IMG/VR virus record: IMGVR_UViG_3300013286_000001
Span: 1 to 64,000 of that record
DNA from: a virus
Length of the DNA: 64,000 nt
Reading direction: 5' to 3' (one strand)
Below the pieces are notes generated by a model. That model did not search any database, was not told where the DNA came from, and saw nothing but the letters and a program-made list of their open reading frames with translations. This document shows positions 1 to 64,000 of this stretch, one piece after another. The first letter of the stretch is position 1, and each line of letters starts with the position of its first letter. Position numbers and translations under genes: made by a program.

Positions 1-1364
1 ACGCCAGTCAAGCCGTTAATCATATCACAAACAAGTTGGTGGAAGTCTAGTGTTGGGTCAGCACGGAAAGCAGCTCGTACAGCTTCGGCGCCTGGCCCTA
101 CAGCGAAGTGCGCAAGAATTCGGTACTCAATAGACGATAAGTCAAGCGACTTCCAAGTTTCGTTATACTCTGGAACAAAAGCGCCCCTAATACGTGCGCC
201 AAGCTTTGTACGAATAGGAATGTTTTGTAGGTTTGGATCGCTTGAGCTAAAGCGCCCGCTTACTGTACCACCACCTTCAGACTTTAGTTGTCGAAAAGTA
301 CAGTGTAATCGCCCGTTAACGTTTTTGTTGAGAATATACCCCTCAACAAAAGTTGACCGCATTTTGATAAGCTCTTTGAGCTCAGTAATATGCGACGCTA
401 AGCTATGTGTTTGCGTCTTCATAAATGTGGCAGTAAACGACGGATTACCAACTTCTGTTGTCGGATATTCATAGCCAAATTTATCAAAAGCTTTTGCCAG
501 GTCTTGGCCTGAGTTAACGTTTACTGCAAAACCGCATTGTGCTCGAAGCTCCATTGTTTTAATAGCTGCTTGTTCTTCAAGTTCATCACGCAGTTTATTG
601 GCGTATGGCAAGTCGACTCTAACACCGCGAAACCGCATCGCAATCATAAGTGGTATTAGCTTGCATTCCATTTGGAATACGTCCATCAGGCCTTCACGCA
701 GTAGTATTGGCCATTGCCGCTGCAAAATGGCAAGAGGCAAAGTTGCATCTGACTCGGCGTATGGGCCAGCTAACTCAATAGGGCAACGATACATATTTGC
801 TCGTTGAGTGCCGTTAGGCGCTCCGCCATAGGCATCAGCTAACCACTTGTACATGCCGTTAGATTCTTTACCTTCACCCATATACTTTTGGCCAAGCGCT
901 TCGAGATTTTGCCGAGCAGTCTCGTCAATAAGCGCTTCAGCAAAGCCGCAATCGTATAACATTCCTTTTACAAAAACGCCTTCAGACTGCAAAAAACCAA
1001 CATCATAGGTAAGGTTAAGACCTACCTTTACTTGGTGCGGTCGGCTAAGCTCTTTTTGTGCCCAAGCTAATACGGCTTCGCGGTTCATGTTACCGCCAAG
1101 TATGTGCTTAAACGGAAAATATCCTTTATAACCACAGTCGGTGGCAACAGATATCCCGATTAGGTGGGAAACGCCTCGCGCCCAGCCCGGCCCAGCTTCC
1201 AGCAGTTGTGGGTCATAACCTTCAACGTCAACCGCAATTGCTTTTGCTTGACTAAGATCAGGAAAATATGATGGTACTTTCCAGCCGGTGTCAGGTATAG
1301 GCGGCATTGGCCGCTTAACTGGTTTGATTACTTTTTCATCATTAACCCAAAAAAGACTAGACAT
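1..1364 (-). CDS. DNA polymerase, family A, with 3'-5' exonuclease domain (partial)
   Basis: Replicative phage DNA polymerase of the Pol I (family A) type. About 454 N-terminal residues are present; the gene runs off the left edge, so the palm and fingers C-terminus are missing. Seen: an exonuclease I motif with Asp46 and Glu48 (AVDVEG), exonuclease II with Asn117 and Asp121 (GLNLTYD), a TVSGRFSSSDPNLQNIP block typical of family A, and polymerase motif A near residue 415 (SLDYSSIEYR, equivalent to DYSQIELR). The start ATG lies 1 nt after the stop of the upstream clamp-like gene, so the two are probably co-transcribed. The exonuclease metal ligands look intact, suggesting a proofreading enzyme. 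Confidence 0.95.
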   Translation of the reverse strand, partial: MSSLFWVNDEKVIKPVKRPMPPIPDTGWKVPSYFPDLSQAKAIAVDVEGYDPQLLEAGPGWARGVSHLIGISVATDCGYKGYFPFKHILGGNMNREAVLAWAQKELSRPHQVKVGLNLTYDVGFLQSEGVFVKGMLYDCGFAEALIDETARQNLEALGQKYMGEGKESNGMYKWLADAYGGAPNGTQRANMYRCPIELAGPYAESDATLPLAILQRQWPILLREGLMDVFQMECKLIPLMIAMRFRGVRVDLPYANKLRDELEEQAAIKTMELRAQCGFAVNVNSGQDLAKAFDKFGYEYPTTEVGNPSFTATFMKTQTHSLASHITELKELIKMRSTFVEGYILNKNVNGRLHCTFRQLKSEGGGTVSGRFSSSDPNLQNIPIRTKLGARIRGAFVPEYNETWKSLDLSSIEYRILAHFAVGPGAEAVRAAFRADPTLDFHQLVCDMINGLTG

Positions 1365-1365
1365 A

Positions 1366-2346
1366 TTACCCCTTGGCCCTAGCCGCAATTACAATTGTGC
1401 GGTCCGGATAACGGACAATTGCAAAGCGCTCTTTAAAAGCAATATCAGCACCTGCCCCAATAAACTGCCACATATGGTTTAATGATGTAGCAAAGTTAAT
1501 TGGTATCCAGCTACCTTCAAATTTTGCATACGCGCCTGTTTCACCGAATTGGAATTTAGCTTCATTGGGGGCAATGAATTCTACACGAACTCCGTCGGCT
1601 TCGGCAGCGTACGGCTTAACTTGCTCTAAAAATTCAACCAGTTCTTGGTCGACCGGCACCATGTCTTCTGCCAAGAAAAAGTCAGATACATCAGGCCATG
1701 GCTCGGCGTAAACAGGGCTAGACAGTCGTGAGCCGTCTGCAAATGTGATATACAAAACGTAACCGTCAAACGCCATAGTAGCCATTGGCTTTGCAAGTTT
1801 TGCTAGCACGGCTACAAGCGCTTTTGGTAGCGCACAAGTAAACGGTAGCTGTACAGCTAAACGCTGACGAACAATGTAACTGCCGTTAGTAGCATAAGCA
1901 AACTGGCCCTTAAGCAACAGACTTGTCGCCCAGATTCTTGGCGCCTCGTTGGGAATAAATTTCACAAGTTCTTTCATGACTGTTATCAAGCCGTCAGGTA
2001 CTTGAACAAAGTCAGTTGACGGAGTTGGCTCAGGAAGAATCGACTCTTTATCGAGCTGAAGCCAAGTCTTAATTTTACCTGACGTAAGCGTCAGACGCGT
2101 GTCGCTTATTGACAGCTTTGAGGTAGCTGTAGCTGCTTTTAACAATGAGTCTGCTTTAACGCAAAATTCTGGAAAGCTTGTAGGCACCGGTGTAGAAAGC
2201 AAAACGTTACGGTAGTAGGAATATAACCGACCGCTTTTGCTAAACGCCAACGAAGCCAAGCCGTCTTCGCCGCCTGTAATAGGCCGAACCCGTTGAATTA
2301 ATGCCTTTAGGTCGATAGACCCATCAGCTGGTTTTGCTTTTGCCAT
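1366..2346 (-). CDS. Putative DNA sliding clamp (beta-clamp-like)
   Basis: 326 residues, close to the length of bacterial DnaN proteins. Three domain-like segments of about 105 residues can be traced, each with amphipathic strand and helix patterns (LLKAATATSKLSISDTRLTL; an ATNGSYIVRQRL stretch resembling the DnaN ATDGHRLA motif; YAKFEGSWIPIN). It sits directly upstream of the polymerase, where a processivity factor is expected. Family membership is inferred from length, repeat pattern and context, not from a search. The start has a good ribosome site (TGGAGG, 5 nt). A terminator and AT-rich promoter-like DNA separate it from the upstream synthase gene. Confidence 0.55.
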   Translation of the reverse strand: MAKAKPADGSIDLKALIQRVRPITGGEDGLASLAFSKSGRLYSYYRNVLLSTPVPTSFPEFCVKADSLLKAATATSKLSISDTRLTLTSGKIKTWLQLDKESILPEPTPSTDFVQVPDGLITVMKELVKFIPNEAPRIWATSLLLKGQFAYATNGSYIVRQRLAVQLPFTCALPKALVAVLAKLAKPMATMAFDGYVLYITFADGSRLSSPVYAEPWPDVSDFFLAEDMVPVDQELVEFLEQVKPYAAEADGVRVEFIAPNEAKFQFGETGAYAKFEGSWIPINFATSLNHMWQFIGAGADIAFKERFAIVRYPDRTIVIAARAKG

Positions 2347-2389
2347 TTAAACCTCCATTGAGCATCCACAATTATAACGCGTATAATAG

Positions 2390-2420
2390 GTAAAAGAAAG
2401 CCGTAACTTTAGCTACGGCT
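2390..2420 (-). terminator. Rho-independent terminator after the dCMP/dUMP synthase gene
   Basis: On the minus strand a perfect 7-bp stem (AGCCGTA/TACGGCT) with an 8-nt loop is followed by TTTCTTTT. It lies 15 nt beyond the stop of the synthase gene. Confidence 0.8.
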
Positions 2421-2434
2421 CGCTGGTGCTGACG

Positions 2435-3274
2435 TTAAACTGCCATTTCAAACTTCATACTTGGGCCACGATCAAAAGGCTCAATTACAAAGTCTTCCGG
2501 CTCAATAGTGTAAATTCCAATAATGCCTTCCGGCTGTTTCCAATGCCACTGCGGCAAAGGACGCGCTACAGCTGTTGAAAGAATTTCTTCAGCACCCTTG
2601 TAATGGGTGGCATAAATATGCGTGTCAGCAAAATTGCCGCGAAGCTCTCGAGGTTTTTTACCGAGGTGACGGCAGATAGCTGCCTGCAAAAAACCGTACG
2701 CAGCCATGTCTGCTGGGCAGCCAAGAACCCAGTCAACTGACCGCATATTGAACAACAGGTCAAGGTCTTCGCCATCAATAAAGATTTGGAAGCTATAATG
2801 ACACGGCGGAAGAACGGCTTTATGCTGGTCACTTGGGTCCCAAGAAGTAACCAGCAAGCGCCGAGAAGTCGGATTTGCTTCAGCTTCATGCAGCAAGCTA
2901 GTCAGCTGATCAACGCCATGGAAGTTGCGCCATTTACTGCCGTAAATTGGGCCAAGGTCAAGGTTGTCTGGTGTGCCATTTTTTTCGTTTGCCGCAAGCA
3001 AGTTGGCTTCCCACCAAAAACACTTTCGTTTTTCAAACTCAGTAATGTCTGTAAAGCCGTTGATAAAGCAGATCATTTCGCCGATTGGCCCAGCCGAGCC
3101 AAAGACCCTGTGGGTCATAAGCGGAAAACCATCGCGCCAGTCATGGACAAGCTCAGTGCCAAAAAGAGCAGTAGTACCTACTCCAGTCCGGTCGGAACGC
3201 GGTGTGCCGTTAAGCAAAATGCGTTCCATAATAGCTAAATAACTGTGTTCGTATTTACTAAAAATTGTTTGCAT
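2435..3274 (-). CDS. Thymidylate-synthase-fold enzyme, predicted dCMP (hydroxy)methyltransferase
   Basis: 279 residues aligning along their length with ThyA. The folate/nucleotide fold and catalytic Cys158 (LPPCHYSFQ), Arg178-Ser179, Asp181 and the DTHIY motif (His219, Tyr221) are present. The residue matching ThyA Asn177, which recognises the uracil ring of dUMP, is Asp189 (GCPADMA), and the preceding motif is NMRS, not the YQRS of ThyA. Both features match phage T4 dCMP hydroxymethylase (NMRS, Asp179). Inference: the substrate is dCMP, giving 5-hydroxymethyl- or 5-methyl-dCMP, not dTMP. The MazG-like gene directly upstream could supply dCMP by hydrolysing dCTP. Ribosome site AAGGAG. An ordinary thymidylate synthase is the alternative. 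Confidence 0.85.
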   Translation of the reverse strand: MQTIFSKYEHSYLAIMERILLNGTPRSDRTGVGTTALFGTELVHDWRDGFPLMTHRVFGSAGPIGEMICFINGFTDITEFEKRKCFWWEANLLAANEKNGTPDNLDLGPIYGSKWRNFHGVDQLTSLLHEAEANPTSRRLLVTSWDPSDQHKAVLPPCHYSFQIFIDGEDLDLLFNMRSVDWVLGCPADMAAYGFLQAAICRHLGKKPRELRGNFADTHIYATHYKGAEEILSTAVARPLPQWHWKQPEGIIGIYTIEPEDFVIEPFDRGPSMKFEMAV

Positions 3275-3283
3275 AATTGCTCC

Positions 3284-3823
3284 TTAAATACCGTTGGCTA
3301 TGTGCCATTCGTTAGCGCTTTGGCTTGGGTTAATTTTGGCTGCGTTAAGCGCATCATCAAGAAACGGAGGAACCCAACCTGCCGGCTTAATAATGTCGTA
3401 CTTGTTGCCATATTTGGAGGTTGATTCGTTACCACGCTCTTTACGCATGTTGGCGGCATGGACTTCATCCCACAAGGCCTGAAGCGGAAACATATGGTAC
3501 TTCCGCACCAAAATAGCGAAATAGCCTTTGAGAACGTCTTTAGACAAATTGATGTGGTCAGTCAAACCGCCATCTTTGTCACCAAGCAAATGTGTGGTAC
3601 CAGCTGCAATATAGATGATGTCAATAACAGCGTCAGCAGTATCCCGCATTGTGCCAAAGCCGCTATCAATGGATTCGGCTAGCTCATCAAATTCCTCGTC
3701 TTGCCGCTTAATACGTAAATCAGCTTGAGCAAAATCATGAAGCGGATTAACACTGATACCAAACTTTGCATGAAAGTCAGCAACGTCGGAAACGCATTTT
3801 TCAAAGCTAAAAGTGGAGTTCAT
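3284..3823 (-). CDS. MazG-like nucleotide pyrophosphohydrolase
   Basis: 179 residues with the all-alpha NTP pyrophosphatase signature: an acidic helix QDEEFDELAE (Glu43, Glu44, Glu47) and a second helix with Asp64 and Asp68 (DTADAVIDIIYIA), followed by the WDEVHAANMRK motif of the MazG/HisE-like group. Such enzymes convert dNTPs or ppGpp-like nucleotides to monophosphates. It ends 9 nt before the dCMP-type synthase, so both are probably translated from one message. The pairing is analogous to T4 dCTPase plus dCMP hydroxymethylase, which suggests dCTP as a substrate, although the sequence alone does not fix the base. Confidence 0.75.
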   Translation of the reverse strand: MNSTFSFEKCVSDVADFHAKFGISVNPLHDFAQADLRIKRQDEEFDELAESIDSGFGTMRDTADAVIDIIYIAAGTTHLLGDKDGGLTDHINLSKDVLKGYFAILVRKYHMFPLQALWDEVHAANMRKERGNESTSKYGNKYDIIKPAGWVPPFLDDALNAAKINPSQSANEWHIANGI

Positions 3824-3938
3824 TGGAAATCCTTAATAGTCGAATTTATATAGTACAGCTATTAATTGCGTATAGGAAATAGCTGTTTGTTATTAGCAAA
3901 CGTTTACATATAGCCAATTTTACTTTATTGGAGGCAAG

Positions 3939-3967
3939 AAAAAGCCCCGAAAGAATCGGGGCTTTTT
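3939..3967 (-). terminator. Strong rho-independent terminator
   Basis: AAAAAGCCCCGA/TCGGGGCTTTTT forms a GC-rich stem with T runs on both sides. On the minus strand it ends the 161-residue gene; it could also work on the plus strand. Confidence 0.9.
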
Positions 3968-3979
3968 ATGTAGCTAAGC

Positions 3980-4465
3980 TTATTCAGCGTTAGCTGGATC
4001 GACTTCAGGAGCAGCTTCACCGGCCTGGAACTTGGCTTCTTCGGCTTCCAGTTCGGCCAGTTTGGCAGTATCGGACTCAATGCGCTTTTTCAGAGCAGCA
4101 ATGCGTTCAACACGCTTGTCGGCGGAGTCAACCAAACGCTGAGCAGCTTTTTCTTCACGCTCTTTGCGCTTGGCAGCTTGCGCTTCGGCTTTTTCGGTGT
4201 TGACGCGGCGTGACAGTTCCAGACCGGTAGCCTTACGGAAGTAAGTGATTTGGCTGTTAATCGACGGCTTGGACATGGTAGTGTTGGCAGCGGCCGTTTC
4301 GACGACGTAAGTGCTGGACTCGCCGTTGGCTACTGCGTGTTGGCACAGGTCCCAAACGTAACGAGCGCCGGTACCTTTACCAGGGAACGCAACAACAACG
4401 CCGTTGACTTCAACGTTTTCTTTCTGAGGACGCAGGTTTTCTACTGGGGTTTGAATCTCGGTCAT
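3980..4465 (-). CDS. Uncharacterised early protein with C-terminal coiled coil
   Basis: 161 residues, not recognised. Residues about 25-85 look globular (IINSQITYFRK-type helix, KATGLELSRRVN); residues about 88-145 are rich in Lys, Glu, Arg and Ala with heptad spacing, so probably a coiled coil; the tail is acidic. It has its own strong promoter (TTTACA-17-CATAAT) and strong terminator, so it is probably highly expressed as a single gene. The SK..I.SQ.TYFRK..G stretch resembles the SKGVVSSYLCYWRKDRG stretch of the minus-strand gene at 34562-35131, so the two may be related. A nucleic-acid-binding role is possible but unproven. Confidence 0.8.
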   Translation of the reverse strand: MTEIQTPVENLRPQKENVEVNGVVVAFPGKGTGARYVWDLCQHAVANGESSTYVVETAAANTTMSKPSINSQITYFRKATGLELSRRVNTEKAEAQAAKRKEREEKAAQRLVDSADKRVERIAALKKRIESDTAKLAELEAEEAKFQAGEAAPEVDPANAE

Positions 4466-4515
4466 GACAAATTCCTTACAGGGGTTGGGAGAACAATTTG
4501 CTTGTTTAGAACTCT

Positions 4516-4544
4516 ATTATGCCTGTAAGTCTAGAGCTTGTAAA
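4516..4544 (-). promoter_or_regulatory. Sigma-70-type promoter for the 161-residue early gene
   Basis: Minus strand TTTACA, 17 bp, CATAAT, followed by AGA; matches the promoter pattern repeated through this genome. The start codon is about 50 bp downstream. Confidence 0.8.
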
Positions 4545-4593
4545 CAGGCAAATCAAATTATTTTAAATTATTTAGATTGAACTTCCGATAAAG

Positions 4594-4791
4594 CTAGAAC
4601 GGAATAGTTCTGGAAAAGCTTGCGCATCCTTTCACAATAATCTTGAGAGGAGGCTGCGAGCCAAACAACCGGCAGATATTTCCTTGAATGTCACAATGCT
4701 CGCAGTTAAAGCAGTTTACTTGCTCACGCAAAGTTAATTGTACAAAAACTTTACATACTTTTTCTATGTCAGACAGTTCTTGTTCAGTCAT
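4594..4791 (-). CDS. Small cysteine-rich protein
   Basis: 65 residues; not recognised. Cysteines in C-x2-C-x2-C...C spacing (CFNCEHCDIQGNIC) and a further Cys near residue 55 suggest a small zinc- or metal-binding domain. Its ATG overlaps the helicase stop by ATGA, so it is translationally coupled to the helicase. Confidence 0.7.
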   Translation of the reverse strand: MTEQELSDIEKVCKVFVQLTLREQVNCFNCEHCDIQGNICRLFGSQPPLKIIVKGCASFSRTIPF

Positions 4792-6500
4792 GCTACTTGC
4801 TCCTCTCCCTGATAGACAGGGCTAAGTATCTCAGGATGGCCTTTTACTTTAAACCAAATCTTCACAGATACTGGCTTTTGCAATTCAGCTTTACGGCCTA
4901 AAAAGTCATCGCAACTCACTGGATAATTTTCATTGCCAGTATTTTCTTTCCACCATTTACGCGCTAGGCCTTGTGCAGAACCTTTGTGCTCAAAGCAAAG
5001 CCAAGTGCTGTACGGCAATAGCCCACAATGGTAGACTGCGCGAATGCTTGGCGGCTTTCCAGGCTTTTGATAAAGTGCGTAAGTAACCATGTCTACTGGA
5101 ATATCGCGCACGTCAAGAGTTTGTGGCGTGTCGTCGCCAATACCTGCAATAGCTGTTTGCTCAGAGGCTCCCGCCATAATATCATAAGCCGGCGGTGGAA
5201 ATTTATGGCCGCAATCTCCGCACTCAGTTACTCGGCTTGGCCATTGGCTTTGACACTTGGGGCAAACTTTCATGGGTGGAGCATCGCTACCACCACGCTT
5301 CTTTTTCTTCTCCGGTAGTATAGGTTCGTTGATTGGGCCCAGCCGAATAATGTTGTTTGCAAAGTCCAATACCAAACAGCCAAGCGATTTAGGCCCTGCT
5401 GCGATAGCTGATAGTCTGCCAGTAATGGTAGTTAGGTCAAAGCCTGGCGCGTAGACTGGACGAGTGCCACGACCAAGAATTTGAATGTGCAAACTGTTTG
5501 ACTTGGTCGGCCGCATAAGCACAAGTAAATCAATATTTGGAAAGTCAAACCCAGTGGTCAATACGCCCATGTTTACTAATGCGCGTAAGCCGCCTTCTTC
5601 TCTTTTAAAATCAGCGATTACATCCTCTCGCTTTTTTGTCATTTTAGAATGAATAACGCCTGTGCGTATACCCATATCATTAAGCATTTCCGCAATATGC
5701 TCGGCGTGCTCGATAGACACAGCAAAGATAAGCCATTTTTTACGCTGCTGTCCTTTTGCTACCATTTCAAGACAACAATTGTAAGTGACACCGCTAAGGT
5801 CTACGGCGTTAGCCAATTGCTTTTGATTGTAATCGCCTGCAATAGTCCCTACATCAGATAAGTCAAATTGCGTGTCAGTCGACTTAGTAGTCAGCGTGGC
5901 CAAATAGCCTTCACGAATAAAACGTACAAATACTTCACGCGTCGCAAAGTCGCAAGCCAGATGGTTAAACAGACCGCATTCAAGCAAATGACCGCCCTTC
6001 ATTCTCCAAGGAGTAGCTGTTAGCCCAATACAAACAAGCTTAGGGTTTTTCTCACGTAGTATTTCAAGTGTTTTACCATACAACGTTTCGGCCGAAGCCG
6101 GAATCATATGGGCTTCATCAACTATTACAACTGAAGGCTTTTCAACTTCATGTGCCACATTAACAAATGATTGAATACCAGAAACTATAATTCTACCTGA
6201 TAAATCTTTTTGCTTTAACCCTGAGGAGTAAATAGAAACGGAGGCTTGTGGCCACACCCATTTAATGGCTTTTGCATCCTGATCCACTAGTTCTTGAACA
6301 TGTGTGAGTACGACCACACGCCCTGTTCCTGGCCAGTTAGCAAAAATATCTTTACATATCATTCCGATTAAGGATGCTTTTCCTGTGCCGGTTGCTAGCA
6401 CCATTAATGGGTTAATATGACCACTGCGCTCTGCAAATGACCTCCAGAGGTGCACAATCGCAGCTTCCTGGTAGGGTCGTGGAATAAATTTCCCTTTCAT
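4788..6500 (-). CDS. SF2 DEAH-box helicase with zinc ribbon
   Basis: 570 residues. Walker A ATGTGKAS (36-43), DEAH at 128-131 (VIVDEAHM), motif III-like GLTATPWRM near 160, and the C-terminal RecA domain with a QILGRGTRP motif VI. A zinc ribbon follows (CPKCQSQW...CGDCGHKFP, about 411-430). This is the ResIII/SF2 class used by phages for DNA unwinding in replication or recombination. Its start lies 2 nt after the upstream nuclease stop, so helicase and nuclease are probably made together and may act in one DNA-processing complex. Confidence 0.92.
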   Translation of the reverse strand: MKGKFIPRPYQEAAIVHLWRSFAERSGHINPLMVLATGTGKASLIGMICKDIFANWPGTGRVVVLTHVQELVDQDAKAIKWVWPQASVSIYSSGLKQKDLSGRIIVSGIQSFVNVAHEVEKPSVVIVDEAHMIPASAETLYGKTLEILREKNPKLVCIGLTATPWRMKGGHLLECGLFNHLACDFATREVFVRFIREGYLATLTTKSTDTQFDLSDVGTIAGDYNQKQLANAVDLSGVTYNCCLEMVAKGQQRKKWLIFAVSIEHAEHIAEMLNDMGIRTGVIHSKMTKKREDVIADFKREEGGLRALVNMGVLTTGFDFPNIDLLVLMRPTKSNSLHIQILGRGTRPVYAPGFDLTTITGRLSAIAAGPKSLGCLVLDFANNIIRLGPINEPILPEKKKKRGGSDAPPMKVCPKCQSQWPSRVTECGDCGHKFPPPAYDIMAGASEQTAIAGIGDDTPQTLDVRDIPVDMVTYALYQKPGKPPSIRAVYHCGLLPYSTWLCFEHKGSAQGLARKWWKENTGNENYPVSCDDFLGRKAELQKPVSVKIWFKVKGHPEILSPVYQGEEQVA

Positions 6501-6502
6501 TG

Positions 6503-7381
6503 TTACCCCAAAGCAATAATAATGTCAGCCGGCTTTACAAACGCCCGGTGTTTGCTATAAGCGCTACAAGGATTATATTCATCAATATCATTAGACCCGT
6601 TATACGCGCATGACCACTTGCCTTCTTTGTTTGGCGAAGCGTGCTCACAAGTCCGGCAGTTAACGTCAACTGACTCGTTAGTCAAGTGCCAGCAGTTAGC
6701 ACGATGATCGCAAATACGGCAGCGGTAATCAGTAGCCCGTAAAGCAACGCGCTCAGGCGGCTCGTCAGCAAAAGCTAACGCGTCTGCTAGCTGCAGCTTC
6801 TCATCAGCAAATGCTTCATCAAGCATTACCCATTCAGTATAAAGCTCGTCATTGTTTTTGTTAACAGCCATATAAAAGCATTTAGTTAGCTTAAACTCAC
6901 GCATGTACGTTTGAACTTGCGCGTAATGCACCGGCTTACTGATTTTTACACCTTTTTTGCCCAAGTCTTCAAAAGACTTAAGGCTATGGGTTTTCATTTC
7001 AAGCAACACCCACTCATTAGGGTGCTCGACAAAACCAAAAGCAAAGCCATCAGTAGAACCACCTACATGACCATAGGCCCGACTGGCTTTAAACTGCTTA
7101 CCGGTTTCTGGGTGTACGTCTTGTACCTTAATACCGACTGAGCGCAAATAGCTGGTAAAACGCGGTTCTTCAAGATGACCGCGATTAAACAACCGTAGTA
7201 CAAACGGCGGAAAAGACGGGCGAGTTGCCCAACGAAAGCTAAGCCAAATAGACCGATGGCACTCGGCGCCAATACCGCTAAGCCCAAGGTGGGTACGAAA
7301 CGGAAGCTCTTTTGCCTCTAAACTAATTGCTTGGTGTCGCAACTGAAAGGCTTCAATCAGCTCTTGAGTTGGCGTACTCAT
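6503..7381 (-). CDS. PD-(D/E)XK (Cas4/RecB-like) nuclease
   Basis: 292 residues. Nuclease core: GHLEE (68-72), Asp111 in GGSTDGFAFG, Glu128-x-Lys130 in LLEMKTH, then a Gln-Val-Gln helix (YAQVQTYM). Cys41 plus a C-terminal Cys cluster (CRICDHRANC, CRTCEH, a later Cys) could bind an Fe-S cluster as in Cas4/AddB nucleases or zinc. It overlaps the upstream DUF6378-like gene by 4 nt and is followed by the SF2 helicase. Likely role: recombination or end processing, with the Sak4-like ATPase and ssDNA-binding protein of the same cluster. Confidence 0.9.
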   Translation of the reverse strand: MSTPTQELIEAFQLRHQAISLEAKELPFRTHLGLSGIGAECHRSIWLSFRWATRPSFPPFVLRLFNRGHLEEPRFTSYLRSVGIKVQDVHPETGKQFKASRAYGHVGGSTDGFAFGFVEHPNEWVLLEMKTHSLKSFEDLGKKGVKISKPVHYAQVQTYMREFKLTKCFYMAVNKNNDELYTEWVMLDEAFADEKLQLADALAFADEPPERVALRATDYRCRICDHRANCWHLTNESVDVNCRTCEHASPNKEGKWSCAYNGSNDIDEYNPCSAYSKHRAFVKPADIIIALG

Positions 7382-7785
7382 CGGTCTTTGACCTCAGAAC
7401 GCAGCAAACTATTTTCAGCTGGTTGATCGGCTGGCATTTGTGGCTGTTTTTCCTGGGCCACTACTTCGCTTAGTTCTTGGCCCGGTTTTTTAAGGCTTTC
7501 CGTAAGAGCAGCTACTTTTTGCTCTTCACGCAAACGGTTGACTACGTTCTGGACATAACCAGCAATATCAATCCAACTGTCATCGTAGTCAGGATCACCG
7601 CACATAATACGGCTGATTTTATGCATTACCATTGCAAGCGCTTCTCGTTGATCATAAGCCAGTCGTTCCCAACCTGGAAGCGAGCGCAAATAGTCTTCAA
7701 GCTTCATGGCTACTTCACCACTTTCGATAAGCGGACCATAACGACCACGACGTTGTGCGATGGTTTGCTCTAGTTCAATAATCAT
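7378..7785 (-). CDS. DUF6378-like phage protein
   Basis: 135 residues. The core YDQREALAMVMHKISRIMCGDP, with DSWIDIAGYVQNV after it, matches a small phage family in which a helix pair with EAL..KI.RI..GDP and D.W.DIAGY is conserved. Function unknown. The Pro- and Gln-rich tail looks disordered. It overlaps its neighbours on both sides by 4 nt, so it belongs to the DNA-metabolism operon. Confidence 0.75.
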   Translation of the reverse strand: MIIELEQTIAQRRGRYGPLIESGEVAMKLEDYLRSLPGWERLAYDQREALAMVMHKISRIMCGDPDYDDSWIDIAGYVQNVVNRLREEQKVAALTESLKKPGQELSEVVAQEKQPQMPADQPAENSLLRSEVKDR

Positions 7786-8279
7786 ACTATTTTCCTATTA
7801 AGTTCAGCTTCAGTTATTAAGTGTGCGCGTTGTACAGTTGGTAAATCCATCCATCCGTAATGCGTTTGTTGCAAAGGTAAGTTTAGCTTATCAGCCAGCC
7901 ATTTATAAGCGTTAGTACGGACCATTCGCCTGGCTAACATCATAGCATGAAAAGACTGCTTTGCACGCTGCCTTGCAGCTCTTAGCTCTTTATTTGCTAA
8001 CGTGCCGAGCGGAATAGCCGTATCAGCATGAACGCTTACGTGAGCTTCACAGTTACCAGCACAAGCATACAAAAATGGCCAATCACCAACGCTTCTACCG
8101 TAAATAGTTTCATTATTTACAAGTACGACTTTGCCTTGACAGTAAGGGCAAGCAGTAGGAATGGGCAGTGCGTCGCGAACCCGCTTCATTGCGGTAACAC
8201 TCACGTAAGGCAAACCTTCTGGAGGAGGAATGACCCAGGGCTGTGGGTTCGGTAGCGGTGTAAAGTTAATGTCTGACAT
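7782..8279 (-). CDS. Zinc-finger protein (DUF3268-like)
   Basis: 165 residues. An N-terminal C-x2-C pair (ACPYCQGKV, about 43-46) and a later C-x3-C (ACAGNCEAHVSVH) form a zinc ribbon; a basic helical region follows (ELRAARQRAKQSFHAMM), then TNAYKWLADKL. This arrangement matches phage DUF3268 proteins, which are presumed nucleic-acid binding. Coupled by overlaps within the operon. Confidence 0.75.
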   Translation of the reverse strand: MSDINFTPLPNPQPWVIPPPEGLPYVSVTAMKRVRDALPIPTACPYCQGKVVLVNNETIYGRSVGDWPFLYACAGNCEAHVSVHADTAIPLGTLANKELRAARQRAKQSFHAMMLARRMVRTNAYKWLADKLNLPLQQTHYGWMDLPTVQRAHLITEAELNRKIV

Positions 8280-8491
8280 TATCGTCTACTCGGCTTATTG
8301 CGCTCTTCTTTGCCTTTACAAAAGGCACACAGCGTGCAGCCAGGAATAGCAAGCCGTCTTGCTTGAGGAATTGGTGTGTCGCACTCTTTGCAATCTTCTG
8401 CACTAATGCCTTCATACACAACTCGATTTGCTAAAGTTGCGTTTAACAATACTTCTTGATAACCGCTTGCTACATCTACGTCGTCAGCCAT
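8279..8491 (-). CDS. DksA/TraR-type C4 zinc finger protein
   Basis: 70 residues ending in C-x2-C-x17-C-x2-C (CKECDTPIPQ...CTLCAFC), the DksA/TraR zinc finger. Such small phage proteins bind the RNA polymerase secondary channel. The N-terminal coiled coil of true DksA is absent, as in other short phage versions. It overlaps the deaminase gene by 8 nt. Confidence 0.85.
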   Translation of the reverse strand: MADDVDVASGYQEVLLNATLANRVVYEGISAEDCKECDTPIPQARRLAIPGCTLCAFCKGKEERNKPSRR

Positions 8492-8897
8492 TGTATTCTA
8501 CCTTTATACCGTTTGAGATTAAGTGTTTAATTGCTTCTTGCTGTGCTTCGGCCCAACGGCCTGGATTACCCACAGGTGGCATTACTACTTCTGCGACCCG
8601 CTTGCTCGCCACAATTGCTGCTGCGCAAGCCAGGCACGGCTGACTGGTAACGAACAGTGTTAGGCCAGAGCCTTCAGAGTTTTGAAGGGCATTGACTTCC
8701 GCATGAATAACCATAAACGTTGAACTTTCATTATTTAGCGTATCGTCATTATACTCTGGTGGAGGACCATTGTAACCTGCCCCGTTAAGTTTTCTTTTGC
8801 TAGTTACTACAACTGCGCCTACTTTACGTTCTTGCTTTGACCATTCGCCGACTTGACTGGCTAGCTGCATAAAGCGGTCATGCCATTTTTGTTCCAA
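8484..8897 (-). CDS. dCMP deaminase
   Basis: 137 residues with the zinc-dependent deaminase motifs His65-Ala-Glu67 (HAEVNA) and Pro87-Cys88-x2-Cys91 (PCLACA). It converts dCMP to dUMP, feeding host thymidylate synthesis and regulating the dCTP pool. TTG start with a GGAG ribosome site 8 nt upstream. In a phage that also carries a dCMP-type methyltransferase, this enzyme competes for the same substrate, as in T4. Confidence 0.92.
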   Translation of the reverse strand: MEQKWHDRFMQLASQVGEWSKQERKVGAVVVTSKRKLNGAGYNGPPPEYNDDTLNNESSTFMVIHAEVNALQNSEGSGLTLFVTSQPCLACAAAIVASKRVAEVVMPPVGNPGRWAEAQQEAIKHLISNGIKVEYNG

Positions 8898-8920
8898 AGT
8901 ATCTACTCCAGTATGCAGTT

Positions 8921-8949
8921 AATAAAATGCGCCGGAAATACCAGCGCAT
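8921..8949 (-). terminator. Rho-independent terminator after the ssDNA-binding gene
   Basis: Minus strand ATGCGCTGG/CCGGCGCAT stem with a 5-nt loop, followed by TTTATT. It lies 22 nt beyond the stop of the DUF669-type gene. Confidence 0.75.
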
Positions 8950-8970
8950 CTTACCATTACTTAGCAGCTA

Positions 8971-9657
8971 CTACCAAGGTTGACTTGGAGTTTCAACGGT
9001 GCCATCCGGGATTGCAGGCTGGCTTTGTGCTGCGGCTGCCACCAAGGCTTGCGCGTCTGCAAGAGCTTTTTGAGCAGCAGCTACTGGGTCAACAGCTGTA
9101 GTTTGAGCAGCAGGAGTTTCAACAGTTTTTGCAACAGAAGCTGTGGCCGTTGGAGCAGCGGCAGGTTTTGCTGGAGCCGACGGAGCTGCTGGAGCAGAAC
9201 TTGCACCTGCTGGCGCGGCAGTTGCACCGCCTACTGCGCGGAAACCTTGAAACTCGTTGCGAGCTTCATACAACACGCCAGAGTCTTTGTCGTTGGCTAC
9301 ATTGTAGGTCGGAGCAGTGATTTTCACACGGGCTTCGAACGGAATGCCGCAAAGCTGAGCAACGTTGCTGAGATTCAATACGCCAATGGCATGGCAAAGA
9401 GCGGACAGTTGACGCTGGCCAATTTCTTGCGCTTGCGGATTTGGGTTTTGGTAGTTGATGTTACCAAACACAACGCGGTTAGCATGAGTTGGGCCTTGTA
9501 CTTTGGCCATTATGCTGACCATGGAGCCAGTACCGGCTTTGGTTGGTTTCAGCTCGGACTTCTCAATTACAAACTGATACCAGCCAACTGGAATCGGCTC
9601 AAAGTCGGAAGAGGCTGGTTGTACTTCAGTTGCGTTAAAGCTAAGAGTTAGGGACAT
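8971..9657 (-). CDS. ssDNA-binding-like protein (DUF669 type)
   Basis: 228 residues from the ATG at 9657; a start 36 nt upstream has poorer context. An N-terminal globular domain of about 125 residues (GWYQFVIEKSELKPTKAGTG, VFGNINYQNPNPQAQEIGQRQL, LSALCHAIGV) matches phage DUF669 proteins, found beside Sak4-type recombinases and thought to act as single-strand DNA-binding proteins. A long Ala/Pro-rich linker follows and the C-terminus ends in PSQPW, reminiscent of SSB interaction tails. Located just downstream of the tRNA pair and the Sak4-like ATPase. Confidence 0.8.
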   Translation of the reverse strand: MSLTLSFNATEVQPASSDFEPIPVGWYQFVIEKSELKPTKAGTGSMVSIMAKVQGPTHANRVVFGNINYQNPNPQAQEIGQRQLSALCHAIGVLNLSNVAQLCGIPFEARVKITAPTYNVANDKDSGVLYEARNEFQGFRAVGGATAAPAGASSAPAAPSAPAKPAAAPTATASVAKTVETPAAQTTAVDPVAAAQKALADAQALVAAAAQSQPAIPDGTVETPSQPW

Positions 9658-9723
9658 TTGTTTATCTCGTTTATTTGCTACCTTACTTTGCAAATGCCAG
9701 GTGTAAGGAATAACCTGTTTATT

Positions 9724-9804
9724 TGGTGCAGACGTCCGTACATACTACGAATGCGGTAGGCCGCTACCCTTCCTCACTGTTTGCCATGCGAGTGGTCCAT
9801 CTGC
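9724..9804 (-). ncRNA. tRNA-like structured RNA ending in CCA
   Basis: On the minus strand 81 nt begin GCAGATG and end CGTCTGC-A-CCA, giving a 7-bp acceptor-like stem (one G-T pair), an A discriminator and encoded CCA. A 5-bp stem with a 7-nt loop (TTCGT/ACGGA) sits where a T-arm should be. The middle forms a GGTAG/CTACC hairpin, but no normal 7-nt anticodon loop and no GTTCGA loop are visible. It lies 7 nt downstream of tRNA-Ile. It may be a degenerate tRNA or a tRNA mimic. Confidence 0.4.
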
Positions 9805-9811
9805 ATTTGTT

Positions 9812-9888
9812 TGGTGGGCCGGACAGGACTTGAACCTGCGACCGATCGATTATGAGTCGACTGCTCTAACCAACTGAGCTACAGGCCC
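9812..9888 (-). tRNA. tRNA-Ile2 with CAU anticodon (AUA decoding)
   Basis: 77 nt including encoded CCA. D-arm (TAGCTCAGTTGGTTAGAGCA), an anticodon arm with loop CTCATAA, and T-arm GTTCAAGTC are all present. The loop and flanks (GACTCATAATCG) match the bacterial tRNA-Ile2 that TilS converts to a lysidine anticodon reading AUA, not tRNA-Met. One T-C mismatch lies in the acceptor stem. It probably helps translate AUA codons, frequent in this AT-leaning phage. Confidence 0.9.
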
Positions 9889-9894
9889 AAAATT

Positions 9895-10608
9895 TTAAAT
9901 AGAACAACCCATCTTAGCAAAGATGTGAGTTAGGCTTGGATACTCGAGTTCGTCCAGTACACCAGAACGGTCTTTGCACTGATATTGCCAGTTTGCTTTT
10001 GTCCGCAGCTGACGAGCGCCATTGTTGGCAATTTCCAAGGCAAATACTTCGTCAAGCAGATAAGGCATGCCGGACTGTAGCATTTTACCTGGAAATTTCA
10101 TACCGATTTGGGTGGTGCCCATTACATCGTCAGTTACTTTTTCCGCTTTGCAGAGGAAGACAATATTGTGGTGGGTCGGCAAATCACGGAACGCACGCAC
10201 CAGACCAAGAACGTCTTGGCCGAGAATACCATATGCTTGACGCGGGTCTTTTACTGTGGGGTTAGCCAAGGCTTCGGTTAAAACTGTTTCTGCAGTATCA
10301 GACAACGAGTCAAGAATAACTGTTTTATACTGTAATGCAGCGGGCGTTTGCAGCCATGCATAAATTTCTTTAAGCTTGGCAACTGTAGAAACATCAATGT
10401 ACGGAACATTGTATGTAACCCAGTCTTGATCAGCGCCGTACACTTTGGCAATATTGTCTGGGCTGAGAGACAACAAACCGCGTTCAGCGTTCAGCAAAAG
10501 CGGCGCTGGAGCAGATGCTGCAATCATAGTCTTGCCATTACCGCTAAGGCCGTAAATGGCCATTCGGATTGGTCCGGGCGGTGTAGCACCTGTTACTTTA
10601 ACTTCCAT
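9895..10608 (-). CDS. Sak4-like RecA-fold ATPase (AAA_24)
   Basis: 237 residues. Walker A GLSGNGKT (20-27), a Walker B-like strand TVILDSLSDTAETVL near 100-115, and downstream motifs of the AAA_24/Sak4 family. Sak4 proteins are short RecA paralogues that anneal single-stranded DNA and work with a phage SSB. The DUF669-type protein and a PD-(D/E)XK nuclease nearby support a recombination role. Driven by its own promoter (TGTACA-17-TATAAT), and the message probably runs into the tRNA genes. Confidence 0.88.
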   Translation of the reverse strand: MEVKVTGATPPGPIRMAIYGLSGNGKTMIAASAPAPLLLNAERGLLSLSPDNIAKVYGADQDWVTYNVPYIDVSTVAKLKEIYAWLQTPAALQYKTVILDSLSDTAETVLTEALANPTVKDPRQAYGILGQDVLGLVRAFRDLPTHHNIVFLCKAEKVTDDVMGTTQIGMKFPGKMLQSGMPYLLDEVFALEIANNGARQLRTKANWQYQCKDRSGVLDELEYPSLTHIFAKMGCSI

Positions 10609-10634
10609 TATCTTGTCTCTCAGTTCATTTAGCT

Positions 10635-10663
10635 ATTATATTGCGCTGCTTAAGGCTTGTACA
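10635..10663 (-). promoter_or_regulatory. Promoter for the Sak4-like ATPase and tRNA unit
   Basis: Minus strand TGTACA, 17 bp, TATAAT, followed by AGC. Matches the shared phage promoter form; the gene starts about 27 nt beyond the -10 box. Confidence 0.75.
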
Positions 10664-10710
10664 ACTTTATTTAAAATAAATGTTCCCAGCAACGCGCAAC
10701 TGGGTTATAA

Positions 10711-11097
10711 TCAGTTGGTTTCGACTTCCGGCGCTTTAGTGATCTTGACCTGAGGACTGCCTGGCGAAGTAGTAATGGCTTCAAGAGCTGCTTCAAGATC
10801 ATCGCCAGTTAGTGCTTTAAGACCTGTTGCGCTGATAGTATAGCTGACTTTGAAAACGCCGGCAAATTTTTCTTTGCCAAGCTTTTCTCGTGCGTCAGCC
10901 AATGAAGGCTCAAACACCTTGACATTTTCAGTATTGGTGAACGACAGTTTATAGCCATCCATCGCAACGGTCTTTGAGCCTTTCTTTGTATGACCCGAGC
11001 GCGCAAGTAGCTCAAGCCGCGCATTAAGCTCAAGCTCTTTAATCTGCTCAAGCGACTTTTTAATGGCTTCCCACTTTGGAACAGTCATTCCGCTCAT
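10711..11097 (-). CDS. Uncharacterised replication-region protein
   Basis: 128 residues, not recognised. A predicted helical N-terminus (WEAIKKSLEQIKELELNARLELLAR) is followed by a strand-rich core and an acidic tail. It overlaps the lipoprotein gene by 4 nt and precedes the Sak4-like ATPase. A GC-rich CCCAG/CTGGG hairpin lies just after its stop. Phage Sak4 regions often hold a small partner protein here; the function is unknown. Confidence 0.75.
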   Translation of the reverse strand: MSGMTVPKWEAIKKSLEQIKELELNARLELLARSGHTKKGSKTVAMDGYKLSFTNTENVKVFEPSLADAREKLGKEKFAGVFKVSYTISATGLKALTGDDLEAALEAITTSPGSPQVKITKAPEVETN

Positions 11098-11531
11098 TGT
11101 TTTACTCCTGGCGTAACAGCGTCAATCAAAGCGTCTGAACTGCCTTTAACACGGATGTCCGGCAGAATTGTTTGAGGCTTGAACTCAACGCGATAGTGGT
11201 AAACGCTTACGTCAGCACCATACAGCTGTTCGCTGAAGTAGGTCACATTATCTGACAAACCAAGCGAATGCTTTTTATACTCCTTGGGCCCAACTTTACA
11301 AGTAACGTCCAACTTGCGCGCGCTACTTGCGTCAAACGCACAACGGCCTTCAATTGACAGCATATAGCCACCAGTGATTCCATTGTATAAAACGATGCGC
11401 CGTGTAATTTCAAAGTTGTCGGCTGCAGCAGACAGGTTGCGTGAAGCAATATCTGCGTCACGGCCACAACCAGAAAGTACACTTGCAGAAAGAGCAAGTA
11501 ACCCAACTGTTTTAAGCAATTTGATTTTCAT
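11094..11531 (-). CDS. Putative secreted lipoprotein
   Basis: 145 residues with a lipoprotein signal peptide: KIKLLK, a hydrophobic stretch (TVGLLALSASVL) and the lipobox LSGC (Cys22). The mature part is predicted strand-rich with two further cysteines. The export signal predicts attachment to a membrane, unusual inside a DNA-replication cluster. It has its own promoter. A role such as superinfection exclusion is an inference. Confidence 0.8.
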   Translation of the reverse strand: MKIKLLKTVGLLALSASVLSGCGRDADIASRNLSAAADNFEITRRIVLYNGITGGYMLSIEGRCAFDASSARKLDVTCKVGPKEYKKHSLGLSDNVTYFSEQLYGADVSVYHYRVEFKPQTILPDIRVKGSSDALIDAVTPGVKQ

Positions 11532-11563
11532 TTATCAACTCCAACTATTATTTATGAAGTTCA

Positions 11564-11593
11564 ATTATAACTTATTACTTGTTCTTTTGTAAC
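11564..11593 (-). promoter_or_regulatory. Promoter for the lipoprotein gene unit
   Basis: Minus strand GTTACA, 18 bp, TATAAT; a GGAG ribosome site and the ATG follow within 35 nt. Confidence 0.65.
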
Positions 11594-11601
11594 CTACTTT
11601 A

Positions 11602-14127
11602 TTACTCTTCATTTGACTGTTGAACTATATAAACTTGAGTATCAGCTGGGAGCGCAGAAGCAGTAATACCCAGCGGAATACCGCCAGGAGTTCTTAGCTC
11701 AATTATGCCTTGGCCAACTAAACTTTTAAGGGCTTCGTCTCGGCCTTGAGTGCTAATCTCTGGCCGGCTTAAGCCAAAGAATCGTGCAGTATACTGACTA
11801 AATAACCCGACTGTTAGTACATGAGACTGAATGCTTTTATCCAGCGTAGTTGATAATCGGCCAGCTTTGCGCAGTAACTCTCGAATTGAATCAAGGTCTG
11901 TACCTTCCGTATAGAATTTAATAACAGCTAACTCATAGCGCGATGCTTGGTTAACGGTGTTCATTGCATGCTTGGCTTGGTGTGTAGTTGTATCAACAGT
12001 TCTCGCAATGCTTTTAAAGAGTAGCTGAGCGTTTTGCTTAACAAACTCCATGACTGCAATGCCCCATTCAAGAGACTCAACAGTATGACTGGCACTCTCA
12101 GGTTCTTCAGACCAAGCGTAGATAGCCGACAGATATTGCGCGTAAGTAATATAACGGTTAAACGCATCTTCTTCCGCGTCACCACCGTCGCCTTTACTTG
12201 CTGTTCCAAGTTCCAGTAGCCTTCTTACCAATGGAACGTTTGAGCGCAACAATTCTTGAGAATGAAGCACGGTAACAGTAGGCGAAGTAGTATAGCGACG
12301 AACCAGGTTTGTTGCTTCCGATAGGTCGATTTGAACTTCACCGTCTGGAACTTCAAACTTGCCATTCCAGCTGTTTGCATCAATGGCCGGCTCATTACTT
12401 ACCCACAGTACCAGCCGAGCTAGCAGCCCGTCGCCAAGATGCTGCATTAATACCGGCTTCATTGCCTTGATTGTAGACAGATAAGCGAGCTGAACAACGT
12501 AATCTTGCAAGTCTACTCGACCGCTGTTTGTATTCTTGTCGGCTGAAGTTGTTGCGCCTGGGGCACAGACATTTTCAGTAAACTCTTTGAGAAAAGCTTT
12601 TGCCCCGCCCGGGTCGTTAGACGTAGCAAAGTTGGCTTCAGCTTCATCGACTAGCCCGATTGCTGCGGCTTGTTTTTCAAACAGTGAGATACTGGCCGCA
12701 AGTTTGTTTGCGCCTTGAAGGCCTTTGCCCATGTCCCGAACTGGGGTAAGGGGCAACGCGCCCATCGAGCCTTCAGCCTGTAGGGTTTGCGACACAAGTC
12801 TTGCAAAGTCTCGGATTCGTCGATACGCTCGTGACTTGCCGCGACCTGAGTTGGCCAGTGTGAAAAAGTGAACAATAGGCCGTTTACAGATTGCGTCTGT
12901 AATAACAGCTTTACCTGTGCTCAGGTATACAGCTTGGCACAGCAGCCGATCGCCAGCAAGCATGCGAGTAAGCTGAATAATCGACGGTGTAGAAACGTCA
13001 AAGGCAACTTCGCTGACACGGTTCAAAGCTTCTGCAAGTATCCGCATGTTCTTTGGTAAAGGCGGTGGCTCGAGCAGCACAACTGACTCAATAGTCGGTG
13101 GAGGCAACATAGCAACAACTTCTTGGCCCATCGATAAGTTGAAAGTAACCATCGGCAGTTCAAGCGAGTTGTTCTTTACCATATTGTTGTAGTGCAAGTC
13201 AAACAGCGAGACCAAGTCAGTCACTTTGCGTTGACGCTTTGGCTTTGTGATGTTTGCTTCATCAGCGCACGGGAAAGACAAGAATACGCGTCGCATCTGG
13301 CCTGCGTCAGCAGAGTAGCGCGAAAGACGCTGGACGAATACTCGCATGACGTCCGAGTTAAGCTGTTGCTGTGGGTCTTTGGCGTAGGCTAATGCTTCTG
13401 GGTCTTCTTTGAATTTCTCAATAAGATATTCGTCAGCCACTTCTTCGCCAACAAACTCGTGACGCAAATTGGCTTGTGCGCGTAACTCAGCGTTTTCTCG
13501 AGACTTTGCAGAAATGACCTCTTCAAAGTACGGCGTCAATGGCTGAATATCCGGCCACGCTGGATTTGAACGACCAGTCATGTACAAAAAGGTGCCAGCC
13601 CCTCGGGCGTCTATGCCGTCTACTACCTTGGCAATAACGCCGGCCACTTCTGCCGGGCAGCTAAAAATTTGGTGTAGGCCGTTACCGCGGCTGGACGTCT
13701 CTGTCCAAGTTTCGTTGGCTTTGCATAATGAAGTGTAGCCGGGGTTGGCCGCCAAGTCGTCGTAGTCAAGAACAATAAAACCCGGCTGAATAAGCCAGAT
13801 GTGCCCCATGGCAGTGGCTTTAGGATGTTCTTTGAGATAGACCTGAACTTTGACGGATAGTGGGTGCTTTGACATCGACGCAATAGCAGCAGTTGCTACT
13901 TCGTAGTTCACCAAGGTTTCTGGCCGACTAACGTCAGGAGCACGACCTGTCATGTGAACTTGTTTTTTGTAGGCTTGGCCATCTTCATCGATAGCCAATT
14001 GCCAAACTCCCCAGACTGGAGAGCCGTCAATCAAACACTGTGGGTAGGATGCCGCGCTTAGGGTCATATAGTAAATCGCCGAAAGAAAGGGTTGCCAGCT
14101 GGTCGTGCTGGGATTACTAATCCGCAA
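11602..14127 (-). CDS. Primase-helicase (AEP primase-like domain plus DUF3987-type ATPase)
   Basis: 841 residues. The N-terminal half has archaeo-eukaryotic primase-like motifs: Asp121-x-Asp123 (IVLDYDDLAA) and SSRGNGLHQIF (145-155), matching the catalytic DxD and SxH motifs of prim-pol enzymes. The C-terminal half has Walker A ANSGRGKS near residue 430 and a Walker B-like GLVDEAEANF, in the DUF3987 helicase-like style. One protein would therefore prime and unwind the replication fork for the family A polymerase. The start used is TTG at 14127, with only weak ribosome-site support; ATG at residue 21 is possible. A long leader with a hairpin lies upstream. Confidence 0.85.
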   Translation of the reverse strand: MRISNPSTTSWQPFLSAIYYMTLSAASYPQCLIDGSPVWGVWQLAIDEDGQAYKKQVHMTGRAPDVSRPETLVNYEVATAAIASMSKHPLSVKVQVYLKEHPKATAMGHIWLIQPGFIVLDYDDLAANPGYTSLCKANETWTETSSRGNGLHQIFSCPAEVAGVIAKVVDGIDARGAGTFLYMTGRSNPAWPDIQPLTPYFEEVISAKSRENAELRAQANLRHEFVGEEVADEYLIEKFKEDPEALAYAKDPQQQLNSDVMRVFVQRLSRYSADAGQMRRVFLSFPCADEANITKPKRQRKVTDLVSLFDLHYNNMVKNNSLELPMVTFNLSMGQEVVAMLPPPTIESVVLLEPPPLPKNMRILAEALNRVSEVAFDVSTPSIIQLTRMLAGDRLLCQAVYLSTGKAVITDAICKRPIVHFFTLANSGRGKSRAYRRIRDFARLVSQTLQAEGSMGALPLTPVRDMGKGLQGANKLAASISLFEKQAAAIGLVDEAEANFATSNDPGGAKAFLKEFTENVCAPGATTSADKNTNSGRVDLQDYVVQLAYLSTIKAMKPVLMQHLGDGLLARLVLWVSNEPAIDANSWNGKFEVPDGEVQIDLSEATNLVRRYTTSPTVTVLHSQELLRSNVPLVRRLLELGTASKGDGGDAEEDAFNRYITYAQYLSAIYAWSEEPESASHTVESLEWGIAVMEFVKQNAQLLFKSIARTVDTTTHQAKHAMNTVNQASRYELAVIKFYTEGTDLDSIRELLRKAGRLSTTLDKSIQSHVLTVGLFSQYTARFFGLSRPEISTQGRDEALKSLVGQGIIELRTPGGIPLGITASALPADTQVYIVQQSNEE
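14035..14046 (+). repeat. Dispersed near-palindrome copy (ACACTGTGGGTA)
   Basis: One mismatch to CCACTGTGGGTA. It lies inside the primase-helicase gene on the template side. Confidence 0.6.
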
Positions 14128-14148
14128 AAGGCTGTACTACTACCCTGA

Positions 14149-14164
14149 GAGAGACCAATCTCTC
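14149..14164. other. Hairpin in the primase leader
   Basis: Perfect 6-bp stem GAGAGA/TCTCTC with a 4-nt loop, about 22 nt upstream of the TTG start and downstream of the predicted promoter. It may influence translation of the weakly started primase. Confidence 0.5.
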
Positions 14165-14219
14165 GACGTCGGCGAACGCTTTGATAGCAGCACAGTCTTT
14201 TGCAGACTAGAGGAAAGTA

Positions 14220-14248
14220 ATAATAGGCTTTAAAAAGGAATAAGTAAA
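14220..14248 (-). promoter_or_regulatory. Promoter for the primase-helicase gene
   Basis: Minus strand TTTACT, 17 bp, TATTAT. It predicts a leader of about 85 nt that contains the GAGAGA hairpin. Confidence 0.7.
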
Positions 14249-14266
14249 TGCTAGCGTAAACTAGCT

Positions 14267-14797
14267 TTACTCAACGTCAATAGTTAACTGGTTAGGCCAG
14301 TCGCGATCGGCAATAATAGCCTCTTTCAATGCTTCTGCGTTAAGAGTATTGAGTTGTGTGGTTACCAGCCGCAGAGCTTCTGCGCGAATGTTTTGGTGTG
14401 ACAAAGTTAGCCGAGCAGTTTGCGTGGCTTCGCTTTGGACTCGCTGACGATAAGGCAAAAGCTTGGCTTCGGTGTTGGTAAGTTGCATTACCTGAAGAGT
14501 TGCGGCGTCTGCCAAGGCTTGAGCCTTTTTAGCTGACGCCATCCACTTGTCGTAGTCTTCCGGAGTTTCGCATTGCAGTGCTTTATGTAAAGCAGCATGT
14601 GCTGCCATCTGCCCAGCAATTACCAATGAGTTGTGGTGGCGAATCATAACCGAGTAATCGCCGGCTTGGCAATGCGAAAGCAGTACGTCAGCATGAGCTG
14701 CAAGTAAAGCTGGATCACCCATCCCCGAGGCTAACCCAGCGGACATACCAAGATAAGTGGCCGGATCAAGCGAAGGGCTTAGCTTTTCATTCGACAT
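14267..14797 (-). CDS. Uncharacterised early protein
   Basis: 176 residues, almost entirely helical and Ala-rich, no recognised motif. It begins inside the last codons of the upstream gene (11-nt overlap), so the pair is translationally coupled and would be the first transcribed leftward from the candidate origin. A GCTAG/CTAGC hairpin follows its stop, overlapping the primase promoter. Confidence 0.8.
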   Translation of the reverse strand: MSNEKLSPSLDPATYLGMSAGLASGMGDPALLAAHADVLLSHCQAGDYSVMIRHHNSLVIAGQMAAHAALHKALQCETPEDYDKWMASAKKAQALADAATLQVMQLTNTEAKLLPYRQRVQSEATQTARLTLSHQNIRAEALRLVTTQLNTLNAEALKEAIIADRDWPNQLTIDVE

Positions 14798-15161
14798 TTT
14801 CAGCCTCCTTTTTCAGCATATTTTGAAAGCTGTCTTCAATTGTCTTCTTCAATACGTTTTGAATGTTATCGTCGCCAATACGCATAAGCCATTCGTCTTT
14901 TGCAAGGCCCTGAGCGTTGTAGACTGGCTGTTTAAAAAAGTCGCAAGCAATAACAACTTTGCCTTGCAAAACTTCTACCAACCAGCGTTTTGAGGACGAA
15001 GCAGTATAGTGAATAGTTGTAGGCATTACGCCAACTTTTACAATTATTTCGTAATTTTTTCCAGCTTCAATTTGCTCAATAACGCGTACTGTCTTACCAA
15101 TATTTTCTGGCACAAACGAGTTGATGATTATTGCCAAGCATCCAGGTTCAATCGGTTTCAT
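14787..15161 (-). CDS. Uncharacterised first leftward gene, possible small beta-barrel
   Basis: 124 residues from the ATG at 15161; an upstream start 36 nt earlier would overlap the promoter -10 region. The N-terminal 75 residues alternate strands (MKPIEPGCLAIII, KTVRVIEQIEAG, YEIIVKVG, RWLVEVLQ), like an SH3-type barrel; the C-terminal 35 residues are helical and charged. First gene left of the origin-like region. Function unknown. Confidence 0.8.
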   Translation of the reverse strand: MKPIEPGCLAIIINSFVPENIGKTVRVIEQIEAGKNYEIIVKVGVMPTTIHYTASSSKRWLVEVLQGKVVIACDFFKQPVYNAQGLAKDEWLMRIGDDNIQNVLKKTIEDSFQNMLKKEAENVE

Positions 15162-15192
15162 TCTCAAATACCTAACGGTGATTAATGAAAGA

Positions 15193-15221
15193 ATCATAAA
15201 CCCTTTCTAGATTTTTGTAAA
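15193..15221 (-). promoter_or_regulatory. Leftward early promoter beside the candidate origin
   Basis: Minus strand TTTACA, 17 bp, TATGAT. Two direct copies of AAACCCTTTC overlap the element, which could be regulator sites. Drives the first leftward genes. Confidence 0.8.
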
Positions 15222-15250
15222 CCCTTTCGCGCGCTATATAGAAGGACGGT

Positions 15251-15261
15251 AACCCACAGTG
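15251..15261 (-). repeat. Dispersed near-palindrome copy upstream of the leftward promoter
   Basis: CACTGTGGGTT on the minus strand, about 30 bp upstream of the -35 box at 15216-15221. Confidence 0.65.
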
Positions 15262-15329
15262 ATAGGCCATGAGGCTCAAGGGATGAAACAAGCTGTTTTA
15301 CACCCTCTTACGTTACTTTATAACTACTA

Positions 15330-16048
15330 GATGCAAATGCTCGCATCGATGCGCATCAGGCTATCCGCGTAATCTTATGGAGCCTGAATTCGTCTAGCTA
15401 GCAACCAACGCTGATTCACGGCGATGCGTCCTATTTTAGCAAACTAGCCTGATGCAAAATCCGCATCTGTTTTGCATCTGTTTTGCATCAGGTAAAGCGC
15501 ATAAAAGCTATTAAGCAGATTTATTTAAACTAACAACTTGGATCAGTGACTTTAAACCTTCTTTCTGGCTTATTTTGGTTTGAGATTTGCATCAGCTGAC
15601 TCTTGCATCAGGCCTCGCATCTGTCTAAGCCCTTGTTTTATAAGGCTTTTTAGTCTCCTGATGCAAAGATGCGCGTCAGGCAGGGTGCCCTATATTTGCT
15701 AGGGTGTGTAAGTCCATATAGGCCTGTCTATATATTTTTAATTTTTAAAAAATATATACAGCTATAGGCTATTGGTAGTAAGTAGACGGACAAATGGAGA
15801 CTTACACACTAGCTGATAGCAGGTAGGGCTAGGCCGCATCCGCCTAGGCCATCCGCATCTGCATCAGGCCGCATCACCTGCATAAAGCTAAACGCACAGA
15901 ATTTAGACCAAAGGTAATGAGATCAAGCACTTAGGCTCCGTGCAGCACAGATGCAAACTAGATGCATCTGGTGCGTTAGGCTACGCAACAAAAGGTGTAC
16001 TTCGCCTAGCATTTGCTATATGATGCGAGAGTTACGAGGATTTGCATC
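15330..16048. other. Candidate replication origin: 23 GCATC/GATGC repeats around an AT-rich core
   Basis: The non-coding stretch 15222-16127 separates leftward from rightward transcription. It holds 23 copies of GCATC or GATGC in 719 bp, where about 1.4 would be expected by chance. Many sit in the longer form TTTGCATCAG or its complement, for example at 15451, 15463, 15474, 15485, 15589, 15605, 16044. At 15728-15759 lies a nearly pure A/T tract with dyad symmetry (TATATATTTTT/AAAAATATATA), like a DNA-unwinding element. Iteron-like repeats plus an AT-rich core at a divergence point fit an origin; a large enhancer or packaging site is the alternative. No gene is visible inside. Confidence 0.7.
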
Positions 16049-16101
16049 AGCTAAAATTCGAGCAAATCTGACCGGAATAGTCTAAAGAGTCGCGTTGCCG
16101 A

Positions 16102-16113
16102 CCACTGTGGGTA
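16102..16113 (+). repeat. Dispersed near-palindrome CCACTGTGGGTA upstream of the rightward promoter
   Basis: Exact copy ending 14 bp before the -35 box at 16128. Confidence 0.7.
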
Positions 16114-16127
16114 TCTATAGATAAAGA

Positions 16128-16156
16128 TTTACTAAAGAAGTTTTGCGCTATATAAT
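16128..16156 (+). promoter_or_regulatory. Rightward early promoter beside the candidate origin
   Basis: TTTACT, 17 bp, TATAAT; the first rightward gene starts 29 nt after the -10 box. Mirrors the leftward promoter on the other side of the repeat region. Confidence 0.85.
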
Positions 16157-16184
16157 TAAACGTCTTATAAATAAGGAATAAATA

Positions 16185-16778
16185 ATGCTACCAGTATACT
16201 TTTGTTACGCCATCAAATTAAACAGCACAGAAGAACTTCGACCTACTAGCGAGAAAGGCTGGTTTACTACTTTGGCAAGAAAAGGAGAAAAGCAGTCTAC
16301 TACGCGTTGGAAAATTGATTTGACGGGTATTAAGCTATTTGTTTCTGAGCAAACAGCTTATAGAGCTTTACGCTCAACGTCTAAGCCTGAATCAGCTAAG
16401 TACGGCTATACGCAAGAAGAATACGAAAGTCTTTTTAGCATTACTAAAGTGTTAGTAAGTAAAGAGCTGTATGAAAGTACAGCAGAAACTGTTGCAAAGC
16501 TCAAAAAGCAAAATGAGGCAAGAGCCTCGTCGCGCAAGTCTAAAACTACAACAATTTCTGCTGTTAATAAGAAGAACGACTTGCTGGAGGGGGTAGAACT
16601 AAGCACGGTGTTTAGCGCTATCGTTCGCACTGACAAGGGCCGCATATCTGTAAAACGTTTCAGAACACCTGAAGCGGCATTACGAGAGCTCATGAAAAAA
16701 GTAGACCTAAGCTATTTAACGCTAGTTAGGATCATTTCAGAGACGATTATAAAAGCGCCTACCTCATTGCTGAAGTAA
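16185..16778 (+). CDS. Uncharacterised protein encoded next to the candidate origin
   Basis: 197 residues, basic, not recognised. An N-terminal strand-rich part (PVYFCYAIKL, KGWFTTLARK, TRWKIDLTGIKLF) is followed by a Lys/Arg/Ser-rich linker (about 105-125) and a helical C-terminal domain (KRFRTPEAALRELMKK). First rightward gene after the repeat-rich region, with its own promoter. Position and basic charge would fit an origin- or DNA-binding protein, but no motif confirms this. Confidence 0.8.
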   Translation: MLPVYFCYAIKLNSTEELRPTSEKGWFTTLARKGEKQSTTRWKIDLTGIKLFVSEQTAYRALRSTSKPESAKYGYTQEEYESLFSITKVLVSKELYESTAETVAKLKKQNEARASSRKSKTTTISAVNKKNDLLEGVELSTVFSAIVRTDKGRISVKRFRTPEAALRELMKKVDLSYLTLVRIISETIIKAPTSLLK

Positions 16779-16796
16779 GCGCCATTGGCATAGCTG

Positions 16797-17057
16797 TTAC
16801 ATTTGGCCAGCTATCATATTGGCTCGACGCATGAAGTACTGTAGCTTGTCAAGATCAGTATCAATGGCGTATATCAAAATACCTTTGATGCTAATTACGT
16901 AACAATGTTTTGTAGCAATGGTGTACGACGGGAAGTCTTTAGAATCTGCAATATCCACTATTACAGATTGCGCAAGAGTAACTTGCTCCAGCGCAGCTTT
17001 ATGCATCTCAATGGCTACGTAATAGCCAATTTGCTCAACTTTATTTAGGTCTTTCAT
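16797..17057 (-). CDS. Small uncharacterised minus-strand protein
   Basis: 86 residues, not recognised; strand-rich middle (YTIATKHCYVISIKGILIYAI). Convergent with the upstream gene, no clear terminator between them. Shares its message with the 53-residue gene to its right and has the same AGGAAATACCAAA-type ribosome site. Confidence 0.7.
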   Translation of the reverse strand: MKDLNKVEQIGYYVAIEMHKAALEQVTLAQSVIVDIADSKDFPSYTIATKHCYVISIKGILIYAIDTDLDKLQYFMRRANMIAGQM

Positions 17058-17073
17058 TTTGGTATTTCCTTAC

Positions 17074-17235
17074 TTAAACAGCAATATAACGAAACTTTTG
17101 ATTGGCGATATTGGATTGCAATTCACGCTCTAAAAGCATTTTAGCAACACCTTCAGTCGTAGCGCTATACAGATTGTGCCAAATACCTTCAGCTTCAACA
17201 AATACTTGGACGTAAAAAGCAGCTTTAGTTTTCAT
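17074..17235 (-). CDS. Small uncharacterised minus-strand protein (53 residues)
   Basis: MKTKAAFYVQVFVEAEGIWH at the start, then a helix. Good ribosome site (AAAGGAAATACAAA) and a strong promoter directly upstream. First gene of a two-gene minus-strand unit running against its neighbours. Not recognised. Confidence 0.7.
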   Translation of the reverse strand: MKTKAAFYVQVFVEAEGIWHNLYSATTEGVAKMLLERELQSNIANQKFRYIAV

Positions 17236-17278
17236 TTTGTATTTCCTTTAGTAAGTGTGTTTGCTTGTTGATGTATCT

Positions 17279-17307
17279 ACTATAAGGTAGTCGGCAGCTG
17301 TTGTACA
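17279..17307 (-). promoter_or_regulatory. Promoter for the 53- and 86-residue minus genes
   Basis: Minus strand TGTACA, 17 bp, TATAGTAGATACATCAA. The same extended pattern (TATAATAGATACATCAA) occurs at 21076-21104. Confidence 0.8.
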
Positions 17308-17326
17308 CTTTTATTAACCACTTTAT

Positions 17327-17376
17327 CAATTGATTGTTCTAATCCCTTAGCCGATAGCCATGCGAACAATCAATTG
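17327..17376. promoter_or_regulatory. Operator-like inverted repeat between divergent promoters
   Basis: CAATTGATTGTTC at 17327-17339 and its exact complement GAACAATCAATTG at 17364-17376 form a 13-bp inverted repeat with a 24-bp spacer. The right arm reaches into the -35 box of the rightward promoter. A related palindrome is at 21153-21164. Confidence 0.65.
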
Positions 17377-17403
17377 TCCGCTGCAAGCCGCAACTGCTAT
17401 AAT
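17374..17403 (+). promoter_or_regulatory. Promoter for the 76-residue gene
   Basis: TTGTCC, 18 bp, TATAAT. The -35 box overlaps the inverted repeat, so it is probably controlled by a regulator. Confidence 0.65.
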
Positions 17404-17429
17404 GAACGTACAAACAACGGAGACATCAA

Positions 17430-17660
17430 ATGAACATTTTTGAAATTAACCAGGCTATCATTGATGCTTCCATCCCAAGCTACGGTGTGGAGACTGAACA
17501 AGACAACGGCGCTCTTGATGTTGTATACCTTGCAGACTACGAAGCTCAGCTGATGGATGGCATGATCTTTTTGAATGATAGCTGCACTGATAACGACATT
17601 GCTGAGTTTGCGGATATTGAGTCGCTTATTGCGCACTTGAAGAACATTATCAAGCTGTGA
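17430..17660 (+). CDS. Small acidic early protein
   Basis: 76 residues, acidic, not recognised. GGAG ribosome site and its own promoter. Single gene between two regulated promoters; strongly acidic small phage proteins are often host-takeover or anti-defence proteins, but there is no direct evidence here. Confidence 0.75.
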   Translation: MNIFEINQAIIDASIPSYGVETEQDNGALDVVYLADYEAQLMDGMIFLNDSCTDNDIAEFADIESLIAHLKNIIKL

Positions 17661-17688
17661 GCCAACTGCACAGCCACGGCGCTGCATG

Positions 17689-17700
17689 CCACTGTGGGTT
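17689..17700 (+). repeat. Dispersed near-palindrome CCACTGTGGGTT upstream of a promoter
   Basis: One mismatch to the 12-bp consensus; 14 bp before the -35 box at 17715. Confidence 0.65.
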
Positions 17701-17714
17701 GATAGCAAATAAAG

Positions 17715-17743
17715 TGTACAAAGCCAATCAGCTGCAGTACAAT
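17715..17743 (+). promoter_or_regulatory. Promoter for the DUF7448-like gene
   Basis: TGTACA, 17 bp, TACAAT, followed by AGACAT. Matches the shared promoter form. Confidence 0.8.
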
Positions 17744-17780
17744 AGACATTCACTAACTTATATTATTAAAAGGAACGGCC

Positions 17781-18197
17781 ATGAACTTTTCAGACCTTGT
17801 AGGCTTGACGTTGCGCGCAATTGAAGGCGCAGAAGCTGGCAGTGAAGAAATTACACTTTATGCCGACAATGGTAGCAGTTTTAAAATGTATCACGACCAA
17901 AACTGTTGCGAGTCAGTAAACGTTAACGATGTAGAAGGCGACATTGCTGACTTGATTGGCAAACCTTTGGTGCTAGCAGAAGAGGCTAGCAATGAAGGAG
18001 ACGAAAGCAGCTATGGCTCGAGCACATAGACATTTTATCGCCTAGCAACAGCTAAAGGCTTTGTGGTATTTCGCTGGTTTGGCGAGTCTAATGGCTATTA
18101 TAGCGAAGAGGTAAGCTTTAGAAAAAATAAACTAAACGTTTACACGCTCAGTGTTTGTTGGTACAATAGACACATACCAACGAACATCGAGGAATGA
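17781..18197 (+). pseudogene. DUF7448-like gene interrupted by an in-frame amber codon
   Basis: The frame opens with 82 residues (SSFKMYHDQNCCESVNVNDV, DIADLIGKPLVLAEE) typical of DUF7448 phage proteins. A TAG at 18027-18029 then interrupts. The same frame continues past it with [20 protein letters not shown] and [10 protein letters not shown], the rest of the family domain, where relatives have TWTFY; TGG has apparently become TAG. The downstream part is still well conserved, so the lesion is recent, suppressed, or a sequencing error. The family function is unknown. The open frame runs to 18197, into the next promoter; the recognisable domain ends near 18123. Confidence 0.7.
18139..18167 (+). 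promoter_or_regulatory. Promoter for the small-gene run at 18.2 kb
   Basis: TTTACA, 17 bp, TACAAT, followed by AGACACAT. Confidence 0.8.
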
Positions 18198-18200
18198 ATC

Positions 18201-18329
18201 ATGACTATTGAGCGCAAAATCAAACTGCTGGAAGCCCAGTACGCTGCTATGACTGTTAACACTAAGCTGCGCGACAAAGTGGCTTTGATTGCACAAATTC
18301 GTGATCTTCAATCCCAGCTGGAAGCCTAA
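18201..18329 (+). CDS. Tiny helical protein (42 residues)
   Basis: MTIERKIKLLEAQYAAMT then a second charged helix; Leu/Ala heptads suggest a short coiled coil. GAGG ribosome site and an adjacent promoter. Not recognised. First of four small genes packed end to end. Confidence 0.65.
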   Translation: MTIERKIKLLEAQYAAMTVNTKLRDKVALIAQIRDLQSQLEA

Positions 18330-18331
18330 TC

Positions 18332-18475
18332 ATGTACTATCAAGCCACTGCTACTGTAAACGGTCAGCTGTTTGAATCTGGCTTCTACCACGAAGGCCGT
18401 GACTGGGCTATCCGCATGCTAGTACGCCAAATCGGTTTTGAAAACCTTTCACTGATTACTGTTGAGGTGATGTAA
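18332..18475 (+). CDS. Tiny protein (47 residues)
   Basis: A strand-rich start (YYQATATVNGQLFESGFY) and a helix (DWAIRMLVRQIG). Starts 2 nt after the upstream stop, and its stop touches the next ATG. Not recognised. Confidence 0.65.
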   Translation: MYYQATATVNGQLFESGFYHEGRDWAIRMLVRQIGFENLSLITVEVM

Positions 18476-18634
18476 ATGACAGACTATGACTTTAACACTG
18501 TAGAAAAGCGTCGAGCTTTTTACATTGCCAACTACGGCAGCATTCGCCAATGGGCCTTGTTTCGTGTAGCCACTTGCTGGCGGCTTCGCAAACGCTTGCC
18601 ACGACTTACTGCTAAAGCAAACAGCTTGGCATGA
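18476..18634 (+). CDS. Tiny basic protein (52 residues)
   Basis: Helical, Arg-rich (WALFRVATCWRLRKRLPRL). Starts at the base after the upstream stop. May bind nucleic acid because of its charge; not recognised. Confidence 0.65.
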   Translation: MTDYDFNTVEKRRAFYIANYGSIRQWALFRVATCWRLRKRLPRLTAKANSLA

Positions 18635-18653
18635 TCATTCCTGGAGAAAAGCA

Positions 18654-18929
18654 ATGACTATGCGATACGTAACCAACAACCAACTTTATCAAAACGGTGA
18701 AAGCGTTGACCATTCGGCGTGGTGGCTTGCTGTCTATTTGCTTCGAGTCGAATTGGCACAGCTTAAAAGCCAAGACTTTACATTGCTTTTGTACGTAGCT
18801 GACAACATTTGCCCTGAGCAGTATGTCGAGCCAGTCTACCTCATGCTACGCAGTTCTCACTTCGAGTCGGTCGCCTGGGCATTGGACCAACTCGAAATTC
18901 CAAAAGAAGAATTTCTTAAAGCGGTGTAA
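18654..18929 (+). CDS. Small uncharacterised protein (91 residues)
   Basis: Contains helical stretches (WWLAVYLLRVELAQL, YVEPVYLMLRSS). GGAG ribosome site. Last gene of the 18.2 kb unit. Not recognised. Confidence 0.7.
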   Translation: MTMRYVTNNQLYQNGESVDHSAWWLAVYLLRVELAQLKSQDFTLLLYVADNICPEQYVEPVYLMLRSSHFESVAWALDQLEIPKEEFLKAV

Positions 18930-18936
18930 ATAGCTG

Positions 18937-18966
18937 TTTACGAGCAGCTAAGCATTGCGCTACAAT
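18937..18966 (+). promoter_or_regulatory. Promoter before the broken gene at 19.0 kb
   Basis: TTTACG, 18 bp, TACAAT. Confidence 0.7.
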
Positions 18967-18996
18967 CAAAGCTTCTAACTTACTAAAGGTGTCAGC

Positions 18997-19366
18997 ATGA
19001 AAGTCTACGCAATCCGCCACACTCCAACCGGTTTGTTCATGCCAGTACCCACAGGTAAGAACGGCAGTGGCTCATCCTATTGGGACCCGCTTGAAGACAG
19101 CCATAACCCTCAAATCACCAAAACGCCGGTTGATGGCGTAGCTGTTTACGGCACACCGCTGCCTCGGCTGTTTCCACTTCGTCGATCAGCAAGCTCAGCC
19201 TTGACACAATGGCTGCGTGGTCGGCATGTTTCAATAACTAGCGGCTGTTCTCCGTGCGTAGCCGTTAGCTACGCACGGAGATGAATTGGTGCGCGTAGAC
19301 ATTGTGCCAGACCCATCGCGCAAAGCTGACGACATGAAATTGTTGCGTTTGAACTTGTGGGGGTGA
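18997..19366 (+). pseudogene. Small phage gene broken by a frameshift at a long hairpin
   Basis: The start (MKVYAIRHTPTGLFMPVPTG, then PRLFPLRRSASSALTQWLRG) resembles a common small phage family that ends in a VP.P.RKADDM.LLRL motif. Here the first frame ends at 19284 after unrelated residues. The expected end (DELVRVDIVPDPSRKADDMK, LLRLNLW) appears in another frame up to 19366. The break coincides with a perfect 14-bp hairpin at 19249-19281, suggesting an insertion or template-switch event. The 370-nt span is not a multiple of three. Confidence 0.6.
19249..19281. repeat. Perfect 14-bp inverted repeat with 5-nt loop
   Basis: TCTCCGTGCGTAGC and its exact complement, separated by CGTTA. It lies at the frameshift of the gene around it. 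Confidence 0.9.
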
Positions 19367-19370
19367 AGTA

Positions 19371-19550
19371 ATGGCCATTGCAAAAGTAGCTGAACCTGAA
19401 GTAATTGTACTTACGCTTAGCTTGTCTGCGGCCGAAGCTAAAGAGCTCAAAGCTGTAACTCAAAATCAATTTACTGCGGCTGACGAAGCAGTAGAACTCC
19501 GGGAAGTTCGTCATGCAATTTGGCATGCGCTTAATTTGGCTGGAGTGTAA
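19371..19550 (+). CDS. Small helical protein (59 residues)
   Basis: Acidic Ala/Glu-rich helix pair (LSLSAAEAKELKAVTQNQ, VRHAIWHALNLAGV). Not recognised. Starts 4 nt after the end of the broken gene upstream. Confidence 0.65.
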   Translation: MAIAKVAEPEVIVLTLSLSAAEAKELKAVTQNQFTAADEAVELREVRHAIWHALNLAGV

Positions 19551-19758
19551 TATAAACATCCTGGACCAGCAACAAATTGAGGCAAGCGCTTACCACGTAG
19601 CGTTGTGCGCTCAACTTATTAGTTTACAAGCTCGCTACGATGTGCTAATCTGTTATGCGCTTAATGTAGACTTTCAGCTCGAAGCGCATATAACGCTTAA
19701 ACAGATTGAAGCTATCCAGAAAGCAATCGACGAAAATGCAAAGGCACAACTGAAATGA
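19513..19758 (+). CDS. Small helical protein (up to 81 residues)
   Basis: Helical (LDQQQIEASAYHVALCAQLI, TLKQIEAIQKAIDENAKAQ). The only ATG lies inside the upstream gene, and there is no clear ribosome site near the conserved-looking part, so the true start is uncertain. Not recognised. Confidence 0.5.
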   Translation: MQFGMRLIWLECNINILDQQQIEASAYHVALCAQLISLQARYDVLICYALNVDFQLEAHITLKQIEAIQKAIDENAKAQLK

Positions 19759-19851
19759 CAACTAAACTAACTGACAGTCCAGCTTTTGCCCGACCAAAAA
19801 GCCCTAAAGGCTGAAATCGAAATCGCTAAAATGAACCTGGAGAAAAAGTAA
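19755..19851 (+). pseudogene. Tiny gene with a one-base frameshift
   Basis: From the ATG (MTTKLTDS) one extra C in GTCC shifts the frame. Removing it gives MTTKLTDSQLLPDQKALK and a charged helix ending EKK just before the next ATG. The 97-nt length is one over a multiple of three. Confidence 0.4.
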
Positions 19852-20114
19852 TGATTGTTGATTTTGATTTTAGCAGAGGCCCACACAAACCTTTACGTAC
19901 AAAACAAGAATCAGCTGAGGAAACAGTAATGACTTTTAAACATGAAGATCGTTATATTATTATCAAGTTGAAAAACCTTACTGAGGACCAACTTGACTCG
20001 CTTGAAACACGAATGGACAACTAAGAAATTGTTCCTCTTGAAAACTGTCTTATAATCGAAGACGATTGGCCCAAGTACGCTTGGGTGTCATTGAGGAGCG
20101 TTCAAAATGACTGA
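19851..20114 (+). pseudogene. Small gene interrupted by an in-frame ochre codon
   Basis: The first part contains MTFKHEDRYIIIKLKNLTED, resembling small phage proteins that start this way and continue to a DDWP motif. A TAA at 20022-20024 interrupts it, but the same frame continues with PLENCLIIEDDWPKYAWVSL, the expected C-terminus. A start at 19929 (GAGG ribosome site) is also likely. Probably a nonsense mutation. Confidence 0.55.
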
Positions 20115-20382
20115 ACAAGTAATGGGCCGTATCCACCACACAAAAAATTGGTATAATCTGCGCGCTTAATAGCGTTGGCCAACAACTACGTGACGATACC
20201 AAACTTTACGAGCATCCAGCTGAACACAAAGAAACTGACGCTAAGTCTCGAACCGCTTGGATTGCAGTTGTGCTGCAAAAATATCCAACTGCTGAAATAG
20301 GGTAGTAGGTACACTGGCAACAGCAGCCTACAACGGTATTCAAGTCGGCACTTGGCTCCCATATGCGTGGACTGTAAAATGA
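20107..20382 (+). pseudogene. Small gene with at least two frameshifts
   Basis: Three pieces in different frames read as one protein: MTEQVMGRIHHTKNWYNLRA, then VGQQLRDDTKLYEHPAEHKE with TAWIAVVLQKYPTAEI after it, then VGTLATAAYNGIQVGTWLPY. One extra base near 20167 and two near 20298 would explain the breaks. Only the joined product looks like a coherent protein. Not recognised. Confidence 0.6.
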
Positions 20383-20522
20383 ACAGTTACCGAATGAGCT
20401 TTACATCATACACCGATGCGTGTGACTACGCAGATAAACTGAAAAGACAAGGCTCAAGTACTCAATTGATGGCTCTTGTTCGGTCAAGCGAGGGCTGGGA
20501 TGTAACTTGGCGAATGCCTTAG
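20379..20522 (+). CDS. Tiny protein (47 residues)
   Basis: A helix (YTDACDYADKLKRQG) and a C-terminal strand pair (ALVRSSEGWDVTWRMP). Its ATG overlaps the stop of the broken gene. Not recognised. Confidence 0.6.
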   Translation: MNSYRMSFTSYTDACDYADKLKRQGSSTQLMALVRSSEGWDVTWRMP

Positions 20523-20532
20523 GAGAACTGTA

Positions 20533-20787
20533 ATGAGCAAAATATGCTGGAGTTGTGAACGAACTGGAGAAGGCGGATTTTTGGTTGTAGCACAAAAAGT
20601 GCTACCACTCGGCCGTGTGTATAAGGCTGGCTTTACAACTGTTAAAAGGGATTTTAGCTGCTTTACTATTCGGCAACAGCGGTTTTACTTGTTTACAGTT
20701 ATTGAAGCGCTAACTAACTATATGGAAGCAGCTGTTGAAGACGGACCAATAAGCTATGTAGCTGTTAGCGCAAAAGTTGCGCAATAA
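20533..20787 (+). CDS. Small uncharacterised protein (84 residues)
   Basis: N-terminal C-x2-C (ICWSCERTGEGGF) may form half of a metal site; no second pair. Preceded by GGAG and followed by a terminator. Not recognised. Confidence 0.7.
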   Translation: MSKICWSCERTGEGGFLVVAQKVLPLGRVYKAGFTTVKRDFSCFTIRQQRFYLFTVIEALTNYMEAAVEDGPISYVAVSAKVAQ

Positions 20788-20789
20788 AC

Positions 20790-20817
20790 AAAGCCCTCAA
20801 CTAAGAGGGCTTATTTG
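20790..20817 (+). terminator. Rho-independent terminator
   Basis: AAGCCCTC/GAGGGCTT stem with a 6-nt loop, then TATTTG. Ends the 18.9-20.8 kb run. Confidence 0.75.
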
Positions 20818-20820
20818 TCG

Positions 20821-20832
20821 CCCACTGTGGGC
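20821..20832. repeat. Dispersed near-palindrome copy (CCCACTGTGGGC)
   Basis: Perfect arms GCCCAC/GTGGGC around the centre when read as CCCAC-T-GTGGG. It overlaps the last base of the convergent gene's stop and follows the terminator. Confidence 0.65.
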
Positions 20833-21029
20833 TAGGTGTAAGCAATCTCGTCAAACTCGTCAGCAGTAAGAGCTTGGCGAGCAGCTTTAATAATTGCTGC
20901 AAACTCAACTTGCTCTTTAGCCGTGAACAAGTCGCCAAAGTCAGTGATGTCGTCATCCATGTGGAAGAAACGGCCTTCAATGTTCAAGCGAGCTACAAAA
21001 GCTTTGAAGTTGTTGGCTGCAGTAGTCAT
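20832..21029 (-). CDS. Small acidic minus-strand protein
   Basis: 65 residues (RFFHMDDDITDFGDLFTAKE), acidic, not recognised. Runs against its neighbours, with its own promoter of the TATAATAGATACATC type, like the minus gene at 17.1-17.2 kb. Both minus genes lie opposite promoters carrying the CAATTGATTG palindrome, so they may share a regulator. Confidence 0.7.
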   Translation of the reverse strand: MTTAANNFKAFVARLNIEGRFFHMDDDITDFGDLFTAKEQVEFAAIIKAARQALTADEFDEIAYT

Positions 21030-21075
21030 TTATTTAATTCCTTAAGTAAGTTGTTTGTTTCGTCTTGATGTATCT

Positions 21076-21104
21076 ATTATACGCGCTGGGCAAAGGGCTG
21101 TACA
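21076..21104 (-). promoter_or_regulatory. Promoter for the 65-residue minus gene
   Basis: Minus strand TGTACA, 17 bp, TATAAT, followed by AGATACATCAA; near-identical to the promoter at 17279-17307. Confidence 0.85.
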
Positions 21105-21152
21105 CGTTTATTTTCACATGGTTTCTTATTGGTTAACAGCCACTTGATATGG

Positions 21153-21190
21153 ACAATTGATTGTGCGTGCTTGCCAGCTGTTGGCATAAT
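21153..21190 (+). promoter_or_regulatory. Promoter with overlapping ACAATTGATTGT operator
   Basis: The palindrome ACAATTGATTGT (21153-21164) overlaps the -35 box TTGTGC (21161-21166); 18 bp further is CATAAT (21185-21190). Same arrangement as at 17364-17403. Confidence 0.65.
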
Positions 21191-21224
21191 TAACTCATCG
21201 AAACGAACAACGGAGCAAGACAAG

Positions 21225-21428
21225 ATGCGACATAACACATATTTGCTATTTATTTGTGACGGAGTTCAGTGCGAAATAGCTGACAATATACTTTACCGCA
21301 ATGGAATTCGCATAGGTCGGTTTATTACTACAGTTTCAGTTTTACCACTAAAAAAGCTAAAACTTAAAAATGCGCGAATTGTAAAACCAAACAAAGGCCC
21401 ATTATCAAAGCAAAAATGGCTACAATAA
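21225..21428 (+). CDS. Small basic protein (67 residues)
   Basis: Start chosen for the CGGAGCAAGACAAG ribosome site. Strand-rich N-terminus (LLFICDGVQCEIADNILYRN) and a Lys-rich tail. Not recognised. Confidence 0.65.
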   Translation: MRHNTYLLFICDGVQCEIADNILYRNGIRIGRFITTVSVLPLKKLKLKNARIVKPNKGPLSKQKWLQ

Positions 21429-21469
21429 ATGCTGAAGGCTTTGTTAACACAACTAAACGGAGATTGATC

Positions 21470-21673
21470 ATGCAACTCAAATTTATTAAAGACATTTTTG
21501 AACCCGGCTTTACCGAGCTAACAGTTAGCAAAAAGTATGAAGCTTACTCGGCTGTAACTGACGACGGATTTTACGTCATTACTGATGACGGTACACCCCA
21601 TTATTTTACAAGCCTTAATGCAGGCCCTCAGCCGGACGGCTTTGATACAAACGATTGCTGGGAGCGTGTATGA
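21470..21673 (+). CDS. Small protein (67 residues)
   Basis: Start has GGAG 7 nt upstream. Strand-rich (YEAYSAVTDDGFYVITDDGT), like a small beta-barrel; phage proteins of this general form occur widely without assigned function. Overlaps the next ATG (TATGA). Confidence 0.7.
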   Translation: MQLKFIKDIFEPGFTELTVSKKYEAYSAVTDDGFYVITDDGTPHYFTSLNAGPQPDGFDTNDCWERV

Positions 21674-21927
21674 GCCAGCTTGCCAAAGACATTATTGAAG
21701 CAATGCAGCGCCAAGCTGTTGAAAAGCAACGGCCTTGTATTGTCAGCCTTGAAGGCTATGAGTTTCGCTGTACGCCAAAGCGTGTCGGTCCGCCTGAAAC
21801 CTTTTTTCTTGTTAATGGCTGTTACTTTGCAGAAGGCGACGTCAAACGTTTTGTGGCTACTTTTGCTAAGTCAAAACCAATCGCAGCTACTGCTGTTTTG
21901 AATGCTTTAAAAGCTGTAGAAAGCTGA
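21670..21927 (+). CDS. Small protein (85 residues)
   Basis: Coupled to the previous gene by ATGA. A helix (KDIIEAMQRQAVEKQ), strands (CIVSLEGYEFRCTPKRVG) and a C-terminal helix. Not recognised. Confidence 0.7.
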   Translation: MSQLAKDIIEAMQRQAVEKQRPCIVSLEGYEFRCTPKRVGPPETFFLVNGCYFAEGDVKRFVATFAKSKPIAATAVLNALKAVES

Positions 21928-22091
21928 GGCTTCCAGAAGGTTCTCGTCGCCAGTAAGCTTCATGGCGGAGTTTTGCCTTGCAGGCCTAGTAAAATGTATA
22001 GGACACGGTCCGGACGCCTCTACGGAGGACAGGGACACGTAGCATTAAACTTTCAAAGGCCGTTTCAGGCCATTAATTTATAGGTGATTGT
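21928..22091. other. 164-nt gap with possible structured RNA
   Basis: No credible frame. GC-richer than its surroundings, with short dyads: GTCCGGAC, CCTC-TAC-GGAGG, and a pair of GGACACG blocks at 21999 and 22031. No promoter of the shared type was recognised. It could be a small structured RNA or 5' leader for the gene at 22092; no known class was recognised. Confidence 0.3.
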
Positions 22092-22343
22092 ATGACTACT
22101 CAAGCACATAAGGAATTTGACGCGTGGTATCGTGGCGTTTGGCCTGAAGAATCGATGAACGTTAAAGGCCATTTGCATAAAAACCAAATGTGTGCAGCTT
22201 GGCTTGCTTCGCGTGAAGCAATTGTAGTAACTTTTCCAGAAATCGATGACTGGGCCACCGAAACAAACGAAATTATTTGGCAGTGTGAAGAACACGTCAA
22301 AACAGCTGGTCTAACAGTAGTCTACGAGAAGTCAACCAAATGA
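22092..22343 (+). CDS. Small protein (83 residues)
   Basis: Contains HKEFDAWYRGVWPEES and CAAWLASREAI, as in small phage proteins whose Trp-rich N-terminus is conserved. Function unknown. Overlaps the next gene by 4 nt. Confidence 0.7.
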   Translation: MTTQAHKEFDAWYRGVWPEESMNVKGHLHKNQMCAAWLASREAIVVTFPEIDDWATETNEIIWQCEEHVKTAGLTVVYEKSTK

Positions 22344-22594
22344 AGTATATTGTAACCAAAGACGAAAATGGTAAAGAAGAAATCTTTATCTTTCCTAAAG
22401 CAGTCAATCACGATTGTTTTGCAGAAGCGGTACAACGTATACGCGACCAATCTACCGGTCGGTGGCGTCGAATTAAGCGTACGCCAATTGCAGCTGGCTT
22501 TACTGACGGCAGGCAATGCCTCGGCCGTAGTGAGACACTTAACCTAGACTCGCGTGGTCGTCTTGACGAAATGCTTATTGACGGTAACGGCTGA
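22340..22594 (+). CDS. Small protein (84 residues)
   Basis: A strand pair (KYIVTKDENGKEEIFIFP), a helix (CFAEAVQRIRDQ), then a strand-rich half with GRSETLNLDSRGRLD. Such small proteins occur in early phage regions; not recognised by function. Confidence 0.7.
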   Translation: MKYIVTKDENGKEEIFIFPKAVNHDCFAEAVQRIRDQSTGRWRRIKRTPIAAGFTDGRQCLGRSETLNLDSRGRLDEMLIDGNG

Positions 22595-22728
22595 TGTGGC
22601 CTATTTACATTTTCATAGCAATGGGTGTATTATCTACCTGTGGCATATTACTATTTGCAGCAGACATGTTGCGTTATGCCTTTACGGGTAAAACCTTTTT
22701 GTTGAGGAAAAACAATGGCAAGCATTGA
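22594..22728 (+). CDS. Tiny membrane protein (44 residues)
   Basis: One hydrophobic segment (PIYIFIAMGVLSTCGILLFA) followed by a basic tail (RKNNGKH), predicted single-pass inner-membrane peptide. TGATG overlap with the upstream gene. It overlaps the start of the broken gene downstream. Confidence 0.6.
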   Translation: MWPIYIFIAMGVLSTCGILLFAADMLRYAFTGKTFLLRKNNGKH

Positions 22729-22957
22729 AGGAATTAAGTTGGGCGATTATGTGCATGCAAGTCGCTGGTCTGATCAAGACCCAAACGACCCATGATGTGT
22801 AGGTCATGTCACTAAAGTTTATGACAAGTTTATTGTTGTTGGAGCATTTAGCGAACGCGCTTGGCCTAACGCCGTAAAGATTGATGATGCTGAAGGCAAG
22901 TGTTTGCTAGTAGAGCGAGGCGTTTATACGCAGGAGCAGGTTGATGGGAACAGCTAG
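22715..22957 (+). pseudogene. Small gene interrupted by an in-frame opal codon
   Basis: MASIEGIKLGDYVHASRWSD, then DQDPNDP, TGA (22793-22795), then CVGHVTKVYDKFIVVGAFSE and more to 22957 in the same frame. A Trp after DPNDP would fit, so TGG has probably become TGA, as at 18027. The remainder is uninterrupted. Not recognised by function; a small SH3-like barrel is plausible. Confidence 0.6.
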
Positions 22958-23125
22958 CGCAGAACGTCGGCTTGAAAAAGACCGAGCAAAAGCGTTGCGC
23001 GCTCTCAAACTCTGGGAGCGCGGTCACGATTTGCTTTCAATCTCACAAATGGTCGGGATTCCGGCCGGTAGTGTCACCAAGCCATTGAGCTTGGTCGGCG
23101 ATTACGCGAAGTAGGTATTAAATAA
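22944..23125 (+). pseudogene. Small helix-turn-helix gene with a frameshift near its end
   Basis: MGTASAERRLEKDRAKALRA, then a helix-turn-helix-like LLSISQMVGIPAGSV. The direct frame ends at 23114. One missing base near 23085 would give the more natural ending IELGRRLREVGIK, which stops at 23125, exactly against the next ATG. Either a 56-residue protein or a frameshifted 60-residue DNA-binding protein. Confidence 0.55.
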
Positions 23126-23362
23126 ATGGATCCTCTACTGAAAGAATTTGCACAAGTAATTGTTGACAAGCAAGAAGACAATGAATGGCAATGCTGCCAG
23201 TTTTGTGATGAGCGTCAATATCACGTCAGAACAAACGCTGCGGGTGAAGAGTTGCCGCTGTACGAATGGCATTGGAAATGTGACCACCTTCCTGGTTGTG
23301 TTGTGCCGAAAGCTGAGCTGTTGTTGGCTACTGAGCTTTTACTGGAAATAAAAAATGTATAA
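23126..23362 (+). CDS. Small zinc-finger-like protein (78 residues)
   Basis: Cys-rich centre (CCQFCDE, WHWKCDHLPGC) suggesting a Cys/His metal site. Overlaps the next tiny gene. Not recognised. Confidence 0.65.
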   Translation: MDPLLKEFAQVIVDKQEDNEWQCCQFCDERQYHVRTNAAGEELPLYEWHWKCDHLPGCVVPKAELLLATELLLEIKNV

Positions 23363-23465
23363 AGTTTGTGCACGTTGCGCTACTATTATGCAGGTAAGCT
23401 GTTTAGCTTGCTCAGCTTGCGCTTGGCCAAACCATGCAAGCTTTAAGCCAATTCCTTTACATTGA
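23355..23465 (+). CDS. Tiny cysteine-rich peptide (36 residues)
   Basis: Two C-x2-C-like pairs (VCARC, CLACSAC) in 22 residues, a likely zinc knuckle. Overlaps the upstream gene by 8 nt. Confidence 0.5.
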   Translation: MYKVCARCATIMQVSCLACSACAWPNHASFKPIPLH

Positions 23466-23475
23466 GACTAACTAA

Positions 23476-23979
23476 ATGACAATCAAATATAATGTGTTTG
23501 GCGCTAAAACCCGCAACGGCAAAGAAATTTTGCCTATGGCCTTTGGCGATCGAGCTGAAGCTGAGCGCTTTGCCAAATATCATGAAGGCTTAAGCGTTCC
23601 ACAAAATCTTCGCAAGCATCCCGGAAATGTACAAGCTTTTAGCAGCGACCGTAAAGACTTTGAGAAGCCCACAGTCGAGCAAACTGAAGCGGCTGAAGAG
23701 TTCTTTGCTCGACCAGTTGAAAGCTTGGCGTTGCGCCACCAAGAAGTCGGCCGTGTTACGCGCGTTCAAGACATTGTCAGAGTGACCGCTGGCAGCCAGC
23801 CGGCCACTGTGGGTAGTCCTAACGCCGATCTTGAGTCCGCATACGAAATGGGCTTTAGGCTTGGCATGTCTGCGCATTATGACAGCATGCGGCCAGACGC
23901 TGCAACTGGAACTCAAGATTACATCGACCAGCGTCGGTCTGACCTTAAAGAACTTATAAGCTGCGATCGTAGCATTTAA
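23476..23979 (+). CDS. Uncharacterised early protein (167 residues)
   Basis: An N-terminal strand/helix part (FGDRAEAERFAKYHEGLSVP), a linker, and a C-terminal helical part (DLESAYEMGFRLGMSAHY). A CCACTGTGGGTA copy lies in the linker, encoding ATVGS, where relatives would likely tolerate insertion. Not recognised. Confidence 0.75.
   Translation: MTIKYNVFGAKTRNGKEILPMAFGDRAEAERFAKYHEGLSVPQNLRKHPGNVQAFSSDRKDFEKPTVEQTEAAEEFFARPVESLALRHQEVGRVTRVQDIVRVTAGSQPATVGSPNADLESAYEMGFRLGMSAHYDSMRPDAATGTQDYIDQRRSDLKELISCDRSI
23804..23815 (+). repeat. Dispersed near-palindrome CCACTGTGGGTA (in coding DNA)
   Basis: Exact copy; read in frame as Ala-Thr-Val-Gly. Confidence 0.65.
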
Positions 23980-23992
23980 CTGGAGAAAGCAA

Positions 23993-24229
23993 ATGGTAAC
24001 TGTAATTAAGCCAATCGTTCCAGGGATAGGCAAGAAATACTACGCAACAATACTTGGACTATGCCAGGAAGGCAATCCGTACGCTCTTATACCTGTAACA
24101 GTATACGCTATCGGCATGTTGACTGTTACACTTGAGCACTATGTTGACGGCCGAAAGCGCGATACTTATCGTCAAGGCGATGTTTGTTTTATTGAAGAAG
24201 TAGCTACCCAACCGGAGAAAGCAAATTGA
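23993..24229 (+). CDS. Small protein (78 residues)
   Basis: Strand-rich (KYYATILGLCQ, YALIPVTVYAIG, TVTLEHYVDGR), probably a small barrel. GGAG ribosome site; its TGA overlaps the next TTG start. Not recognised. Confidence 0.7.
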   Translation: MVTVIKPIVPGIGKKYYATILGLCQEGNPYALIPVTVYAIGMLTVTLEHYVDGRKRDTYRQGDVCFIEEVATQPEKAN

Positions 24230-24642
24230 TTATTTCGCAAACTGAAACGCTTGTAGCGCTGGTAACGCAACTTGGCCTGTCGTCAACTGTACCGCTTGAT
24301 CGCAGCCTGCACGTGACTGGGCAAATGGTTCCAGGCTCGTCGCTTTACATCGAAGCTGGCGATTATTTCAAATATGGCTTGGCAAAGTTTATCATCAAGC
24401 GGACTTTGCCTTCTGTAGAACCAGTAACACTTACTCTTTATCGGCATGCAACTGGCGAACGCGAAGAAATATTTACTACGCATCTGCCAGCTGACCGCCT
24501 TGAGCAAGCCACGTTTAACAACGCGACAAGTCTATCTGAAGTTATTGTTGCCAACGCTAACGACGTTTGGGAATTATTTGTTGCTGAAGACACAACTGGT
24601 ATTCCGCTGGGCTGCGCGTATACCCTTACATTGGAGCCATAG
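24226..24642 (+). CDS. Uncharacterised protein (138 residues)
   Basis: Starts with TTG overlapping the upstream stop; GGAG upstream. Strand-rich and acidic (SLYIEAGDYFKYGLAKFII, VTLTLYRHATGEREEIFTTH). Not recognised. Last gene before a promoter at 24653. Confidence 0.7.
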   Translation: MIISQTETLVALVTQLGLSSTVPLDRSLHVTGQMVPGSSLYIEAGDYFKYGLAKFIIKRTLPSVEPVTLTLYRHATGEREEIFTTHLPADRLEQATFNNATSLSEVIVANANDVWELFVAEDTTGIPLGCAYTLTLEP

Positions 24643-24652
24643 TAAATAAAAG

Positions 24653-24681
24653 TGTACAGTGCCGCGGAAACGCGGCATACT
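24653..24681 (+). promoter_or_regulatory. Promoter with a hairpin inside its spacer
   Basis: TGTACA, 17 bp, CATACT. The spacer holds GCCGCG-GAAA-CGCGGC (24661-24676), a perfect dyad that could be an operator. Confidence 0.6.
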
Positions 24682-24714
24682 TATATCTAATCACAATCAA
24701 GACGGAGCAAGAAA

Positions 24715-24819
24715 ATGAACTACTCGTTTAACGACTTTCTGATAAGCGACGCTTGCTGCGTCTTAACCTTTGTTGTGCTGGTTATCAGTGCATTCAATTT
24801 AGCCGCTCATTGCTTTTGA
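24715..24819 (+). CDS. Tiny membrane peptide (34 residues)
   Basis: Short polar start then one hydrophobic segment (CCVLTFVVLVISAFNLAA). CGGAGCAAGAAA ribosome site. Predicted single-pass inner-membrane peptide. Confidence 0.55.
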   Translation: MNYSFNDFLISDACCVLTFVVLVISAFNLAAHCF

Positions 24820-24826
24820 GGTTTGT

Positions 24827-25114
24827 ATGAATATTGAAGAAGAACGTAAAGCGTTTAAGCAGTACACTGCGCTAGACTCAAAGGTTTACAACGATGAGCT
24901 TGCCATTTGGCTTAAAGCCAAGCAGCACGCCACGGATATGGCTAAGCCAACAGTTAAGATTAAGCCAAAAGGCATTTATTCTGAAATGTCAGCTTATCAA
25001 TGGGTTGTTTCACTTTTTGAAGGCGAAACATTTAACGGCGTGCTCGAAGACTTTATAACCAAAGAAGATGCTGAAGCTTGGGCGCGTAGCTGTGGATATC
25101 GGGTGATTGAATGA
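24827..25114 (+). CDS. Small protein (95 residues)
   Basis: Charged N-terminal helix (EEERKAFKQYTALDSKVYND), then a compact strand/helix end with EDFITKEDAEAWARSCGYRV. Not recognised. Confidence 0.7.
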   Translation: MNIEEERKAFKQYTALDSKVYNDELAIWLKAKQHATDMAKPTVKIKPKGIYSEMSAYQWVVSLFEGETFNGVLEDFITKEDAEAWARSCGYRVIE

Positions 25115-25443
25115 AAATTCGTATAATGCACACCGGCAGTTGTTTGGCTGTTGGTGGCGGTACTGAAGACGACTTTTGTCATTGTGGTCAACACAACTTT
25201 CTTATACACTTGCGTGAGCTGCGACTTTGGCACTGGAAGCTCGGGCTTAAACATCGTCAACTGCAATATGATCTTGAGACATTGCAAGCTGAAAATAAAA
25301 AGTCCAGCAGTTTGAAGGGTTGCATTACGACGTATAGTGACGCGACCAATGATCACTTTACTGCAGTACAAACACTTAATGAATTTTTCCCAATTGGCGA
25401 CACAGCAGAGCGAGACGCTGAAAATGAATCTAACAAGCGCTGA
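25111..25443 (+). CDS. Small protein (110 residues)
   Basis: Cys/His residues near the N-terminus (DDFCHCGQHN) and a coiled-coil-like middle (LRLWHWKLGLKHRQLQYDLE). ATGA-coupled to the upstream gene; overlaps the next start by 20 nt. Not recognised. Confidence 0.65.
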   Translation: MKIRIMHTGSCLAVGGGTEDDFCHCGQHNFLIHLRELRLWHWKLGLKHRQLQYDLETLQAENKKSSSLKGCITTYSDATNDHFTAVQTLNEFFPIGDTAERDAENESNKR

Positions 25444-25588
25444 CTACAAAGCTTTTTGGCAAGGTCGCCCGCAGCTAAAGTCTATTGGCTATGTTGGCGT
25501 AGTCGGAAACAAATTTGACCAAACAGCTGCACTCGCCATCGCGCGTATTGACAAAGTACGGGCACAAACACGCTTGGAGACTAAATAA
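25424..25588 (+). CDS. Small protein (54 residues)
   Basis: MNLTSADYKAFWQGRPQLKS then a short helix. Starts inside the previous gene; stop abuts the next ATG. Not recognised. Confidence 0.6.
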   Translation: MNLTSADYKAFWQGRPQLKSIGYVGVVGNKFDQTAALAIARIDKVRAQTRLETK

Positions 25589-25984
25589 ATGAAAGCTAAT
25601 ATCGACTGGAGCAAAGCGCCAGAAGGCACAATGGGTTTTCACCCGCAAGCAAATGGTTATGTTGACCATTGGATCAAGTGGGCTGAAAATGGCGACAACT
25701 GGTTTTGTACTTGCGGTTTTGAAGCAGGCGGTTGGGTCAAATACCACGTAAACCTCAACAGCATGTCTCCTCGTTATCGTGCAACGATAGTTGTCGCGCC
25801 AGTTGAAGTATCTCATACATTCGACAATAAAATACTGGACGCTTGGATGGAATACGCCAATAACTTTCGACAAACTATTGGCGTTCAGTCTGCGCAAGAA
25901 GCCAAACTACGCAGTGAAATTTCTTTGCAGCTATTTGCGGCTGGGTTTGCCGCTGGCGTTAAATCAGCCACTGTGGGTAAATAG
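25589..25984 (+). CDS. Uncharacterised protein (131 residues)
   Basis: GYVDHWIKWAENGDNWFCTC near residue 24, then a helical C-terminus (SLQLFAAGFAAGVK). The last codons are an exact CCACTGTGGGTA copy, so the protein ends ATVGK. A promoter starts 2 nt after its stop. Confidence 0.7.
   Translation: MKANIDWSKAPEGTMGFHPQANGYVDHWIKWAENGDNWFCTCGFEAGGWVKYHVNLNSMSPRYRATIVVAPVEVSHTFDNKILDAWMEYANNFRQTIGVQSAQEAKLRSEISLQLFAAGFAAGVKSATVGK
25968..25979 (+). repeat. Dispersed near-palindrome CCACTGTGGGTA just upstream of a promoter
   Basis: Exact copy, 6 bp before the -35 box at 25986, in the last codons of a gene. Confidence 0.7.
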
Positions 25985-25985
25985 G

Positions 25986-26014
25986 TTTACAAGCTTTTAT
26001 TATTGGCGTACAAT
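25986..26014 (+). promoter_or_regulatory. Promoter for the genes from 26.1 kb
   Basis: TTTACA, 17 bp, TACAAT. Confidence 0.8.
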
Positions 26015-26094
26015 TGTTTTAACTTCTATGGTGCTGAATCGTCCTACGTTCCCAATGTCGTTGTAGGCAGCATCACCCAATTAAAGGAATTGAC

Positions 26095-26289
26095 ATGACT
26101 CGCGCAGAGAAATTGCTTGCAGGAAATCAACTTGCTGGACACGCGCGCAAAGCTGCTCAAAAGGCTTGTGCTGGCATGTTGCGCGATCACATACGCAATA
26201 AAGACGTCTATATGTTTACAGACGGTAGCCGTATAATTGTTTGTAAAAATAAAGTAATGCTTGAATTTACCGCCAAGGCCGGAATTTAA
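26095..26289 (+). CDS. Small protein (64 residues)
   Basis: Helical, basic first half (ARKAAQKACAGMLRDHIRNK), then strands. AAAGGAA ribosome site. Not recognised. Confidence 0.65.
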   Translation: MTRAEKLLAGNQLAGHARKAAQKACAGMLRDHIRNKDVYMFTDGSRIIVCKNKVMLEFTAKAGI

Positions 26290-26292
26290 TAA

Positions 26293-26472
26293 ATGAAAGT
26301 GATTGACCCACAGCTAGCCAAGCTGTACATTCGCCTTGAACGTGCGCTTGGCTGGAAAGCAGTCTATGCACCAAACGGTGCGAGTGAAGACCCGGCCAAC
26401 TTTGGCTTTTGGTCAGAAATTGCAGATTCGCTTCAGACTGACATTAACCAAATAGAGGGGCAACAAAATTGA
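26293..26472 (+). CDS. Small protein (59 residues)
   Basis: MKVIDPQLAKLYIRLERALG then FGFWSEIADSLQTDI. Overlaps the next TTG start. Not recognised. Confidence 0.65.
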   Translation: MKVIDPQLAKLYIRLERALGWKAVYAPNGASEDPANFGFWSEIADSLQTDINQIEGQQN

Positions 26473-26756
26473 TCTTCTCAGCAATTGTTACTGTTTGCTT
26501 TGCGCTAGAAGGCAAGCAACCTCATTGCTTAATTTCCGCACTAAGGTCTGTTAAGTTTGAGACAGTTACTGACTGTGAATTGGAAATTAAAAACGCTGCA
26601 GTATTGCTTGAAGCTAACACTAAACAGCAAGACCCAACGCTTTTGACTTTCAGCAAAGGCGAATGCCTAGGTGCCAAACAATTTGCCCAACGCATTGAAG
26701 ACATACCGGCTTTTACTGACGGGCTTGGTGCTACATACACTTTACGCTTTTATTGA
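26469..26756 (+). CDS. Small protein (95 residues)
   Basis: TTG start with GAGGGG upstream, overlapping the previous stop. Mixed strand/helix. Followed by a terminator. Not recognised. Confidence 0.65.
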   Translation: MIFSAIVTVCFALEGKQPHCLISALRSVKFETVTDCELEIKNAAVLLEANTKQQDPTLLTFSKGECLGAKQFAQRIEDIPAFTDGLGATYTLRFY

Positions 26757-26760
26757 AAAC

Positions 26761-26790
26761 AGCCGCTAGCTATTAGCGGCTTTGTTTTAA
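26761..26790 (+). terminator. Rho-independent terminator
   Basis: AGCCGCTA/TAGCGGCT stem with a 5-nt loop, then TTGTTTTAATTT. Confidence 0.8.
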
Positions 26791-26831
26791 TTTCTTTTTG
26801 GTATTACGCAAACAGCAGAGGAGTTAGTATA

Positions 26832-26990
26832 ATGAATCCTTATATAGGCGATAGACCACTCGATCCGCCGGACGAATACGAGTGTCTAGACTGCTTTAGC
26901 ACATTCAGCTCTAACGCAAAGTTGCTTGAGCATGCTAGGCGTTGCCCAGAAAATATTAATGTTGAAGATCTAGAGGTGGATCATGAGTGA
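26832..26990 (+). CDS. Small C2HC zinc-finger protein (52 residues)
   Basis: C-x2-C-x12-H-x4-C (CLDCFSTFSS...HARRC), a classical finger spacing, so a likely nucleic-acid or protein-binding domain. GAGG ribosome site. It overlaps the first gene of the GC-rich block. Confidence 0.7.
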   Translation: MNPYIGDRPLDPPDEYECLDCFSTFSSNAKLLEHARRCPENINVEDLEVDHE

Positions 26991-27549
26991 AGTGAAATTT
27001 TATGCGCTGGACCAGCAGCGAGGTGGTGATTGCTCTTGGTTTAACCTTGAAGATTGTAAGAAAGGCGAAGCTGAGTACGTGGGAATATCCGACTTTGACC
27101 GTGTAACCGCCGAGCGTGATGCGGCGCTGACCTCTCTTGATTCTGTCGACGCCAGCGCGCAAACGCTGCATGAGGTTATCACTCGGCTGCAACACCGCCT
27201 GACCGCAGCGGATGAGCGGGCGGATGCTTTGGACGTCGAGTGGTCTAGAGCCATAACTGAGCGCGGCTTGCTAGGGCTGCAGGTGGATGTGCTGGAGGCT
27301 GTATCGGTCAAACAGGCCGCCCTCCTTGATGAGTTGGGCATTCCGCTTGATGAAGTCGATGACCTTTTCGGGGAAACGCTCAAGAACGCTAAGCGCTATG
27401 AGTATTTGCGCCTTGTCATGGCCGTTGAAAACTTCCCGACCCCACACCCTGAATGGTCCGAGCCGTCAGAGGTCGAGAGCAAACGCATTGACGATCTTTG
27501 CGATGCCGCACTCAAGCCAGCAGAGGGTGGTGGCGATGAAGCGATCTAA
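26983..27549 (+). CDS. Coiled-coil protein in the GC-rich block (188 residues)
   Basis: Begins MSEVKFYALDQQRGGDCSWF, then a long heptad-rich helix (about 40-105). From about codon 40 the GC content and codon use (CTG, GCC, GAG) rise well above the neighbours. Resembles accessory genes common in Pseudomonas phages. Likely a recent acquisition; function unknown. Confidence 0.75.
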   Translation: MSEVKFYALDQQRGGDCSWFNLEDCKKGEAEYVGISDFDRVTAERDAALTSLDSVDASAQTLHEVITRLQHRLTAADERADALDVEWSRAITERGLLGLQVDVLEAVSVKQAALLDELGIPLDEVDDLFGETLKNAKRYEYLRLVMAVENFPTPHPEWSEPSEVESKRIDDLCDAALKPAEGGGDEAI

Positions 27550-27676
27550 ACGGTTCCGGTTGTCCTACCTTGCGCTTGTGGTTCGTGCCTACGATCTTCG
27601 CACCTTCCAGGGAATATACCGGCAAATGAAGGCGGACCCGATATTCGCGCATGTGGTTACGAGGCTTAACCCGTGA
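27536..27676 (+). CDS. Small basic protein (46 residues)
   Basis: MKRSKRFRLSYLALVVRAYD then a helix; overlaps the previous gene by 14 nt. GC-rich codons. Not recognised. Confidence 0.55.
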   Translation: MKRSKRFRLSYLALVVRAYDLRTFQGIYRQMKADPIFAHVVTRLNP

Positions 27677-27743
27677 AAGACCAACTCCCCGCCCACTGCT
27701 GGTGCCTGCTGGCACTGGCACAACTGATTTGCTGAGGTGATTT

Positions 27744-27998
27744 ATGCTGCATGAACTCAAAATACGTAAATGCTTTTTCGAGCCTGTGCTGGAGCGAATC
27801 AAGACCTTCGAGATTCGCCGGAACAATGATCGTGGATTCCAGGCTGGTGACGAGGTTCTGTTTCATGAGGTCAGTGAAATCAGCCAAAACGTAACTACCG
27901 GGCGCCAGGCAAAAGGGCGAATCACCTACGTCCTCAACTACGAGCAGAAAGAGGACTACGTGGTCTTCGCTTTCGAGCTGTATGGGGCGAAGCCATGA
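27744..27998 (+). CDS. DUF3850 (ASCH/PUA-like) protein
   Basis: 84 residues matching the DUF3850 pattern: HELKI..CFFEPVLERIKTFE, IRRNNDRGFQAGDEVLF. This PUA/ASCH-like fold is presumed to bind RNA or modified nucleotides. GAGG ribosome site; ends in ATGA overlap with the next gene. Confidence 0.85.
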   Translation: MLHELKIRKCFFEPVLERIKTFEIRRNNDRGFQAGDEVLFHEVSEISQNVTTGRQAKGRITYVLNYEQKEDYVVFAFELYGAKP

Positions 27999-28438
27999 CC
28001 ACCAACCAAACGATCGACGGCGTGCCGCGTGAGCTGCTGGAGAGGATGTATCGCCTGCTTGCATGGGGCGGCAATTCCAAGAATGCGGCTTTAGAGCTGC
28101 GCGCCCTGCTGGATGCGCCCGCTAAGCCAGAGCCAATTTATCCCGCTGTACCGTTCTCAAGTCGTGCAACGTATCCGCGTCAGCCTCAACCCAAGCCAGC
28201 CGCCCAGCCCCAGGGCGAGCCGGTAGCATGGATCGTCACTGATATGAATGACGACACCTACTTCGCATATGATAAACAGACGCCGAACGACAAACCGCTC
28301 TACGCCGAGCAGCCCACATTGGTAGCGGTGGTGCTGCCTGAGCGCATGACTCTGAGGTCATCTGATGGGTCTGAGACATATGAGACCAAGGCATGGAACG
28401 CCTGCCTAGACGAAGTAATCCGCCTGAACACCAAATAA
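27995..28438 (+). CDS. Uncharacterised phage accessory protein (147 residues)
   Basis: A helical start (DGVPRELLERMYRLLA), a Pro/Gln-rich linker (about 50-72), then a GEPVAWIVTDMNDD-type motif widely seen in phage accessory proteins. Last gene of the GC-rich block. Function unknown. Confidence 0.75.
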   Translation: MTTNQTIDGVPRELLERMYRLLAWGGNSKNAALELRALLDAPAKPEPIYPAVPFSSRATYPRQPQPKPAAQPQGEPVAWIVTDMNDDTYFAYDKQTPNDKPLYAEQPTLVAVVLPERMTLRSSDGSETYETKAWNACLDEVIRLNTK

Positions 28439-28461
28439 CCATTATTTTCAAGGAAATTATT

Positions 28462-28620
28462 GTGGCTAAAGATCATACGCTAGACATTATGCTTGAGCAC
28501 CAACGCGGTTTGCTTTTACGGTTTGCTATGTACACGCCACAATGGTATGCCGTAAACAATAATATTTCAGCCCTAGTACGCGATTGGCGTAAAATTAACA
28601 CTTTGAAGGCCGCCAAATGA
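28462..28620 (+). CDS. Small protein (52 residues)
   Basis: GTG start with AAGGAA upstream; AT-rich codon use returns here. Helical (LDIMLEHQRGLLLRFAMYT). Stop overlaps the next ATG. Not recognised. Confidence 0.6.
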   Translation: MAKDHTLDIMLEHQRGLLLRFAMYTPQWYAVNNNISALVRDWRKINTLKAAK

Positions 28621-29036
28621 ATGATCAAGAATTTGACTATCTCAGCGCAGAACTGGCAATGGCCCAAAGCCAGGGCGCAATCAGCTTTTTGGTAAATACC
28701 AAAGATATGTAAGCGCTCCTGCGCGCCGCCCGTCTCTGGCGAGCCACTGTGGGTAAACCAAAACTGTTTGGCTATATGTCGGCAGACAAAATTCGTAGCA
28801 TGTGTGATGGTAATGTTGATAGTAGCCGTGCTGTTCGACGTCAATCCGACCACCGGGCAACACCAGTTTATTTTATTGAATTAGAAGGCGAAGACCTTCG
28901 CGATCGTGAACAGCTAATCCGAAGAGACCGGCGGGCAAAGCGCGAGGCCAAATTTAAACGCCTTACTGATAAGGGTATTATTGTACCTGCAAAGCAAAAC
29001 GAGTTACAATTAAGTCTTCAGCTACTAACAGAGTAA
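28617..29036 (+). pseudogene. Possible single gene split by an in-frame TAA
   Basis: MNDQEFDYLSAELAMAQSQG, then AISFLVNTKDM and TAA (28710-28712), after which the same frame continues ALLRAARLWRATVGKPKLFG and on to 29036 with a basic C-terminal helix (REQLIRRDRRAKREAKFKRL). If GAA became TAA the whole would be one 139-residue protein. Otherwise a 95-residue protein starts with GTG at 28749 inside a CCACTGTGGGTA copy, but without a ribosome site. Confidence 0.5.
28744..28755 (+). repeat. Dispersed near-palindrome CCACTGTGGGTA (in coding DNA)
   Basis: Exact copy, read as Ala-Thr-Val-Gly, at the junction of the two halves of the interrupted gene. Confidence 0.65.
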
Positions 29037-29041
29037 CTAAA

Positions 29042-29206
29042 ATGGTCAGTAAAGGTAAAGTAAAACATTTAAAATGGCTGCTGTCAGTGAGTATTTCATT
29101 TCAGCAATTTGCTAGCACAGCACCTACTGTTCCAGCCCATATGCTTTACGGTATGGCACGTCAAGATTACCTCGCATACTGCAAACGAAACGGGTTTAAG
29201 CCATGA
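29042..29206 (+). CDS. Small protein (54 residues)
   Basis: Basic start (MVSKGKVKHLKWLLS), a helical core and MARQDYLAYCKRNGF. ATGA-coupled to the next gene. Not recognised. Confidence 0.6.
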   Translation: MVSKGKVKHLKWLLSVSISFQQFASTAPTVPAHMLYGMARQDYLAYCKRNGFKP

Positions 29207-29370
29207 AAGAAATTAAAAATGATCCAAACGGTTGGGTCGTTTACATTGATAACGTCAAGTTAGCTATTGGTCGTGAGCTTACTCAAAAAGAAGTAAGCGA
29301 CGCAATGACAAAGGGCTATATCCTTTCTAAATCAGCGGAAGACTTCGCTAAGACGCTAAAGGCAGACTAA
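29203..29370 (+). CDS. Small protein (55 residues)
   Basis: Strands (GWVVYIDNVKLAIG) then helices (QKEVSDAMTKGYILSK). Its stop overlaps the ATG of the GHKL ATPase (TAATG), so it is coupled and may be a partner of that enzyme. Confidence 0.6.
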   Translation: MKEIKNDPNGWVVYIDNVKLAIGRELTQKEVSDAMTKGYILSKSAEDFAKTLKAD

Positions 29371-30458
29371 TGAAAACTTACCAACTACCAATGACCCGCG
29401 ATTACGTCCGCCATTGGGATTTGAAGAAAGCTGTTCAAGAGCTTCTTCAAAATGCCATTGACTCAAGCGCTCCGTTTGAACACGAATTTTATGAGTGCGG
29501 CGGCGGAATGACTGGACTGGCTATTCGCTCTCGTGGTGTTGAACTACCGTCTTCTTCACTTTTGTTGGGTTCAACCTCCAAAGCAGAAAACGACAACGCC
29601 ATTGGTAGCTTTGGCGAAGGCTACAAAATTGCGTTGCTTGTGCTTACTCGCCTGTCCAAGCGTCCAGTTGTTCTAAACAATGGCGTAGAATGGTCAACTT
29701 CTTTTGAGCAGTCTGAAGCGTTTGGCGCTGAAGTGCTCACTATTGAAGAATGGCCTAACAAAGAGTCAGAAAGCGAAGGCCTTGCTTTCCACATTGAGTA
29801 TTTGTCAGAAGAAGACGTGGCCGCTATTGCCAGCTCTTGTTTGCAAATGCAAAGTGTCGACGATATTGGCAAGATTATCAAATGCCCACAGGGCGACATT
29901 TTGCTGGATAAACCCGGCCAACTGTTTGTCAACGGCTTGTATGTCTGTGAGACGAAGCATCGTTACGGCTACAGCATCAAGCCAGCGTTTCTCAAGCTGG
30001 AACGGGACCGTCAGACAGTCAGTAACTTTGACCTTTCTTGGGTTACCAAGGAAATGTGGTTTTCCACCAAAGAACACAAGCTAATGGCGCAAATGATTGC
30101 TGATGGCGTTCCTGATATGGAATATGCAAACTATGGCGCGCCGGAAAAGGTTAAAGATGCCTGTGTTGAGCACTTTACGTCAGTCAACCCTCCAGACACG
30201 CAGATTGCCCGATCACCGGAGGAAGTGCGAGACCTCAAGGCGGCTGGCGCATCCAACCCAGTTTATCAAAATCCGACTTATTACTCCTGCGTAGCTACTG
30301 CTCCAAGCTATACTCCGCCGTTAAAAGTGATTGATATTCATACGCCAAGCGCGGTTATCAAACGCTGGTATGAAGAAAATAAAAAATATATGCCTCGCTT
30401 GCCTCAAGTCGCTCTCAAGAAAATCATTTCCGACAGCGAGAAATGGACCAAGAAATAG
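29370..30458 (+). CDS. GHKL (Hsp90/gyrase-B-like) ATPase
   Basis: 362 residues. N-box EllQNAID with Glu24, Asn28 and Asp31 (AVQELLQNAIDSS) and the glycine-rich lid GSFGEGYKIAL (79-89) are clear. The usual DxGxG box is replaced by a divergent SRGVEL segment at about 54-59. Residues after about 200 form an extra domain unlike gyrase, MutL or Hsp90 that I do not recognise. GHKL ATPases use ATP-driven dimer closure. The gene is coupled to a 55-residue gene and followed by a terminator. A host-takeover, DNA or counter-defence role is inference. Confidence 0.85.
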   Translation: MKTYQLPMTRDYVRHWDLKKAVQELLQNAIDSSAPFEHEFYECGGGMTGLAIRSRGVELPSSSLLLGSTSKAENDNAIGSFGEGYKIALLVLTRLSKRPVVLNNGVEWSTSFEQSEAFGAEVLTIEEWPNKESESEGLAFHIEYLSEEDVAAIASSCLQMQSVDDIGKIIKCPQGDILLDKPGQLFVNGLYVCETKHRYGYSIKPAFLKLERDRQTVSNFDLSWVTKEMWFSTKEHKLMAQMIADGVPDMEYANYGAPEKVKDACVEHFTSVNPPDTQIARSPEEVRDLKAAGASNPVYQNPTYYSCVATAPSYTPPLKVIDIHTPSAVIKRWYEENKKYMPRLPQVALKKIISDSEKWTKK

Positions 30459-30479
30459 CTTCAGTCTCAAAGTGCACCT

Positions 30480-30516
30480 AGCCTGAAACCTCCGTAGCTG
30501 AGTTTCAGGCTTTTTC
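30480..30516 (+). terminator. Rho-independent terminator after the GHKL ATPase
   Basis: AGCCTGAAAC/GTTTCAGGCT stem, then TTTTTCTT. Confidence 0.85.
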
Positions 30517-30673
30517 TTATAGGTTAGACTAGGCTAAAATAAAGAAGCCGTATGGAGGCTACAGGAGACCGTAGGAATAAAGGGCAGTTGATAAAGCTAA
30601 GCCATATAGCTGGAAATAACAGCACAACCGCTTAATATGCGCTATATGTCTAAAGAAATGGTACTGTATAGAG

Positions 30674-30687
30674 TATAATTGATTGTC
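30674..30687 (+). promoter_or_regulatory. -10 box overlapping an ATTGATTGT element
   Basis: TATAAT (30674-30679) runs into AATTGATTGTC, which resembles the operator at 17327 and 21153. No good -35 box is visible, so an activator may be needed. The gap 30517-30673 holds no other recognisable feature. Confidence 0.45.
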
Positions 30688-30702
30688 TAGAGGAAATAAT
30701 TT

Positions 30703-30930
30703 ATGAAAGTATATCAAGATGAATGGGACAAAGATATTGGTCGATGCTTAGAAAAGGCAAGCCGTATGTCGGTACTGCACAACAGCAAGTGCCATCTAGC
30801 CAGTTTTTCATCGAACCGCCGTTACCGGCCTGAATTAAAAGTATTTTTAGACGGGTTAGTTCCAGCGCGATATACAGTCGTAGAAACTATTCATCCACCT
30901 TGCGTTATTTTACGGAGCAGTAACGTATGA
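30703..30930 (+). CDS. Small protein (75 residues)
   Basis: AGAGGAAAT ribosome site. Basic, mixed (GRCLEKASRMSVLHNSKCHL, PARYTVVETIHPPCVILRSS). ATGA overlap with the next gene. Not recognised. Confidence 0.65.
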   Translation: MKVYQDEWDKDIGRCLEKASRMSVLHNSKCHLASFSSNRRYRPELKVFLDGLVPARYTVVETIHPPCVILRSSNV

Positions 30931-31202
30931 CGGTTAAGAAAGGCTTTGTAATTATGACAGTGGCAGGCGAGTTTGTTAACTGCTATAATGTTAGCAAGCA
31001 TATTGGCTACGAAAAATGTTATGGTACTTGTGAGCTTAATCAAGCTTCAGTATTTGATATGCGAGAGCTAAACGCAGCAGTCACTACTGAGGGTAAATTG
31101 TCAACGCTTCTTGTTGACGGCGTAGTCCAATCAGTGGTAATGGTTGAAGCCTACACCACACGCCAAGTTGCACTTGGCTTGCCGCCACTTGAGGAAAAGT
31201 AA
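30927..31202 (+). CDS. Small protein (91 residues)
   Basis: Strand-rich (KKGFVIMTVAGEFVNCYNVS, KLSTLLVDGVVQSVVMVEAY). GGAG upstream; stop abuts the next ATG. Not recognised. Confidence 0.65.
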   Translation: MTVKKGFVIMTVAGEFVNCYNVSKHIGYEKCYGTCELNQASVFDMRELNAAVTTEGKLSTLLVDGVVQSVVMVEAYTTRQVALGLPPLEEK

Positions 31203-31529
31203 ATGAGCATAAATAAAGCGCTAGCTGTTTTCTTTGGTGTAATGTTAATTTACGCTGTTACAATGATAGTGGTAATAGTTAGTAGTAAAGGAAATTGCCA
31301 AGCGGCTGAGCGCACGCAAGTTTACCCGGCTTACGACTACGGCAAATCGCGGTCGTTTGATCAACAAAATTCTGGTAATGCACATTACCAACAAAACCGG
31401 CCGGCTGATAGCTACCGCTCAACAATCGAGCGCACGCAAAATAGTCGTAGCGTAGAAAGTCAACGCGCACAACAAAAACAGCTAAATTACGAAAACCGTA
31501 ACTCCTACCAGCGGAGCAATTCTAAATGA
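31203..31529 (+). CDS. Membrane-anchored Gln/Asn/Ser-rich protein (108 residues)
   Basis: One N-terminal hydrophobic segment (ALAVFFGVMLIYAVTMIVVI), a Cys just after it, then a disordered Gln/Asn/Arg/Ser/Tyr-rich tail of about 70 residues. Either a signal-anchored periplasmic protein or an uncleaved inner-membrane protein. Overlaps the next small membrane gene by 4 nt; together they may change the cell envelope early in infection. Confidence 0.65.
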   Translation: MSINKALAVFFGVMLIYAVTMIVVIVSSKGNCQAAERTQVYPAYDYGKSRSFDQQNSGNAHYQQNRPADSYRSTIERTQNSRSVESQRAQQKQLNYENRNSYQRSNSK

Positions 31530-31657
31530 AAGGCATTGAGATAATTTGTTTCTTAGTTTTTGTTGGTCTGACACTACTTGCGCTTGACGAGTCGCATAGC
31601 GCAAAAGCAGAACTACAAACAGTCAAAGCTTCTTGCCCAATCTCTCAAGGAAAATAA
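31526..31657 (+). CDS. Tiny membrane protein (43 residues)
   Basis: One hydrophobic segment (IIGICFLVFVGLTLLAL-like, residues 4-20), then a short polar tail with a Cys. Coupled to the membrane-anchored gene upstream. Confidence 0.6.
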   Translation: MKGIEIICFLVFVGLTLLALDESHSAKAELQTVKASCPISQGK

Positions 31658-31658
31658 A

Positions 31659-32036
31659 ATGGCAACAGTAATTCGAGTTATCAAGTACGAAGGCAACGAA
31701 GCAGCTGTGCGTAACGCTATTCAGCTATCCAAAGCGCTGGGCTTGCATAGCTTTCCTGGAAACCAGCTTACTGGTGGCTGGAGCATGGTAATCGCTGAGC
31801 ATTATAGCGATCTACCCAAACTTGTTGAGCTAACTGAGGAAGAAGTTGAGCGTTCAATGGCACATGAGCGACTGACTAAGCTGCTTGGCTACATGGCGTC
31901 TAACGTCAAGGAAGGCGGTTGGGAAAGAGTTGAAGATGCTGGCGGTATTGCTGGTTGGGTCGGTATTGACGAGGCGTTAAAGTTTATTGATGCTTTGCCA
32001 ATCTGTAATGCAGGTTTGATGGAGAAAGGTAAATGA
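31659..32036 (+). CDS. Uncharacterised protein (125 residues)
   Basis: Start chosen for its CAAGGAAAATAAA ribosome site. Strand start (ATVIRVIKYEGNEAAVRNAI), a helix and an acidic middle. ATGA overlap with the next gene. Not recognised. Confidence 0.7.
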   Translation: MATVIRVIKYEGNEAAVRNAIQLSKALGLHSFPGNQLTGGWSMVIAEHYSDLPKLVELTEEEVERSMAHERLTKLLGYMASNVKEGGWERVEDAGGIAGWVGIDEALKFIDALPICNAGLMEKGK

Positions 32037-32314
32037 AAAAGCAATCGCCCTTACAAAAAGTCTGTATGCAATACGGTAAAGACTGTTTTGCCATGAGCAA
32101 TACCTGGGCGCTAATTCAATTCCTCAAAGCAAACGGCCAGCACGCTACTGCCCTACAGGTTGAAGCCGCGCTTAGCCGAGCCAAGACAATTGCTCGTGCC
32201 AATTACTTTGCTCGACGCAAAGAGCTTCAGCCAGACTGGAAAGACTGGGACGCACAGCGAGAAGAGCACTATCAAGAAATGCTCAATGAGGACCGAGCCC
32301 GTCGCTTCTCCTGA
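32033..32314 (+). CDS. Small helical protein (93 residues)
   Basis: Helical throughout (WALIQFLKANGQHATALQVE, DAQREEHYQEMLNEDRARRF). Last early gene before the terminator. Not recognised. Confidence 0.65.
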   Translation: MKKQSPLQKVCMQYGKDCFAMSNTWALIQFLKANGQHATALQVEAALSRAKTIARANYFARRKELQPDWKDWDAQREEHYQEMLNEDRARRFS

Positions 32315-32325
32315 CACTGTGGGTA
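32314..32325 (+). repeat. Dispersed near-palindrome copy (ACACTGTGGGTA)
   Basis: One mismatch to the consensus; begins on the last base of the upstream stop codon and precedes the terminator. Confidence 0.6.
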
Positions 32326-32332
32326 ACACTAT

Positions 32333-32373
32333 AAAGGTTTAGCATTGGCTTTACAAAGCCTTGCTAAACCTTT
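32333..32373 (+). terminator. Long hairpin terminator ending the early region
   Basis: AAAGGTTTAGCA/TGCTAAACCTTT outer stem with an inner GGCTTT/AAGCC helix, then TTTCTC. Separates early from late genes. Confidence 0.8.
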
Positions 32374-32377
32374 CTCA

Positions 32378-32406
32378 TTTACAAGTCAATCGATTTGCGC
32401 TAGACT
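32378..32406 (+). promoter_or_regulatory. Promoter for the terminase genes
   Basis: TTTACA, 17 bp, TAGACT, directly after the terminator. Confidence 0.7.
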
Positions 32407-32441
32407 GCCCGTAATCCCCGCTTATTACTGGCCTGACAAGA

Positions 32442-32804
32442 ATGTCCGACTTAACCCCACCTGACGACAAACACCAGAAGCGCCAAGAAATTCTTGATGA
32501 GCTTTGGGCGCTTGTTGCTAATACCGAGCACCCTGGGAGTGTAACAGTAGCAGCCCTTGACAAAATAGCCAAGATTGAAAATGCGTATGCACCAATCAAA
32601 ATTGAAACCAAAAAGAAGTTTGTCAACTTGGCTGACTTCTACGCCAAAGTGGTGCTACCTGCTAACGACTTTGCGGCAGACATTAAGTCAGAAGCTACAG
32701 CATCAACAGTGCCAACTACTACAACTTCTGCGCAGGTTGTTGACAACGAGTCATCGGATGAACTGGACGACAACGAAAATGACCTGGACGACTTTTTCCC
32801 ATGA
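32442..32804 (+). CDS. Putative small terminase subunit
   Basis: 120 residues immediately before the large terminase, overlapping it by 4 nt. A helical N-terminus (DKHQKRQEILDELWALV, VAALDKIAKIENAYAPIKIE) and a very acidic tail (SSDELDDNENDLDDFF). Position and form fit a small terminase, which recognises the packaging site and loads the large subunit; sequence motifs alone are not diagnostic. Confidence 0.55.
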   Translation: MSDLTPPDDKHQKRQEILDELWALVANTEHPGSVTVAALDKIAKIENAYAPIKIETKKKFVNLADFYAKVVLPANDFAADIKSEATASTVPTTTTSAQVVDNESSDELDDNENDLDDFFP

Positions 32805-34189
32805 TTCAAATGAACCCCGCCCTTCAAGACGTTTGGTTTACACCAGCACGATTTAAATTTGTTTATGGTGGTCGTGCATCCAGTAAGTCATACGACTTTG
32901 CTTCTGCAATTAGCTTTTTAGGCAGTGAGCTTAAGCTGACTGTTGTAGTGGCTCGGCAGTTTCAAAACTCTATTGCGCAAAGTTGTAAGTCTCTTATTGA
33001 AAACCGTCTCGAGCAAATGGGACTAAGTGAGCAATATGACTTTCAGCAGACCACAACTCTAGACTTGGAAACTGGTACTCAGTATTTGTATTACGGTATT
33101 GCCCGCAACTTGCAAGAGATTAAATCGCTTAACGGTGTCAATATCCTCATTATTGAGGAAGCTGGCAAGCTGACCAAAGAGCAATGGCAAACCATTGAGC
33201 CAACTATTCGTGAAGACTTTTCTGAGATTTGGGTTATTTGGAACCCAGACTTAGCCACTGACTTTATGTGGTCGATGGTATTGAATCCGCCGGCTGACTC
33301 AATAGTTCGTAAAATTAACTACGATCAAAACCCATTTTTGTCCAACACAATGATTGCATCAATCAAGGACGCCAAGAAACGTTTACCGCCGGAAGAGTTT
33401 GACCATATCTATAAAGGTGTTCCTCGCACTGACGATCAACTTAGCTTTATCAAACCGTCCTGGCTTCGCGCGTGTGTTGATGCGCATATTAAGCTGAATC
33501 GGCCGGGAATAGCTCAAGGCGAAAGGCGACTAGGCTTTGACATTGCGGACGCTGGCGAAGATACCTCAGCGTTAGCTGACGCCAGTGGAAACTTTTTAAG
33601 GTCAATTGAAGAATGGGCGTCTACCGAGGACCAGCTTCTTCAGTCTGTGCAGTATGCATATCACAAAGCAGTAGAGGCGAATGCGGTACTTGTTCCGGAC
33701 GTAATCGGTATTGGTGCATCGGCCATCCCGAAAATAAACGAGATGAACGAAGTGCGGGAGGCTAAAGGCTTACCCACAGTGGAACATGAGAAGTTTCACG
33801 CCGGCGAGTCAGCTTCCGAATACCTCTATGTTGACGAGACCAACTGCGACGAGTACTTTACTAACAAGAAAGCAGAGGCTTGGGGCACGCTAAGCGATCG
33901 AGCACGCAACACGTTTGTGCTGCTGTCGGCTATTGAGCGCAATCTTTCGCCTGAAGACATGCCAGTCTTCGAGGACGAAGAGCTATTGTCTATCAGTAGC
34001 GAAATTGAATGTCTTGAAAAGCTTTTTATGGAGCTATCAGCTCCGCGTAAAATCATTGATCTTGCTGGCAAAGTGATGTGTGAGAAAAAGGCAGACCTAA
34101 AAAAGCGCAATGTGCCGTCGCCTAACTTGGCAGACGCGGCAGTCATTGCGCTGTACCGTAACAATGGCGCTGTTGGTTTCTTTGGCTAA
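32801..34189 (+). CDS. Terminase large subunit
   Basis: 462 residues. Walker A YGGRASSKS (22-30), Walker B ILIIEEAG with Glu119/Glu120, and a C-terminal nuclease motif GFDIADAGEDTS near 245-258, with later acidic residues. PBSX/SPP1-like Terminase_3 architecture, typical of headful or site-specific packaging motors. ATGA-coupled to the putative small subunit. A CCACTGTGGGTA copy lies in reverse orientation near codon 325. Confidence 0.95.
   Translation: MIQMNPALQDVWFTPARFKFVYGGRASSKSYDFASAISFLGSELKLTVVVARQFQNSIAQSCKSLIENRLEQMGLSEQYDFQQTTTLDLETGTQYLYYGIARNLQEIKSLNGVNILIIEEAGKLTKEQWQTIEPTIREDFSEIWVIWNPDLATDFMWSMVLNPPADSIVRKINYDQNPFLSNTMIASIKDAKKRLPPEEFDHIYKGVPRTDDQLSFIKPSWLRACVDAHIKLNRPGIAQGERRLGFDIADAGEDTSALADASGNFLRSIEEWASTEDQLLQSVQYAYHKAVEANAVLVPDVIGIGASAIPKINEMNEVREAKGLPTVEHEKFHAGESASEYLYVDETNCDEYFTNKKAEAWGTLSDRARNTFVLLSAIERNLSPEDMPVFEDEELLSISSEIECLEKLFMELSAPRKIIDLAGKVMCEKKADLKKRNVPSPNLADAAVIALYRNNGAVGFFG
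33771..33782 (-). repeat. Dispersed near-palindrome CCACTGTGGGTA (minus orientation, in terminase)
   Basis: Exact copy on the minus strand, inside the large terminase gene. Confidence 0.65.
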
Positions 34190-34509
34190 CGCTTGGTTCG
34201 AACATCCGGAAGGCTGAGGCTTACACCTTCCACCTGTGGGCAATCGTGAATCCAGCCGCCTTCCTCACGGAGGCGCGGCTTTCCTTTATCAAGGCCCCAA
34301 TGCAAACCGCCTTTTTGGCAGTAGCTGCATATGATATGCGTTGGAGTTGCCTTTGGCTCTTCGACTTTCATATCGAGTATGATGGGAACCATAGTGGCTT
34401 TACAGTTTATATTGTGTGAAGGTCTGGTGCGACGGCCTGTTTGCATTGCCCAGACAAAAGCTTGGCCCTCAATCATGCGTTCAATCATTTCGTCAGCAAT
34501 ATCACCCAT
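34186..34509 (-). CDS. Putative zinc-binding protein in a reverse-strand island
   Basis: 107 residues. C-x2-C (ICSYCQKGGLHWG) with a later His/Cys pair (WIHDCPQ) suggests a zinc ribbon. Convergent with the terminase, whose stop it overlaps, and preceded by a terminator that insulates it from the gene to its right. TAGGAG ribosome site. Not recognised further. Confidence 0.7.
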   Translation of the reverse strand: MGDIADEMIERMIEGQAFVWAMQTGRRTRPSHNINCKATMVPIILDMKVEEPKATPTHIICSYCQKGGLHWGLDKGKPRLREEGGWIHDCPQVEGVSLSLPDVRTKR

Positions 34510-34522
34510 AAATTTCTCCTAC

Positions 34523-34548
34523 AACAAAAGGGCTTTCGCCCTTTTGTT
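34523..34548. terminator. Bidirectional-looking hairpin terminator
   Basis: AACAAAAGGGC/GCCCTTTTGTT stem with a 4-nt loop, A-rich on one side and T-rich on the other. Lies between the two minus-strand genes. Confidence 0.75.
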
Positions 34549-34561
34549 TATTTGTGATTGA

Positions 34562-35131
34562 TTACTCGCCGCCAGCAGCTTGCAACTCAGCTTCACGAGT
34601 GGCTGTAATGGCTTCAATTGTAGCATCAAAATTGTAGTTTACGCCGTACAACTTGGCAATCAAAGCGAGTACTTTGGCCTCTTTGGTTTTCTTTTCAGCA
34701 GTATTACCAAAGCCGCGGGTGGCTACAACGCCACGATCTTTCCGCCAGTAGCAAAGGTAGCTACTTACGACGCCTTTGGAAGTTTCTGGCGAAGCAGCAT
34801 GTGCTGCTGCCTTAAGGTCTTCACCGGCAGCTTGAGCCGCATCAAATGCTGCGTAGAGTACGTCACGTTTGCTGCCGCCTTCTTTTTTCTCACGCTTTTG
34901 CGGAGGAGTAGGAAGTTGTACAGTCGGCTCATGCACAATCAGCGCACCAGTTTCTGCGTTCAATTCTGGCTCAGGAGTAACAGCTTCAAGTTTCAGTTCT
35001 TGCAGCAGTTCTTTAAGCTCAGGAACTTTCATTGCGTTGCAGCTTTCTTGGCCGTAGCCTGCATTAAAAGCAATGATTTGGTTGATCAGCTTTTGCTTTG
35101 CAGTTACTTTGGCGTTAGTTGCGTCAGTCAT
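34562..35131 (-). CDS. Uncharacterised protein of the reverse-strand island (189 residues)
   Basis: Helical N-terminus (VPELKELLQELKLEA), an acidic/Pro linker, then a helical domain (RDVLYAAFDAAQAAGEDLKA, VVSSYLCYWRKDRG) and a helical end. The SKGVVSSYLCYWRKDRG stretch resembles SKPSINSQITYFRKATG of the early gene at 3980-4465, so the two may share a small DNA-binding-like domain. It has its own promoter and terminator inside the late region. Confidence 0.75.
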   Translation of the reverse strand: MTDATNAKVTAKQKLINQIIAFNAGYGQESCNAMKVPELKELLQELKLEAVTPEPELNAETGALIVHEPTVQLPTPPQKREKKEGGSKRDVLYAAFDAAQAAGEDLKAAAHAASPETSKGVVSSYLCYWRKDRGVVATRGFGNTAEKKTKEAKVLALIAKLYGVNYNFDATIEAITATREAELQAAGGE

Positions 35132-35191
35132 GATAAGCCTCGTTATTTAGCTAGATTAGATTCAACATGCTTGTTGCTTGTTGATGTGTCT

Positions 35192-35221
35192 ATTATGCTC
35201 AGTAGACTGCCCTGCTGGAAA
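35192..35221 (-). promoter_or_regulatory. Promoter for the reverse-strand island
   Basis: Minus strand TTTCCA, 18 bp, CATAAT, followed by AGACACATCAACAAGC, the same downstream tail as at 17279 and 21076. Confidence 0.7.
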
Positions 35222-35323
35222 TACCGTTATGGAATAAGGGTTATGCTAATTGGCTATTTCTATATTCATCACAACTGTGGCAGTCGCATGTGCTTACGTA
35301 ATAAGAAGTAGAGCCCCTTAATA

Positions 35324-35352
35324 TTTACTAAAAAGGTAGGCCGAGATACAAT
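35324..35352 (+). promoter_or_regulatory. Promoter for the portal gene
   Basis: TTTACT, 17 bp, TACAAT; the portal gene starts 30 nt later. Confidence 0.75.
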
Positions 35353-35382
35353 CGGCTAAATCGTACTCAAGGCCAATTAGCA

Positions 35383-37224
35383 ATGAAGTTTCTGAACTTG
35401 TTTTCCAGAAAAGCAAAGCCTACAGCTGTTGCTTTGCCCACTGATAAGCAAGAGCAGGGCGTTCTTGACCTTTCCGCCAAAGCAGGTTTTGGTGAAGAAG
35501 TTCCTACACTTGGTCAAGACCTTCAGAGTGTATTGGCTCGCTCTATTCAGCGGTCAATTACAGACATTCCAACAATAGATTCAAGTTTAATCTTTACTGG
35601 TGACTCTGCAGTTGAAGCAGTTAAAAAAACTAAAGTTGGTGACGCCTTTTCTGGCACGCAAGATTTATCTGTAGGCTCTATTTCTCCGGCACTTACTAGC
35701 TGGTACGCCTCTCAAGGTTTTATCGGCCATCAGCTTTGCGCAATTATAGCGCAACACTGGCTAGTAGGCAAGGCTTGCGCAATGCCTGCAGAAGACGCCT
35801 TGCGTAACGGCTGGACAACAGACTTTAAAGGCGTAGAAGACGCTAACCAGGTCGAAGAGCTTACTGAAACGCTGAGCACACTGGACTCGAAGTTTAACCT
35901 GGACAAGGTACTTCTTGAAGCCGCAAAATTTACCAACGTATTTGGCATTCGCATTTTGATTCCGCTTGTTGACGCGACTGACCCCGAGTATTACAAGAAA
36001 AAATTCAACGCTGACGGTATTACACCAGGTTCGTTTAGAGGCTGGACGCAAATCGACCCACAGTGGATCTTCCCGCTGCTCGATTCGGTTGGTGCGTCTG
36101 ACCCTAGCAGCCCTGAGTTCTACGAGCCTACTTTTTGGGTAGCTGGCGGCGTAACTTATCATCGGTCGCATTTAGTCATTTTCAAGACTGAAGAGCCGGC
36201 GGATATACTCAAACCAAGTTACTTGTTCTCGGGCATTCCGCTTACCCAGCGAATCGCTGAACGAGTTTACGCAGCTGAGCGAACTGCCAACGAAGCTCCG
36301 CTACTGGCGATGTCGAAACGGACAACAGTCCTTAAAGTTGACTTGGCCAAAGCTAAGATGAAGCTTTCAGCTTTCCTTGGGCGAATTCAGCAGTGGGTCA
36401 ATTACCGCGATAACTACCAAGTAAAGGTTATTGGTAATTCGGAGGATATGACGCAGACTGATACGTCGCTTGCTGACCTTGACGTTGTTATCATGACGCA
36501 GTATCAGCTTGTTGCAGCTATCGCGCGTGTTCCAGCAACTAAGCTTTTGGGTACTTCGCCAAAAGGCTTTAATGCCACTGGCGAACACGAAATGAAGTCG
36601 TACCACGAGTACCTTGAGTCTATTCAGTCTACTTGGTTCGATCGATTCCTTGAGCGTCATTACTTGCTGGTGTCGCTGTCCTGCCTGGACGGAATTGAAA
36701 TTAGACATACTTGGGAGCCTGTTGACTCGGTCGGTGCAGAAGTTGCGGCCAACATCCAGAAGACCAAAGCTGAGACTGCCGCTATTTACCTCGATCAAGG
36801 CGTTATCTCACCAGATGAAGATCGCAGCAGACTTCGCATGGACAAAGAGTCTGATTACAATTTGCCAGAAGACGTTGACGCCCCAGGCGTTCCAGAGGAA
36901 CCGGCGCCAGGAGCTGAACAGTCCGGCGCAGAACCCACTGTGGGCGATGTAGAAGAGCTACAGCCTGGCGAAACCATTTTGGACGATATTGTGCTTGCCA
37001 CTGCGCTGGTGGTTGCCGAGCCTGTAGTAGAAGTTGGTCCAAGCATTTCTACTGAAAAAGTGTCTGAAACTCTAGCCCAACTTGCCGGTGCGCTCAGTAA
37101 AGTTCAACTCAAACCGCAGGCCACAGTCATCATGGGTGTAACCCCAACGGTTAAAAGTATTGAGCCATCGGTAGTACCCGTTCCTCCAGCAAAGTTTGCG
37201 TGTAAAGAAGCGCCAAACGAATAA
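35383..37224 (+). CDS. Portal protein (DUF1073-like)
   Basis: 613 residues, the size and position of a phage portal, forming the dodecameric head vertex through which DNA is packaged. Stretches such as YASQGFIGHQLCAIIAQHWL, GWTQIDPQWIFP, LLGTSPKGFNATGEHEMKSY and AAIYLDQGVISPDEDR match the DUF1073 portal family. The last 130 residues are Pro/Glu-rich and probably disordered. A CCACTGTGGG copy lies in that tail, encoding EPTVGD. Confidence 0.88.
   Translation: MKFLNLFSRKAKPTAVALPTDKQEQGVLDLSAKAGFGEEVPTLGQDLQSVLARSIQRSITDIPTIDSSLIFTGDSAVEAVKKTKVGDAFSGTQDLSVGSISPALTSWYASQGFIGHQLCAIIAQHWLVGKACAMPAEDALRNGWTTDFKGVEDANQVEELTETLSTLDSKFNLDKVLLEAAKFTNVFGIRILIPLVDATDPEYYKKKFNADGITPGSFRGWTQIDPQWIFPLLDSVGASDPSSPEFYEPTFWVAGGVTYHRSHLVIFKTEEPADILKPSYLFSGIPLTQRIAERVYAAERTANEAPLLAMSKRTTVLKVDLAKAKMKLSAFLGRIQQWVNYRDNYQVKVIGNSEDMTQTDTSLADLDVVIMTQYQLVAAIARVPATKLLGTSPKGFNATGEHEMKSYHEYLESIQSTWFDRFLERHYLLVSLSCLDGIEIRHTWEPVDSVGAEVAANIQKTKAETAAIYLDQGVISPDEDRSRLRMDKESDYNLPEDVDAPGVPEEPAPGAEQSGAEPTVGDVEELQPGETILDDIVLATALVVAEPVVEVGPSISTEKVSETLAQLAGALSKVQLKPQATVIMGVTPTVKSIEPSVVPVPPAKFACKEAPNE
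36934..36945. repeat. Dispersed near-palindrome copy (CCCACTGTGGGC, in portal)
   Basis: Symmetric form CCCAC-T-GTGGG within the disordered C-terminal part of the portal gene. Confidence 0.6.
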
Positions 37225-37229
37225 TTTAA

Positions 37230-37279
37230 GGTCCCGTTCCTCTACTGCTTCGTGGGGTTACAGTGGAGTGAATGGGACC
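37230..37279 (+). other. Long imperfect hairpin between portal and the next gene
   Basis: GGTCCC...GGGACC with further pairing (TTC/GAA, CTC/GAG, ACTG/CAGT) inside gives a stem of about 16 bp. No T run, so an RNA-processing or stability element is more likely than a terminator. Confidence 0.5.
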
Positions 37280-37297
37280 GCCCTCTAAGGAGTTAAA

Positions 37298-37867
37298 ATG
37301 AGTAAGTACGCAGATCTTATAATTGCTCTAACTGCTGCACTAGCTATGCTTAAAAAGGGCGGCTATATCGGCGATGCTGAAGGTGATAAATGGATTACAA
37401 CCTCTAACGGTAAAAAAGTTGAGCTTGATAAAGACGGCAATGTAAAGAAAGGACTTGGCGGAGGGCATGAAGGAGAAAATCTAGCTGAAGTTGCTAAAAA
37501 GCTATCAGCAGCTGCGCGTAAAACAGAAATAGGTACGCCAGAGCGCGCAGCTGCTAACAAAGCTGCTCAAGAAGCCGGCAATAAAGCTGCAGCAGCTAAA
37601 AAAGAATCCGCGGCTAGTGCTTCTGCGACTCACAAAGAGCGTATAGCAAAAGCCATATCTGCCGCTAAACCCGCAGACATTAAGTCGGAAGCTACACAAA
37701 ACGCCAAGCTAGGCGTCTTACAAGCGGCTTATCACGAGCCAGGCGAGCCGGGCAATTATACCTCAAAAGTTACTGCGGCCTATAATAAACAGTTTTCTGG
37801 CAAAGAAGATAGCTCTGAGGCCAAGAATGTAAGAGCTGCGCTAGCTAAACAAGGTTACGCCTGGTAA
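37298..37867 (+). CDS. Ala/Lys-rich head-region protein (189 residues)
   Basis: A short hydrophobic N-terminus (LIIALTAALAMLKKGGYIGD), then WITTSNGKKVELDKDGNVKK and a long Ala/Lys/Glu helix (about 60-110). Its stop abuts the next ATG. Genes placed here in related phages are head-associated or small capsid cargo proteins; not recognised. Confidence 0.7.
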   Translation: MSKYADLIIALTAALAMLKKGGYIGDAEGDKWITTSNGKKVELDKDGNVKKGLGGGHEGENLAEVAKKLSAAARKTEIGTPERAAANKAAQEAGNKAAAAKKESAASASATHKERIAKAISAAKPADIKSEATQNAKLGVLQAAYHEPGEPGNYTSKVTAAYNKQFSGKEDSSEAKNVRAALAKQGYAW

Positions 37868-38668
37868 ATGGCCAAGCCCTTTAATGCCAGAACAACGCGA
37901 GAGCGCGCCAAAAAGCCAACCATTAGAGTTGGCAAAGCTCTTATCCCGTCGCTTGCGTTAGAGCTTGAATACTATCGAGAAATTTATAACGCGGTATATG
38001 AGGCTGTTGTCGGTGAAGTTTTGCCCTTCAAGCCAGAAGGCTACGCGGAAGACCGGCTAACTGTTAATAGCTTAAAAGCTTTGCAGCGTAAAGCCTACGC
38101 GCTAGTCGCACGGGCAGTAGCCAAAATCAATCGGCATTCAGCTAAATCTACCTGGGCGTCAATCGAAGAGCTAGCCAAGGATAATCTCACTGTGGGTAAA
38201 GTGAGTATGGAACCTTTATTACAGCAACAGATAGAAACTAACGTAGGGCTAATAACAAATCTCGGCGAAGAAGCTCGGGCTAAACTAACTGCCCTGTATA
38301 AAGAGCACGGGCCGGATCAAGCAACTATCTACAAAGAGCTAAAGCATATGGTCTGGTACAGGGCCAAGCTTATCGCTCGTGACCAAAATGCCAAAATATT
38401 TACTAGTCTTAACACTTCGCGTATGTTAGAGTCTGGGCTCAAGACTTTTATATGGGACCATTCCTCGGCTGGTAAAACGCCTAGGCCTTGCCACGTTAAG
38501 CGCGATGGCCACACTTTTCTGCTAACAGGTGGACCGGCTGAATTATATTTTGAAGACGGTAGCGATGCAAATTACGCTTTTGGCGGTAAGCAGGCTGACG
38601 CCGGCAAACCAGGCTGGGCAATCAATTGCCGCTGTCGTATGCGTCCTACAAGTAGCCTAGACGATTAA
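37868..38668 (+). CDS. Head morphogenesis protein (Mu gpF-like)
   Basis: 266 residues. The C-terminal signature (PCHVKRDGHTFLL, AGKPGWAINCRCRMRPT) is that of phage Mu gpF/SPP1 gp7 minor capsid proteins, including the typical NCRCRM ending. Such proteins bind the portal region and enter with the DNA. The N-terminal two thirds are helical. A CACTGTGGGTA copy lies near codon 108 (LTVGK). Confidence 0.88.
   Translation: MAKPFNARTTRERAKKPTIRVGKALIPSLALELEYYREIYNAVYEAVVGEVLPFKPEGYAEDRLTVNSLKALQRKAYALVARAVAKINRHSAKSTWASIEELAKDNLTVGKVSMEPLLQQQIETNVGLITNLGEEARAKLTALYKEHGPDQATIYKELKHMVWYRAKLIARDQNAKIFTSLNTSRMLESGLKTFIWDHSSAGKTPRPCHVKRDGHTFLLTGGPAELYFEDGSDANYAFGGKQADAGKPGWAINCRCRMRPTSSLDD
38187..38198 (+). 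repeat. Dispersed near-palindrome copy (TCACTGTGGGTA)
   Basis: One mismatch to the 12-bp consensus; in frame as Leu-Thr-Val-Gly-Lys. Confidence 0.6.
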
Positions 38669-38678
38669 CCCCTATTTG

Positions 38679-38707
38679 TTTACCAGAAAAAAAGTTCAGT
38701 CTATAAT
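38679..38707 (+). promoter_or_regulatory. Promoter for the lysis cassette
   Basis: TTTACC, 17 bp, TATAAT. Placed between the head genes and the holin, so lysis genes can be timed separately. Confidence 0.75.
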
Positions 38708-38789
38708 TGAGAAAACTTGCCAGCGAAGTAATTCCGGCATATCAATTCTTTGGCAGCTGAAGGAAACAGCTACTCAATTGGAGAACTGC

Positions 38790-39092
38790 GTGGAACACTA
38801 CGTAGACCGTCTGCTAGAGTTTGCGCACTTATGTATGATATCACTTCTTGCAGCTTGCGCAAAAATTTCGTATCAAACACTGCATGGCAAACCTTTTAAG
38901 TTTGCTACCTTTCTTGCACTTCTTATGGTAGCTGTTTTTGCTGCCTTTCTTGCAGGCACTTTTCTTCCGCCCGATCTTGCCTACCGCGATGGCATAGTCG
39001 GTATTGCCGCTTGGTCTGGTAGCGAGTTTGTTCGAGCAATCGAAACTCGGCTTCTTGCCAAAATAAAAGGTAATGATAATGTCCCTGGTTAG
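38790..39092 (+). CDS. Holin (LydA/S-like)
   Basis: 100 residues from the GTG at 38790, chosen because it has TTGGAG 6 nt upstream; the longer frame from 38676 would cover the promoter. Two hydrophobic segments (AHLCMISLLAACAKISY, FATFLALLMVAVFAAFLAGTF) and a C-terminal charged part with WSGSEFVRAIETRLL. Phage holins form inner-membrane holes at a set time to release endolysin. Overlaps the next membrane gene. Confidence 0.75.
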   Translation: MEHYVDRLLEFAHLCMISLLAACAKISYQTLHGKPFKFATFLALLMVAVFAAFLAGTFLPPDLAYRDGIVGIAAWSGSEFVRAIETRLLAKIKGNDNVPG

Positions 39093-39420
39093 CTATCTGT
39101 ACGCTGTTGCAACAATTCCATTACCGCAATGGGCAGCTAGCATTATAAGCCTAATTGCTATCTGTTATGGCAGTTGGCTTATTGTGCATGCGTACCATGA
39201 CTGCCCAAAAGTTTTTGCAGTATTTTCTGTTGCTGGCGCAAGCATGTACTTAATTATGCTTGTTGCCCAACTCATGGACGCAGTAGCAAATACCACCAGT
39301 CAAGATAGCGTTATAGCTACTGGCTTTTGTCAAGCGGCGCCAGTCCGTGTGCTTTACGATCTTTTTATGGCGTCAATAAACTTAATGGTCTTACGCGCAT
39401 TACATAACGCGCATAAGTAA
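39073..39420 (+). CDS. Second lysis-cassette membrane protein (possible antiholin or holin)
   Basis: 115 residues with three or four hydrophobic segments (WAASIISLIAICYGSWLIVH, VFAVFSVAGASMYLIMLVAQ, YDLFMASINLMVLRAL). Lies between the holin and endolysin, the classical place for a second holin or a regulator of hole formation. Not recognised by family. Confidence 0.65.
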   Translation: MIMSLVSYLYAVATIPLPQWAASIISLIAICYGSWLIVHAYHDCPKVFAVFSVAGASMYLIMLVAQLMDAVANTTSQDSVIATGFCQAAPVRVLYDLFMASINLMVLRALHNAHK

Positions 39421-39430
39421 GGAGAATTCT

Positions 39431-39970
39431 TTGGACGCATTAATGCTGTCGCGAGCAATGAGTATTCCGTTAGTCAGAGCGCAAAAGTGGGCACAGCCCC
39501 TTACAGCGGCAATGGAAGATGCGGTCATTAATACTCGATTACGCCAAGCAGCTTTTTTGGCCCAAATTGGCCATGAAACTCTGTCGCTTGTATACGTCAA
39601 AGAAATTGGCGGTAATACTTACTTTGAAAAGTATGGCAAAGGCGATCTTGCTGCTAAACTCGGTAACCTCACACTTAGCGACGGACCGAAGTTTCCGGGC
39701 CGTGGATTAATTCAAGTTACTGGCAGAGCAAACTACAAGGCTTGTAGTCTAGCTCTATTTGGTGACACTAGATTGCTGGATACACCTGAGCTTCTTGAAG
39801 ACCCACAGTGGGCCGCAATGTCTGCAGTTTGGTACTGGAAAAAGAATAGCCTGAATAACCTGGCGGATGCTGATCGATTCACAGACTTAACACGCAGAAT
39901 TAACGGCGGGGTTAACGGTCTTGAAGATCGTAAGGCCCGATACAAAACCGCTTTATCAGTATTGGTATAA
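39431..39970 (+). CDS. Endolysin, GH19 chitinase/lysozyme-like
   Basis: 179 residues. GH19 signatures: FLAQIGHETLSLVYVKEIG (catalytic-type Glu49, second acid Glu58), YFEKYGKGDLA, GPKFPGRGLIQVTGRANYK and the RRINGGVNGLEDRKARY end. It hydrolyses peptidoglycan glycan strands. No signal peptide, so it needs the holin. TTG start with GGAGAA upstream. Confidence 0.93.
   Translation: MDALMLSRAMSIPLVRAQKWAQPLTAAMEDAVINTRLRQAAFLAQIGHETLSLVYVKEIGGNTYFEKYGKGDLAAKLGNLTLSDGPKFPGRGLIQVTGRANYKACSLALFGDTRLLDTPELLEDPQWAAMSAVWYWKKNSLNNLADADRFTDLTRRINGGVNGLEDRKARYKTALSVLV
39801..39814. repeat. Symmetric CCCACAGTGGG copy in the endolysin gene
   Basis: Perfect CCCAC-A-GTGGG arms. It encodes a natural-looking Asp-Pro-Gln-Trp, so it may be coincidental. 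Confidence 0.4.
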
Positions 39971-39972
39971 CT

Positions 39973-40503
39973 ATGTCGCCGCTTGATAAGCTATTTCCGT
40001 ATTTACTGGTGGCGGGTTTAATATTTTCCGCGCTGTTTGGTGCTTATTGGTACGGCGGGTCGGTAGAACGCACTAAGTGGGAAGTAAAAGAAGCCAAGCG
40101 CAATACCGACGATACTGCTGCTAGGCTCGCCGCAGAGACTAAAGCGCGAGAGCTAGAACTAGCTTACAGCATAGCCAACCAGAAGGTAGTAGCAGATGGC
40201 CAACAACAAATTGATAGTATTAAAGCTTTGCTTGATTCCGCTAACGCTAAGTCTACTGGCGTGCAGCAACGGGCAGACCAGCTTGCTAACAAACTTGCCA
40301 ACAGTTCAAGAAGCCTCAATTCCTGCACTGCCGCAGCAAGCAAGACAGCTGCCGATACCGCAAGAGTACTCGCCGACGTATTTAGTTTGGCTGACTCAGC
40401 AGCGGGAGTCTTGGCTGAAGCTGCTGAACAAGCAAGGACTCGCGGACTAACATGCGAAAAAGCTTATGATAGTCTTGTTGCTAACAGCAAACAAAAGAAG
40501 TAG
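39973..40503 (+). CDS. i-spanin Rz-like protein
   Basis: 176 residues: one N-terminal membrane segment (YLLVAGLIFSALFGAYWYGG), then a long helical periplasmic part with coiled-coil heptads. Rz-type spanins span the periplasm with Rz1 and fuse inner and outer membranes at the end of lysis. The gene for Rz1 is embedded in it in another frame. Confidence 0.88.
   Translation: MSPLDKLFPYLLVAGLIFSALFGAYWYGGSVERTKWEVKEAKRNTDDTAARLAAETKARELELAYSIANQKVVADGQQQIDSIKALLDSANAKSTGVQQRADQLANKLANSSRSLNSCTAAASKTAADTARVLADVFSLADSAAGVLAEAAEQARTRGLTCEKAYDSLVANSKQKK
40196..40450 (+). CDS. o-spanin Rz1-like lipoprotein, embedded in Rz
   Basis: 84 residues wholly inside the Rz gene in the +2 frame. A lipoprotein signal peptide (KLIVLKLCLIPLTLSLLAC) with Cys23 in a LLAC lipobox, then a short Pro-rich periplasmic part (TVQEASIPALPQQARQLPIP). 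Exactly the expected form of an outer-membrane Rz1, partner of the overlapping Rz. Confidence 0.85.
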   Translation: MANNKLIVLKLCLIPLTLSLLACSNGQTSLLTNLPTVQEASIPALPQQARQLPIPQEYSPTYLVWLTQQRESWLKLLNKQGLAD

Positions 40504-40512
40504 GGAGCTATT

Positions 40513-40593
40513 ATGCGACGCAGGCTGCTAACGTTTACTTTTTTGTTTATCCTTAACGCAGTGTCAGCCCGCTCAGTTTGCAGACAATATTGA
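40513..40593 (+). pseudogene. Small secreted peptide, possibly a broken gene
   Basis: GGGAG ribosome site, then MRRRLLTFTFLFILNAVSA, a clear signal-peptide-like start, ending after 26 residues. A different frame through 40674 reads QFADNIEDLWVTVTTSKKSV, then TSTASRNSFLVK, which would be a sensible mature part. A single frameshift near 40570 would join them. Confidence 0.4.
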
Positions 40594-40698
40594 GGACCTG
40601 TGGGTTACAGTTACCACGAGTAAAAAGAGTGTTACCAGCACCGCCAGTCGGAATAGCTTTTTGGTTAAATAAAGTTGGTTGACTTTTAACCCGCAATA

Positions 40699-40727
40699 TT
40701 TACAAGCTGTAACTCTTGGATTAGAAT
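40699..40727 (+). promoter_or_regulatory. Promoter for the capsid genes
   Basis: TTTACA, 17 bp, TAGAAT; 28 nt before the protease-scaffold start. Confidence 0.7.
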
Positions 40728-40755
40728 GAAGCCAGTTATTTAGAGTTAGTACCAC

Positions 40756-42075
40756 ATGCGGATTATCTTTGATGCATCGGCTTCACCAAGCTCTCGGCGT
40801 CTTGACGACAACGGGTTCTTGCACGTTTCCGCATGCCCAATTACTTCTTTTGGCGTATTTGATTACGCCAGAGCAGAAGCGGAACTTCCGGGTGATCCTA
40901 ATGAACTAGTTAAAGTTCTTCGCGCTAAAGAAGTCATTTCTTCTGCCGAATTCATTGCCTCTTGCCAAAATCTTCCAATTGTCAATAACCACACCTATAT
41001 TGAAGGTGTGACAGTTGACGCCGAGCCTGGCGAAGAAGACGGCATGGACCCCGATAAAAAGGGTGTTAACGGTGCAATGACCAATGTGCGATTTGATGAA
41101 GAGTCGGGCTGGGTAGTTGCTGATTTAGTATTTTACTCTCGTACAATGATTCGTCTAATCCTATCAAATAAAAAGGTAGAGCTATCCCTTGGCTACACCT
41201 GTAAGTTTGTTCCGCTAGAAGGCCAAGCCGAAGCAGCAGAGCAAACGGATATGTCCGGTAACCACCTAGCTCTGGTGGACCGGGCCCGTGTACCGGGCGC
41301 TCGAGTTCTTGACAGCGCTTTTCCCGACGCATCCCTTGAGGGCAATGAAATGCCAAAACCAGTTGTAGTAAAGAAAACAATGGACGCCGATGCGCTGTCC
41401 GCCTTGCGTGAAGCACTGTTGCCGGCTCTGACTGCTTTTCTCGAAGGTCAAGGCGGCGGCGAGTCTGCAACTGATCCTGCAGCAGACCCGGCCGTCGACC
41501 CAGCAGCTGACCCTGCTGTAGAACTTTCGCCTGAAGAGCAAGCTGCCAAAAAAGCCGCTGAAGAAGCTGCTGCTGCTGAAGCTAACGTTGATCCAGAACC
41601 TACTGGTGACGAAGGCGAGGAGGCCGGCGCAGTCGTTGGCCTGATCCAACAGCTTATTGCTGCCTTAAAAGGTGGTGCTGCTGATCCTGCTGTTGGTGAT
41701 GAAGGCAATCTTGATACTGACCCAGTAGACAAACCCACTGGCGACGAAGACGGCGAAGAACAAATTGCTGCCAAGCCTAAAGAAGGTGTAACAATGGACG
41801 CTATGTTTGCAGCTGTTGCAAAACGTGATGAGCTGTATAAGCGTGTTTCTCGTGTGGTCGGTGCTTTTGACTGTGCAGCTATGTCGCACGATAAAGTTGC
41901 CAAGTATGGCGTTAAAAAACTGGGCATTAAATGCGCAGACGGTCATGAAGTAACTGCACTTGATGCATACTTGCTGGCTACAGACAAGGCGGCAGAAACT
42001 GCTGCTAAACCAAAAATCGTTGGTGACAGCATGCCGTCTAGCACTGAGCTTGACGCGTACCTGGCCGGTAAGTAA
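40756..42075 (+). CDS. Prohead protease-scaffold fusion (DUF2213)
   Basis: 439 residues. The N-terminal 190 match DUF2213 prohead proteases (LHVSACPITSFGVFDYARAE, LPIVNNHTYIEGVTVDAEPG; conserved NNH and an ELSLGY-like strand). A scaffold-like middle rich in Asp/Pro/Ala/Glu (about 220-330) and a helical capsid-binding-like C-terminus (TMDAMFAAVAKRDELYKRVS) follow. It organises capsid assembly and is cleaved away on maturation. The start lacks a strong ribosome site. Confidence 0.88.
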   Translation: MRIIFDASASPSSRRLDDNGFLHVSACPITSFGVFDYARAEAELPGDPNELVKVLRAKEVISSAEFIASCQNLPIVNNHTYIEGVTVDAEPGEEDGMDPDKKGVNGAMTNVRFDEESGWVVADLVFYSRTMIRLILSNKKVELSLGYTCKFVPLEGQAEAAEQTDMSGNHLALVDRARVPGARVLDSAFPDASLEGNEMPKPVVVKKTMDADALSALREALLPALTAFLEGQGGGESATDPAADPAVDPAADPAVELSPEEQAAKKAAEEAAAAEANVDPEPTGDEGEEAGAVVGLIQQLIAALKGGAADPAVGDEGNLDTDPVDKPTGDEDGEEQIAAKPKEGVTMDAMFAAVAKRDELYKRVSRVVGAFDCAAMSHDKVAKYGVKKLGIKCADGHEVTALDAYLLATDKAAETAAKPKIVGDSMPSSTELDAYLAGK

Positions 42076-42086
42076 GGAGAACACCC

Positions 42087-42614
42087 ATGTCGTTTCAAAC
42101 TACGGTCGGCTTTCGCAATACCAGCGGTTTCCTGGGCCAAATCATCCGTGAAGTGCCAAGTGTTGTAAAGGTATGGCGCTTGAGCAGCCAAACTGCTGTG
42201 CCAAACACCTTCGGTAAAGCATTTACTGCATCGCCAGAAGTTGTTACTACCCCAGAAATGGGCCTTCAAGCGATCAAAGTTGCTGCAGTAGGCGGTACTG
42301 CGGCGTTTGCAGGCATCTTGGTCAATCCAAGCGAATTTGCAAATTCTGGCTCGGCCGCTGGCACGCTAGCACCAAACTTGAACCTGCCAGCTTACTCACG
42401 CACAGAACTCATGACTGAAGGCGAAGCTGTTGTTTCGTTTGCAACTGCTGTTGCGTACGGCGACGGCGTAGCGTTTGATCCAGCAACCGGCGCACTTGTT
42501 GCTCCTGGCGCGGGCATGACTACTATTGTTGGCGCAATGGTGACTAACACCATCACTGCTGCTGGCTTGACTACCATCAGTCTTGCGAAGCTGCCAACTC
42601 CAGCCTCCGCTTAA
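42087..42614 (+). CDS. Capsid cement/decoration-like structural protein
   Basis: 175 residues: MSFQTTVGFRNTSGFLGQII, then a strand-rich Ala/Gly/Thr body (GGTAAFAGILVNPSEFANS, AVAYGDGVAFDPATGALVAP). This form and its place between prohead protease and major capsid match Gp24-like structural cement proteins. GGAG ribosome site. Confidence 0.78.
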   Translation: MSFQTTVGFRNTSGFLGQIIREVPSVVKVWRLSSQTAVPNTFGKAFTASPEVVTTPEMGLQAIKVAAVGGTAAFAGILVNPSEFANSGSAAGTLAPNLNLPAYSRTELMTEGEAVVSFATAVAYGDGVAFDPATGALVAPGAGMTTIVGAMVTNTITAAGLTTISLAKLPTPASA

Positions 42615-42624
42615 TAACCATCTA

Positions 42625-42660
42625 GTCGCCGCACTTTACGCGCACCCACAGTGCGGCGAC
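42625..42660 (+). other. Perfect 11-bp hairpin upstream of the major capsid gene
   Basis: GTCGCCGCACT/AGTGCGGCGAC with a 14-nt loop containing ACCCAC. No T run; it may stabilise the capsid messenger or mark RNA processing. Its right side contains part of the dispersed ACCCACAGTG element. Confidence 0.7.
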
Positions 42661-42675
42661 AATAAGGAGCAAAAT

Positions 42676-43773
42676 ATGAGCAAAGTTCACAGTCATTTGA
42701 AAGCTACGGACGTTCGTGCTTTCAATATGGTCACAATTGGCGACCAAGCCGTGCAGTCTCTCGCACGTCTGGGCATCCATATTGACCCAGCCATCGTGCA
42801 TCGTCAAGTGCGGGCTCTGTCGGTAGGCGACTCCTCGTTTGTTGCGCCGGTTACCCAGGGTTCCATTACTACCCCAATCCAGTTCCTGCAGGCTTGGCTC
42901 CCAGGTTTTGTGCAGGTAATTACCGCTGCCCGCAAAATCGACCAGTGCATCGGCATCACCACTGTGGGTAACTTCCACGATGCCGAAGTTGTGCAGGGTA
43001 TTGTTGAGCCAGCCAACTCGGCTACCGAGTACGGCGACTACAACGCTATCCCGCTGGCTGAGCTGAACGTCAACTTCGAGCGTCGTTCGATTGTTCGCGG
43101 TGAACACGGTATGTCGGTAGCCTTGCTGGAAGAAAAACGCGCATCAGCCATGAACCTGAACGTCGCTGAGCAAAAGCGTCAAGCTGCTGCAATCGGCCTG
43201 GAAATCATGCGTAACGCGATTGGTTTTGGCGGTTGGTTTGCTGGTAACAACCGTACTTTTGGTATCCTGAACGACCCGTTCCTGCCCGCTTACGTGGCAG
43301 TTGCCGGTGCAGCTTGGGCCACCAAAGACGCCTTGGCAATCATGTCCGACATTCGTACTGCGATTGCTCGCCTGCGTACTCAGTCTCAAGACAACATCGA
43401 TCCTGAAAACGTTGATATGGTTCTGCTGATTGCCACCTCCTGCGTCGATTACCTGTCGGCCGTTACCATCAACGGCGTATCGGTTCGTGATTGGCTGACT
43501 CAAACCTACAAGCGTATTCGTATTGAATCCGCTCCACAGCTGAACGCAGTTAACGCCGGTGCAAACGGTTTCTACCTGTACGCCGAGAACGTTGACAACT
43601 CGATCGACGGTTCTACCGATGGTGGCATGGTGTTCAAGCAATTGGTAGTCAGCAAGTTCATGACTATCGGCGTAGAGAAAAAGGTAAAGCGCTACGTGGA
43701 AGACTTTGCCAACGCCACTGCTGGTGCGCTCTGTGCTCGGCCTTATGCAGTAGTGCGTTTTTCGGGTATCTAA
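42676..43773 (+). CDS. Major capsid protein (DUF2184-like)
   Basis: 365 residues from the ATG with AAGGAG 6 nt upstream; a longer frame would overlap the hairpin. Position after protease and cement, size and codon choice (strong CTG/ACC/GGT bias, highly expressed) fit the major capsid protein. Motifs: FLQAWLPGFVQVITAARKID, GFGGWFAGNNRTFGILNDPF, AVTINGVSVRDWLTQTYKRI. A CCACTGTGGGTA copy near codon 96 encodes TTVGN. Followed by a strong terminator. Confidence 0.92.
   Translation: MSKVHSHLKATDVRAFNMVTIGDQAVQSLARLGIHIDPAIVHRQVRALSVGDSSFVAPVTQGSITTPIQFLQAWLPGFVQVITAARKIDQCIGITTVGNFHDAEVVQGIVEPANSATEYGDYNAIPLAELNVNFERRSIVRGEHGMSVALLEEKRASAMNLNVAEQKRQAAAIGLEIMRNAIGFGGWFAGNNRTFGILNDPFLPAYVAVAGAAWATKDALAIMSDIRTAIARLRTQSQDNIDPENVDMVLLIATSCVDYLSAVTINGVSVRDWLTQTYKRIRIESAPQLNAVNAGANGFYLYAENVDNSIDGSTDGGMVFKQLVVSKFMTIGVEKKVKRYVEDFANATAGALCARPYAVVRFSGI
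42959..42970 (+). repeat. Dispersed near-palindrome CCACTGTGGGTA (in major capsid)
   Basis: Exact copy, in frame as Thr-Thr-Val-Gly-Asn. Confidence 0.65.
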
Positions 43774-43796
43774 CGAAAACTGCTGCTAAGGTAAAT

Positions 43797-43827
43797 AAAA
43801 GGGGATTTTATCCCCTTTTATTTTATC
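43797..43827 (+). terminator. Terminator after the major capsid gene
   Basis: AAAAGGGGA/TCCCCTTTT stem with a short loop, then ATTTTATC. Confidence 0.9.
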
Positions 43828-43884
43828 ACACGACTATAGCTTTTATTTACTAAATAAATCAACCACAGGTTTATTCCCAATAGG

Positions 43885-43914
43885 TTTACTTAATAATCTG
43901 CTCTGGGCTATAAT
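43885..43914 (+). promoter_or_regulatory. Promoter for the neck and tail genes
   Basis: TTTACT, 18 bp, TATAAT, after the capsid terminator; the next gene starts 38 nt later. The gap 43774-43951 otherwise holds only the terminator. Confidence 0.8.
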
Positions 43915-43951
43915 AAACCTGTTAAAACCCCCCAAAGGTAAAGGACTTTTT

Positions 43952-44389
43952 ATGTCTAAGTACGTACTTTCTACAGCCACTTGCAGTCAGCGATTTGTTG
44001 ACTATCATCTTGGTGCAAACGGCGGTGTGCATTCGGTGCTCAAAGAAGTGCTGATTAAAGGCGGTGCAAACTCGCCCAGCTCTACCAGCGGCTTTGGCGA
44101 TCTTGCCAATACTGAAGGCGGTCAACCGCTGTGGACTCCGCAGGGCTGCGTCACTACTATCACCGATGAAGAAGCAAAGTTTCTTGAGTCGCATGAAGGT
44201 TTTCAGGCTGCAGTTAAGCGCGGCTTTTATACTGTCATGGATAAGAATCCGGGCGATAGCCACTCCAAGCTGGCCAAAATCGTTGAAAGCGATATGACCA
44301 AAAAAGATGGTTCTGCGCCGCTCAACAAAGAAACGCTTAAAGGCGCCGTCAAAGTCACTACTAAATTGAAAGTAGACGACGAGGAATAA
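43952..44389 (+). CDS. Uncharacterised structural-region protein (145 residues)
   Basis: SKYVLSTATCSQRFVDYHLG, then GGFGDLANTEGGQ-type loops and a Lys-rich C-terminus (VTTKLKVDDEE). Sits between the capsid and connector genes, so possibly a capsid-associated or neck protein. Not recognised. AAAGG ribosome site. Confidence 0.72.
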   Translation: MSKYVLSTATCSQRFVDYHLGANGGVHSVLKEVLIKGGANSPSSTSGFGDLANTEGGQPLWTPQGCVTTITDEEAKFLESHEGFQAAVKRGFYTVMDKNPGDSHSKLAKIVESDMTKKDGSAPLNKETLKGAVKVTTKLKVDDEE

Positions 44390-44392
44390 GTA

Positions 44393-44833
44393 ATGGCCGT
44401 AGCACTCGACATTCCAGCGTTTAGAGCAATGTTTCCGTTATTTGCTAACGAGACCACTTACCCTGATTTGCTCATAACAATGTACTGGGCGCAAGCTAAG
44501 TGCATGATGGATGACGAGTGCTACGACGGTTGTTTACCGTCCGGCGATTGCGCTGAAATTCACATGTATTTGCTACTTGCGCACTTTTTGTCACTGCATA
44601 AAAACATCATGCGCAATAAGCAAGGTGGTTTTGTCAGTAGCTCTACGGTAGATAAAGTATCGGTAACTAAGGTTACTCCACCCGTAGTAGATATGTTTGA
44701 CTGGTGGATGTCACAATCGCCTTTTGGTCAGCAGCTTTTGGCTTTGCTACTGGTAGACTCGGTAGGCGGCTTTAGCGTTGGCGGACTGCCCGAGCGTCAA
44801 GGTTTCCGCAAAGTGTACGGCACTTTTGAATGA
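44393..44833 (+). CDS. Head-tail connector protein (DUF4054)
   Basis: 146 residues. DUF4054 pattern: DIPAFRAMFPLFANETTYPD, IHMYLLLAHFLSLH and STVDKVSVTKVTPPV, with a WWMSQSPFGQQLLALL helix near the end. DUF4054 proteins are adaptors joined to the portal. ATGA overlap with the next gene. Confidence 0.88.
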   Translation: MAVALDIPAFRAMFPLFANETTYPDLLITMYWAQAKCMMDDECYDGCLPSGDCAEIHMYLLLAHFLSLHKNIMRNKQGGFVSSSTVDKVSVTKVTPPVVDMFDWWMSQSPFGQQLLALLLVDSVGGFSVGGLPERQGFRKVYGTFE

Positions 44834-45279
44834 AAAGCAAACTCGAACAACATGCAGAAATTTTGCGTCAACTAGACGGTACAAATACTGACCTAGGTTG
44901 GTTCGAGAATGCTACTTATCCAACTGGCGAAAGTGTTGCTGCTGTAATGATGGCTAACGAAGTTGGTAGTGTTGGTTCGGCCACAAAGGCCCCTACCCCA
45001 GCACGTCCGTTACTGCGGCAGACTGCAGCAGTACTAGACGAAAAAGTTCCGGCCTACATTGAACGCCGAAAAATGGAAATGATGGAAGGTACTCTTTCAG
45101 TCGAAGAATATCGTAAAAAGCTTGGGGAGGCCATGGTAGCTACTGGTCTTGAAGTACTGAAGAAAGGCGATTTTGCCCCTAATGCCGAGTCGACTATTAG
45201 GAAAAAAGGTTTTGACAGACCGCTTGTTGATACCAGTTTGCTCGGGCAGTCACTCACGTACAGGAATGATGCAGAATGA
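44830..45279 (+). CDS. Neck/tail-completion protein (HK97 gp10-like)
   Basis: 149 residues. DLGWFENATYPTGESVAAVM and the end NAESTIRKKGFDRPLVDTSL with LLGQSLTYR match phage neck or tail-completion proteins of the HK97 gp10 kind. ATGA overlaps on both sides. Confidence 0.75.
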   Translation: MKSKLEQHAEILRQLDGTNTDLGWFENATYPTGESVAAVMMANEVGSVGSATKAPTPARPLLRQTAAVLDEKVPAYIERRKMEMMEGTLSVEEYRKKLGEAMVATGLEVLKKGDFAPNAESTIRKKGFDRPLVDTSLLGQSLTYRNDAE

Positions 45280-45656
45280 CTAGCGGCGTTCCAGGTTCTA
45301 ACCTTCTTGAAGATGCGTTTGAAGCCATTGAAACAATGGAAGTTCTTGTTAGCCATCAAGGCGAACGAATTAAAAATGCTGTTGGCCAGTACGTAACTCC
45401 GTTTGAATTGCCTGTAGCCTTTGAGGGGAGTGTGCAAGCTGTCAATAGATCCGCTTACCAGCAACTTGGTCTGGACTTTAGCAAAAAATATGCGACTATC
45501 TACTTGTGCGCAGATGTTCATAGTTTTACTCGTAATACATCGGGGGACAGAATAACTGTTGGCACAAAGAATTTTGAAATTGTAAGCGACTTGGACTGGT
45601 TTGAAATAGACGGTTGGGTAGGTCTTTTGTGTGTCCAGCTGGTACTGCCAATATGA
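45276..45656 (+). CDS. Head-tail joining protein
   Basis: 126 residues, strand-rich C-terminal half (FSKKYATIYLCADVHSFTRN, VGTKNFEIVSDLDWFEIDGW). The form and place match stopper/adaptor proteins of the neck. Overlaps both neighbours by 4 nt. Confidence 0.68.
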   Translation: MTSGVPGSNLLEDAFEAIETMEVLVSHQGERIKNAVGQYVTPFELPVAFEGSVQAVNRSAYQQLGLDFSKKYATIYLCADVHSFTRNTSGDRITVGTKNFEIVSDLDWFEIDGWVGLLCVQLVLPI

Positions 45657-46204
45657 CAGACAACGATGTTATCGCGAAAATTATAGAACTACTAAACGCT
45701 AAGTTCGCTATTTGGCCGTACCCTGTGGGCTACGGCCCGATAGAGGTGCAGCAAAAGCAGCAACCAACAAAGCAAGGTATTCCCTCTGCTCCGGCAATAT
45801 TTGTAGAAAAGTTATTCGACCACCGCTACGGTTGGGTTGCTGTTTTGCAGGAAGAAACTTCTGACCCAACAAAGCTGCTAGAAACTGAAAACCAACTATA
45901 CAACACGACGTTTCAAATTTCTGCACTTGCTTTGCAGGACCCCAGCCGAATTGACTTGCCCACAGCTAGTGATCTTTGTAGTGATGCTTGCGCAATCTTG
46001 CAAAGCCGTTACGCACTCCAGAAGTTTACAGAGGCAAAAATTGCAGTCTTCCGCGTTTCTGATGTGCAAAATAACTATATAACTGACGATCAAGACCGTC
46101 AGGAAGCAGAACCTTCTTTTGATATAGTGCTTAGCTACACAAGGACTATTGCTTCACCGATCGACAAAATTGCCAGAGTCGACTGGAAAATTGTACCCGT
46201 ATAA
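45653..46204 (+). CDS. Neck terminator-like protein
   Basis: 183 residues from the ATG overlapping the previous stop. YGPIEVQQKQQPTKQGIPSA, then a strand/helix body (TFQISALALQDPSR, DLCSDACAILQSRYALQKF) and a long strand (PSFDIVLSYTRTIAS). This matches gp12-like neck/tail terminator proteins that cap the tail tube. Confidence 0.7.
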   Translation: MTDNDVIAKIIELLNAKFAIWPYPVGYGPIEVQQKQQPTKQGIPSAPAIFVEKLFDHRYGWVAVLQEETSDPTKLLETENQLYNTTFQISALALQDPSRIDLPTASDLCSDACAILQSRYALQKFTEAKIAVFRVSDVQNNYITDDQDRQEAEPSFDIVLSYTRTIASPIDKIARVDWKIVPV

Positions 46205-46222
46205 CTTCCCGTAGGAGGGAGC

Positions 46223-47746
46223 ATGACTATTTCTATTAAGCGTTACGTCGACATTACGTCTGGTGTTGGCGGTGAAGCCGGCGTGCCTCGACGCGAGTTT
46301 GGCTTGCGTCAATTTACGCAAAATCCACTTGTGCCAGCTGGCGCAGTGGCTTCCTTTACCCAGCTTATAGACGTACAAAAGTATTTTGGCACTGCTGCTG
46401 ACGAATATAAAGCAGCAGAAAAGTACTTTGGCTTTGTGTCTAAACAAATTACTAGCCCTAAGCGCATGTCTGTTGTTCGCTGGCATCCGGCCGCAGTTGC
46501 TCCTGCAGTATACGGTTCACCAATCTCTGCAGGGGTGAGTGCTTTTGCGGCTATTACAGCAGGCACACTCGCTATTAGCGTCTCTGGTACTGAACCAGCT
46601 GAAATAACTGCAATTGACTTCAGCGCTGCGCTTACAATGGCAGACATTGCAACAATTTTGCAAACCAAAATACGTACCTCAGCGCTTCCGCAACTTGCGA
46701 CTGCCACTGTGTTGTACGAAACCAACCGCGGTGTTTTGATTCTCACTGGTGCTGTTGCAACGCCAGGTGATACACTGACATTTGAAAACTCCGGTGTTGA
46801 CGACCTTGGCGCTATGACAGGCTGGCTCACTGGCTTGCAAGTTAATCAGACTGGCGCGGTCGGTGTAACTGCGCAAGAAGCTGTTGCCAACAGCGCAGAC
46901 GAGGACGATAACTTCGGTTCGTTTGAGTTTACCGGTACTGTTATCCCAACTACCTTACCGGCAATTGTTGCTATTGCAGCTTGGAACCACGCGCAAAACG
47001 TTAAGTTCATCTACTGCCTGGCTGTTAGTGGCGTGGTCGGTGCTTCTTACTCTGCAGCGCTCATTGGCTACAGCGGTACGGCGCTTACTCTGCTGGCAGT
47101 TAACGATGATGGTAGTGATCATCCGGAACAGATTCCAGCAGAAATCTTGGGTGCTACCAACTTTAACCGCCCAGCAGCTTCGCAAAACTATATGTTCTAC
47201 CAGTTTAGCAATCGGCTATTTGCGGTAGACAGCAACCCGGCCGCAGACACTTGGGACGCTTTGCGGGTAAACTATATTGGTCGTACGCAGACCGGCGGCC
47301 AAAAACTTGCCTTTTACCAAAAAGGCTACTTGATGGGCGACTCTACTGCGCCTATTGACATGGCTGTTTATACCGGCGAGATGTGGCTTAAGGATGCTTT
47401 TGTTAGCACAATTATGGGCGGCTTTTTGGCACTGCCTAGCATGCCAGCAAACGCAGAAGGCCGTATCACGCTGTTGAGTCTGTTGCAAGACCCAATAGAC
47501 CAGGCCTTGACTAACGGCGTTATCTCTGTTGATAAAGAGTTTGATGCTACTCAACGAGCATATATCACTCAGGTCACCGGTAGCTCAGACGCATGGCGCC
47601 AGGTTCAGTCTAAGGGCTATTGGATTGATGCGGCAGTAGTAAAAACAGTTGAAAACGGCATTACTACCTACACTGCTGAATACGTCCTTGTCTACGGCAA
47701 GAACGACCAGATTCGCAAAGTTACCGGTAGTGACATCTTGATCTAA
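46223..47746 (+). CDS. Tail sheath protein (DUF3383)
   Basis: 507 residues. DUF3383 features: ISIKRYVDITSGVGGEAGVP, GLRQFTQNPLVPAG, FGTAADEYKAAEKYFGFVSK and a C-terminus with KGYWIDAAVVKTVENG. The sheath contracts around the tube to drive it through the host envelope. Presence of a sheath defines the myovirus form of this phage. GGAGG ribosome site. Confidence 0.92.
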   Translation: MTISIKRYVDITSGVGGEAGVPRREFGLRQFTQNPLVPAGAVASFTQLIDVQKYFGTAADEYKAAEKYFGFVSKQITSPKRMSVVRWHPAAVAPAVYGSPISAGVSAFAAITAGTLAISVSGTEPAEITAIDFSAALTMADIATILQTKIRTSALPQLATATVLYETNRGVLILTGAVATPGDTLTFENSGVDDLGAMTGWLTGLQVNQTGAVGVTAQEAVANSADEDDNFGSFEFTGTVIPTTLPAIVAIAAWNHAQNVKFIYCLAVSGVVGASYSAALIGYSGTALTLLAVNDDGSDHPEQIPAEILGATNFNRPAASQNYMFYQFSNRLFAVDSNPAADTWDALRVNYIGRTQTGGQKLAFYQKGYLMGDSTAPIDMAVYTGEMWLKDAFVSTIMGGFLALPSMPANAEGRITLLSLLQDPIDQALTNGVISVDKEFDATQRAYITQVTGSSDAWRQVQSKGYWIDAAVVKTVENGITTYTAEYVLVYGKNDQIRKVTGSDILI

Positions 47747-47754
47747 ATCCTCAA

Positions 47755-47777
47755 GCCCACAGGTAGATACTGTGGGC
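47755..47777. repeat. Inverted repeat GCCCACAG/CTGTGGGC between sheath and tube genes
   Basis: Perfect 8-bp arms with a 7-nt spacer. The arms contain the CTGTGGG core of the dispersed element, here split into a hairpin. Confidence 0.7.
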
Positions 47778-47796
47778 AACTTAAGGTGAAAGTAAT

Positions 47797-48252
47797 ATGA
47801 GCACAAATATTTCGCTGTTTGGGTTTAGCGTACGGATTGTCGCTGACCGAACTTTTCCTCAGGGTTTTACAATTACTGAATGGGCCGACGACCAGCCGCC
47901 TGTCGACAGCTCCAATATCGAAACAGCAGGCTTTGGTATGGGGCCTAATGGCGACATGGTAGTTTGGCAAAAACCTGCAGCTCTTCAATCCAGCTACTCA
48001 GTTATCCCAAACTCTGAAGCTGACCGCAACTTGACTATTTTGCATGAGGCAAACCGGATTAGCAAGTCCAAAGGTATTGTGCCGATGGACAAAGTAACTG
48101 CTACTGCTGTTTACCAAGACGGCCGAGTAGTCACGCTTAGCCAAGGCATTTCGCATAGCGGTCCTGCTGTGCCTGCAGGCTCGCAAGACGGTCGACTGTC
48201 CAGTCGTACTTTTGGCTTTGTCTTTGAAGACCGAAACGAAACTCGGCCATAA
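47797..48252 (+). CDS. Tail tube protein 1
   Basis: 151 residues: ISLFGFSVRIVADRTFPQGF, ILHEANRISKSKGIVPMDKV, GRVVTLSQGISHSGPAVPAG and an FGFVFED end. Lies just after the sheath, as tail-tube genes do, and is homologous to the protein at 51205-51723. Forms the rigid tube inside the sheath. Followed by a terminator. Confidence 0.85.
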   Translation: MSTNISLFGFSVRIVADRTFPQGFTITEWADDQPPVDSSNIETAGFGMGPNGDMVVWQKPAALQSSYSVIPNSEADRNLTILHEANRISKSKGIVPMDKVTATAVYQDGRVVTLSQGISHSGPAVPAGSQDGRLSSRTFGFVFEDRNETRP

Positions 48253-48265
48253 AGCAGTCGTGTAT

Positions 48266-48297
48266 AAAAAGCCCGATAACTTCGGGTTTTTTATTAC
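48266..48297 (+). terminator. Terminator after tail tube 1
   Basis: AAAAAGCCCGA/TCGGGTTTTTT stem with a 5-nt loop and a T run. Confidence 0.85.
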
Positions 48298-48303
48298 CTG
48301 GTA

Positions 48304-48333
48304 TTTACTAAAGATGATGCCCTACAGTATAAT
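48304..48333 (+). promoter_or_regulatory. Promoter for the baseplate-tail genes
   Basis: TTTACT, 18 bp, TATAAT directly after the terminator, so the downstream tail genes form their own unit. Confidence 0.8.
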
Positions 48334-48356
48334 GCAAAGACTATTGGAGTCTTCTT

Positions 48357-48650
48357 GTGAAAAAAATTCCGCTTCAGGCTGTGCCAAATCAGACACTAAC
48401 GTGCACACTTGGCAAAAAATTGTTTGATATAACAGTTCAGCTAGGCGCATCTGGTGGAACTTTACTGTCTGTGACCGTGGACGGCGTAGTGCTGTTTAGC
48501 TCACTGCTGTCTGCCCGTGGTGCTCAAATGATGATAGCGCCATTTGCCGCGCAGTATGGCAACTTGGTTTGGATTTGCTCGGATGGCGATAGCTACCCAA
48601 CGTATACAAAGTTTGGTACAACGCATGGCCTATATTGGTGGCCGCTATGA
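48357..48650 (+). CDS. Baseplate plug protein (Pam3 gp18-like)
   Basis: 97 residues, GTG start with GGAG 7 nt upstream. PLQAVPNQTLTCTLGKKLFD, VQLGASGGTLLSVTVDGVVL and a terminal WICSDGDSYP motif match small plug proteins that seal the baseplate hub in Pam3-like contractile tails. Overlaps the spike gene by ATGA. Confidence 0.8.
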   Translation: MKKIPLQAVPNQTLTCTLGKKLFDITVQLGASGGTLLSVTVDGVVLFSSLLSARGAQMMIAPFAAQYGNLVWICSDGDSYPTYTKFGTTHGLYWWPL

Positions 48651-49360
48651 AAAGCGGGCCGTTAGTAAAAAGTCCAGGCGACGACCAATCATTAGCATCT
48701 ACTATGCGTTTTATCCAGCGTGCCATAGAAATGGACATGGAAAATTGCTTACCATGCCGGGTAATGGATTATGATAGAAAGGCAAATAGAGCGACAGTCA
48801 GACCTGCAATTATGTCTACCGTTCGGTCAACTGAGTCTACTGATCTAATAAGAAAAAACAGAGTAGCAATTCCTGATATTCCGGTGCTAAGTCTTGGGGC
48901 CGGCGGTTTTCACATTAGTTTTCCTGTCAAGCGCGGCGATTTGGGGTGGATTTACGCTTGCGACCGTGATATATCTCTATTTCTTCAGTCACTTACTGAA
49001 CAGCCTGCAGGCCTTGACGGTGCTAGCCATAAGTTTAGCGATGCTATTTTTATACCTGATGTATTTAGCAAATATACAATTAATGAAGAAGATGAAGGCG
49101 CATTAGTAATACAGTCAACCTCATCAGCTACTCGTATAAGTGTACGCGAAGATAATATAAAAATAACAGCGCCTGTTAAAATTCAGTTAGACACGCCTTT
49201 GACGGAAATTCTACATGATTTGACTGTTAGTGGTAATACAATACTTGAGCAAAATTTGAGCGTCACTGGCCTAGACGCGACATTACCGCAGGCAACCACT
49301 GTGGGTGGAGCAATAGTTTACGGGCACGATCACGGAGGGGCGGTTCCGCCGTTCGAATGA
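48647..49360 (+). CDS. Tail spike / membrane-puncturing protein (Gp138-like)
   Basis: 237 residues. An N-terminal OB-like domain (CRVMDYDRKANRATVRPAIM, PVKRGDLGWIYACDRDIS) and a C-terminal beta-helix with LDTPLTEILHDLTVSGNTIL repeats. Near the tip His227-x-His229 (VYGHDHGG) resembles the HxH that coordinates iron at the apex of P2 gpV and related spikes. Pierces the outer membrane. A CCACTGTGGGT copy (TTVGG) lies just before the tip. Confidence 0.85.
   Translation: MKSGPLVKSPGDDQSLASTMRFIQRAIEMDMENCLPCRVMDYDRKANRATVRPAIMSTVRSTESTDLIRKNRVAIPDIPVLSLGAGGFHISFPVKRGDLGWIYACDRDISLFLQSLTEQPAGLDGASHKFSDAIFIPDVFSKYTINEEDEGALVIQSTSSATRISVREDNIKITAPVKIQLDTPLTEILHDLTVSGNTILEQNLSVTGLDATLPQATTVGGAIVYGHDHGGAVPPFE
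49296..49307 (+). repeat. Dispersed near-palindrome copy (CCACTGTGGGTG, in spike)
   Basis: One mismatch, in frame as Thr-Thr-Val-Gly-Gly next to the spike tip. Confidence 0.6.
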
Positions 49361-49833
49361 AAACTACTAAAATACATTGTATAGGCGGAATTAAATTTCG
49401 CTTTACAAAAATACCAGCAATACCAGCCCGAGAATTACTATCTGGTATGGAAGCGGACTTTGATGTGCTGCGCCCGTTTATTGAAGTGTCTACTACCACT
49501 GGATGGATAGTACTGGACAGTACAGCTACAATAGAAAAGCATATTAGCTCATGGGAAACGCTCACGCTCGCTGAGTTGTATTCTTACGACTACAACTACG
49601 GTTTTTTAACTGGTTGGAAACCAACGCCTCTTCCTGCAAAAATGGAAGAAAGTTCTTATCGTGTTGCAGAAACAAAAAATGTAGACGCAGCAGTTGCAGC
49701 TTTAATAACTAACAATATGGCAAACTACGAGCAGTTGCGTGACTCTTACTCGTTAGAAGAAGCATTTAAGCTACTAGACGTTTTAACTGTTAAAAAAATT
49801 AATGAATTTCGTGCAGCTGAGGCTTCCAAATGA
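49357..49833 (+). CDS. Chaperone-like tail protein 1 (paralogue)
   Basis: 158 residues. Starts IHCIGGIKFRFTKIPAIPAR, middle STTTGWIVLDSTATIEKHIS. This FxxxK-P-x2-GR-L...W-x2-L pattern is shared with the proteins at 49830 and 51725, so three related genes surround the tail module. In other phages such small proteins before the tape measure gene act as tail assembly chaperones. The C-terminal 50 residues are helical. Confidence 0.65.
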   Translation: MKTTKIHCIGGIKFRFTKIPAIPARELLSGMEADFDVLRPFIEVSTTTGWIVLDSTATIEKHISSWETLTLAELYSYDYNYGFLTGWKPTPLPAKMEESSYRVAETKNVDAAVAALITNNMANYEQLRDSYSLEEAFKLLDVLTVKKINEFRAAEASK

Positions 49834-50234
49834 AAGAAGTTTATATCCCCACAGGTGACGGCAAAACGGTTCTTGCTTTCAACGTGCATAAGTTTAGTCC
49901 ACTCGATGGTCGGAAAATTCTGGCTTATTATCCGCTCTCAATACTCAATAAAGAGCATACATATAACAGCAACGAAGCTGCTATGCGTAAGCTAATGGCT
50001 TACTGCTCTGTCGGTAAAGAAGAAGAAGAAGAAGAAGAGCAAGTCCACCTAACAGATGATGCGCTTATAAACGAACACGTGCCCGACTGGTGGACACTTG
50101 TTCAGCTTGAATATGCTTGCCTAAAATATAACTGTTCGTTCCTAGAGGGAACAGACTTACTTACAGTGGCAAAAGCAAGTATGACTAACGCTCTTAAAGG
50201 ACTGGTAGCAGACCATTTGGAGCGCATTAAATGA
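49830..50234 (+). CDS. Chaperone-like tail protein 2 (paralogue)
   Basis: 134 residues. VLAFNVHKFSPLDGRKILAY matches the first pattern of its paralogues, then a run of seven Glu (near residue 65) and INEHVPDWWTLVQLEYACLK, then NCSFLEG. Overlaps its neighbours by 4 nt. Tail assembly role inferred from paralogy and context. Confidence 0.65.
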   Translation: MKEVYIPTGDGKTVLAFNVHKFSPLDGRKILAYYPLSILNKEHTYNSNEAAMRKLMAYCSVGKEEEEEEEQVHLTDDALINEHVPDWWTLVQLEYACLKYNCSFLEGTDLLTVAKASMTNALKGLVADHLERIK

Positions 50235-50584
50235 GTACATTGACGTTGGCAATGGATAGCAATCGTGATTTGTTTATGAATCGCTTTAGTAGTTTAGAGA
50301 CTAAAGCAGACGAAGAAGCAATGGCTGATTATTTAACCCAGCGTCTTTCGACATTAAAAGGTGAATTTAGGTTTAATAAGCCGCGTGGTATAGCGTATAT
50401 GACAACTGTGTATACCTCGGGTAAAGAAGGCATTCCTGCGCTTAGAGCAAATATTATTGCCGCATTATCTGCCACTGAAAACGTTGTTGGTATTTCCTAT
50501 TTAAACATGGCCCAAGCAGAAGACAACCTTGAGTTTGAGCTAAGTGTTGCCACCATTTACGGCCAAGTCTACCTGCGGGTATAA
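50231..50584 (+). CDS. Baseplate wedge protein (gpW/gp25-like)
   Basis: 117 residues. LTQRLSTLKGEFRFNKPRGI, GIPALRANIIAALSATENVV and a terminal strand (LEFELSVATIYGQVYLRV) fit gp25/gpW family wedge proteins, which link baseplate arms to the hub. Ends 4 nt before the next gene. Confidence 0.78.
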   Translation: MSTLTLAMDSNRDLFMNRFSSLETKADEEAMADYLTQRLSTLKGEFRFNKPRGIAYMTTVYTSGKEGIPALRANIIAALSATENVVGISYLNMAQAEDNLEFELSVATIYGQVYLRV

Positions 50585-50587
50585 GTC

Positions 50588-51205
50588 ATGCTAGAATTTG
50601 TTTCCGGTATTGTTGCGTCTGCAAAAGAAAAATTTGCAGATGCTAAATCTTTTTTACAAGGCTTGTTTGAAGGCCAAGTTCGCCACGGCGTATTTGACAA
50701 CGACGGTATAACCAATATTTTTCCTAACGTTGGTATCTTAAGCGTTGATATTATTCGGGATAAAACAGTTGCAAGCCACCCGCTAGAAATAAATGTTTAC
50801 CAGCAAGATAATATAGTAGTAAATCCTGTAATCATTACTATTATTCTTGCAGCAGAATCCGAAGAAGTAGACAATCTTTACAATACGCTTGAACAGCTTT
50901 ACGCTTCTGACACTGTACTGTTAAGTGTGATGTGTGATAACAGACTGTACACCAATATGGTTTTGCAGTCTTTGCCAATACGCCGTGATCCTAGCAAATA
51001 TGACCTGCTAGAAGTCCCTATTGTGCTCCACGAGTTCATCTACCGTAGAGCTCGCGTGACGCTCATGAGCAGCCCTGAAAATGTAGACTTAGCAGAATAC
51101 ACGGATCGCCAAAAAGCTGGCCTGGTGCAGCCTCAGACGGTCTCAGGAGCAGATGAGATAAGCGTGCAGGCTCAAAAAACAGTAGTGCCAGGGAGTACAA
51201 ACTAA
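50588..51205 (+). CDS. Dit-like baseplate/tail protein
   Basis: 205 residues. A strand-rich middle (FPNVGILSVDIIRDKTVASH, VIITIILAAESEEVDNLYNT, LLSVMCDNRLYTNMVLQSLP) matches Dit-like N-terminal domains that ring the tail tube end. Overlaps the ATG of tail tube 2. Links tube and baseplate. Confidence 0.72.
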   Translation: MLEFVSGIVASAKEKFADAKSFLQGLFEGQVRHGVFDNDGITNIFPNVGILSVDIIRDKTVASHPLEINVYQQDNIVVNPVIITIILAAESEEVDNLYNTLEQLYASDTVLLSVMCDNRLYTNMVLQSLPIRRDPSKYDLLEVPIVLHEFIYRRARVTLMSSPENVDLAEYTDRQKAGLVQPQTVSGADEISVQAQKTVVPGSTN

Positions 51206-51723
51206 TGAACCAAATCGGAACATTTGGGCTGTTTGCCTACTTGATTGCTTCAAAGACTATGCCTATCGGTTTTCCTATTAAAGCGTTTGCTGACGACGCA
51301 GATAGTATTCAAGTACACGAGGCAGAAAACGGTCAAGCAATTCTTGATCTTAATGGTAAAGTCGTACGCTGGACTGTAGCAAACCCGTTAGTTATCAGCA
51401 TTGCAGTTATGCCCAACACCGTAGAAGATGATGTTCTTGCAGTCATTTATAACGCTAACCGCGTATCTAAGACTTCTAAATCAGTAAACGATAGTATTAA
51501 CCTTATGGTTAAATATCCAAATGGTGGAATACGCACTTTTGTGCAGGGCCGAATAGTCGCAGGCCCGTCCGCGTATACAGCTACTGCAGAAGGCCGTATG
51601 ATTGGTAATATTTACACATTTGCGTTTGGCGATCAGTATGCCCTTACGGTAGCAGCTGTACTGAACACGATAGCAGGCCAACTTGGTATTGGCGATAAAA
51701 TTTCTAGCATAACTGGACTATAA
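51205..51723 (+). CDS. Tail tube protein 2 (paralogue of tube 1)
   Basis: 172 residues. TFGLFAYLIASKTMPIGFPI, VIYNANRVSKTSKSVNDSIN, GIRTFVQGRIVAGPSAYTAT line up with tail tube 1 (ISLFGFSVRIVADRTFPQGF, ILHEANRISKSKGIVPMDKV, GRVVTLSQGISHSGPAVPAG). The C-terminus has a longer hydrophobic tail. Either a tube-initiator ring by the baseplate or a second tube form. Confidence 0.8.
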   Translation: MNQIGTFGLFAYLIASKTMPIGFPIKAFADDADSIQVHEAENGQAILDLNGKVVRWTVANPLVISIAVMPNTVEDDVLAVIYNANRVSKTSKSVNDSINLMVKYPNGGIRTFVQGRIVAGPSAYTATAEGRMIGNIYTFAFGDQYALTVAAVLNTIAGQLGIGDKISSITGL

Positions 51724-51724
51724 T

Positions 51725-52087
51725 ATGCTGATCGAACTTAGTGGAAAACAATTTCGTTTAACAAAATTTCCTCCTATAGTTGGTCGACGCCTTATGACAA
51801 AAGGCATTGGAGTGAACGGTATATTCTCCAGAGATGTTGCAACTTGGTTACCAATACTTGAATTTGTTTCTGTAGGCCTTGGCCAAGACCAGTGGATTCC
51901 TTTATCCACTGTGACAATGCTAAATAACCACGTTCCTGAAAGTATGCAAGCTGAGTTGCTTACTGCTATACTCCAGTTTAACTGCAGCGAAATTGATGGG
52001 CTAATCAGCGGGCCCACAATCGGCGATGCACTGTGGGCAGAAGTTTACGACGCTGTTGCGGAGGCTTTTAAACAATGGGTATTTTAA
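51725..52087 (+). CDS. Chaperone-like tail protein 3 (paralogue)
   Basis: 120 residues. IELSGKQFRLTKFPPIVGRR and WIPLSTVTMLNNHVPESMQA match the two paralogues at 49357 and 49830. Directly precedes, and overlaps, the tape measure gene, the usual position of a tail assembly chaperone. Confidence 0.7.
   Translation: MLIELSGKQFRLTKFPPIVGRRLMTKGIGVNGIFSRDVATWLPILEFVSVGLGQDQWIPLSTVTMLNNHVPESMQAELLTAILQFNCSEIDGLISGPTIGDALWAEVYDAVAEAFKQWVF
52028..52038 (+). repeat. Dispersed near-palindrome copy (GCACTGTGGGC)
   Basis: Shares the CACTGTGGG core with the 12-bp element; in coding DNA. Confidence 0.45.
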
Positions 52088-54024
52088 ATACTTTCTTTTT
52101 ACGCTATCGTGCAGATACCGGCCAAGCTGTAAAAGATATTGAAAAGCTTTCTGCTGCTGAGCAAAAAGAAGCTAAGATACACGAAAAAAATGCGGTTAAG
52201 CGTAAAAAGGATTCTGCTGACACACAAGAACACATGAAAAAAACCACCGAAACTTCTAAGAAATTAGGTGAAAGCTTAACGCAACTAAGTGAAGGTGGAA
52301 CAAATAAACTTGGCGCGCTTAGAGCAGCGTCTAGTACCTTCTCTGAAGCTCTTGGTTCTATTGGCGCGTCAGGCGCTGTTGCAGCCGTAGGTATTGGTGC
52401 AGTCATTGCGGCTATTGCAGTTGCTAACTCAGGTATTGAAGATGCTCGTGTGGCGGCAAAAGAAGCCATTGAGCTTGGCGAAAAAGCATTCGACGCGCGC
52501 TTAGCCCAGGGCGAGCTTATTCGTCTACAGGGTCAAGGCCGAGCTCGTGGCATTAGTGATGAGACGACTTCACAGTCTGCTAAAGGTGTTTACGACCGGG
52601 CGTCTGAAATACGCGCAGCACAGCGTCAAGCTGCAAGAGACCCAGCTTCTGCGTTTAATAACCCGCTAATCAAGCAAGCAAACTTGTGGAAAAAAGCGGG
52701 CGTTGATGTTGCTGCCGGGCTTGAGAAGCAAATGACCCAGCAGGACAAATATCTGCGTGGCCTCAAAGATGCAGGCCAGGAAGAACGTGCACTAGTTGAA
52801 GGCACACAACTTTTTGGTAGGACGCTTGCGGACGTTAAAGCAGTGTTGTCTACTACGCAGAAGCAAATGGACGAAAATGCTCTTGCAATGGCAAAAGAGT
52901 CTCAAGTGCGCAGAGGGCTACAAACCTCGTCTGAAAGTCTATCTACTTCTGAAAATAAGTTAGAAGCTGCGCGTAAAAGTAACGACGAACGTGTTCGACA
53001 GCATACAGTTCCAGCCACTGACGCGTTTACCAAAGCTCTTACTGAATGGGAAAAAGCTGTTGGCCCATTAAAGGATGCCTGGGGAGAGTTTGTTGCTTAT
53101 TTAATAAACGGTATGGCAGAGCTGCTAGAGGGCGCAACAAGTTTCCTTAGGAAAACAGGAATTATAGACGATAACAGAACACCTGAGGCAAAAATAGAAG
53201 AACAAGTTAAGGCAAAAGTTGCACTTAACGAAGATTTGTATGGCCGTATGAAGGGCCAGTTAAAACCAAGTGAAGAAGGGTTTGAAGCAGCTAAAGCCGC
53301 TTTCCTTAAGGATATAGCAGATAAAGAACGGGCACGACTGACAGGCCCAGCCAACGAAGCAGAAGCAGCTCGTAAAGCTGGACTGTCTGCTACAGCTGGT
53401 CAAGCCGCTAAAGAGCTTGTTGCAAGCGGTAAAATGACTGAGTCACAAGCTGCTGCTGCCGCAAAAAATGCTATCAGTCAAGGCGAAAAAGATCCCAGTG
53501 TCAGTAAGCTGGAAGACATAAAAACCTTGATGACTGAGAGTAACGCTGCTCAGGCCGAAGAAGGCAAAGTACAAAAAGCACAAACAGAATATACAAAGAA
53601 AATTGAAGCCAACACGATGGCTCTTGTTAATACTGGGCTTGAGCAAGCTATGGCGCTGTGGGCTGCAAACGTTGGTAAAGGTGCAGGTGTTGGCTCAGGC
53701 TCTATGCAAGGCGAGACTCAAATAGACTACGAGAAACGAGTTCGAACTATGCAGCGTACGATAAACCCTAATGCTGCCAGAAAAATGAGCATGGACAGAG
53801 CTGCAGTAGGCGCTATGTCAGGTCAAGCCGAACAGCTAAACAAAGCAAAAAGCGCAAGTCTTGGAAATACGGACCAATCAAAAACTGTACAAATTGATAC
53901 TTTAAAAGTTGAAGTTGTTAGTCAGGTGCAAGACGTCGCCGGACTTGCTCAAGATGTCGGTGTAAGTATCCGAGACGAGTTGCGGTACGCTGCAGCAGAA
54001 TTTGCTAGCCCAGTGGTGAGCTAA
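52075..54024 (+). CDS. Tape measure protein
   Basis: 649 residues, mostly helical and Ala/Gln/Lys-rich: a coiled-coil start (EKLSAAEQKEAKIHEKNAVK), a glycine/hydrophobic segment (SGAVAAVGIGAVIAAIAVAN), then long helices. Following the tube and chaperone genes, it sets tail length; about 1.5 A per residue would give roughly 95-100 nm. Ends ATGG-coupled to the hub gene. Confidence 0.85.
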   Translation: MGILNTFFLRYRADTGQAVKDIEKLSAAEQKEAKIHEKNAVKRKKDSADTQEHMKKTTETSKKLGESLTQLSEGGTNKLGALRAASSTFSEALGSIGASGAVAAVGIGAVIAAIAVANSGIEDARVAAKEAIELGEKAFDARLAQGELIRLQGQGRARGISDETTSQSAKGVYDRASEIRAAQRQAARDPASAFNNPLIKQANLWKKAGVDVAAGLEKQMTQQDKYLRGLKDAGQEERALVEGTQLFGRTLADVKAVLSTTQKQMDENALAMAKESQVRRGLQTSSESLSTSENKLEAARKSNDERVRQHTVPATDAFTKALTEWEKAVGPLKDAWGEFVAYLINGMAELLEGATSFLRKTGIIDDNRTPEAKIEEQVKAKVALNEDLYGRMKGQLKPSEEGFEAAKAAFLKDIADKERARLTGPANEAEAARKAGLSATAGQAAKELVASGKMTESQAAAAAKNAISQGEKDPSVSKLEDIKTLMTESNAAQAEEGKVQKAQTEYTKKIEANTMALVNTGLEQAMALWAANVGKGAGVGSGSMQGETQIDYEKRVRTMQRTINPNAARKMSMDRAAVGAMSGQAEQLNKAKSASLGNTDQSKTVQIDTLKVEVVSQVQDVAGLAQDVGVSIRDELRYAAAEFASPVVS

Positions 54025-54989
54025 TGGCCAATACAATGTATGTAGCTGATTTACTCAACAAAGTAGATCAGCGTCGCTTAAGCCTTAGAATTGGCTCGGA
54101 TACTATAGTAGAAGAGTTTACTGAGGAATTTTACATAACGTGTAGAACAAAGAAAAATGTATTATCAGTACAAAATCAATGCACTATTTCTATCGATAAT
54201 TTAACTGCTGAACGCCGTAACTTTTTGCTTGGGTATTTTACGCAGTGGGAAAGCCGAAACTACAGCCAACCATTTATTCCAGTAGACATACGTATAGGCC
54301 GTGAAAGCAATGAGAGCCAGCTGACTACTGTTTTTCGCGGCGCTATACTTGAGACCAGCTTGGGTAATCCCCCGGATATTACGCTTGGTCTTAAGTGTAT
54401 TACAAGTTTGATCGATATGAATATAGCTAGCACAGATTATGTTTCTCGTACACTGCCAAAAATATCTACCCACAGGGAGTTGTGTCAGTGGGCAGCTGAC
54501 TTAGTTAATATGCCACTTAGGTATGAGGTGTCTATACCTTTGCCGGCTGTATCGGCTAGTGCCCATGCAACCGTTATTCAAAAAGCCTATAGCCTTACTG
54601 CAGTTGTAGGCATGCTGGCAAACTTTCATAAAGATAAAGTTTGTGTATTTGTTGACGATGGTGTGCTGATCGTTACTGAGTGGGGTAAAGCCTTACAAGG
54701 TGAAGTTGTTGAAGTCAGTGCTGCAAACTGGCTTATAGGTATTCCCACTGTAACGCAATGGGGCGTACAATTTACCACACTTGCAGACGCGCCTATTAAG
54801 CTAGCGGGCGCAGTTAATCTTATTTCTGAGCTTAACCCGTCAGTTAATCAGCCTTGGGTCATGACTCAGGTCGAGTACGATCTTACATCAAGAGATACCA
54901 GTTGGTACGCAACTTGGTCAGGCTCACCTAGCGCTGCAGCTCCATCTGCTACTGAGCCTGTAGTTTACGAAGAGCTTGACATGTGGTAA
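54024..54989 (+). CDS. Baseplate hub protein
   Basis: 321 residues, strand-rich: VDQRRLSLRIGSDTIVEEFT, QPFIPVDIRIGRESNESQLT, FRGAILETSLGNPPDITLGL, DDGVLIVTEWGKALQGEVVE. Similar to T4 gp27/Mu gp44-like hubs that hold the spike. Lies after the tape measure and before the gpJ-like gene, matching hub order in Pam3-like tails. Confidence 0.75.
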   Translation: MANTMYVADLLNKVDQRRLSLRIGSDTIVEEFTEEFYITCRTKKNVLSVQNQCTISIDNLTAERRNFLLGYFTQWESRNYSQPFIPVDIRIGRESNESQLTTVFRGAILETSLGNPPDITLGLKCITSLIDMNIASTDYVSRTLPKISTHRELCQWAADLVNMPLRYEVSIPLPAVSASAHATVIQKAYSLTAVVGMLANFHKDKVCVFVDDGVLIVTEWGKALQGEVVEVSAANWLIGIPTVTQWGVQFTTLADAPIKLAGAVNLISELNPSVNQPWVMTQVEYDLTSRDTSWYATWSGSPSAAAPSATEPVVYEELDMW

Positions 54990-55015
54990 AATAATAGCAT
55001 TCATTGGAGATTTTT

Positions 55016-56224
55016 ATGCCGTATAACTATATCACGCAAACAGGCGTAATTGTCCCTGATACTAGTACGCTGAAGTCTGATGTTCAAGGTGAATATACAA
55101 AGCAGTTTGGGGCTTCTTTGTTGCTTGCTGATGATACTCCGCAAGGCCGTCTGATCGACGTAGAAGTTACTGCACGTGACTTAGCTATACGCGGAGCAGC
55201 TGAACTTGCTAACCAAATTAACCCAAATATAAACTCAGGCATCTTCCTAAAAAGTGTAGCAGCTCTACACGCAGTAGAGGCACAAGCTGAGTCTTATACG
55301 ATTATTCCAGGTGTAGTCGTTACTGCCCTACCAACAACTGTTATTCCCGCCGGCTCTCGTATTGCAGATACTGCTGGTAATTACTTTAAGGCTATTACGC
55401 GAATAACAGTTCCCGCGGAAGGCACTATTACGGCTGATTTCCAAGCTGTTGCGCCTGGGCCTATTACACCTGACTTAAACAGTGCCAAACAAATTGTTGA
55501 TGGCGTGTTTGGCTGGTTAACAGTAAATAATCCGTTAGCTGCTACTCCTGGTTCTTTTGAAGAAACAGACGATGCGCTTCGTCTTGCACGTAACGCAAAA
55601 CTATCTTTGCTGTCGAAAGGCCCGGTTGAGGCAATAAGCGCAAACTTGCTGGCAGCCCCTAATGTTAGATGGCGTAGTATTCGTGAAAATGATTCTGATA
55701 CCGCGCAGACTATTGATGGTGTTGTAATGACCCCGTCTAGCACTTGGATTTGTGTCCAAGGCGGTGCAGACGATGATATAGCATTGGCGTTTATCAGAAG
55801 CAAACAGACAGGTAGCCCTTTAACCATCGGTTCAGGTAACGGTACTCCAGTCCTTTACGCAGTAGTAGACCCAATAAGCGGTCAAACTTACCCCGTCATG
55901 TTTACACGCCCTGTCCCTAAGCCAGCACTCATGCGAGTTACTGTGGGTAAGGGTTCTGCTATTGACCCCTTTACAGCAGTTCCTGACGCGGTTATGCGGT
56001 ACGCAAACGGGTTACTTGCTGGTGAGTTGGGTTTTGTAGTTGGTGCAGTTATTAGTCCCTTTGAAGTTGCCGCAGCAATTAACATCCAGCTTCCAGAACT
56101 TTTTATAAAAAAAGTTGAACTAGCATTTGCTAGCGATGGTATTTATTCTACAAACGAATTACCAATAGCTCTTTGGGAATTGGCTACCATAACAACAGGT
56201 ACTATCTCGATAGTGGTGAGTTGA
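55016..56224 (+). CDS. Baseplate J-like protein
   Basis: 402 residues from the ATG with GGAGA upstream; the ORF can be extended to a TTG without support. GYxTQTGVIVPDTSTLKSDV, DTPQGRLIDVEVTARDLAIR and LAAPNVRWRSIRENDSDTAQ follow gpJ/gp6-like baseplate wedge proteins. Forms the baseplate outer ring. A CTGTGGGTA copy lies near codon 310 (RVTVGKG). Confidence 0.85.
   Translation: MPYNYITQTGVIVPDTSTLKSDVQGEYTKQFGASLLLADDTPQGRLIDVEVTARDLAIRGAAELANQINPNINSGIFLKSVAALHAVEAQAESYTIIPGVVVTALPTTVIPAGSRIADTAGNYFKAITRITVPAEGTITADFQAVAPGPITPDLNSAKQIVDGVFGWLTVNNPLAATPGSFEETDDALRLARNAKLSLLSKGPVEAISANLLAAPNVRWRSIRENDSDTAQTIDGVVMTPSSTWICVQGGADDDIALAFIRSKQTGSPLTIGSGNGTPVLYAVVDPISGQTYPVMFTRPVPKPALMRVTVGKGSAIDPFTAVPDAVMRYANGLLAGELGFVVGAVISPFEVAAAINIQLPELFIKKVELAFASDGIYSTNELPIALWELATITTGTISIVVS
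55940..55949 (+). repeat. Partial dispersed element (ACTGTGGGTA)
   Basis: Keeps the CTGTGGGTA half of the 12-bp element, in frame as Thr-Val-Gly-Lys in the baseplate J-like gene. Confidence 0.5.
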
Positions 56225-56911
56225 TTGGATAACAAAATAAAATTAATGCCGGACTTAGCGGCTAACATAACCTGGCAGTATGATGGTGCCCCTAACCTAA
56301 ACGGATTAGTGACAAAAAAAAGTGATTGGTATGCTACTAACTGGGGTAACTTTTGGAATGATTGGTACGTTGCAGTATTTGATCTTAAAACTGCAAATAG
56401 ATTTGGCTGTGTTGTATGGGCTATTATTCTAAACATACCAGTTGGTTTAGTGTATAACCCCCAAGCCGTTGGTAATACGCCGCCTTTTGGGTTTGGGGGT
56501 GGTCGTGAAAATTTTAATAATGCTAACTTTTTTGGTGCTGACCCGGCAGTAACACTTACGCTTGAAGAGGCCAGAAAACTTCTTCGTGTTCGTTACTACG
56601 CTCAAACAATGAGTACTACAATTTCAAATATAAATGGCATGCTCAAAGACGTATTTGGCGCAGATGGTTTGTCCTATATAGAAGAAACAGTTGGTGGTGC
56701 AGCTGTTCCGCCTTTTGGGTTTGGTATATACAGACAAAATTTTAACGCTCCCTCAAACTTTAACGATTCTATTTTATACGGAAGTGTTAAAGCAATGGTA
56801 CAAAAGTATATTTTTACCTTTCCACTTTCGCCTAACTTTAAAGCTGCGTTACAAATGTATCTTCCTAAAGGCTCAGGCGTACAAACTATAATTTCTTCAC
56901 CGGCCGCGTGA
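56225..56911 (+). CDS. Baseplate wedge protein (DUF2612-like)
   Basis: 228 residues; TTG start directly after the previous stop. Two related segments, PPFGFGGGRENFNNANFFGA and PPFGFGIYRQNFNAPSNFND, form a repeat, with an ITWQYDGAPNLNGLVTKKSD start. Such DUF2612-type proteins join tail fibres to the baseplate. The repeats may be fibre-docking loops. Confidence 0.75.
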   Translation: MDNKIKLMPDLAANITWQYDGAPNLNGLVTKKSDWYATNWGNFWNDWYVAVFDLKTANRFGCVVWAIILNIPVGLVYNPQAVGNTPPFGFGGGRENFNNANFFGADPAVTLTLEEARKLLRVRYYAQTMSTTISNINGMLKDVFGADGLSYIEETVGGAAVPPFGFGIYRQNFNAPSNFNDSILYGSVKAMVQKYIFTFPLSPNFKAALQMYLPKGSGVQTIISSPAA

Positions 56912-56938
56912 AGAACCAACAAGCTATTGGAGTACAAA

Positions 56939-59041
56939 ATGGTAGCTAAGCTTTTTACTAAAGCATTTGGAGTTGGTGGCGATAAAGCGCCAATTCCTAA
57001 CAGCACCCAAGTAGACGGTACTGTCAGCTATGAGTCAGGCTTTGGTGCAGATTACGAACGCCAGCTTGGCGTTGATCCTGCTGCAAAAAATATTGGTCGT
57101 TTAACGTTTAACGAGCTCATGTTTGACGCCACAACTAGCTTGCAAGAAATGCAGGCTGGCTTTGGCACATCAGTTTATAGTTTAGCATTGGCTCAAGCTT
57201 TACCAGGTGGTGGTTATCCAAAAGGTGCCGTAATTCCAAGCCTAGACGGCAATAGCTTCTGGTTTAACCGAACCCCAAATAACGTAACAAACCCAGACAC
57301 TGGTGGCGCTGGCTGGGTACCTCTTCTTCGTTACGGAGGCTACGCAAGCTTTTCCACTATTACTACGTCTGCAGCACTAGCCATTGGGTCTGTAAACTTA
57401 GTTACAGTTGTTGGTCTTACTCCAACTTTACCTGTGCTAGCCAATACTCTTGCAGGCGATTCTGTAACAGTAGCTGCACGGCTTGATACGACTATTGCAA
57501 TTAGCGGTGCAGGCCAGATAAATTACCCTGATACAGGTTCCACAGCAAGTTTTGTAGTGCAGGCAGGCGAACAAGTTTGTTTTGTTAGTAACGGTTCAAC
57601 TGCCTGGAGTTGCGCTTACGCAGTAAAAAACCCACAGTATCAGGCCTATACAGCTTTTACTACTGCGGGTACTGCAGCTGCTTTAACATTAACTCCTCAG
57701 CCTGCTGTAGCGGCGCTAGCTGCACCATTACGGTTTCGTGTTAAGTTTAGTCAAGCCAGTACTCCTACGTCTACTATAAACGTATCAGGCACCGGTACAC
57801 GACTGCTAAAGCAATACGACTCCAGCGGTACAAAAATTCCTGCTGTGTATGCAGTAAATCAGTTATCTGATATAGAATACGATGGTACTGATTGGGTATT
57901 GCTTAACTCCTTGCCGGGCGGAAGCGGTGTAACGCGTCCCCAATTTGATAATACAACCAACCTTGCTACTACTGCGTTTGTTCAGGGTGTTGGCTTTCAA
58001 TATAGAGATATGATTTATCTCAGTGGCGCCACCGCACTCACAGCCGCTGCGCATGCAGGCACTGTATTGATTGGCCTGAGCAATAGTGCATTCAATGTGC
58101 AGCTTCCACTCGCAAGCTCGATGCCAGCGAAAACGACGTTTACTTTCTGGAATTACTTTCCAGGCACCATGACGCTGGTCTGCGCCGGATCAGATGGAAT
58201 TTTCGCGCCTGGAAGCAGCGCTACATTTCAGATTCCGTCGGGCATGTCGTTTACGCTTGTGTCAAATGGCGGGACAAGCTGGTATGCCATCGGCACGCAA
58301 AACACTGTCGGAGTTATCGGCACGGCAAGGAATTTGACCGGTTCAGCTACAGGGCTTAATGCAGTAGCTACGTTCGCAGCAGATGAAATTGTAGTGGAGA
58401 ACTCTTTCAACTCTTATCAGGTTTTGAGGGCGATGAGTATTTCCCCAAGCCTAGCCAATCCAATTGGTGCCAATGGTCTGGATACAGGTTCTGTTGGCGG
58501 CGCAGTTTCTACCTGGTACAGCGTTTGGGTGATCTGGAACGGATCGACTGTCTCGGGCCTGTTTTCTCTGAGTGCGACTTCGCCGACTATGCCTGCTGGC
58601 TATACCCATAAGGCTTTAGTAGGTTGGGCGCGGACAGATGCTACCGGCAGCAAGTTCTTGCTCGGTATGACATGGATCGGCGCACGCTGGTCATGGAAAG
58701 TTGCAGCAGGCACCAATTTGGCTGCAATGCCGATTATGGCGTCTGGTTCCGTCGGCAGCATTACAACACCAACATGGATTGCCGTCCCGTGGGCAAGCTT
58801 TGCGCCACCAACTGCAAAAAGGATAACTGTTGTTTCGAGTAATGGATCCGGCACAACAATCGTTGCGCCTAATAACTCTTACGGCTCATCCACATCAACC
58901 ACCAACCCATCGCCAGTACAAAATAGTGCCGGCACCGCCCAGCTTTCCTGGCTTGCGGACTTGATCCTTGAATCAAGCAATATCTATTGGGCTTCGAACG
59001 CGGCTGGCGCCGGCTTATTCGCGAGCGGGGGTGAAATATGA
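56939..59041 (+). CDS. Chimeric tail fibre protein
   Basis: 700 residues from the ATG with TTGGAG 6 nt upstream. The first 360 or so residues (baseplate-anchoring part, with VTRPQFDNTTNLATTAFVQG, a typical fibre repeat) use the AT-rich phage codons. From about nt 58005 the base composition jumps to GC-rich, and the C-terminal 340 residues form a receptor-binding part with WIGARWSWKV and similar strands. This is a recombination junction in a fibre gene, the standard route to new host range. ATGA-linked to its chaperone gene. Confidence 0.88.
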   Translation: MVAKLFTKAFGVGGDKAPIPNSTQVDGTVSYESGFGADYERQLGVDPAAKNIGRLTFNELMFDATTSLQEMQAGFGTSVYSLALAQALPGGGYPKGAVIPSLDGNSFWFNRTPNNVTNPDTGGAGWVPLLRYGGYASFSTITTSAALAIGSVNLVTVVGLTPTLPVLANTLAGDSVTVAARLDTTIAISGAGQINYPDTGSTASFVVQAGEQVCFVSNGSTAWSCAYAVKNPQYQAYTAFTTAGTAAALTLTPQPAVAALAAPLRFRVKFSQASTPTSTINVSGTGTRLLKQYDSSGTKIPAVYAVNQLSDIEYDGTDWVLLNSLPGGSGVTRPQFDNTTNLATTAFVQGVGFQYRDMIYLSGATALTAAAHAGTVLIGLSNSAFNVQLPLASSMPAKTTFTFWNYFPGTMTLVCAGSDGIFAPGSSATFQIPSGMSFTLVSNGGTSWYAIGTQNTVGVIGTARNLTGSATGLNAVATFAADEIVVENSFNSYQVLRAMSISPSLANPIGANGLDTGSVGGAVSTWYSVWVIWNGSTVSGLFSLSATSPTMPAGYTHKALVGWARTDATGSKFLLGMTWIGARWSWKVAAGTNLAAMPIMASGSVGSITTPTWIAVPWASFAPPTAKRITVVSSNGSGTTIVAPNNSYGSSTSTTNPSPVQNSAGTAQLSWLADLILESSNIYWASNAAGAGLFASGGEI

Positions 59042-59337
59042 AAGGTTTTGCAGTAAGCAAAGAGACCGGCGGCTGGGTGCCGGTCGATAGTGAGGACGAC
59101 GTCCCGGAAGGGTTTGTATTCTCTAAGGTTCAGCCGGACAAGTGCTCAGACCGTAACGAGGATATCGAGCGCAAACGCAAACTGGCATACGCGGATCCTG
59201 TCACGGGTTCCGACCGATATCTGGCGGAAGCTATGAGCAAGCGGGTCTCGGGCGACGAAGATGCGGCCAAGGCTGCCGAAGCTGCGCATGTTGTACGCAA
59301 GGAACAGATTCGTAAGGAGCTCCCATGGCTGACTTGA
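59038..59337 (+). CDS. Tail fibre assembly-like protein
   Basis: 99 residues. RKRKLAYADPVTGSDRYLAE and AHVVRKEQIRKELPWLT match small phage proteins next to tail fibres in Pseudomonas phages, thought to help fibre assembly. It is in the GC-rich block together with the fibre tip. Overlaps both neighbours. Confidence 0.78.
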   Translation: MKGFAVSKETGGWVPVDSEDDVPEGFVFSKVQPDKCSDRNEDIERKRKLAYADPVTGSDRYLAEAMSKRVSGDEDAAKAAEAAHVVRKEQIRKELPWLT

Positions 59338-61037
59338 AAGTTTCTGGCGATGTCGGCGACCTGATGGTGACGCTTGCAGGCGAAACCAAAAGTCTATCTG
59401 CATGGTTCCTGCAGATCGGTTCAGCCACTCCAGCGGTGCCACCTGCTGCTGGCGTGTCCACCAACGCTGAAAATATTGAGAGTCTTGGGTCGAAGCCTCC
59501 AGTACTTATTGATTTCACAGACACCATGCAAAATGGCGCACCGGCGCACGGAAAAATTCAGCTGCGTGGATCTGCTACCGCTGTCGTCTCTTCTGGCTTG
59601 CTGAGTGTCGTAGCGCCGTATTCAGAGGCTGCTAATACCGCGTGCATCCCGAGGTACTTTGCCGATGGCAGGTTGACCTTCCGCGTTAAGCGCGGAGTAT
59701 TCCTGCTCGGCTACCATGTGAATATGGATGGTAACGGCTGGCAGTTGTGGAGCTCGACCGGAACAACCCTGGAGCTTGGCTACATTGGCACCGGGGCTAC
59801 GCCTGTCTACTCAGCAATGACGCCTGTTGCGATGCCTGGCGCTGCTGGAGACCTGATCAACGTAGAAGTTGAAACCGGACCGGTAGCGCCTGGCGCTCCC
59901 TATGCGGTGCGGGTATGGGCGGATGGAGCGGCACGCCCCGCAACCGCTAGCGGTTCGGGAACCTATCCTGCTGACGGAACTGCCAGCAGCTACCCATTGG
60001 CCGAAGGGTATGCGCGCATTGCGAGCTTTGGTGCAACACCTGTCGTGCTGAAGTCCGTTCTGTATGAAGACGCCGCCCCGGTGTTGGCACAAGCGGCATT
60101 CGTTGGTCGCTGGAAGCCTACCTATGAGGGTGGCGTGATCGGTTACGGCAGCAATCGCCAGGGTGCATCAATGCGGTTCGTGGTCAGCGGCACAACTTCG
60201 GTGTCGATGAAGATAGCGCGCTCGACTGCGAGCACTCAGTCGCCCGTGATGGCAGTTCGCGTCGATGGGGGTGCCTGGGCGTATACGTCAATCAGCACGA
60301 CTGGGGTTGCTACCTACTTGCTCGCATCTGGCCTATCTGCAGATGCCGCACACACCTTTGAGGTAGCAGTATCTGGGTCACATGAGGCAGACCCTCGGTG
60401 GCGTCGAGACTGCGGCTTGAACGTTATCAAGATCTTGGCTGGCTCCGGCAACGTTGCCCCGTGGGCGGATACCAGACCTGCCATTATTTTCATCGGTGAC
60501 AGCATCGTTGAGGGTATTTGCGCCAAGGGGATGCCATCGCTGCCGACCAATAGCTGCGGGGAGCGAGTGTTTGGGCGCCTAATTGCTGAATCATTGGGCT
60601 TGCAGCCAATCATCAACGGCTTTGGCGGCACGGGCCTGGCTGTAGCGGGTAGCGGCGGGTTCCCAGACACGCCGACATCGGTGTTCAATTACCAGCACGA
60701 TCGCCCTGTACGCCAAGAGCACGTCCAGGCTGCATACATCCAGATCGGCACGAACGATACGGCTGCAGCATCTACCTGGCAGGCGCTGTTGGTCACCTTG
60801 GTATGCCGCATCAAGCAGCGATACCCTGGCGTAGTCGTATTCTTGGCGCGGCCTTTCAACGGGAAGTACGAGGCCCAGGTAATTGCAGCCGCTACCGCCA
60901 CGGCTTCGACTTACCTCGACACCACAGGGATGACGGTTGCTGCTGACTTCACGGATGGCACGCACCTAACTGAGGCCGGCCATGCAAAAGTGGCGATACC
61001 TCTTGCTACTCTCATGGCTCCGATTATTCAGGCTTAA
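59325..61037 (+). CDS. SGNH hydrolase tail protein (putative carbohydrate esterase)
   Basis: 570 residues. A strand-rich N-terminal half (59325 to about 60450) and a C-terminal SGNH domain: Gly391-Asp-Ser393 (IFIGDSIVEG), a Gly loop (FGGTGLAV), Asn in IGTNDTA, and Asp544-x2-His547 (DGTHLTEAGH). The catalytic triad looks complete. GDSL/SGNH esterases on phage tails usually deacetylate surface polysaccharides or host capsule. GC-rich and adjacent to the fibre, so probably acquired with it. Confidence 0.88.
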   Translation: MADLKVSGDVGDLMVTLAGETKSLSAWFLQIGSATPAVPPAAGVSTNAENIESLGSKPPVLIDFTDTMQNGAPAHGKIQLRGSATAVVSSGLLSVVAPYSEAANTACIPRYFADGRLTFRVKRGVFLLGYHVNMDGNGWQLWSSTGTTLELGYIGTGATPVYSAMTPVAMPGAAGDLINVEVETGPVAPGAPYAVRVWADGAARPATASGSGTYPADGTASSYPLAEGYARIASFGATPVVLKSVLYEDAAPVLAQAAFVGRWKPTYEGGVIGYGSNRQGASMRFVVSGTTSVSMKIARSTASTQSPVMAVRVDGGAWAYTSISTTGVATYLLASGLSADAAHTFEVAVSGSHEADPRWRRDCGLNVIKILAGSGNVAPWADTRPAIIFIGDSIVEGICAKGMPSLPTNSCGERVFGRLIAESLGLQPIINGFGGTGLAVAGSGGFPDTPTSVFNYQHDRPVRQEHVQAAYIQIGTNDTAAASTWQALLVTLVCRIKQRYPGVVVFLARPFNGKYEAQVIAAATATASTYLDTTGMTVAADFTDGTHLTEAGHAKVAIPLATLMAPIIQA

Positions 61038-61113
61038 TGCAAATCTATTTAGCTAGAATAGATAATAGCGTAAGAGTTTGCACAGCAAAAATAAAATAGT
61101 TACAAAAATTGTT

Positions 61114-61182
61114 AAACCCGGCAGAAAGTTGTATTGGAAACTAGCATTATTCCAATATAATTTCCTGTCGGGTTTTATTTTG
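61114..61182. terminator. Large bidirectional terminator between late and minus-strand genes
   Basis: AAACCCGGCAG/CTGTCGGGTTT forms the outer stem (one mismatch) and TATTGGAA/TTCCAATA an inner perfect stem, with T runs on both strands. It lies where rightward late and leftward transcription converge. Confidence 0.8.
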
Positions 61183-61193
61183 CTTAGGTAAAA

Positions 61194-61505
61194 TCACAAA
61201 GCTTTATGTGTGCAAGTCAAGGCCAAATTGCGTAAACGTGCACTTTTTCGTGCAGGCGTGTTTGTTTCTACATTGCCGCGAAAGCCGTTTGACTGTCCCT
61301 TAGCTGGCCAGCCAACAAAGTCAGACAAATGTGGATCGAGCCTGCGTACCCATGCACAAAAAGTAGTTTGTGGAATATCAAGTAGTTCAGCAGTAGCAGA
61401 TTTACTTTCACCGCTTCTTGCTATCTCGTATAACACAGCAGTAAAAAGTTTACCTTCTTGCTTCTCTACACGGTCAATATGCTCTTTCATAGATACGCCA
61501 GCCAT
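61194..61505 (-). CDS. Helix-turn-helix protein
   Basis: 103 residues from the ATG at 61505 with AAGGCGG upstream. ESKSATAELLDIPQTTFCAW reads as a helix-turn-helix resembling small Fis/terminase-like DNA-binding domains, and the C-terminus is basic (RKSARLRNLAL). Could regulate transcription or act in packaging; not known. ATG lies 1 nt from the upstream stop. Confidence 0.72.
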   Translation of the reverse strand: MAGVSMKEHIDRVEKQEGKLFTAVLYEIARSGESKSATAELLDIPQTTFCAWVRRLDPHLSDFVGWPAKGQSNGFRGNVETNTPARKSARLRNLALTCTHKAL

Positions 61506-61506
61506 A

Positions 61507-61797
61507 TTACACCGCCTTACCAGCAGCTTTAAGGGCTTCATAGCGGTCAGCAGATACCCATCCTTTATTCTCTAACGAGCGCAAATATTGCCCGTTATAG
61601 AAAAACATAAGATAAGGCCATACCACCAGCACGCCAAAACCTGCCGTGAAAAAGATAAGCGCAAAAGCGATAACGGCTGTTGCCATATCACCACGACACA
61701 TCGGCACAAATACGCCGAAAAATAGGCCTGTCCAGCTGAACCCTGTGGGTACATACTCATCTCTGCCAGAGGTTGGATTAACCATTTTAATAGTCAT
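61507..61797 (-). CDS. Small membrane protein (DUF2628-like)
   Basis: 96 residues. Two hydrophobic segments (SWTGLFFGVFVPMCRGD, AVIAFALIFFTAGFGVLVVW) and a FYNGQYLRSLENKGWVSADR end, which matches short bacterial and phage DUF2628-like proteins. Function unknown. ATGA overlap with the upstream nuclease. Confidence 0.75.
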   Translation of the reverse strand: MTIKMVNPTSGRDEYVPTGFSWTGLFFGVFVPMCRGDMATAVIAFALIFFTAGFGVLVVWPYLMFFYNGQYLRSLENKGWVSADRYEALKAAGKAV

Positions 61798-62264
61798 TTT
61801 GCTTTAGCCTCATTTTCTGCTCGAATTTTATCCAAGAATTCTTGAGGAAGCTTCTTGGGGTATTCAGTTGTTATGTTGAAATATTCCGCAATTTTTTCTA
61901 CTGCATCAGTCCAGCTGTAGCAAACAAAAGCCTGATAGCCACGAGCCACCATAGCTTTGCCAAATTTCTTTTGTGCTGGTGAAACAACACCGCCTGGCTT
62001 TTTCATCTCAAGCCATAGCCCATTAAAATTGTAGTGGGGATATGGCACAAACAAATCAAACACCCCAGGCGTAACGCCTTCAGCTTTAAGTTTGCCTGCA
62101 GTTATTTTATCACGACTGCCGCCGTTCGGTACAGCAAATATCCATTCAAGTTCTGGATGGTAATGCGTCTTACGACGTAGCCAGCAAAACAGCGCAGCTT
62201 GATGGGCATGCTCAGTTCCAGCACGAGCAATTTGCTCAGGGGTATATGAAGAAGATACGGCCAT
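61794..62264 (-). CDS. VRR-NUC domain nuclease
   Basis: 156 residues. The VRR-NUC core: Glu18...Gln22 (TEHAHQAALFCWL), PNGGSRD (46-52), Asp70 in TPGVFDLFVP, Glu86-x-Lys88 in WLEMKKP, then SPAQKKF. All catalytic positions are present. In phages such nucleases resolve branched DNA in replication or packaging. Confidence 0.88.
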   Translation of the reverse strand: MAVSSSYTPEQIARAGTEHAHQAALFCWLRRKTHYHPELEWIFAVPNGGSRDKITAGKLKAEGVTPGVFDLFVPYPHYNFNGLWLEMKKPGGVVSPAQKKFGKAMVARGYQAFVCYSWTDAVEKIAEYFNITTEYPKKLPQEFLDKIRAENEAKAK

Positions 62265-62266
62265 GA

Positions 62267-62455
62267 CTACTCCGGCAAGTTAAGGGCTATCTGTGCTAAA
62301 TGATCAAGATGATTTGCTTCAGCATAAAAATAGTCCTCAGTATAGGCTATTGATTGACCGCTGATTACACATTGCTGATTAGCCGCTTCCATGCCTTTAA
62401 TACGTGCCACTGCGGCTTGAATGTTGGCCAAATTTGCCAGCTGTTGATTATTCAT
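62267..62455 (-). CDS. Small helical protein (62 residues)
   Basis: LANIQAAVARIKGMEAANQQ, then HLDHLAQIALNLPE. Its stop lies 2 nt from the nuclease ATG, and its ATG touches the ligase stop. Not recognised. Confidence 0.6.
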   Translation of the reverse strand: MNNQQLANLANIQAAVARIKGMEAANQQCVISGQSIAYTEDYFYAEANHLDHLAQIALNLPE

Positions 62456-63420
62456 TATTCCTCCGGGAATTCAAGGGTAGCCGGTTGCTTTGTTAGCTTT
62501 TCATCAGCCCACAGTGGGTGCTCTCGGCCAAGGTCGTCGTTTTGGCGGAAGCCAGCCCAAATGCCATGTCGTGGTTTAACTTTTACGCCGTGCGCAAAGT
62601 GCTTAAATCGAGTAATGTCGCCTCGAGTTTCTTCACGATTTTCCCACGCCCACTTAGCTTGAGCATGAGTCATTGATCCACAACTAACACCAAACGTACC
62701 TTCATAGTCCGGATGGTAGCAAATGTACGCGCCCAACCGGCCAGAAGCTACAAGGTTTTCAGCGTGTGAAGAGCGGACATCACGACCAAGCTCGTTAGTG
62801 TAGGTTTTGTTTTCATTGTGCATTAGCTCTTCAAAATCAACAATGCGCGCTTCGCCATGGCTAAAGCGTTTGACCTTAAGCATTCCGCCTTCATTGGTAG
62901 TCGATCGGCCCATTTTATACTTGCCGTCAAGCGCGCGTGTTATAATGCCCTCGTAGCATAGCTCAATACACTCAGCTTCAAAGGCGTCAAGCTCTTCTTG
63001 GTTACGTATCAGGCGTTGCGGCAAAATGATAACATTTATATTGTCAGAATGAATGGCCGACAGCCGATCAGAGTAGCCTACGCCTTTTAAATCCCAACGG
63101 TCAAACACATACAGCTTAACGTCTGGTATACCTTTTTTAGACATAACGCCGGAAGACGTTTTCTGCATACAGTTTGGATCAGTAGGAGAGCCCACTACCA
63201 GTTCGCCATCAAGGCCTTCGCAATCAGCAAAGCGAGCTTGAGTATGGCTGTTTGGAATCAGCTTAAGCGTGCGCGATAGCAAACCGCTTCTCGTGCCAAG
63301 AGCCCGAATGCCATCAATCTTGGGCGATGCGAAGCACGGGAATTTTTGCTTGGCCGCATCAAACTTACCAGCAAGATTTGGCTTAAGGCCTGCGGGAGGG
63401 GGTATATTGAACAAGTCCAT
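62455..63420 (-). CDS. ATP-dependent DNA ligase
   Basis: 321 residues. Motif I SPKIDGIRAL with adenylated Lys34, motif III KLYVFDRWD, motif IV EGIITRAL-DGKYKMGRS, motif V GGMLKVKRF, then an OB-like end. Seals nicks in replicated DNA. A reverse CCCACAGTGGG copy lies near its end. Leads a minus-strand unit that includes the VRR-NUC nuclease. Confidence 0.92.
   Translation of the reverse strand: MDLFNIPPPAGLKPNLAGKFDAAKQKFPCFASPKIDGIRALGTRSGLLSRTLKLIPNSHTQARFADCEGLDGELVVGSPTDPNCMQKTSSGVMSKKGIPDVKLYVFDRWDLKGVGYSDRLSAIHSDNINVIILPQRLIRNQEELDAFEAECIELCYEGIITRALDGKYKMGRSTTNEGGMLKVKRFSHGEARIVDFEELMHNENKTYTNELGRDVRSSHAENLVASGRLGAYICYHPDYEGTFGVSCGSMTHAQAKWAWENREETRGDITRFKHFAHGVKVKPRHGIWAGFRQNDDLGREHPLWADEKLTKQPATLEFPEE
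62507..62520. repeat. Symmetric CCCACAGTGGG copy in the ligase gene
   Basis: CCCAC-A-GTGGG with T beyond, so it also reads as CCCACTGTGGG on the minus strand. Confidence 0.6.
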
Positions 63421-63435
63421 TTAACTCTCCGGAAA

Positions 63436-63463
63436 TAAGAAAGCGCCCCAGCAAGCTAGGCGC
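63436..63463 (-). terminator. Terminator upstream of the ligase gene
   Basis: Minus strand GCGCCTAGC/GCTGGGGCGC stem, then TTTCTTATTT. Ends the 145-residue gene. A TATAAT lies at 63463-63468 just before it, but no matching -35 box. Confidence 0.7.
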
Positions 63464-63483
63464 ATTATAACGCTGTGGGTTGA

Positions 63484-63921
63484 TCAGAAGCCAGAACCTT
63501 CAAGCTCTTTCAGCAAAGCTGCTACTTCTGGGTCGGTCTGAGCCATTACAGTATAAAGCTCCCGCTCTTCAAACTGACGACGCTTGGTTGCCAGTTGCGC
63601 TTTGACACGAGCCATATGCTCAGTGCGTTCTTGCACTTGCTTGGCAAAAGCTTCGTCGAACGAACCCCAAATGGATTTGGTTGCTTGGCCATGCACGTCA
63701 ATAACGTGGTCGCGCACAATACGCACGATTTTAAACGGAAACTCGCTGTTACCAGACGCTTGATAAACAGCTGCATACTGACCAGAACGAGCGCTTTCTG
63801 GGGCGAAATAGTGATATTCTTTTTGCCCTTGCTGCTCGCTAAAAACAACAGCAACAACTTGTACTTTGCCAATAGTATCAATGGCGATGGTTTTGGTTTC
63901 AGCAGCGTTTACTTCAGTCAT
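63484..63921 (-). CDS. Uncharacterised protein (145 residues)
   Basis: Start at 63921 chosen for the GGAGTAATATC ribosome site. Strand-rich first 75 residues (IGKVQVVAVVFSEQQGQKEY, FPFKIVRIVRDHVIDVHGQA), then a coiled-coil-like helix (VQERTEHMARVKAQLATKRR). Upstream lie two terminators. Not recognised; its form resembles abundant early phage proteins. Confidence 0.75.
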   Translation of the reverse strand: MTEVNAAETKTIAIDTIGKVQVVAVVFSEQQGQKEYHYFAPESARSGQYAAVYQASGNSEFPFKIVRIVRDHVIDVHGQATKSIWGSFDEAFAKQVQERTEHMARVKAQLATKRRQFEERELYTVMAQTDPEVAALLKELEGSGF

Positions 63922-63952
63922 GATATTACTCCATTTGTTCATTAGTAAGAAT

Positions 63953-63974
63953 AAAAAGTAGGGTTGTTCCCTAC
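63953..63974 (-). terminator. Terminator upstream of the 145-residue gene
   Basis: Minus strand GTAGGG/CCCTAC with a 5-nt loop, then TTTTTATTC. Confidence 0.75.
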
Positions 63975-63977
63975 CGA

Positions 63978-63997
63978 CAAAGCCCCAATTAAGGGGC
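63978..63997 (-). terminator. Second terminator at the right edge
   Basis: Minus strand GCCCC/GGGGC with a 6-nt loop, then TTTG. Tandem with the terminator at 63953. Confidence 0.6.
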
Positions 63998-64000
63998 CTT

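Follow-up and report, generated by a model that had tools for sequence, protein, structure and literature searches.

The closest precedent for the enzyme analysed here is provided by the Xp12-type phages. Xp12 DNA contains 100% 5-methylcytosine (5mC), and its relative DLP4, used here as a stand-in for Xp12, carries a MazG-TS-deaminase-DHFR cassette in which the thymidylate synthase (TS) homologue has Asp at the position of E. coli Asn177; the gene is annotated 'thymidylate synthase' (15766-16707 of L008, AXL1/Xp12 group). In the AXL1 paper the TS homologue was assigned the conversion of dUMP to dTMP, and the mechanism of cytosine modification was called unknown. According to work cited in PMC8670742, exchange of Asn177 for Asp turns TS from dUMP to dCMP and yields 5-methyl-dCMP, and the structural reason for the Asp versus Asn specificity is given in PMC6400193 and PMC5175136. 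In a physical selection of phage contigs with modified cytosine (MetaGPA, PMC8670742), Asp177 dominates the TS genes, which co-occur with PRA-PH and dCMP deaminase, and position 147 was ranked together with position 177. Two hydroxymethylases, T4 gp42 and the CMP hydroxymethylase MilA, likewise have Asp at the cytosine position. Hydroxymethylases are marked by Asp/Glu at the third position ahead of the catalytic Cys (Cys-3) together with Ser/Thr at the second position ahead of the Tyr (Tyr-2), a signature of which the first residue is essential in T4, where D145N alone abolishes formation of 5-hydroxymethyl-dCMP (PMC6400193). Hydroxymethylases also lack the C-terminal tail with which TS closes its active site so that hydride can be transferred.

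Here we describe a TS homologue encoded in a window of 64,000 nucleotides that represents most of a 65,006-base IMG/VR virus record (IMGVR_UViG_3300013286_000001). Several features are common to the window and to Xp12 with its relatives in the Bradleyvirinae (DLP4 and AXL1): a TS fold with Asp177, a gene for a MazG-like protein immediately before TS, genes for dCMP deaminase and a Cas4-type protein, a genome of ~64 kb and a predicted 5-methyl-dCMP product. The Xp12-type enzyme, however, is only 25% identical to that of the window and has Pro147, Asn at Cys-3 and a longer insert, and the Xp12 type carries a DHFR gene, whereas the window does not. In trees the DLP4 protein forms a very long branch near the window clade, a placement with weak support. 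The window enzyme is predicted to work like the Xp12 dCMP methylase but, as judged from sequence comparison, appears to represent a separate TS branch whose active site is of ThyA type. The MetaGPA contigs resemble the window in Asp177 and in the co-occurrence with PRA-PH and dCMP deaminase, all three genes being present in the window; in the modified MetaGPA set position 147 is also changed, whereas the window enzyme keeps His147, and no carbamoyltransferase was found in the window.

A ThyA-type protein with Asp at position 177

The TS gene of the window (Table 1) encodes 279 residues from an ATG start. The protein matches PF00303 (E=6.9e-60) and the thymidylate synthase family PHROG 160 (E=8e-74), and its AlphaFold model (mean pLDDT 93.3) has E. 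coli and human TS as the nearest solved structures (TM 0.87-0.93). The catalytic set that had been assigned on first inspection (Cys158, Arg178-Ser179, Asp181 and a DTHIY motif) was located at the expected positions, and alignment further places E66, Y111, R138, H159, D189, H219 and Y221. Fold and residues (E58, Y94, R126′, C146, R166, S167, D169, H207 and Y209 in E. coli numbering) assign the protein to the TS superfamily. The motif pattern is found a single time in the window, and none of 100 shuffles contains it. The residue that defines a dUMP-specific ThyA, Asn177, is replaced by Asp189, which aligns with N177 of E. coli ThyA, the Asp of DLP4 and Asp179 of T4 gp42, as the initial annotation had proposed. 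The protein clears the curated cut-off of TIGR03284 and fails those of PRK01827, neither of which probes the residue at position 177, and the concern that such genes are easily misnamed thymidylate synthase is borne out.

Table 1. Coordinates of the features discussed (window positions unless a record is named)
Feature	Position	Strand	Basis and remarks
ThyA-fold protein with Asp177 (E. coli numbering); predicted dCMP methylase forming 5-methyl-dCMP	2435..3274	minus	ORF, family profiles, alignment, structure model
Asp189 codon (= E. coli Asn177, T4 gp42 Asp179), pyrimidine-specificity residue	2708..2710	minus	alignment; role of position: PMC8670742, PMC6400193
Catalytic Cys158 codon (= E. coli Cys146)	2801..2803	minus	alignment
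Leu155 codon, Cys-3; Asp/Glu here in hydroxymethylases	2810..2812	minus	alignment, PMC6400193
C-terminal tail of TS type, the final five residues being FEMAV; T4 gp42 has none	2438..2452	minus	sequence comparison
MazG/PRA-PH-like nucleotide pyrophosphohydrolase, candidate dCTPase (dCTP to dCMP)	3284..3823	minus	9 nt upstream of TS gene
Clamp-like DNA polymerase processivity factor; gene directly follows TS	1366..2346	minus	PHROG 947, E=2e-27
Polymerase-A-like DNA polymerase, N-terminal two thirds (about 670 aa)	1..1364	minus	sequence motifs; rest beyond 64244, across record ends
dCMP deaminase-like protein	8484..8897	minus	PF00383, E=3e-17; PHROG 174, E=2.6e-29
Asp177 td genes, annotated thymidylate synthase (phages 133, ZZ1, SP18, VR7, CJ20, YenM_P8)	L263 101-1048, L258 101-1033, L264 12066-12926, L267-L269 51-911		

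Two related virus records encode the same gene, L002 (91% identity) and L093 (60% identity). The CPADM motif is kept in all three, with GAC, GAT and GAC as the Asp codons of the window, L002 and L093, respectively, and comparison of the window with L002 gives a dN/dS of 0.097 for the TS gene. The retention of Asp in both relatives, the synonymous codon change and the low dN/dS indicate that Asp189 is maintained by selection and is no sequencing error. The NMRS sequence is indeed common to the window protein and T4 gp42. Its Met (E. coli Gln165) is found in 18 of 115 Asp-type and 1 of 107 Asn-type proteins among the matches listed, where most Asp-type proteins read QRS; NMRS was therefore dropped as a required mark of the Asp177 type and is kept as a weak correlate.

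Predicted preference for a cytosine nucleotide

The proposal that a cytosine nucleotide is the substrate, and with it that of cytosine-modified phage DNA, draws support from sequence, phylogeny and genomic context. Position 177 is the determinant of the pyrimidine, and we consider it very probable that the enzyme acts on dCMP rather than dUMP. MilA shares the TS fold and the Asp but prefers ribonucleotides through Ala176 and Lys133, whereas the window enzyme has Ser179 and Arg138, a deoxyribose-type pattern. The chief reservation about dCMP methylation by the window enzyme is that His147 is retained, whereas T4 gp42, the Xp12-type enzymes and the Pikmin enzyme have other residues there.

The context of Asp177 was compared across 25 Asp-type and 25 Asn-type viral contigs of at least 31 kb, taken from pattern scans among the matches listed and non-redundant by TS protein (<72% identity, apart from named references). 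In 17/25 Asp-type contigs, but 0/25 Asn-type contigs, TS has a PRA-PH gene no more than 2.5 kb away (Fisher p=2e-7, a value weakened by kinship), and such a gene occurs anywhere on the contig in 19 versus 5 of 25 (p=2e-4). Phylogenetically independent pairs follow the same trend, with only four pairs well supported. The presence of dCMP deaminase does not separate the two types significantly (10/25 Asp-type, 4/25 Asn-type, p=0.11), and palindrome avoidance, taken as a possible genomic mark of protected DNA, gave p=0.07 and 0.12 for Asp versus Asn contigs.

These data bear on the view that the protein is an ordinary thymidylate synthase in which Asp189 is tolerated, converting to dTMP the dUMP that the dCMP deaminase of the phage provides. 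The complete ThyA catalytic set, the deaminase gene in the window and the fact that the closest solved structures are TS would fit such an enzyme. However, Asn177 is the known determinant of uracil and Asp that of cytosine, and the Asp is under purifying selection and tracks both PRA-PH adjacency and, in T4-like phages (see below), the absence of gp42; a conventional dUMP enzyme is therefore quite unlikely. No second TS and no ThyX were found in the genome searched.

Methyl or hydroxymethyl product

The initial annotation had allowed for either 5-methyl- or 5-hydroxymethylcytosine. The residues that distinguish the two reactions clearly favour the former. T4 gp42 and Pikmin carry both residues of the hydroxymethylase signature and SPO1 gp29 carries the Asp, whereas the window enzyme has Leu155 at Cys-3 and Pro109 at Tyr-2, as in E. 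coli ThyA. Leu at Cys-3 is found in 115/115 Asp-type ThyA-like viral proteins among the matches listed. The C-terminus of the window enzyme (KFEMAV) retains the TS tail. As the hydroxymethylase signature is absent and the TS tail is present, 5-methyl-dCMP is predicted as the product rather than its 5-hydroxymethyl counterpart, and Asp177 combined with a missing signature is the pattern expected of a dCMP methylase with Xp12-like function. Given dCMP as substrate, these residues make methylation highly likely. The tail itself is not strictly needed for methylation, since Xp12-type enzymes, with proven 5mC, lack it. Trp80 was considered as a marker of methyl versus hydroxymethyl transfer and dropped because T4 gp42 aligns Trp at the same position.

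The same substrate could in principle be hydroxymethylated, with water attacking the methylene and the DNA carrying 5-hydroxymethylcytosine. The window enzyme shares with T4 gp42 the Asp at position 177 (Asp179), a property of dCMP hydroxymethylases, as well as NMRS and the catalytic Cys and Glu, and the MetaGPA selection recovers 5mC and 5hmC DNA alike. T4 gp42, in contrast, has Asp145 and Ser94, lacks the tail, is only 20% identical to the window protein and lies apart from it in the tree, and no glucosyl- or carbamoyltransferase was seen among the window proteins searched. A hydroxymethylase is thus unlikely, and the suggestion of a T4 gp42-like enzyme in particular is not supported.

Gene neighbourhood and a proposed route to 5mC DNA

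In the order of transcription the window encodes the MazG-like protein, TS, the clamp-like factor and the polymerase-A-like protein. The order MazG-TS-clamp is kept in L002 and L093, and in L093 the polymerase follows, its gene being intact (1320-3317). In this relative only, a GIY-YIG-like (homing-endonuclease-like) ORF (3310-4098) lies between the clamp and polymerase genes. The MazG-like protein scores 20.5 bits against PF01503 (cutoff 21.3), with its L002 and L093 homologues above the cutoff, and matches the nucleotide pyrophosphohydrolase family PHROG 671 (E=1.5e-21); it is thus a member of the PRA-PH/MazG family, and dCTP is the candidate substrate of this protein. The window also contains Cas4-type exonuclease and DNA ligase genes, and searches of the genome for DHFR, ThyX and a dTMP kinase-like protein (PF02223) that could act on 5-methyl-dCMP found none; the missing kinase counts against the route proposed below.

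The ends of the record overlap exactly by 123 nt (1-123 = 64884-65006), which makes a complete circle of 64,883 bp the most likely form of the genome. The polymerase-A-like gene spans this junction and accounts for a polymerase that otherwise seemed to be missing. Elsewhere in the window, a lipoprotein-like ORF (11094-11531; signal and LSGC) matches a PHROG named 'recombination directionality factor' (E=8e-51), a label that looks doubtful for this protein, and 15200-29300 holds a long run of small ORFs, the few of which that were searched gave no family match.

The Asp change and the position of the gene in an apparent cytosine-replacement operon suggest that it probably supplies 5mC for the phage DNA. 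In the proposed route, Asp189 would pair with and protonate the cytosine ring (N3 and amino edge), Cys158 would attack C6, and methylene-tetrahydrofolate would donate the methylene to C5. As the TS-type sealed site is kept (C-tail, Leu155 and no catalytic water site), hydride transfer from the folate would complete the methyl group, giving 5-methyl-dCMP and dihydrofolate. Hydrolysis of dCTP to dCMP would probably fall to the MazG-like enzyme encoded immediately before TS, host kinases would convert 5-methyl-dCMP to 5-methyl-dCTP, and the phage polymerase would insert the latter in place of dC, such that virion DNA would carry 5mC throughout, as in Xp12. What was observed directly is the set of residues with their conservation, the order of the genes and the associations seen in the comparisons. 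From these we infer the reaction itself, the action of the MazG-like enzyme on dCTP, the way in which the product is phosphorylated and a benefit through protection, and, by analogy, full replacement of dC in virions. A shield against restriction, as first suggested for this gene, is plausible on the same analogy. Taken as a whole, the switch from dUMP to dCMP, the 5-methyl-dCMP product, removal of dCTP by the MazG-like enzyme and 5mC throughout virion DNA form an account that we regard as likely.

The deaminase-like protein, which may act on dCMP or on 5-methyl-dCMP, allows another fate for the product, in which the phage deaminase converts 5-methyl-dCMP to dTMP and virion cytosine is normal. 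Its gene lies within the same early gene block, which would fit such a thymidine supply. The adjoining MazG-like gene, and the finding that such genes accompany Asp-type TS, suggest instead that dCTP is removed, and T4-like phages with an Asp-type td are reported to keep Alc and DenB, which act on unmodified cytosine DNA; use of 5-methyl-dCMP for thymidine alone is accordingly very unlikely. Thymidine supply and DNA modification by 5-methyl-dCMP can, however, coexist.

Recurrence of Asp177 and the td genes of T4-like phages

In trees built without position 177, the window TS is placed apart from T4 gp42, in a clade that is entirely Asp-type; it is not a gp42 orthologue. Asp/Asn changes number 3 in a tree of 18 proteins and 11 among 123 phage proteins, at least three of them forced by strongly supported branches, indicating that Asp177 arose several times in phages.

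Among T4-like phages, all six sampled with an Asp-type td (SP18, VR7, CJ20, YenM_P8, 133 and ZZ1) have no detectable gp42, whereas an Asn-type td is accompanied by gp42 in eight of eight (T4, S16, OLB35, Aeromonas 25, AM101, Acj9, Minot and PhT2); RB16 and Milchi have an Asn-type td without gp42. Of the sampled phages that lack gp42 but whose groups reportedly keep dCTPase, Alc and DenB, six of six have an Asp-type td. The association is significant among the phages sampled (Fisher p=0.007), with the PRA-PH and gp42 associations only partly independent phylogenetically. Gaprivervirus, 133 and ZZ1 are described as keeping dCTPase, Alc and DenB, and a base-modifying protein, called unknown, was suggested (PMC8056088); replication of Gaprivervirus, it was argued, would be impossible if its DNA lacked a non-canonical base, called currently unknown (PMC12115623). 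Gene 42 is listed for phage 133 in PMC2993671, but no gp42 was found in this phage, in agreement with PMC8056088.

Like the window enzyme, the Asp-type td proteins of SP18, VR7, CJ20, P8, 133 and ZZ1 are of ThyA type: they combine Asp177 and His147 with Leu at Cys-3, and their C-terminus resembles that of TS. They differ in belonging to another phage family; at least in Gaprivervirus the change from Asn to Asp occurred independently, and phage 133 has an annotated gp56-type dCTPase, versus the MazG-like gene of the window. If the Asp-type td uses dCMP, the retention of dCTPase, Alc and DenB in the absence of gp42 would be explained, and these td proteins are candidate replacements for gp42. 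We lean slightly towards the broader view that a lone Asn-to-Asp change in phage ThyA/td evolved repeatedly as a third route to 5mC, without gp42 or an Xp12-type enzyme, in a set that includes the window phage, a large virus group known from metagenomes and the cultured T4-like phages of Gaprivervirus, 133 and ZZ1, and in which dCMP deaminase may also channel 5-methyl-dCMP towards dTMP.

If this holds, many phage genes that at present bear the name thymidylate synthase would be reclassified on the strength of a single residue, and residue 177 would predict which phages carry 5mC DNA, with bearing on restriction and Cas resistance, transduction and the choice of therapy phages. It would also offer a testable answer to the published puzzle of why Gaprivervirus, 133 and ZZ1 keep genes directed against unmodified cytosine without a known modifying enzyme, and a possible mechanism for cytosine modification in the AXL1/DLP4/Xp12 group. 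Asp177 ThyA-like genes are present in at least 120 viral contigs (L011-L130), and one large clade of Asp177 viral contigs reads LPYD[IF]AMYG.
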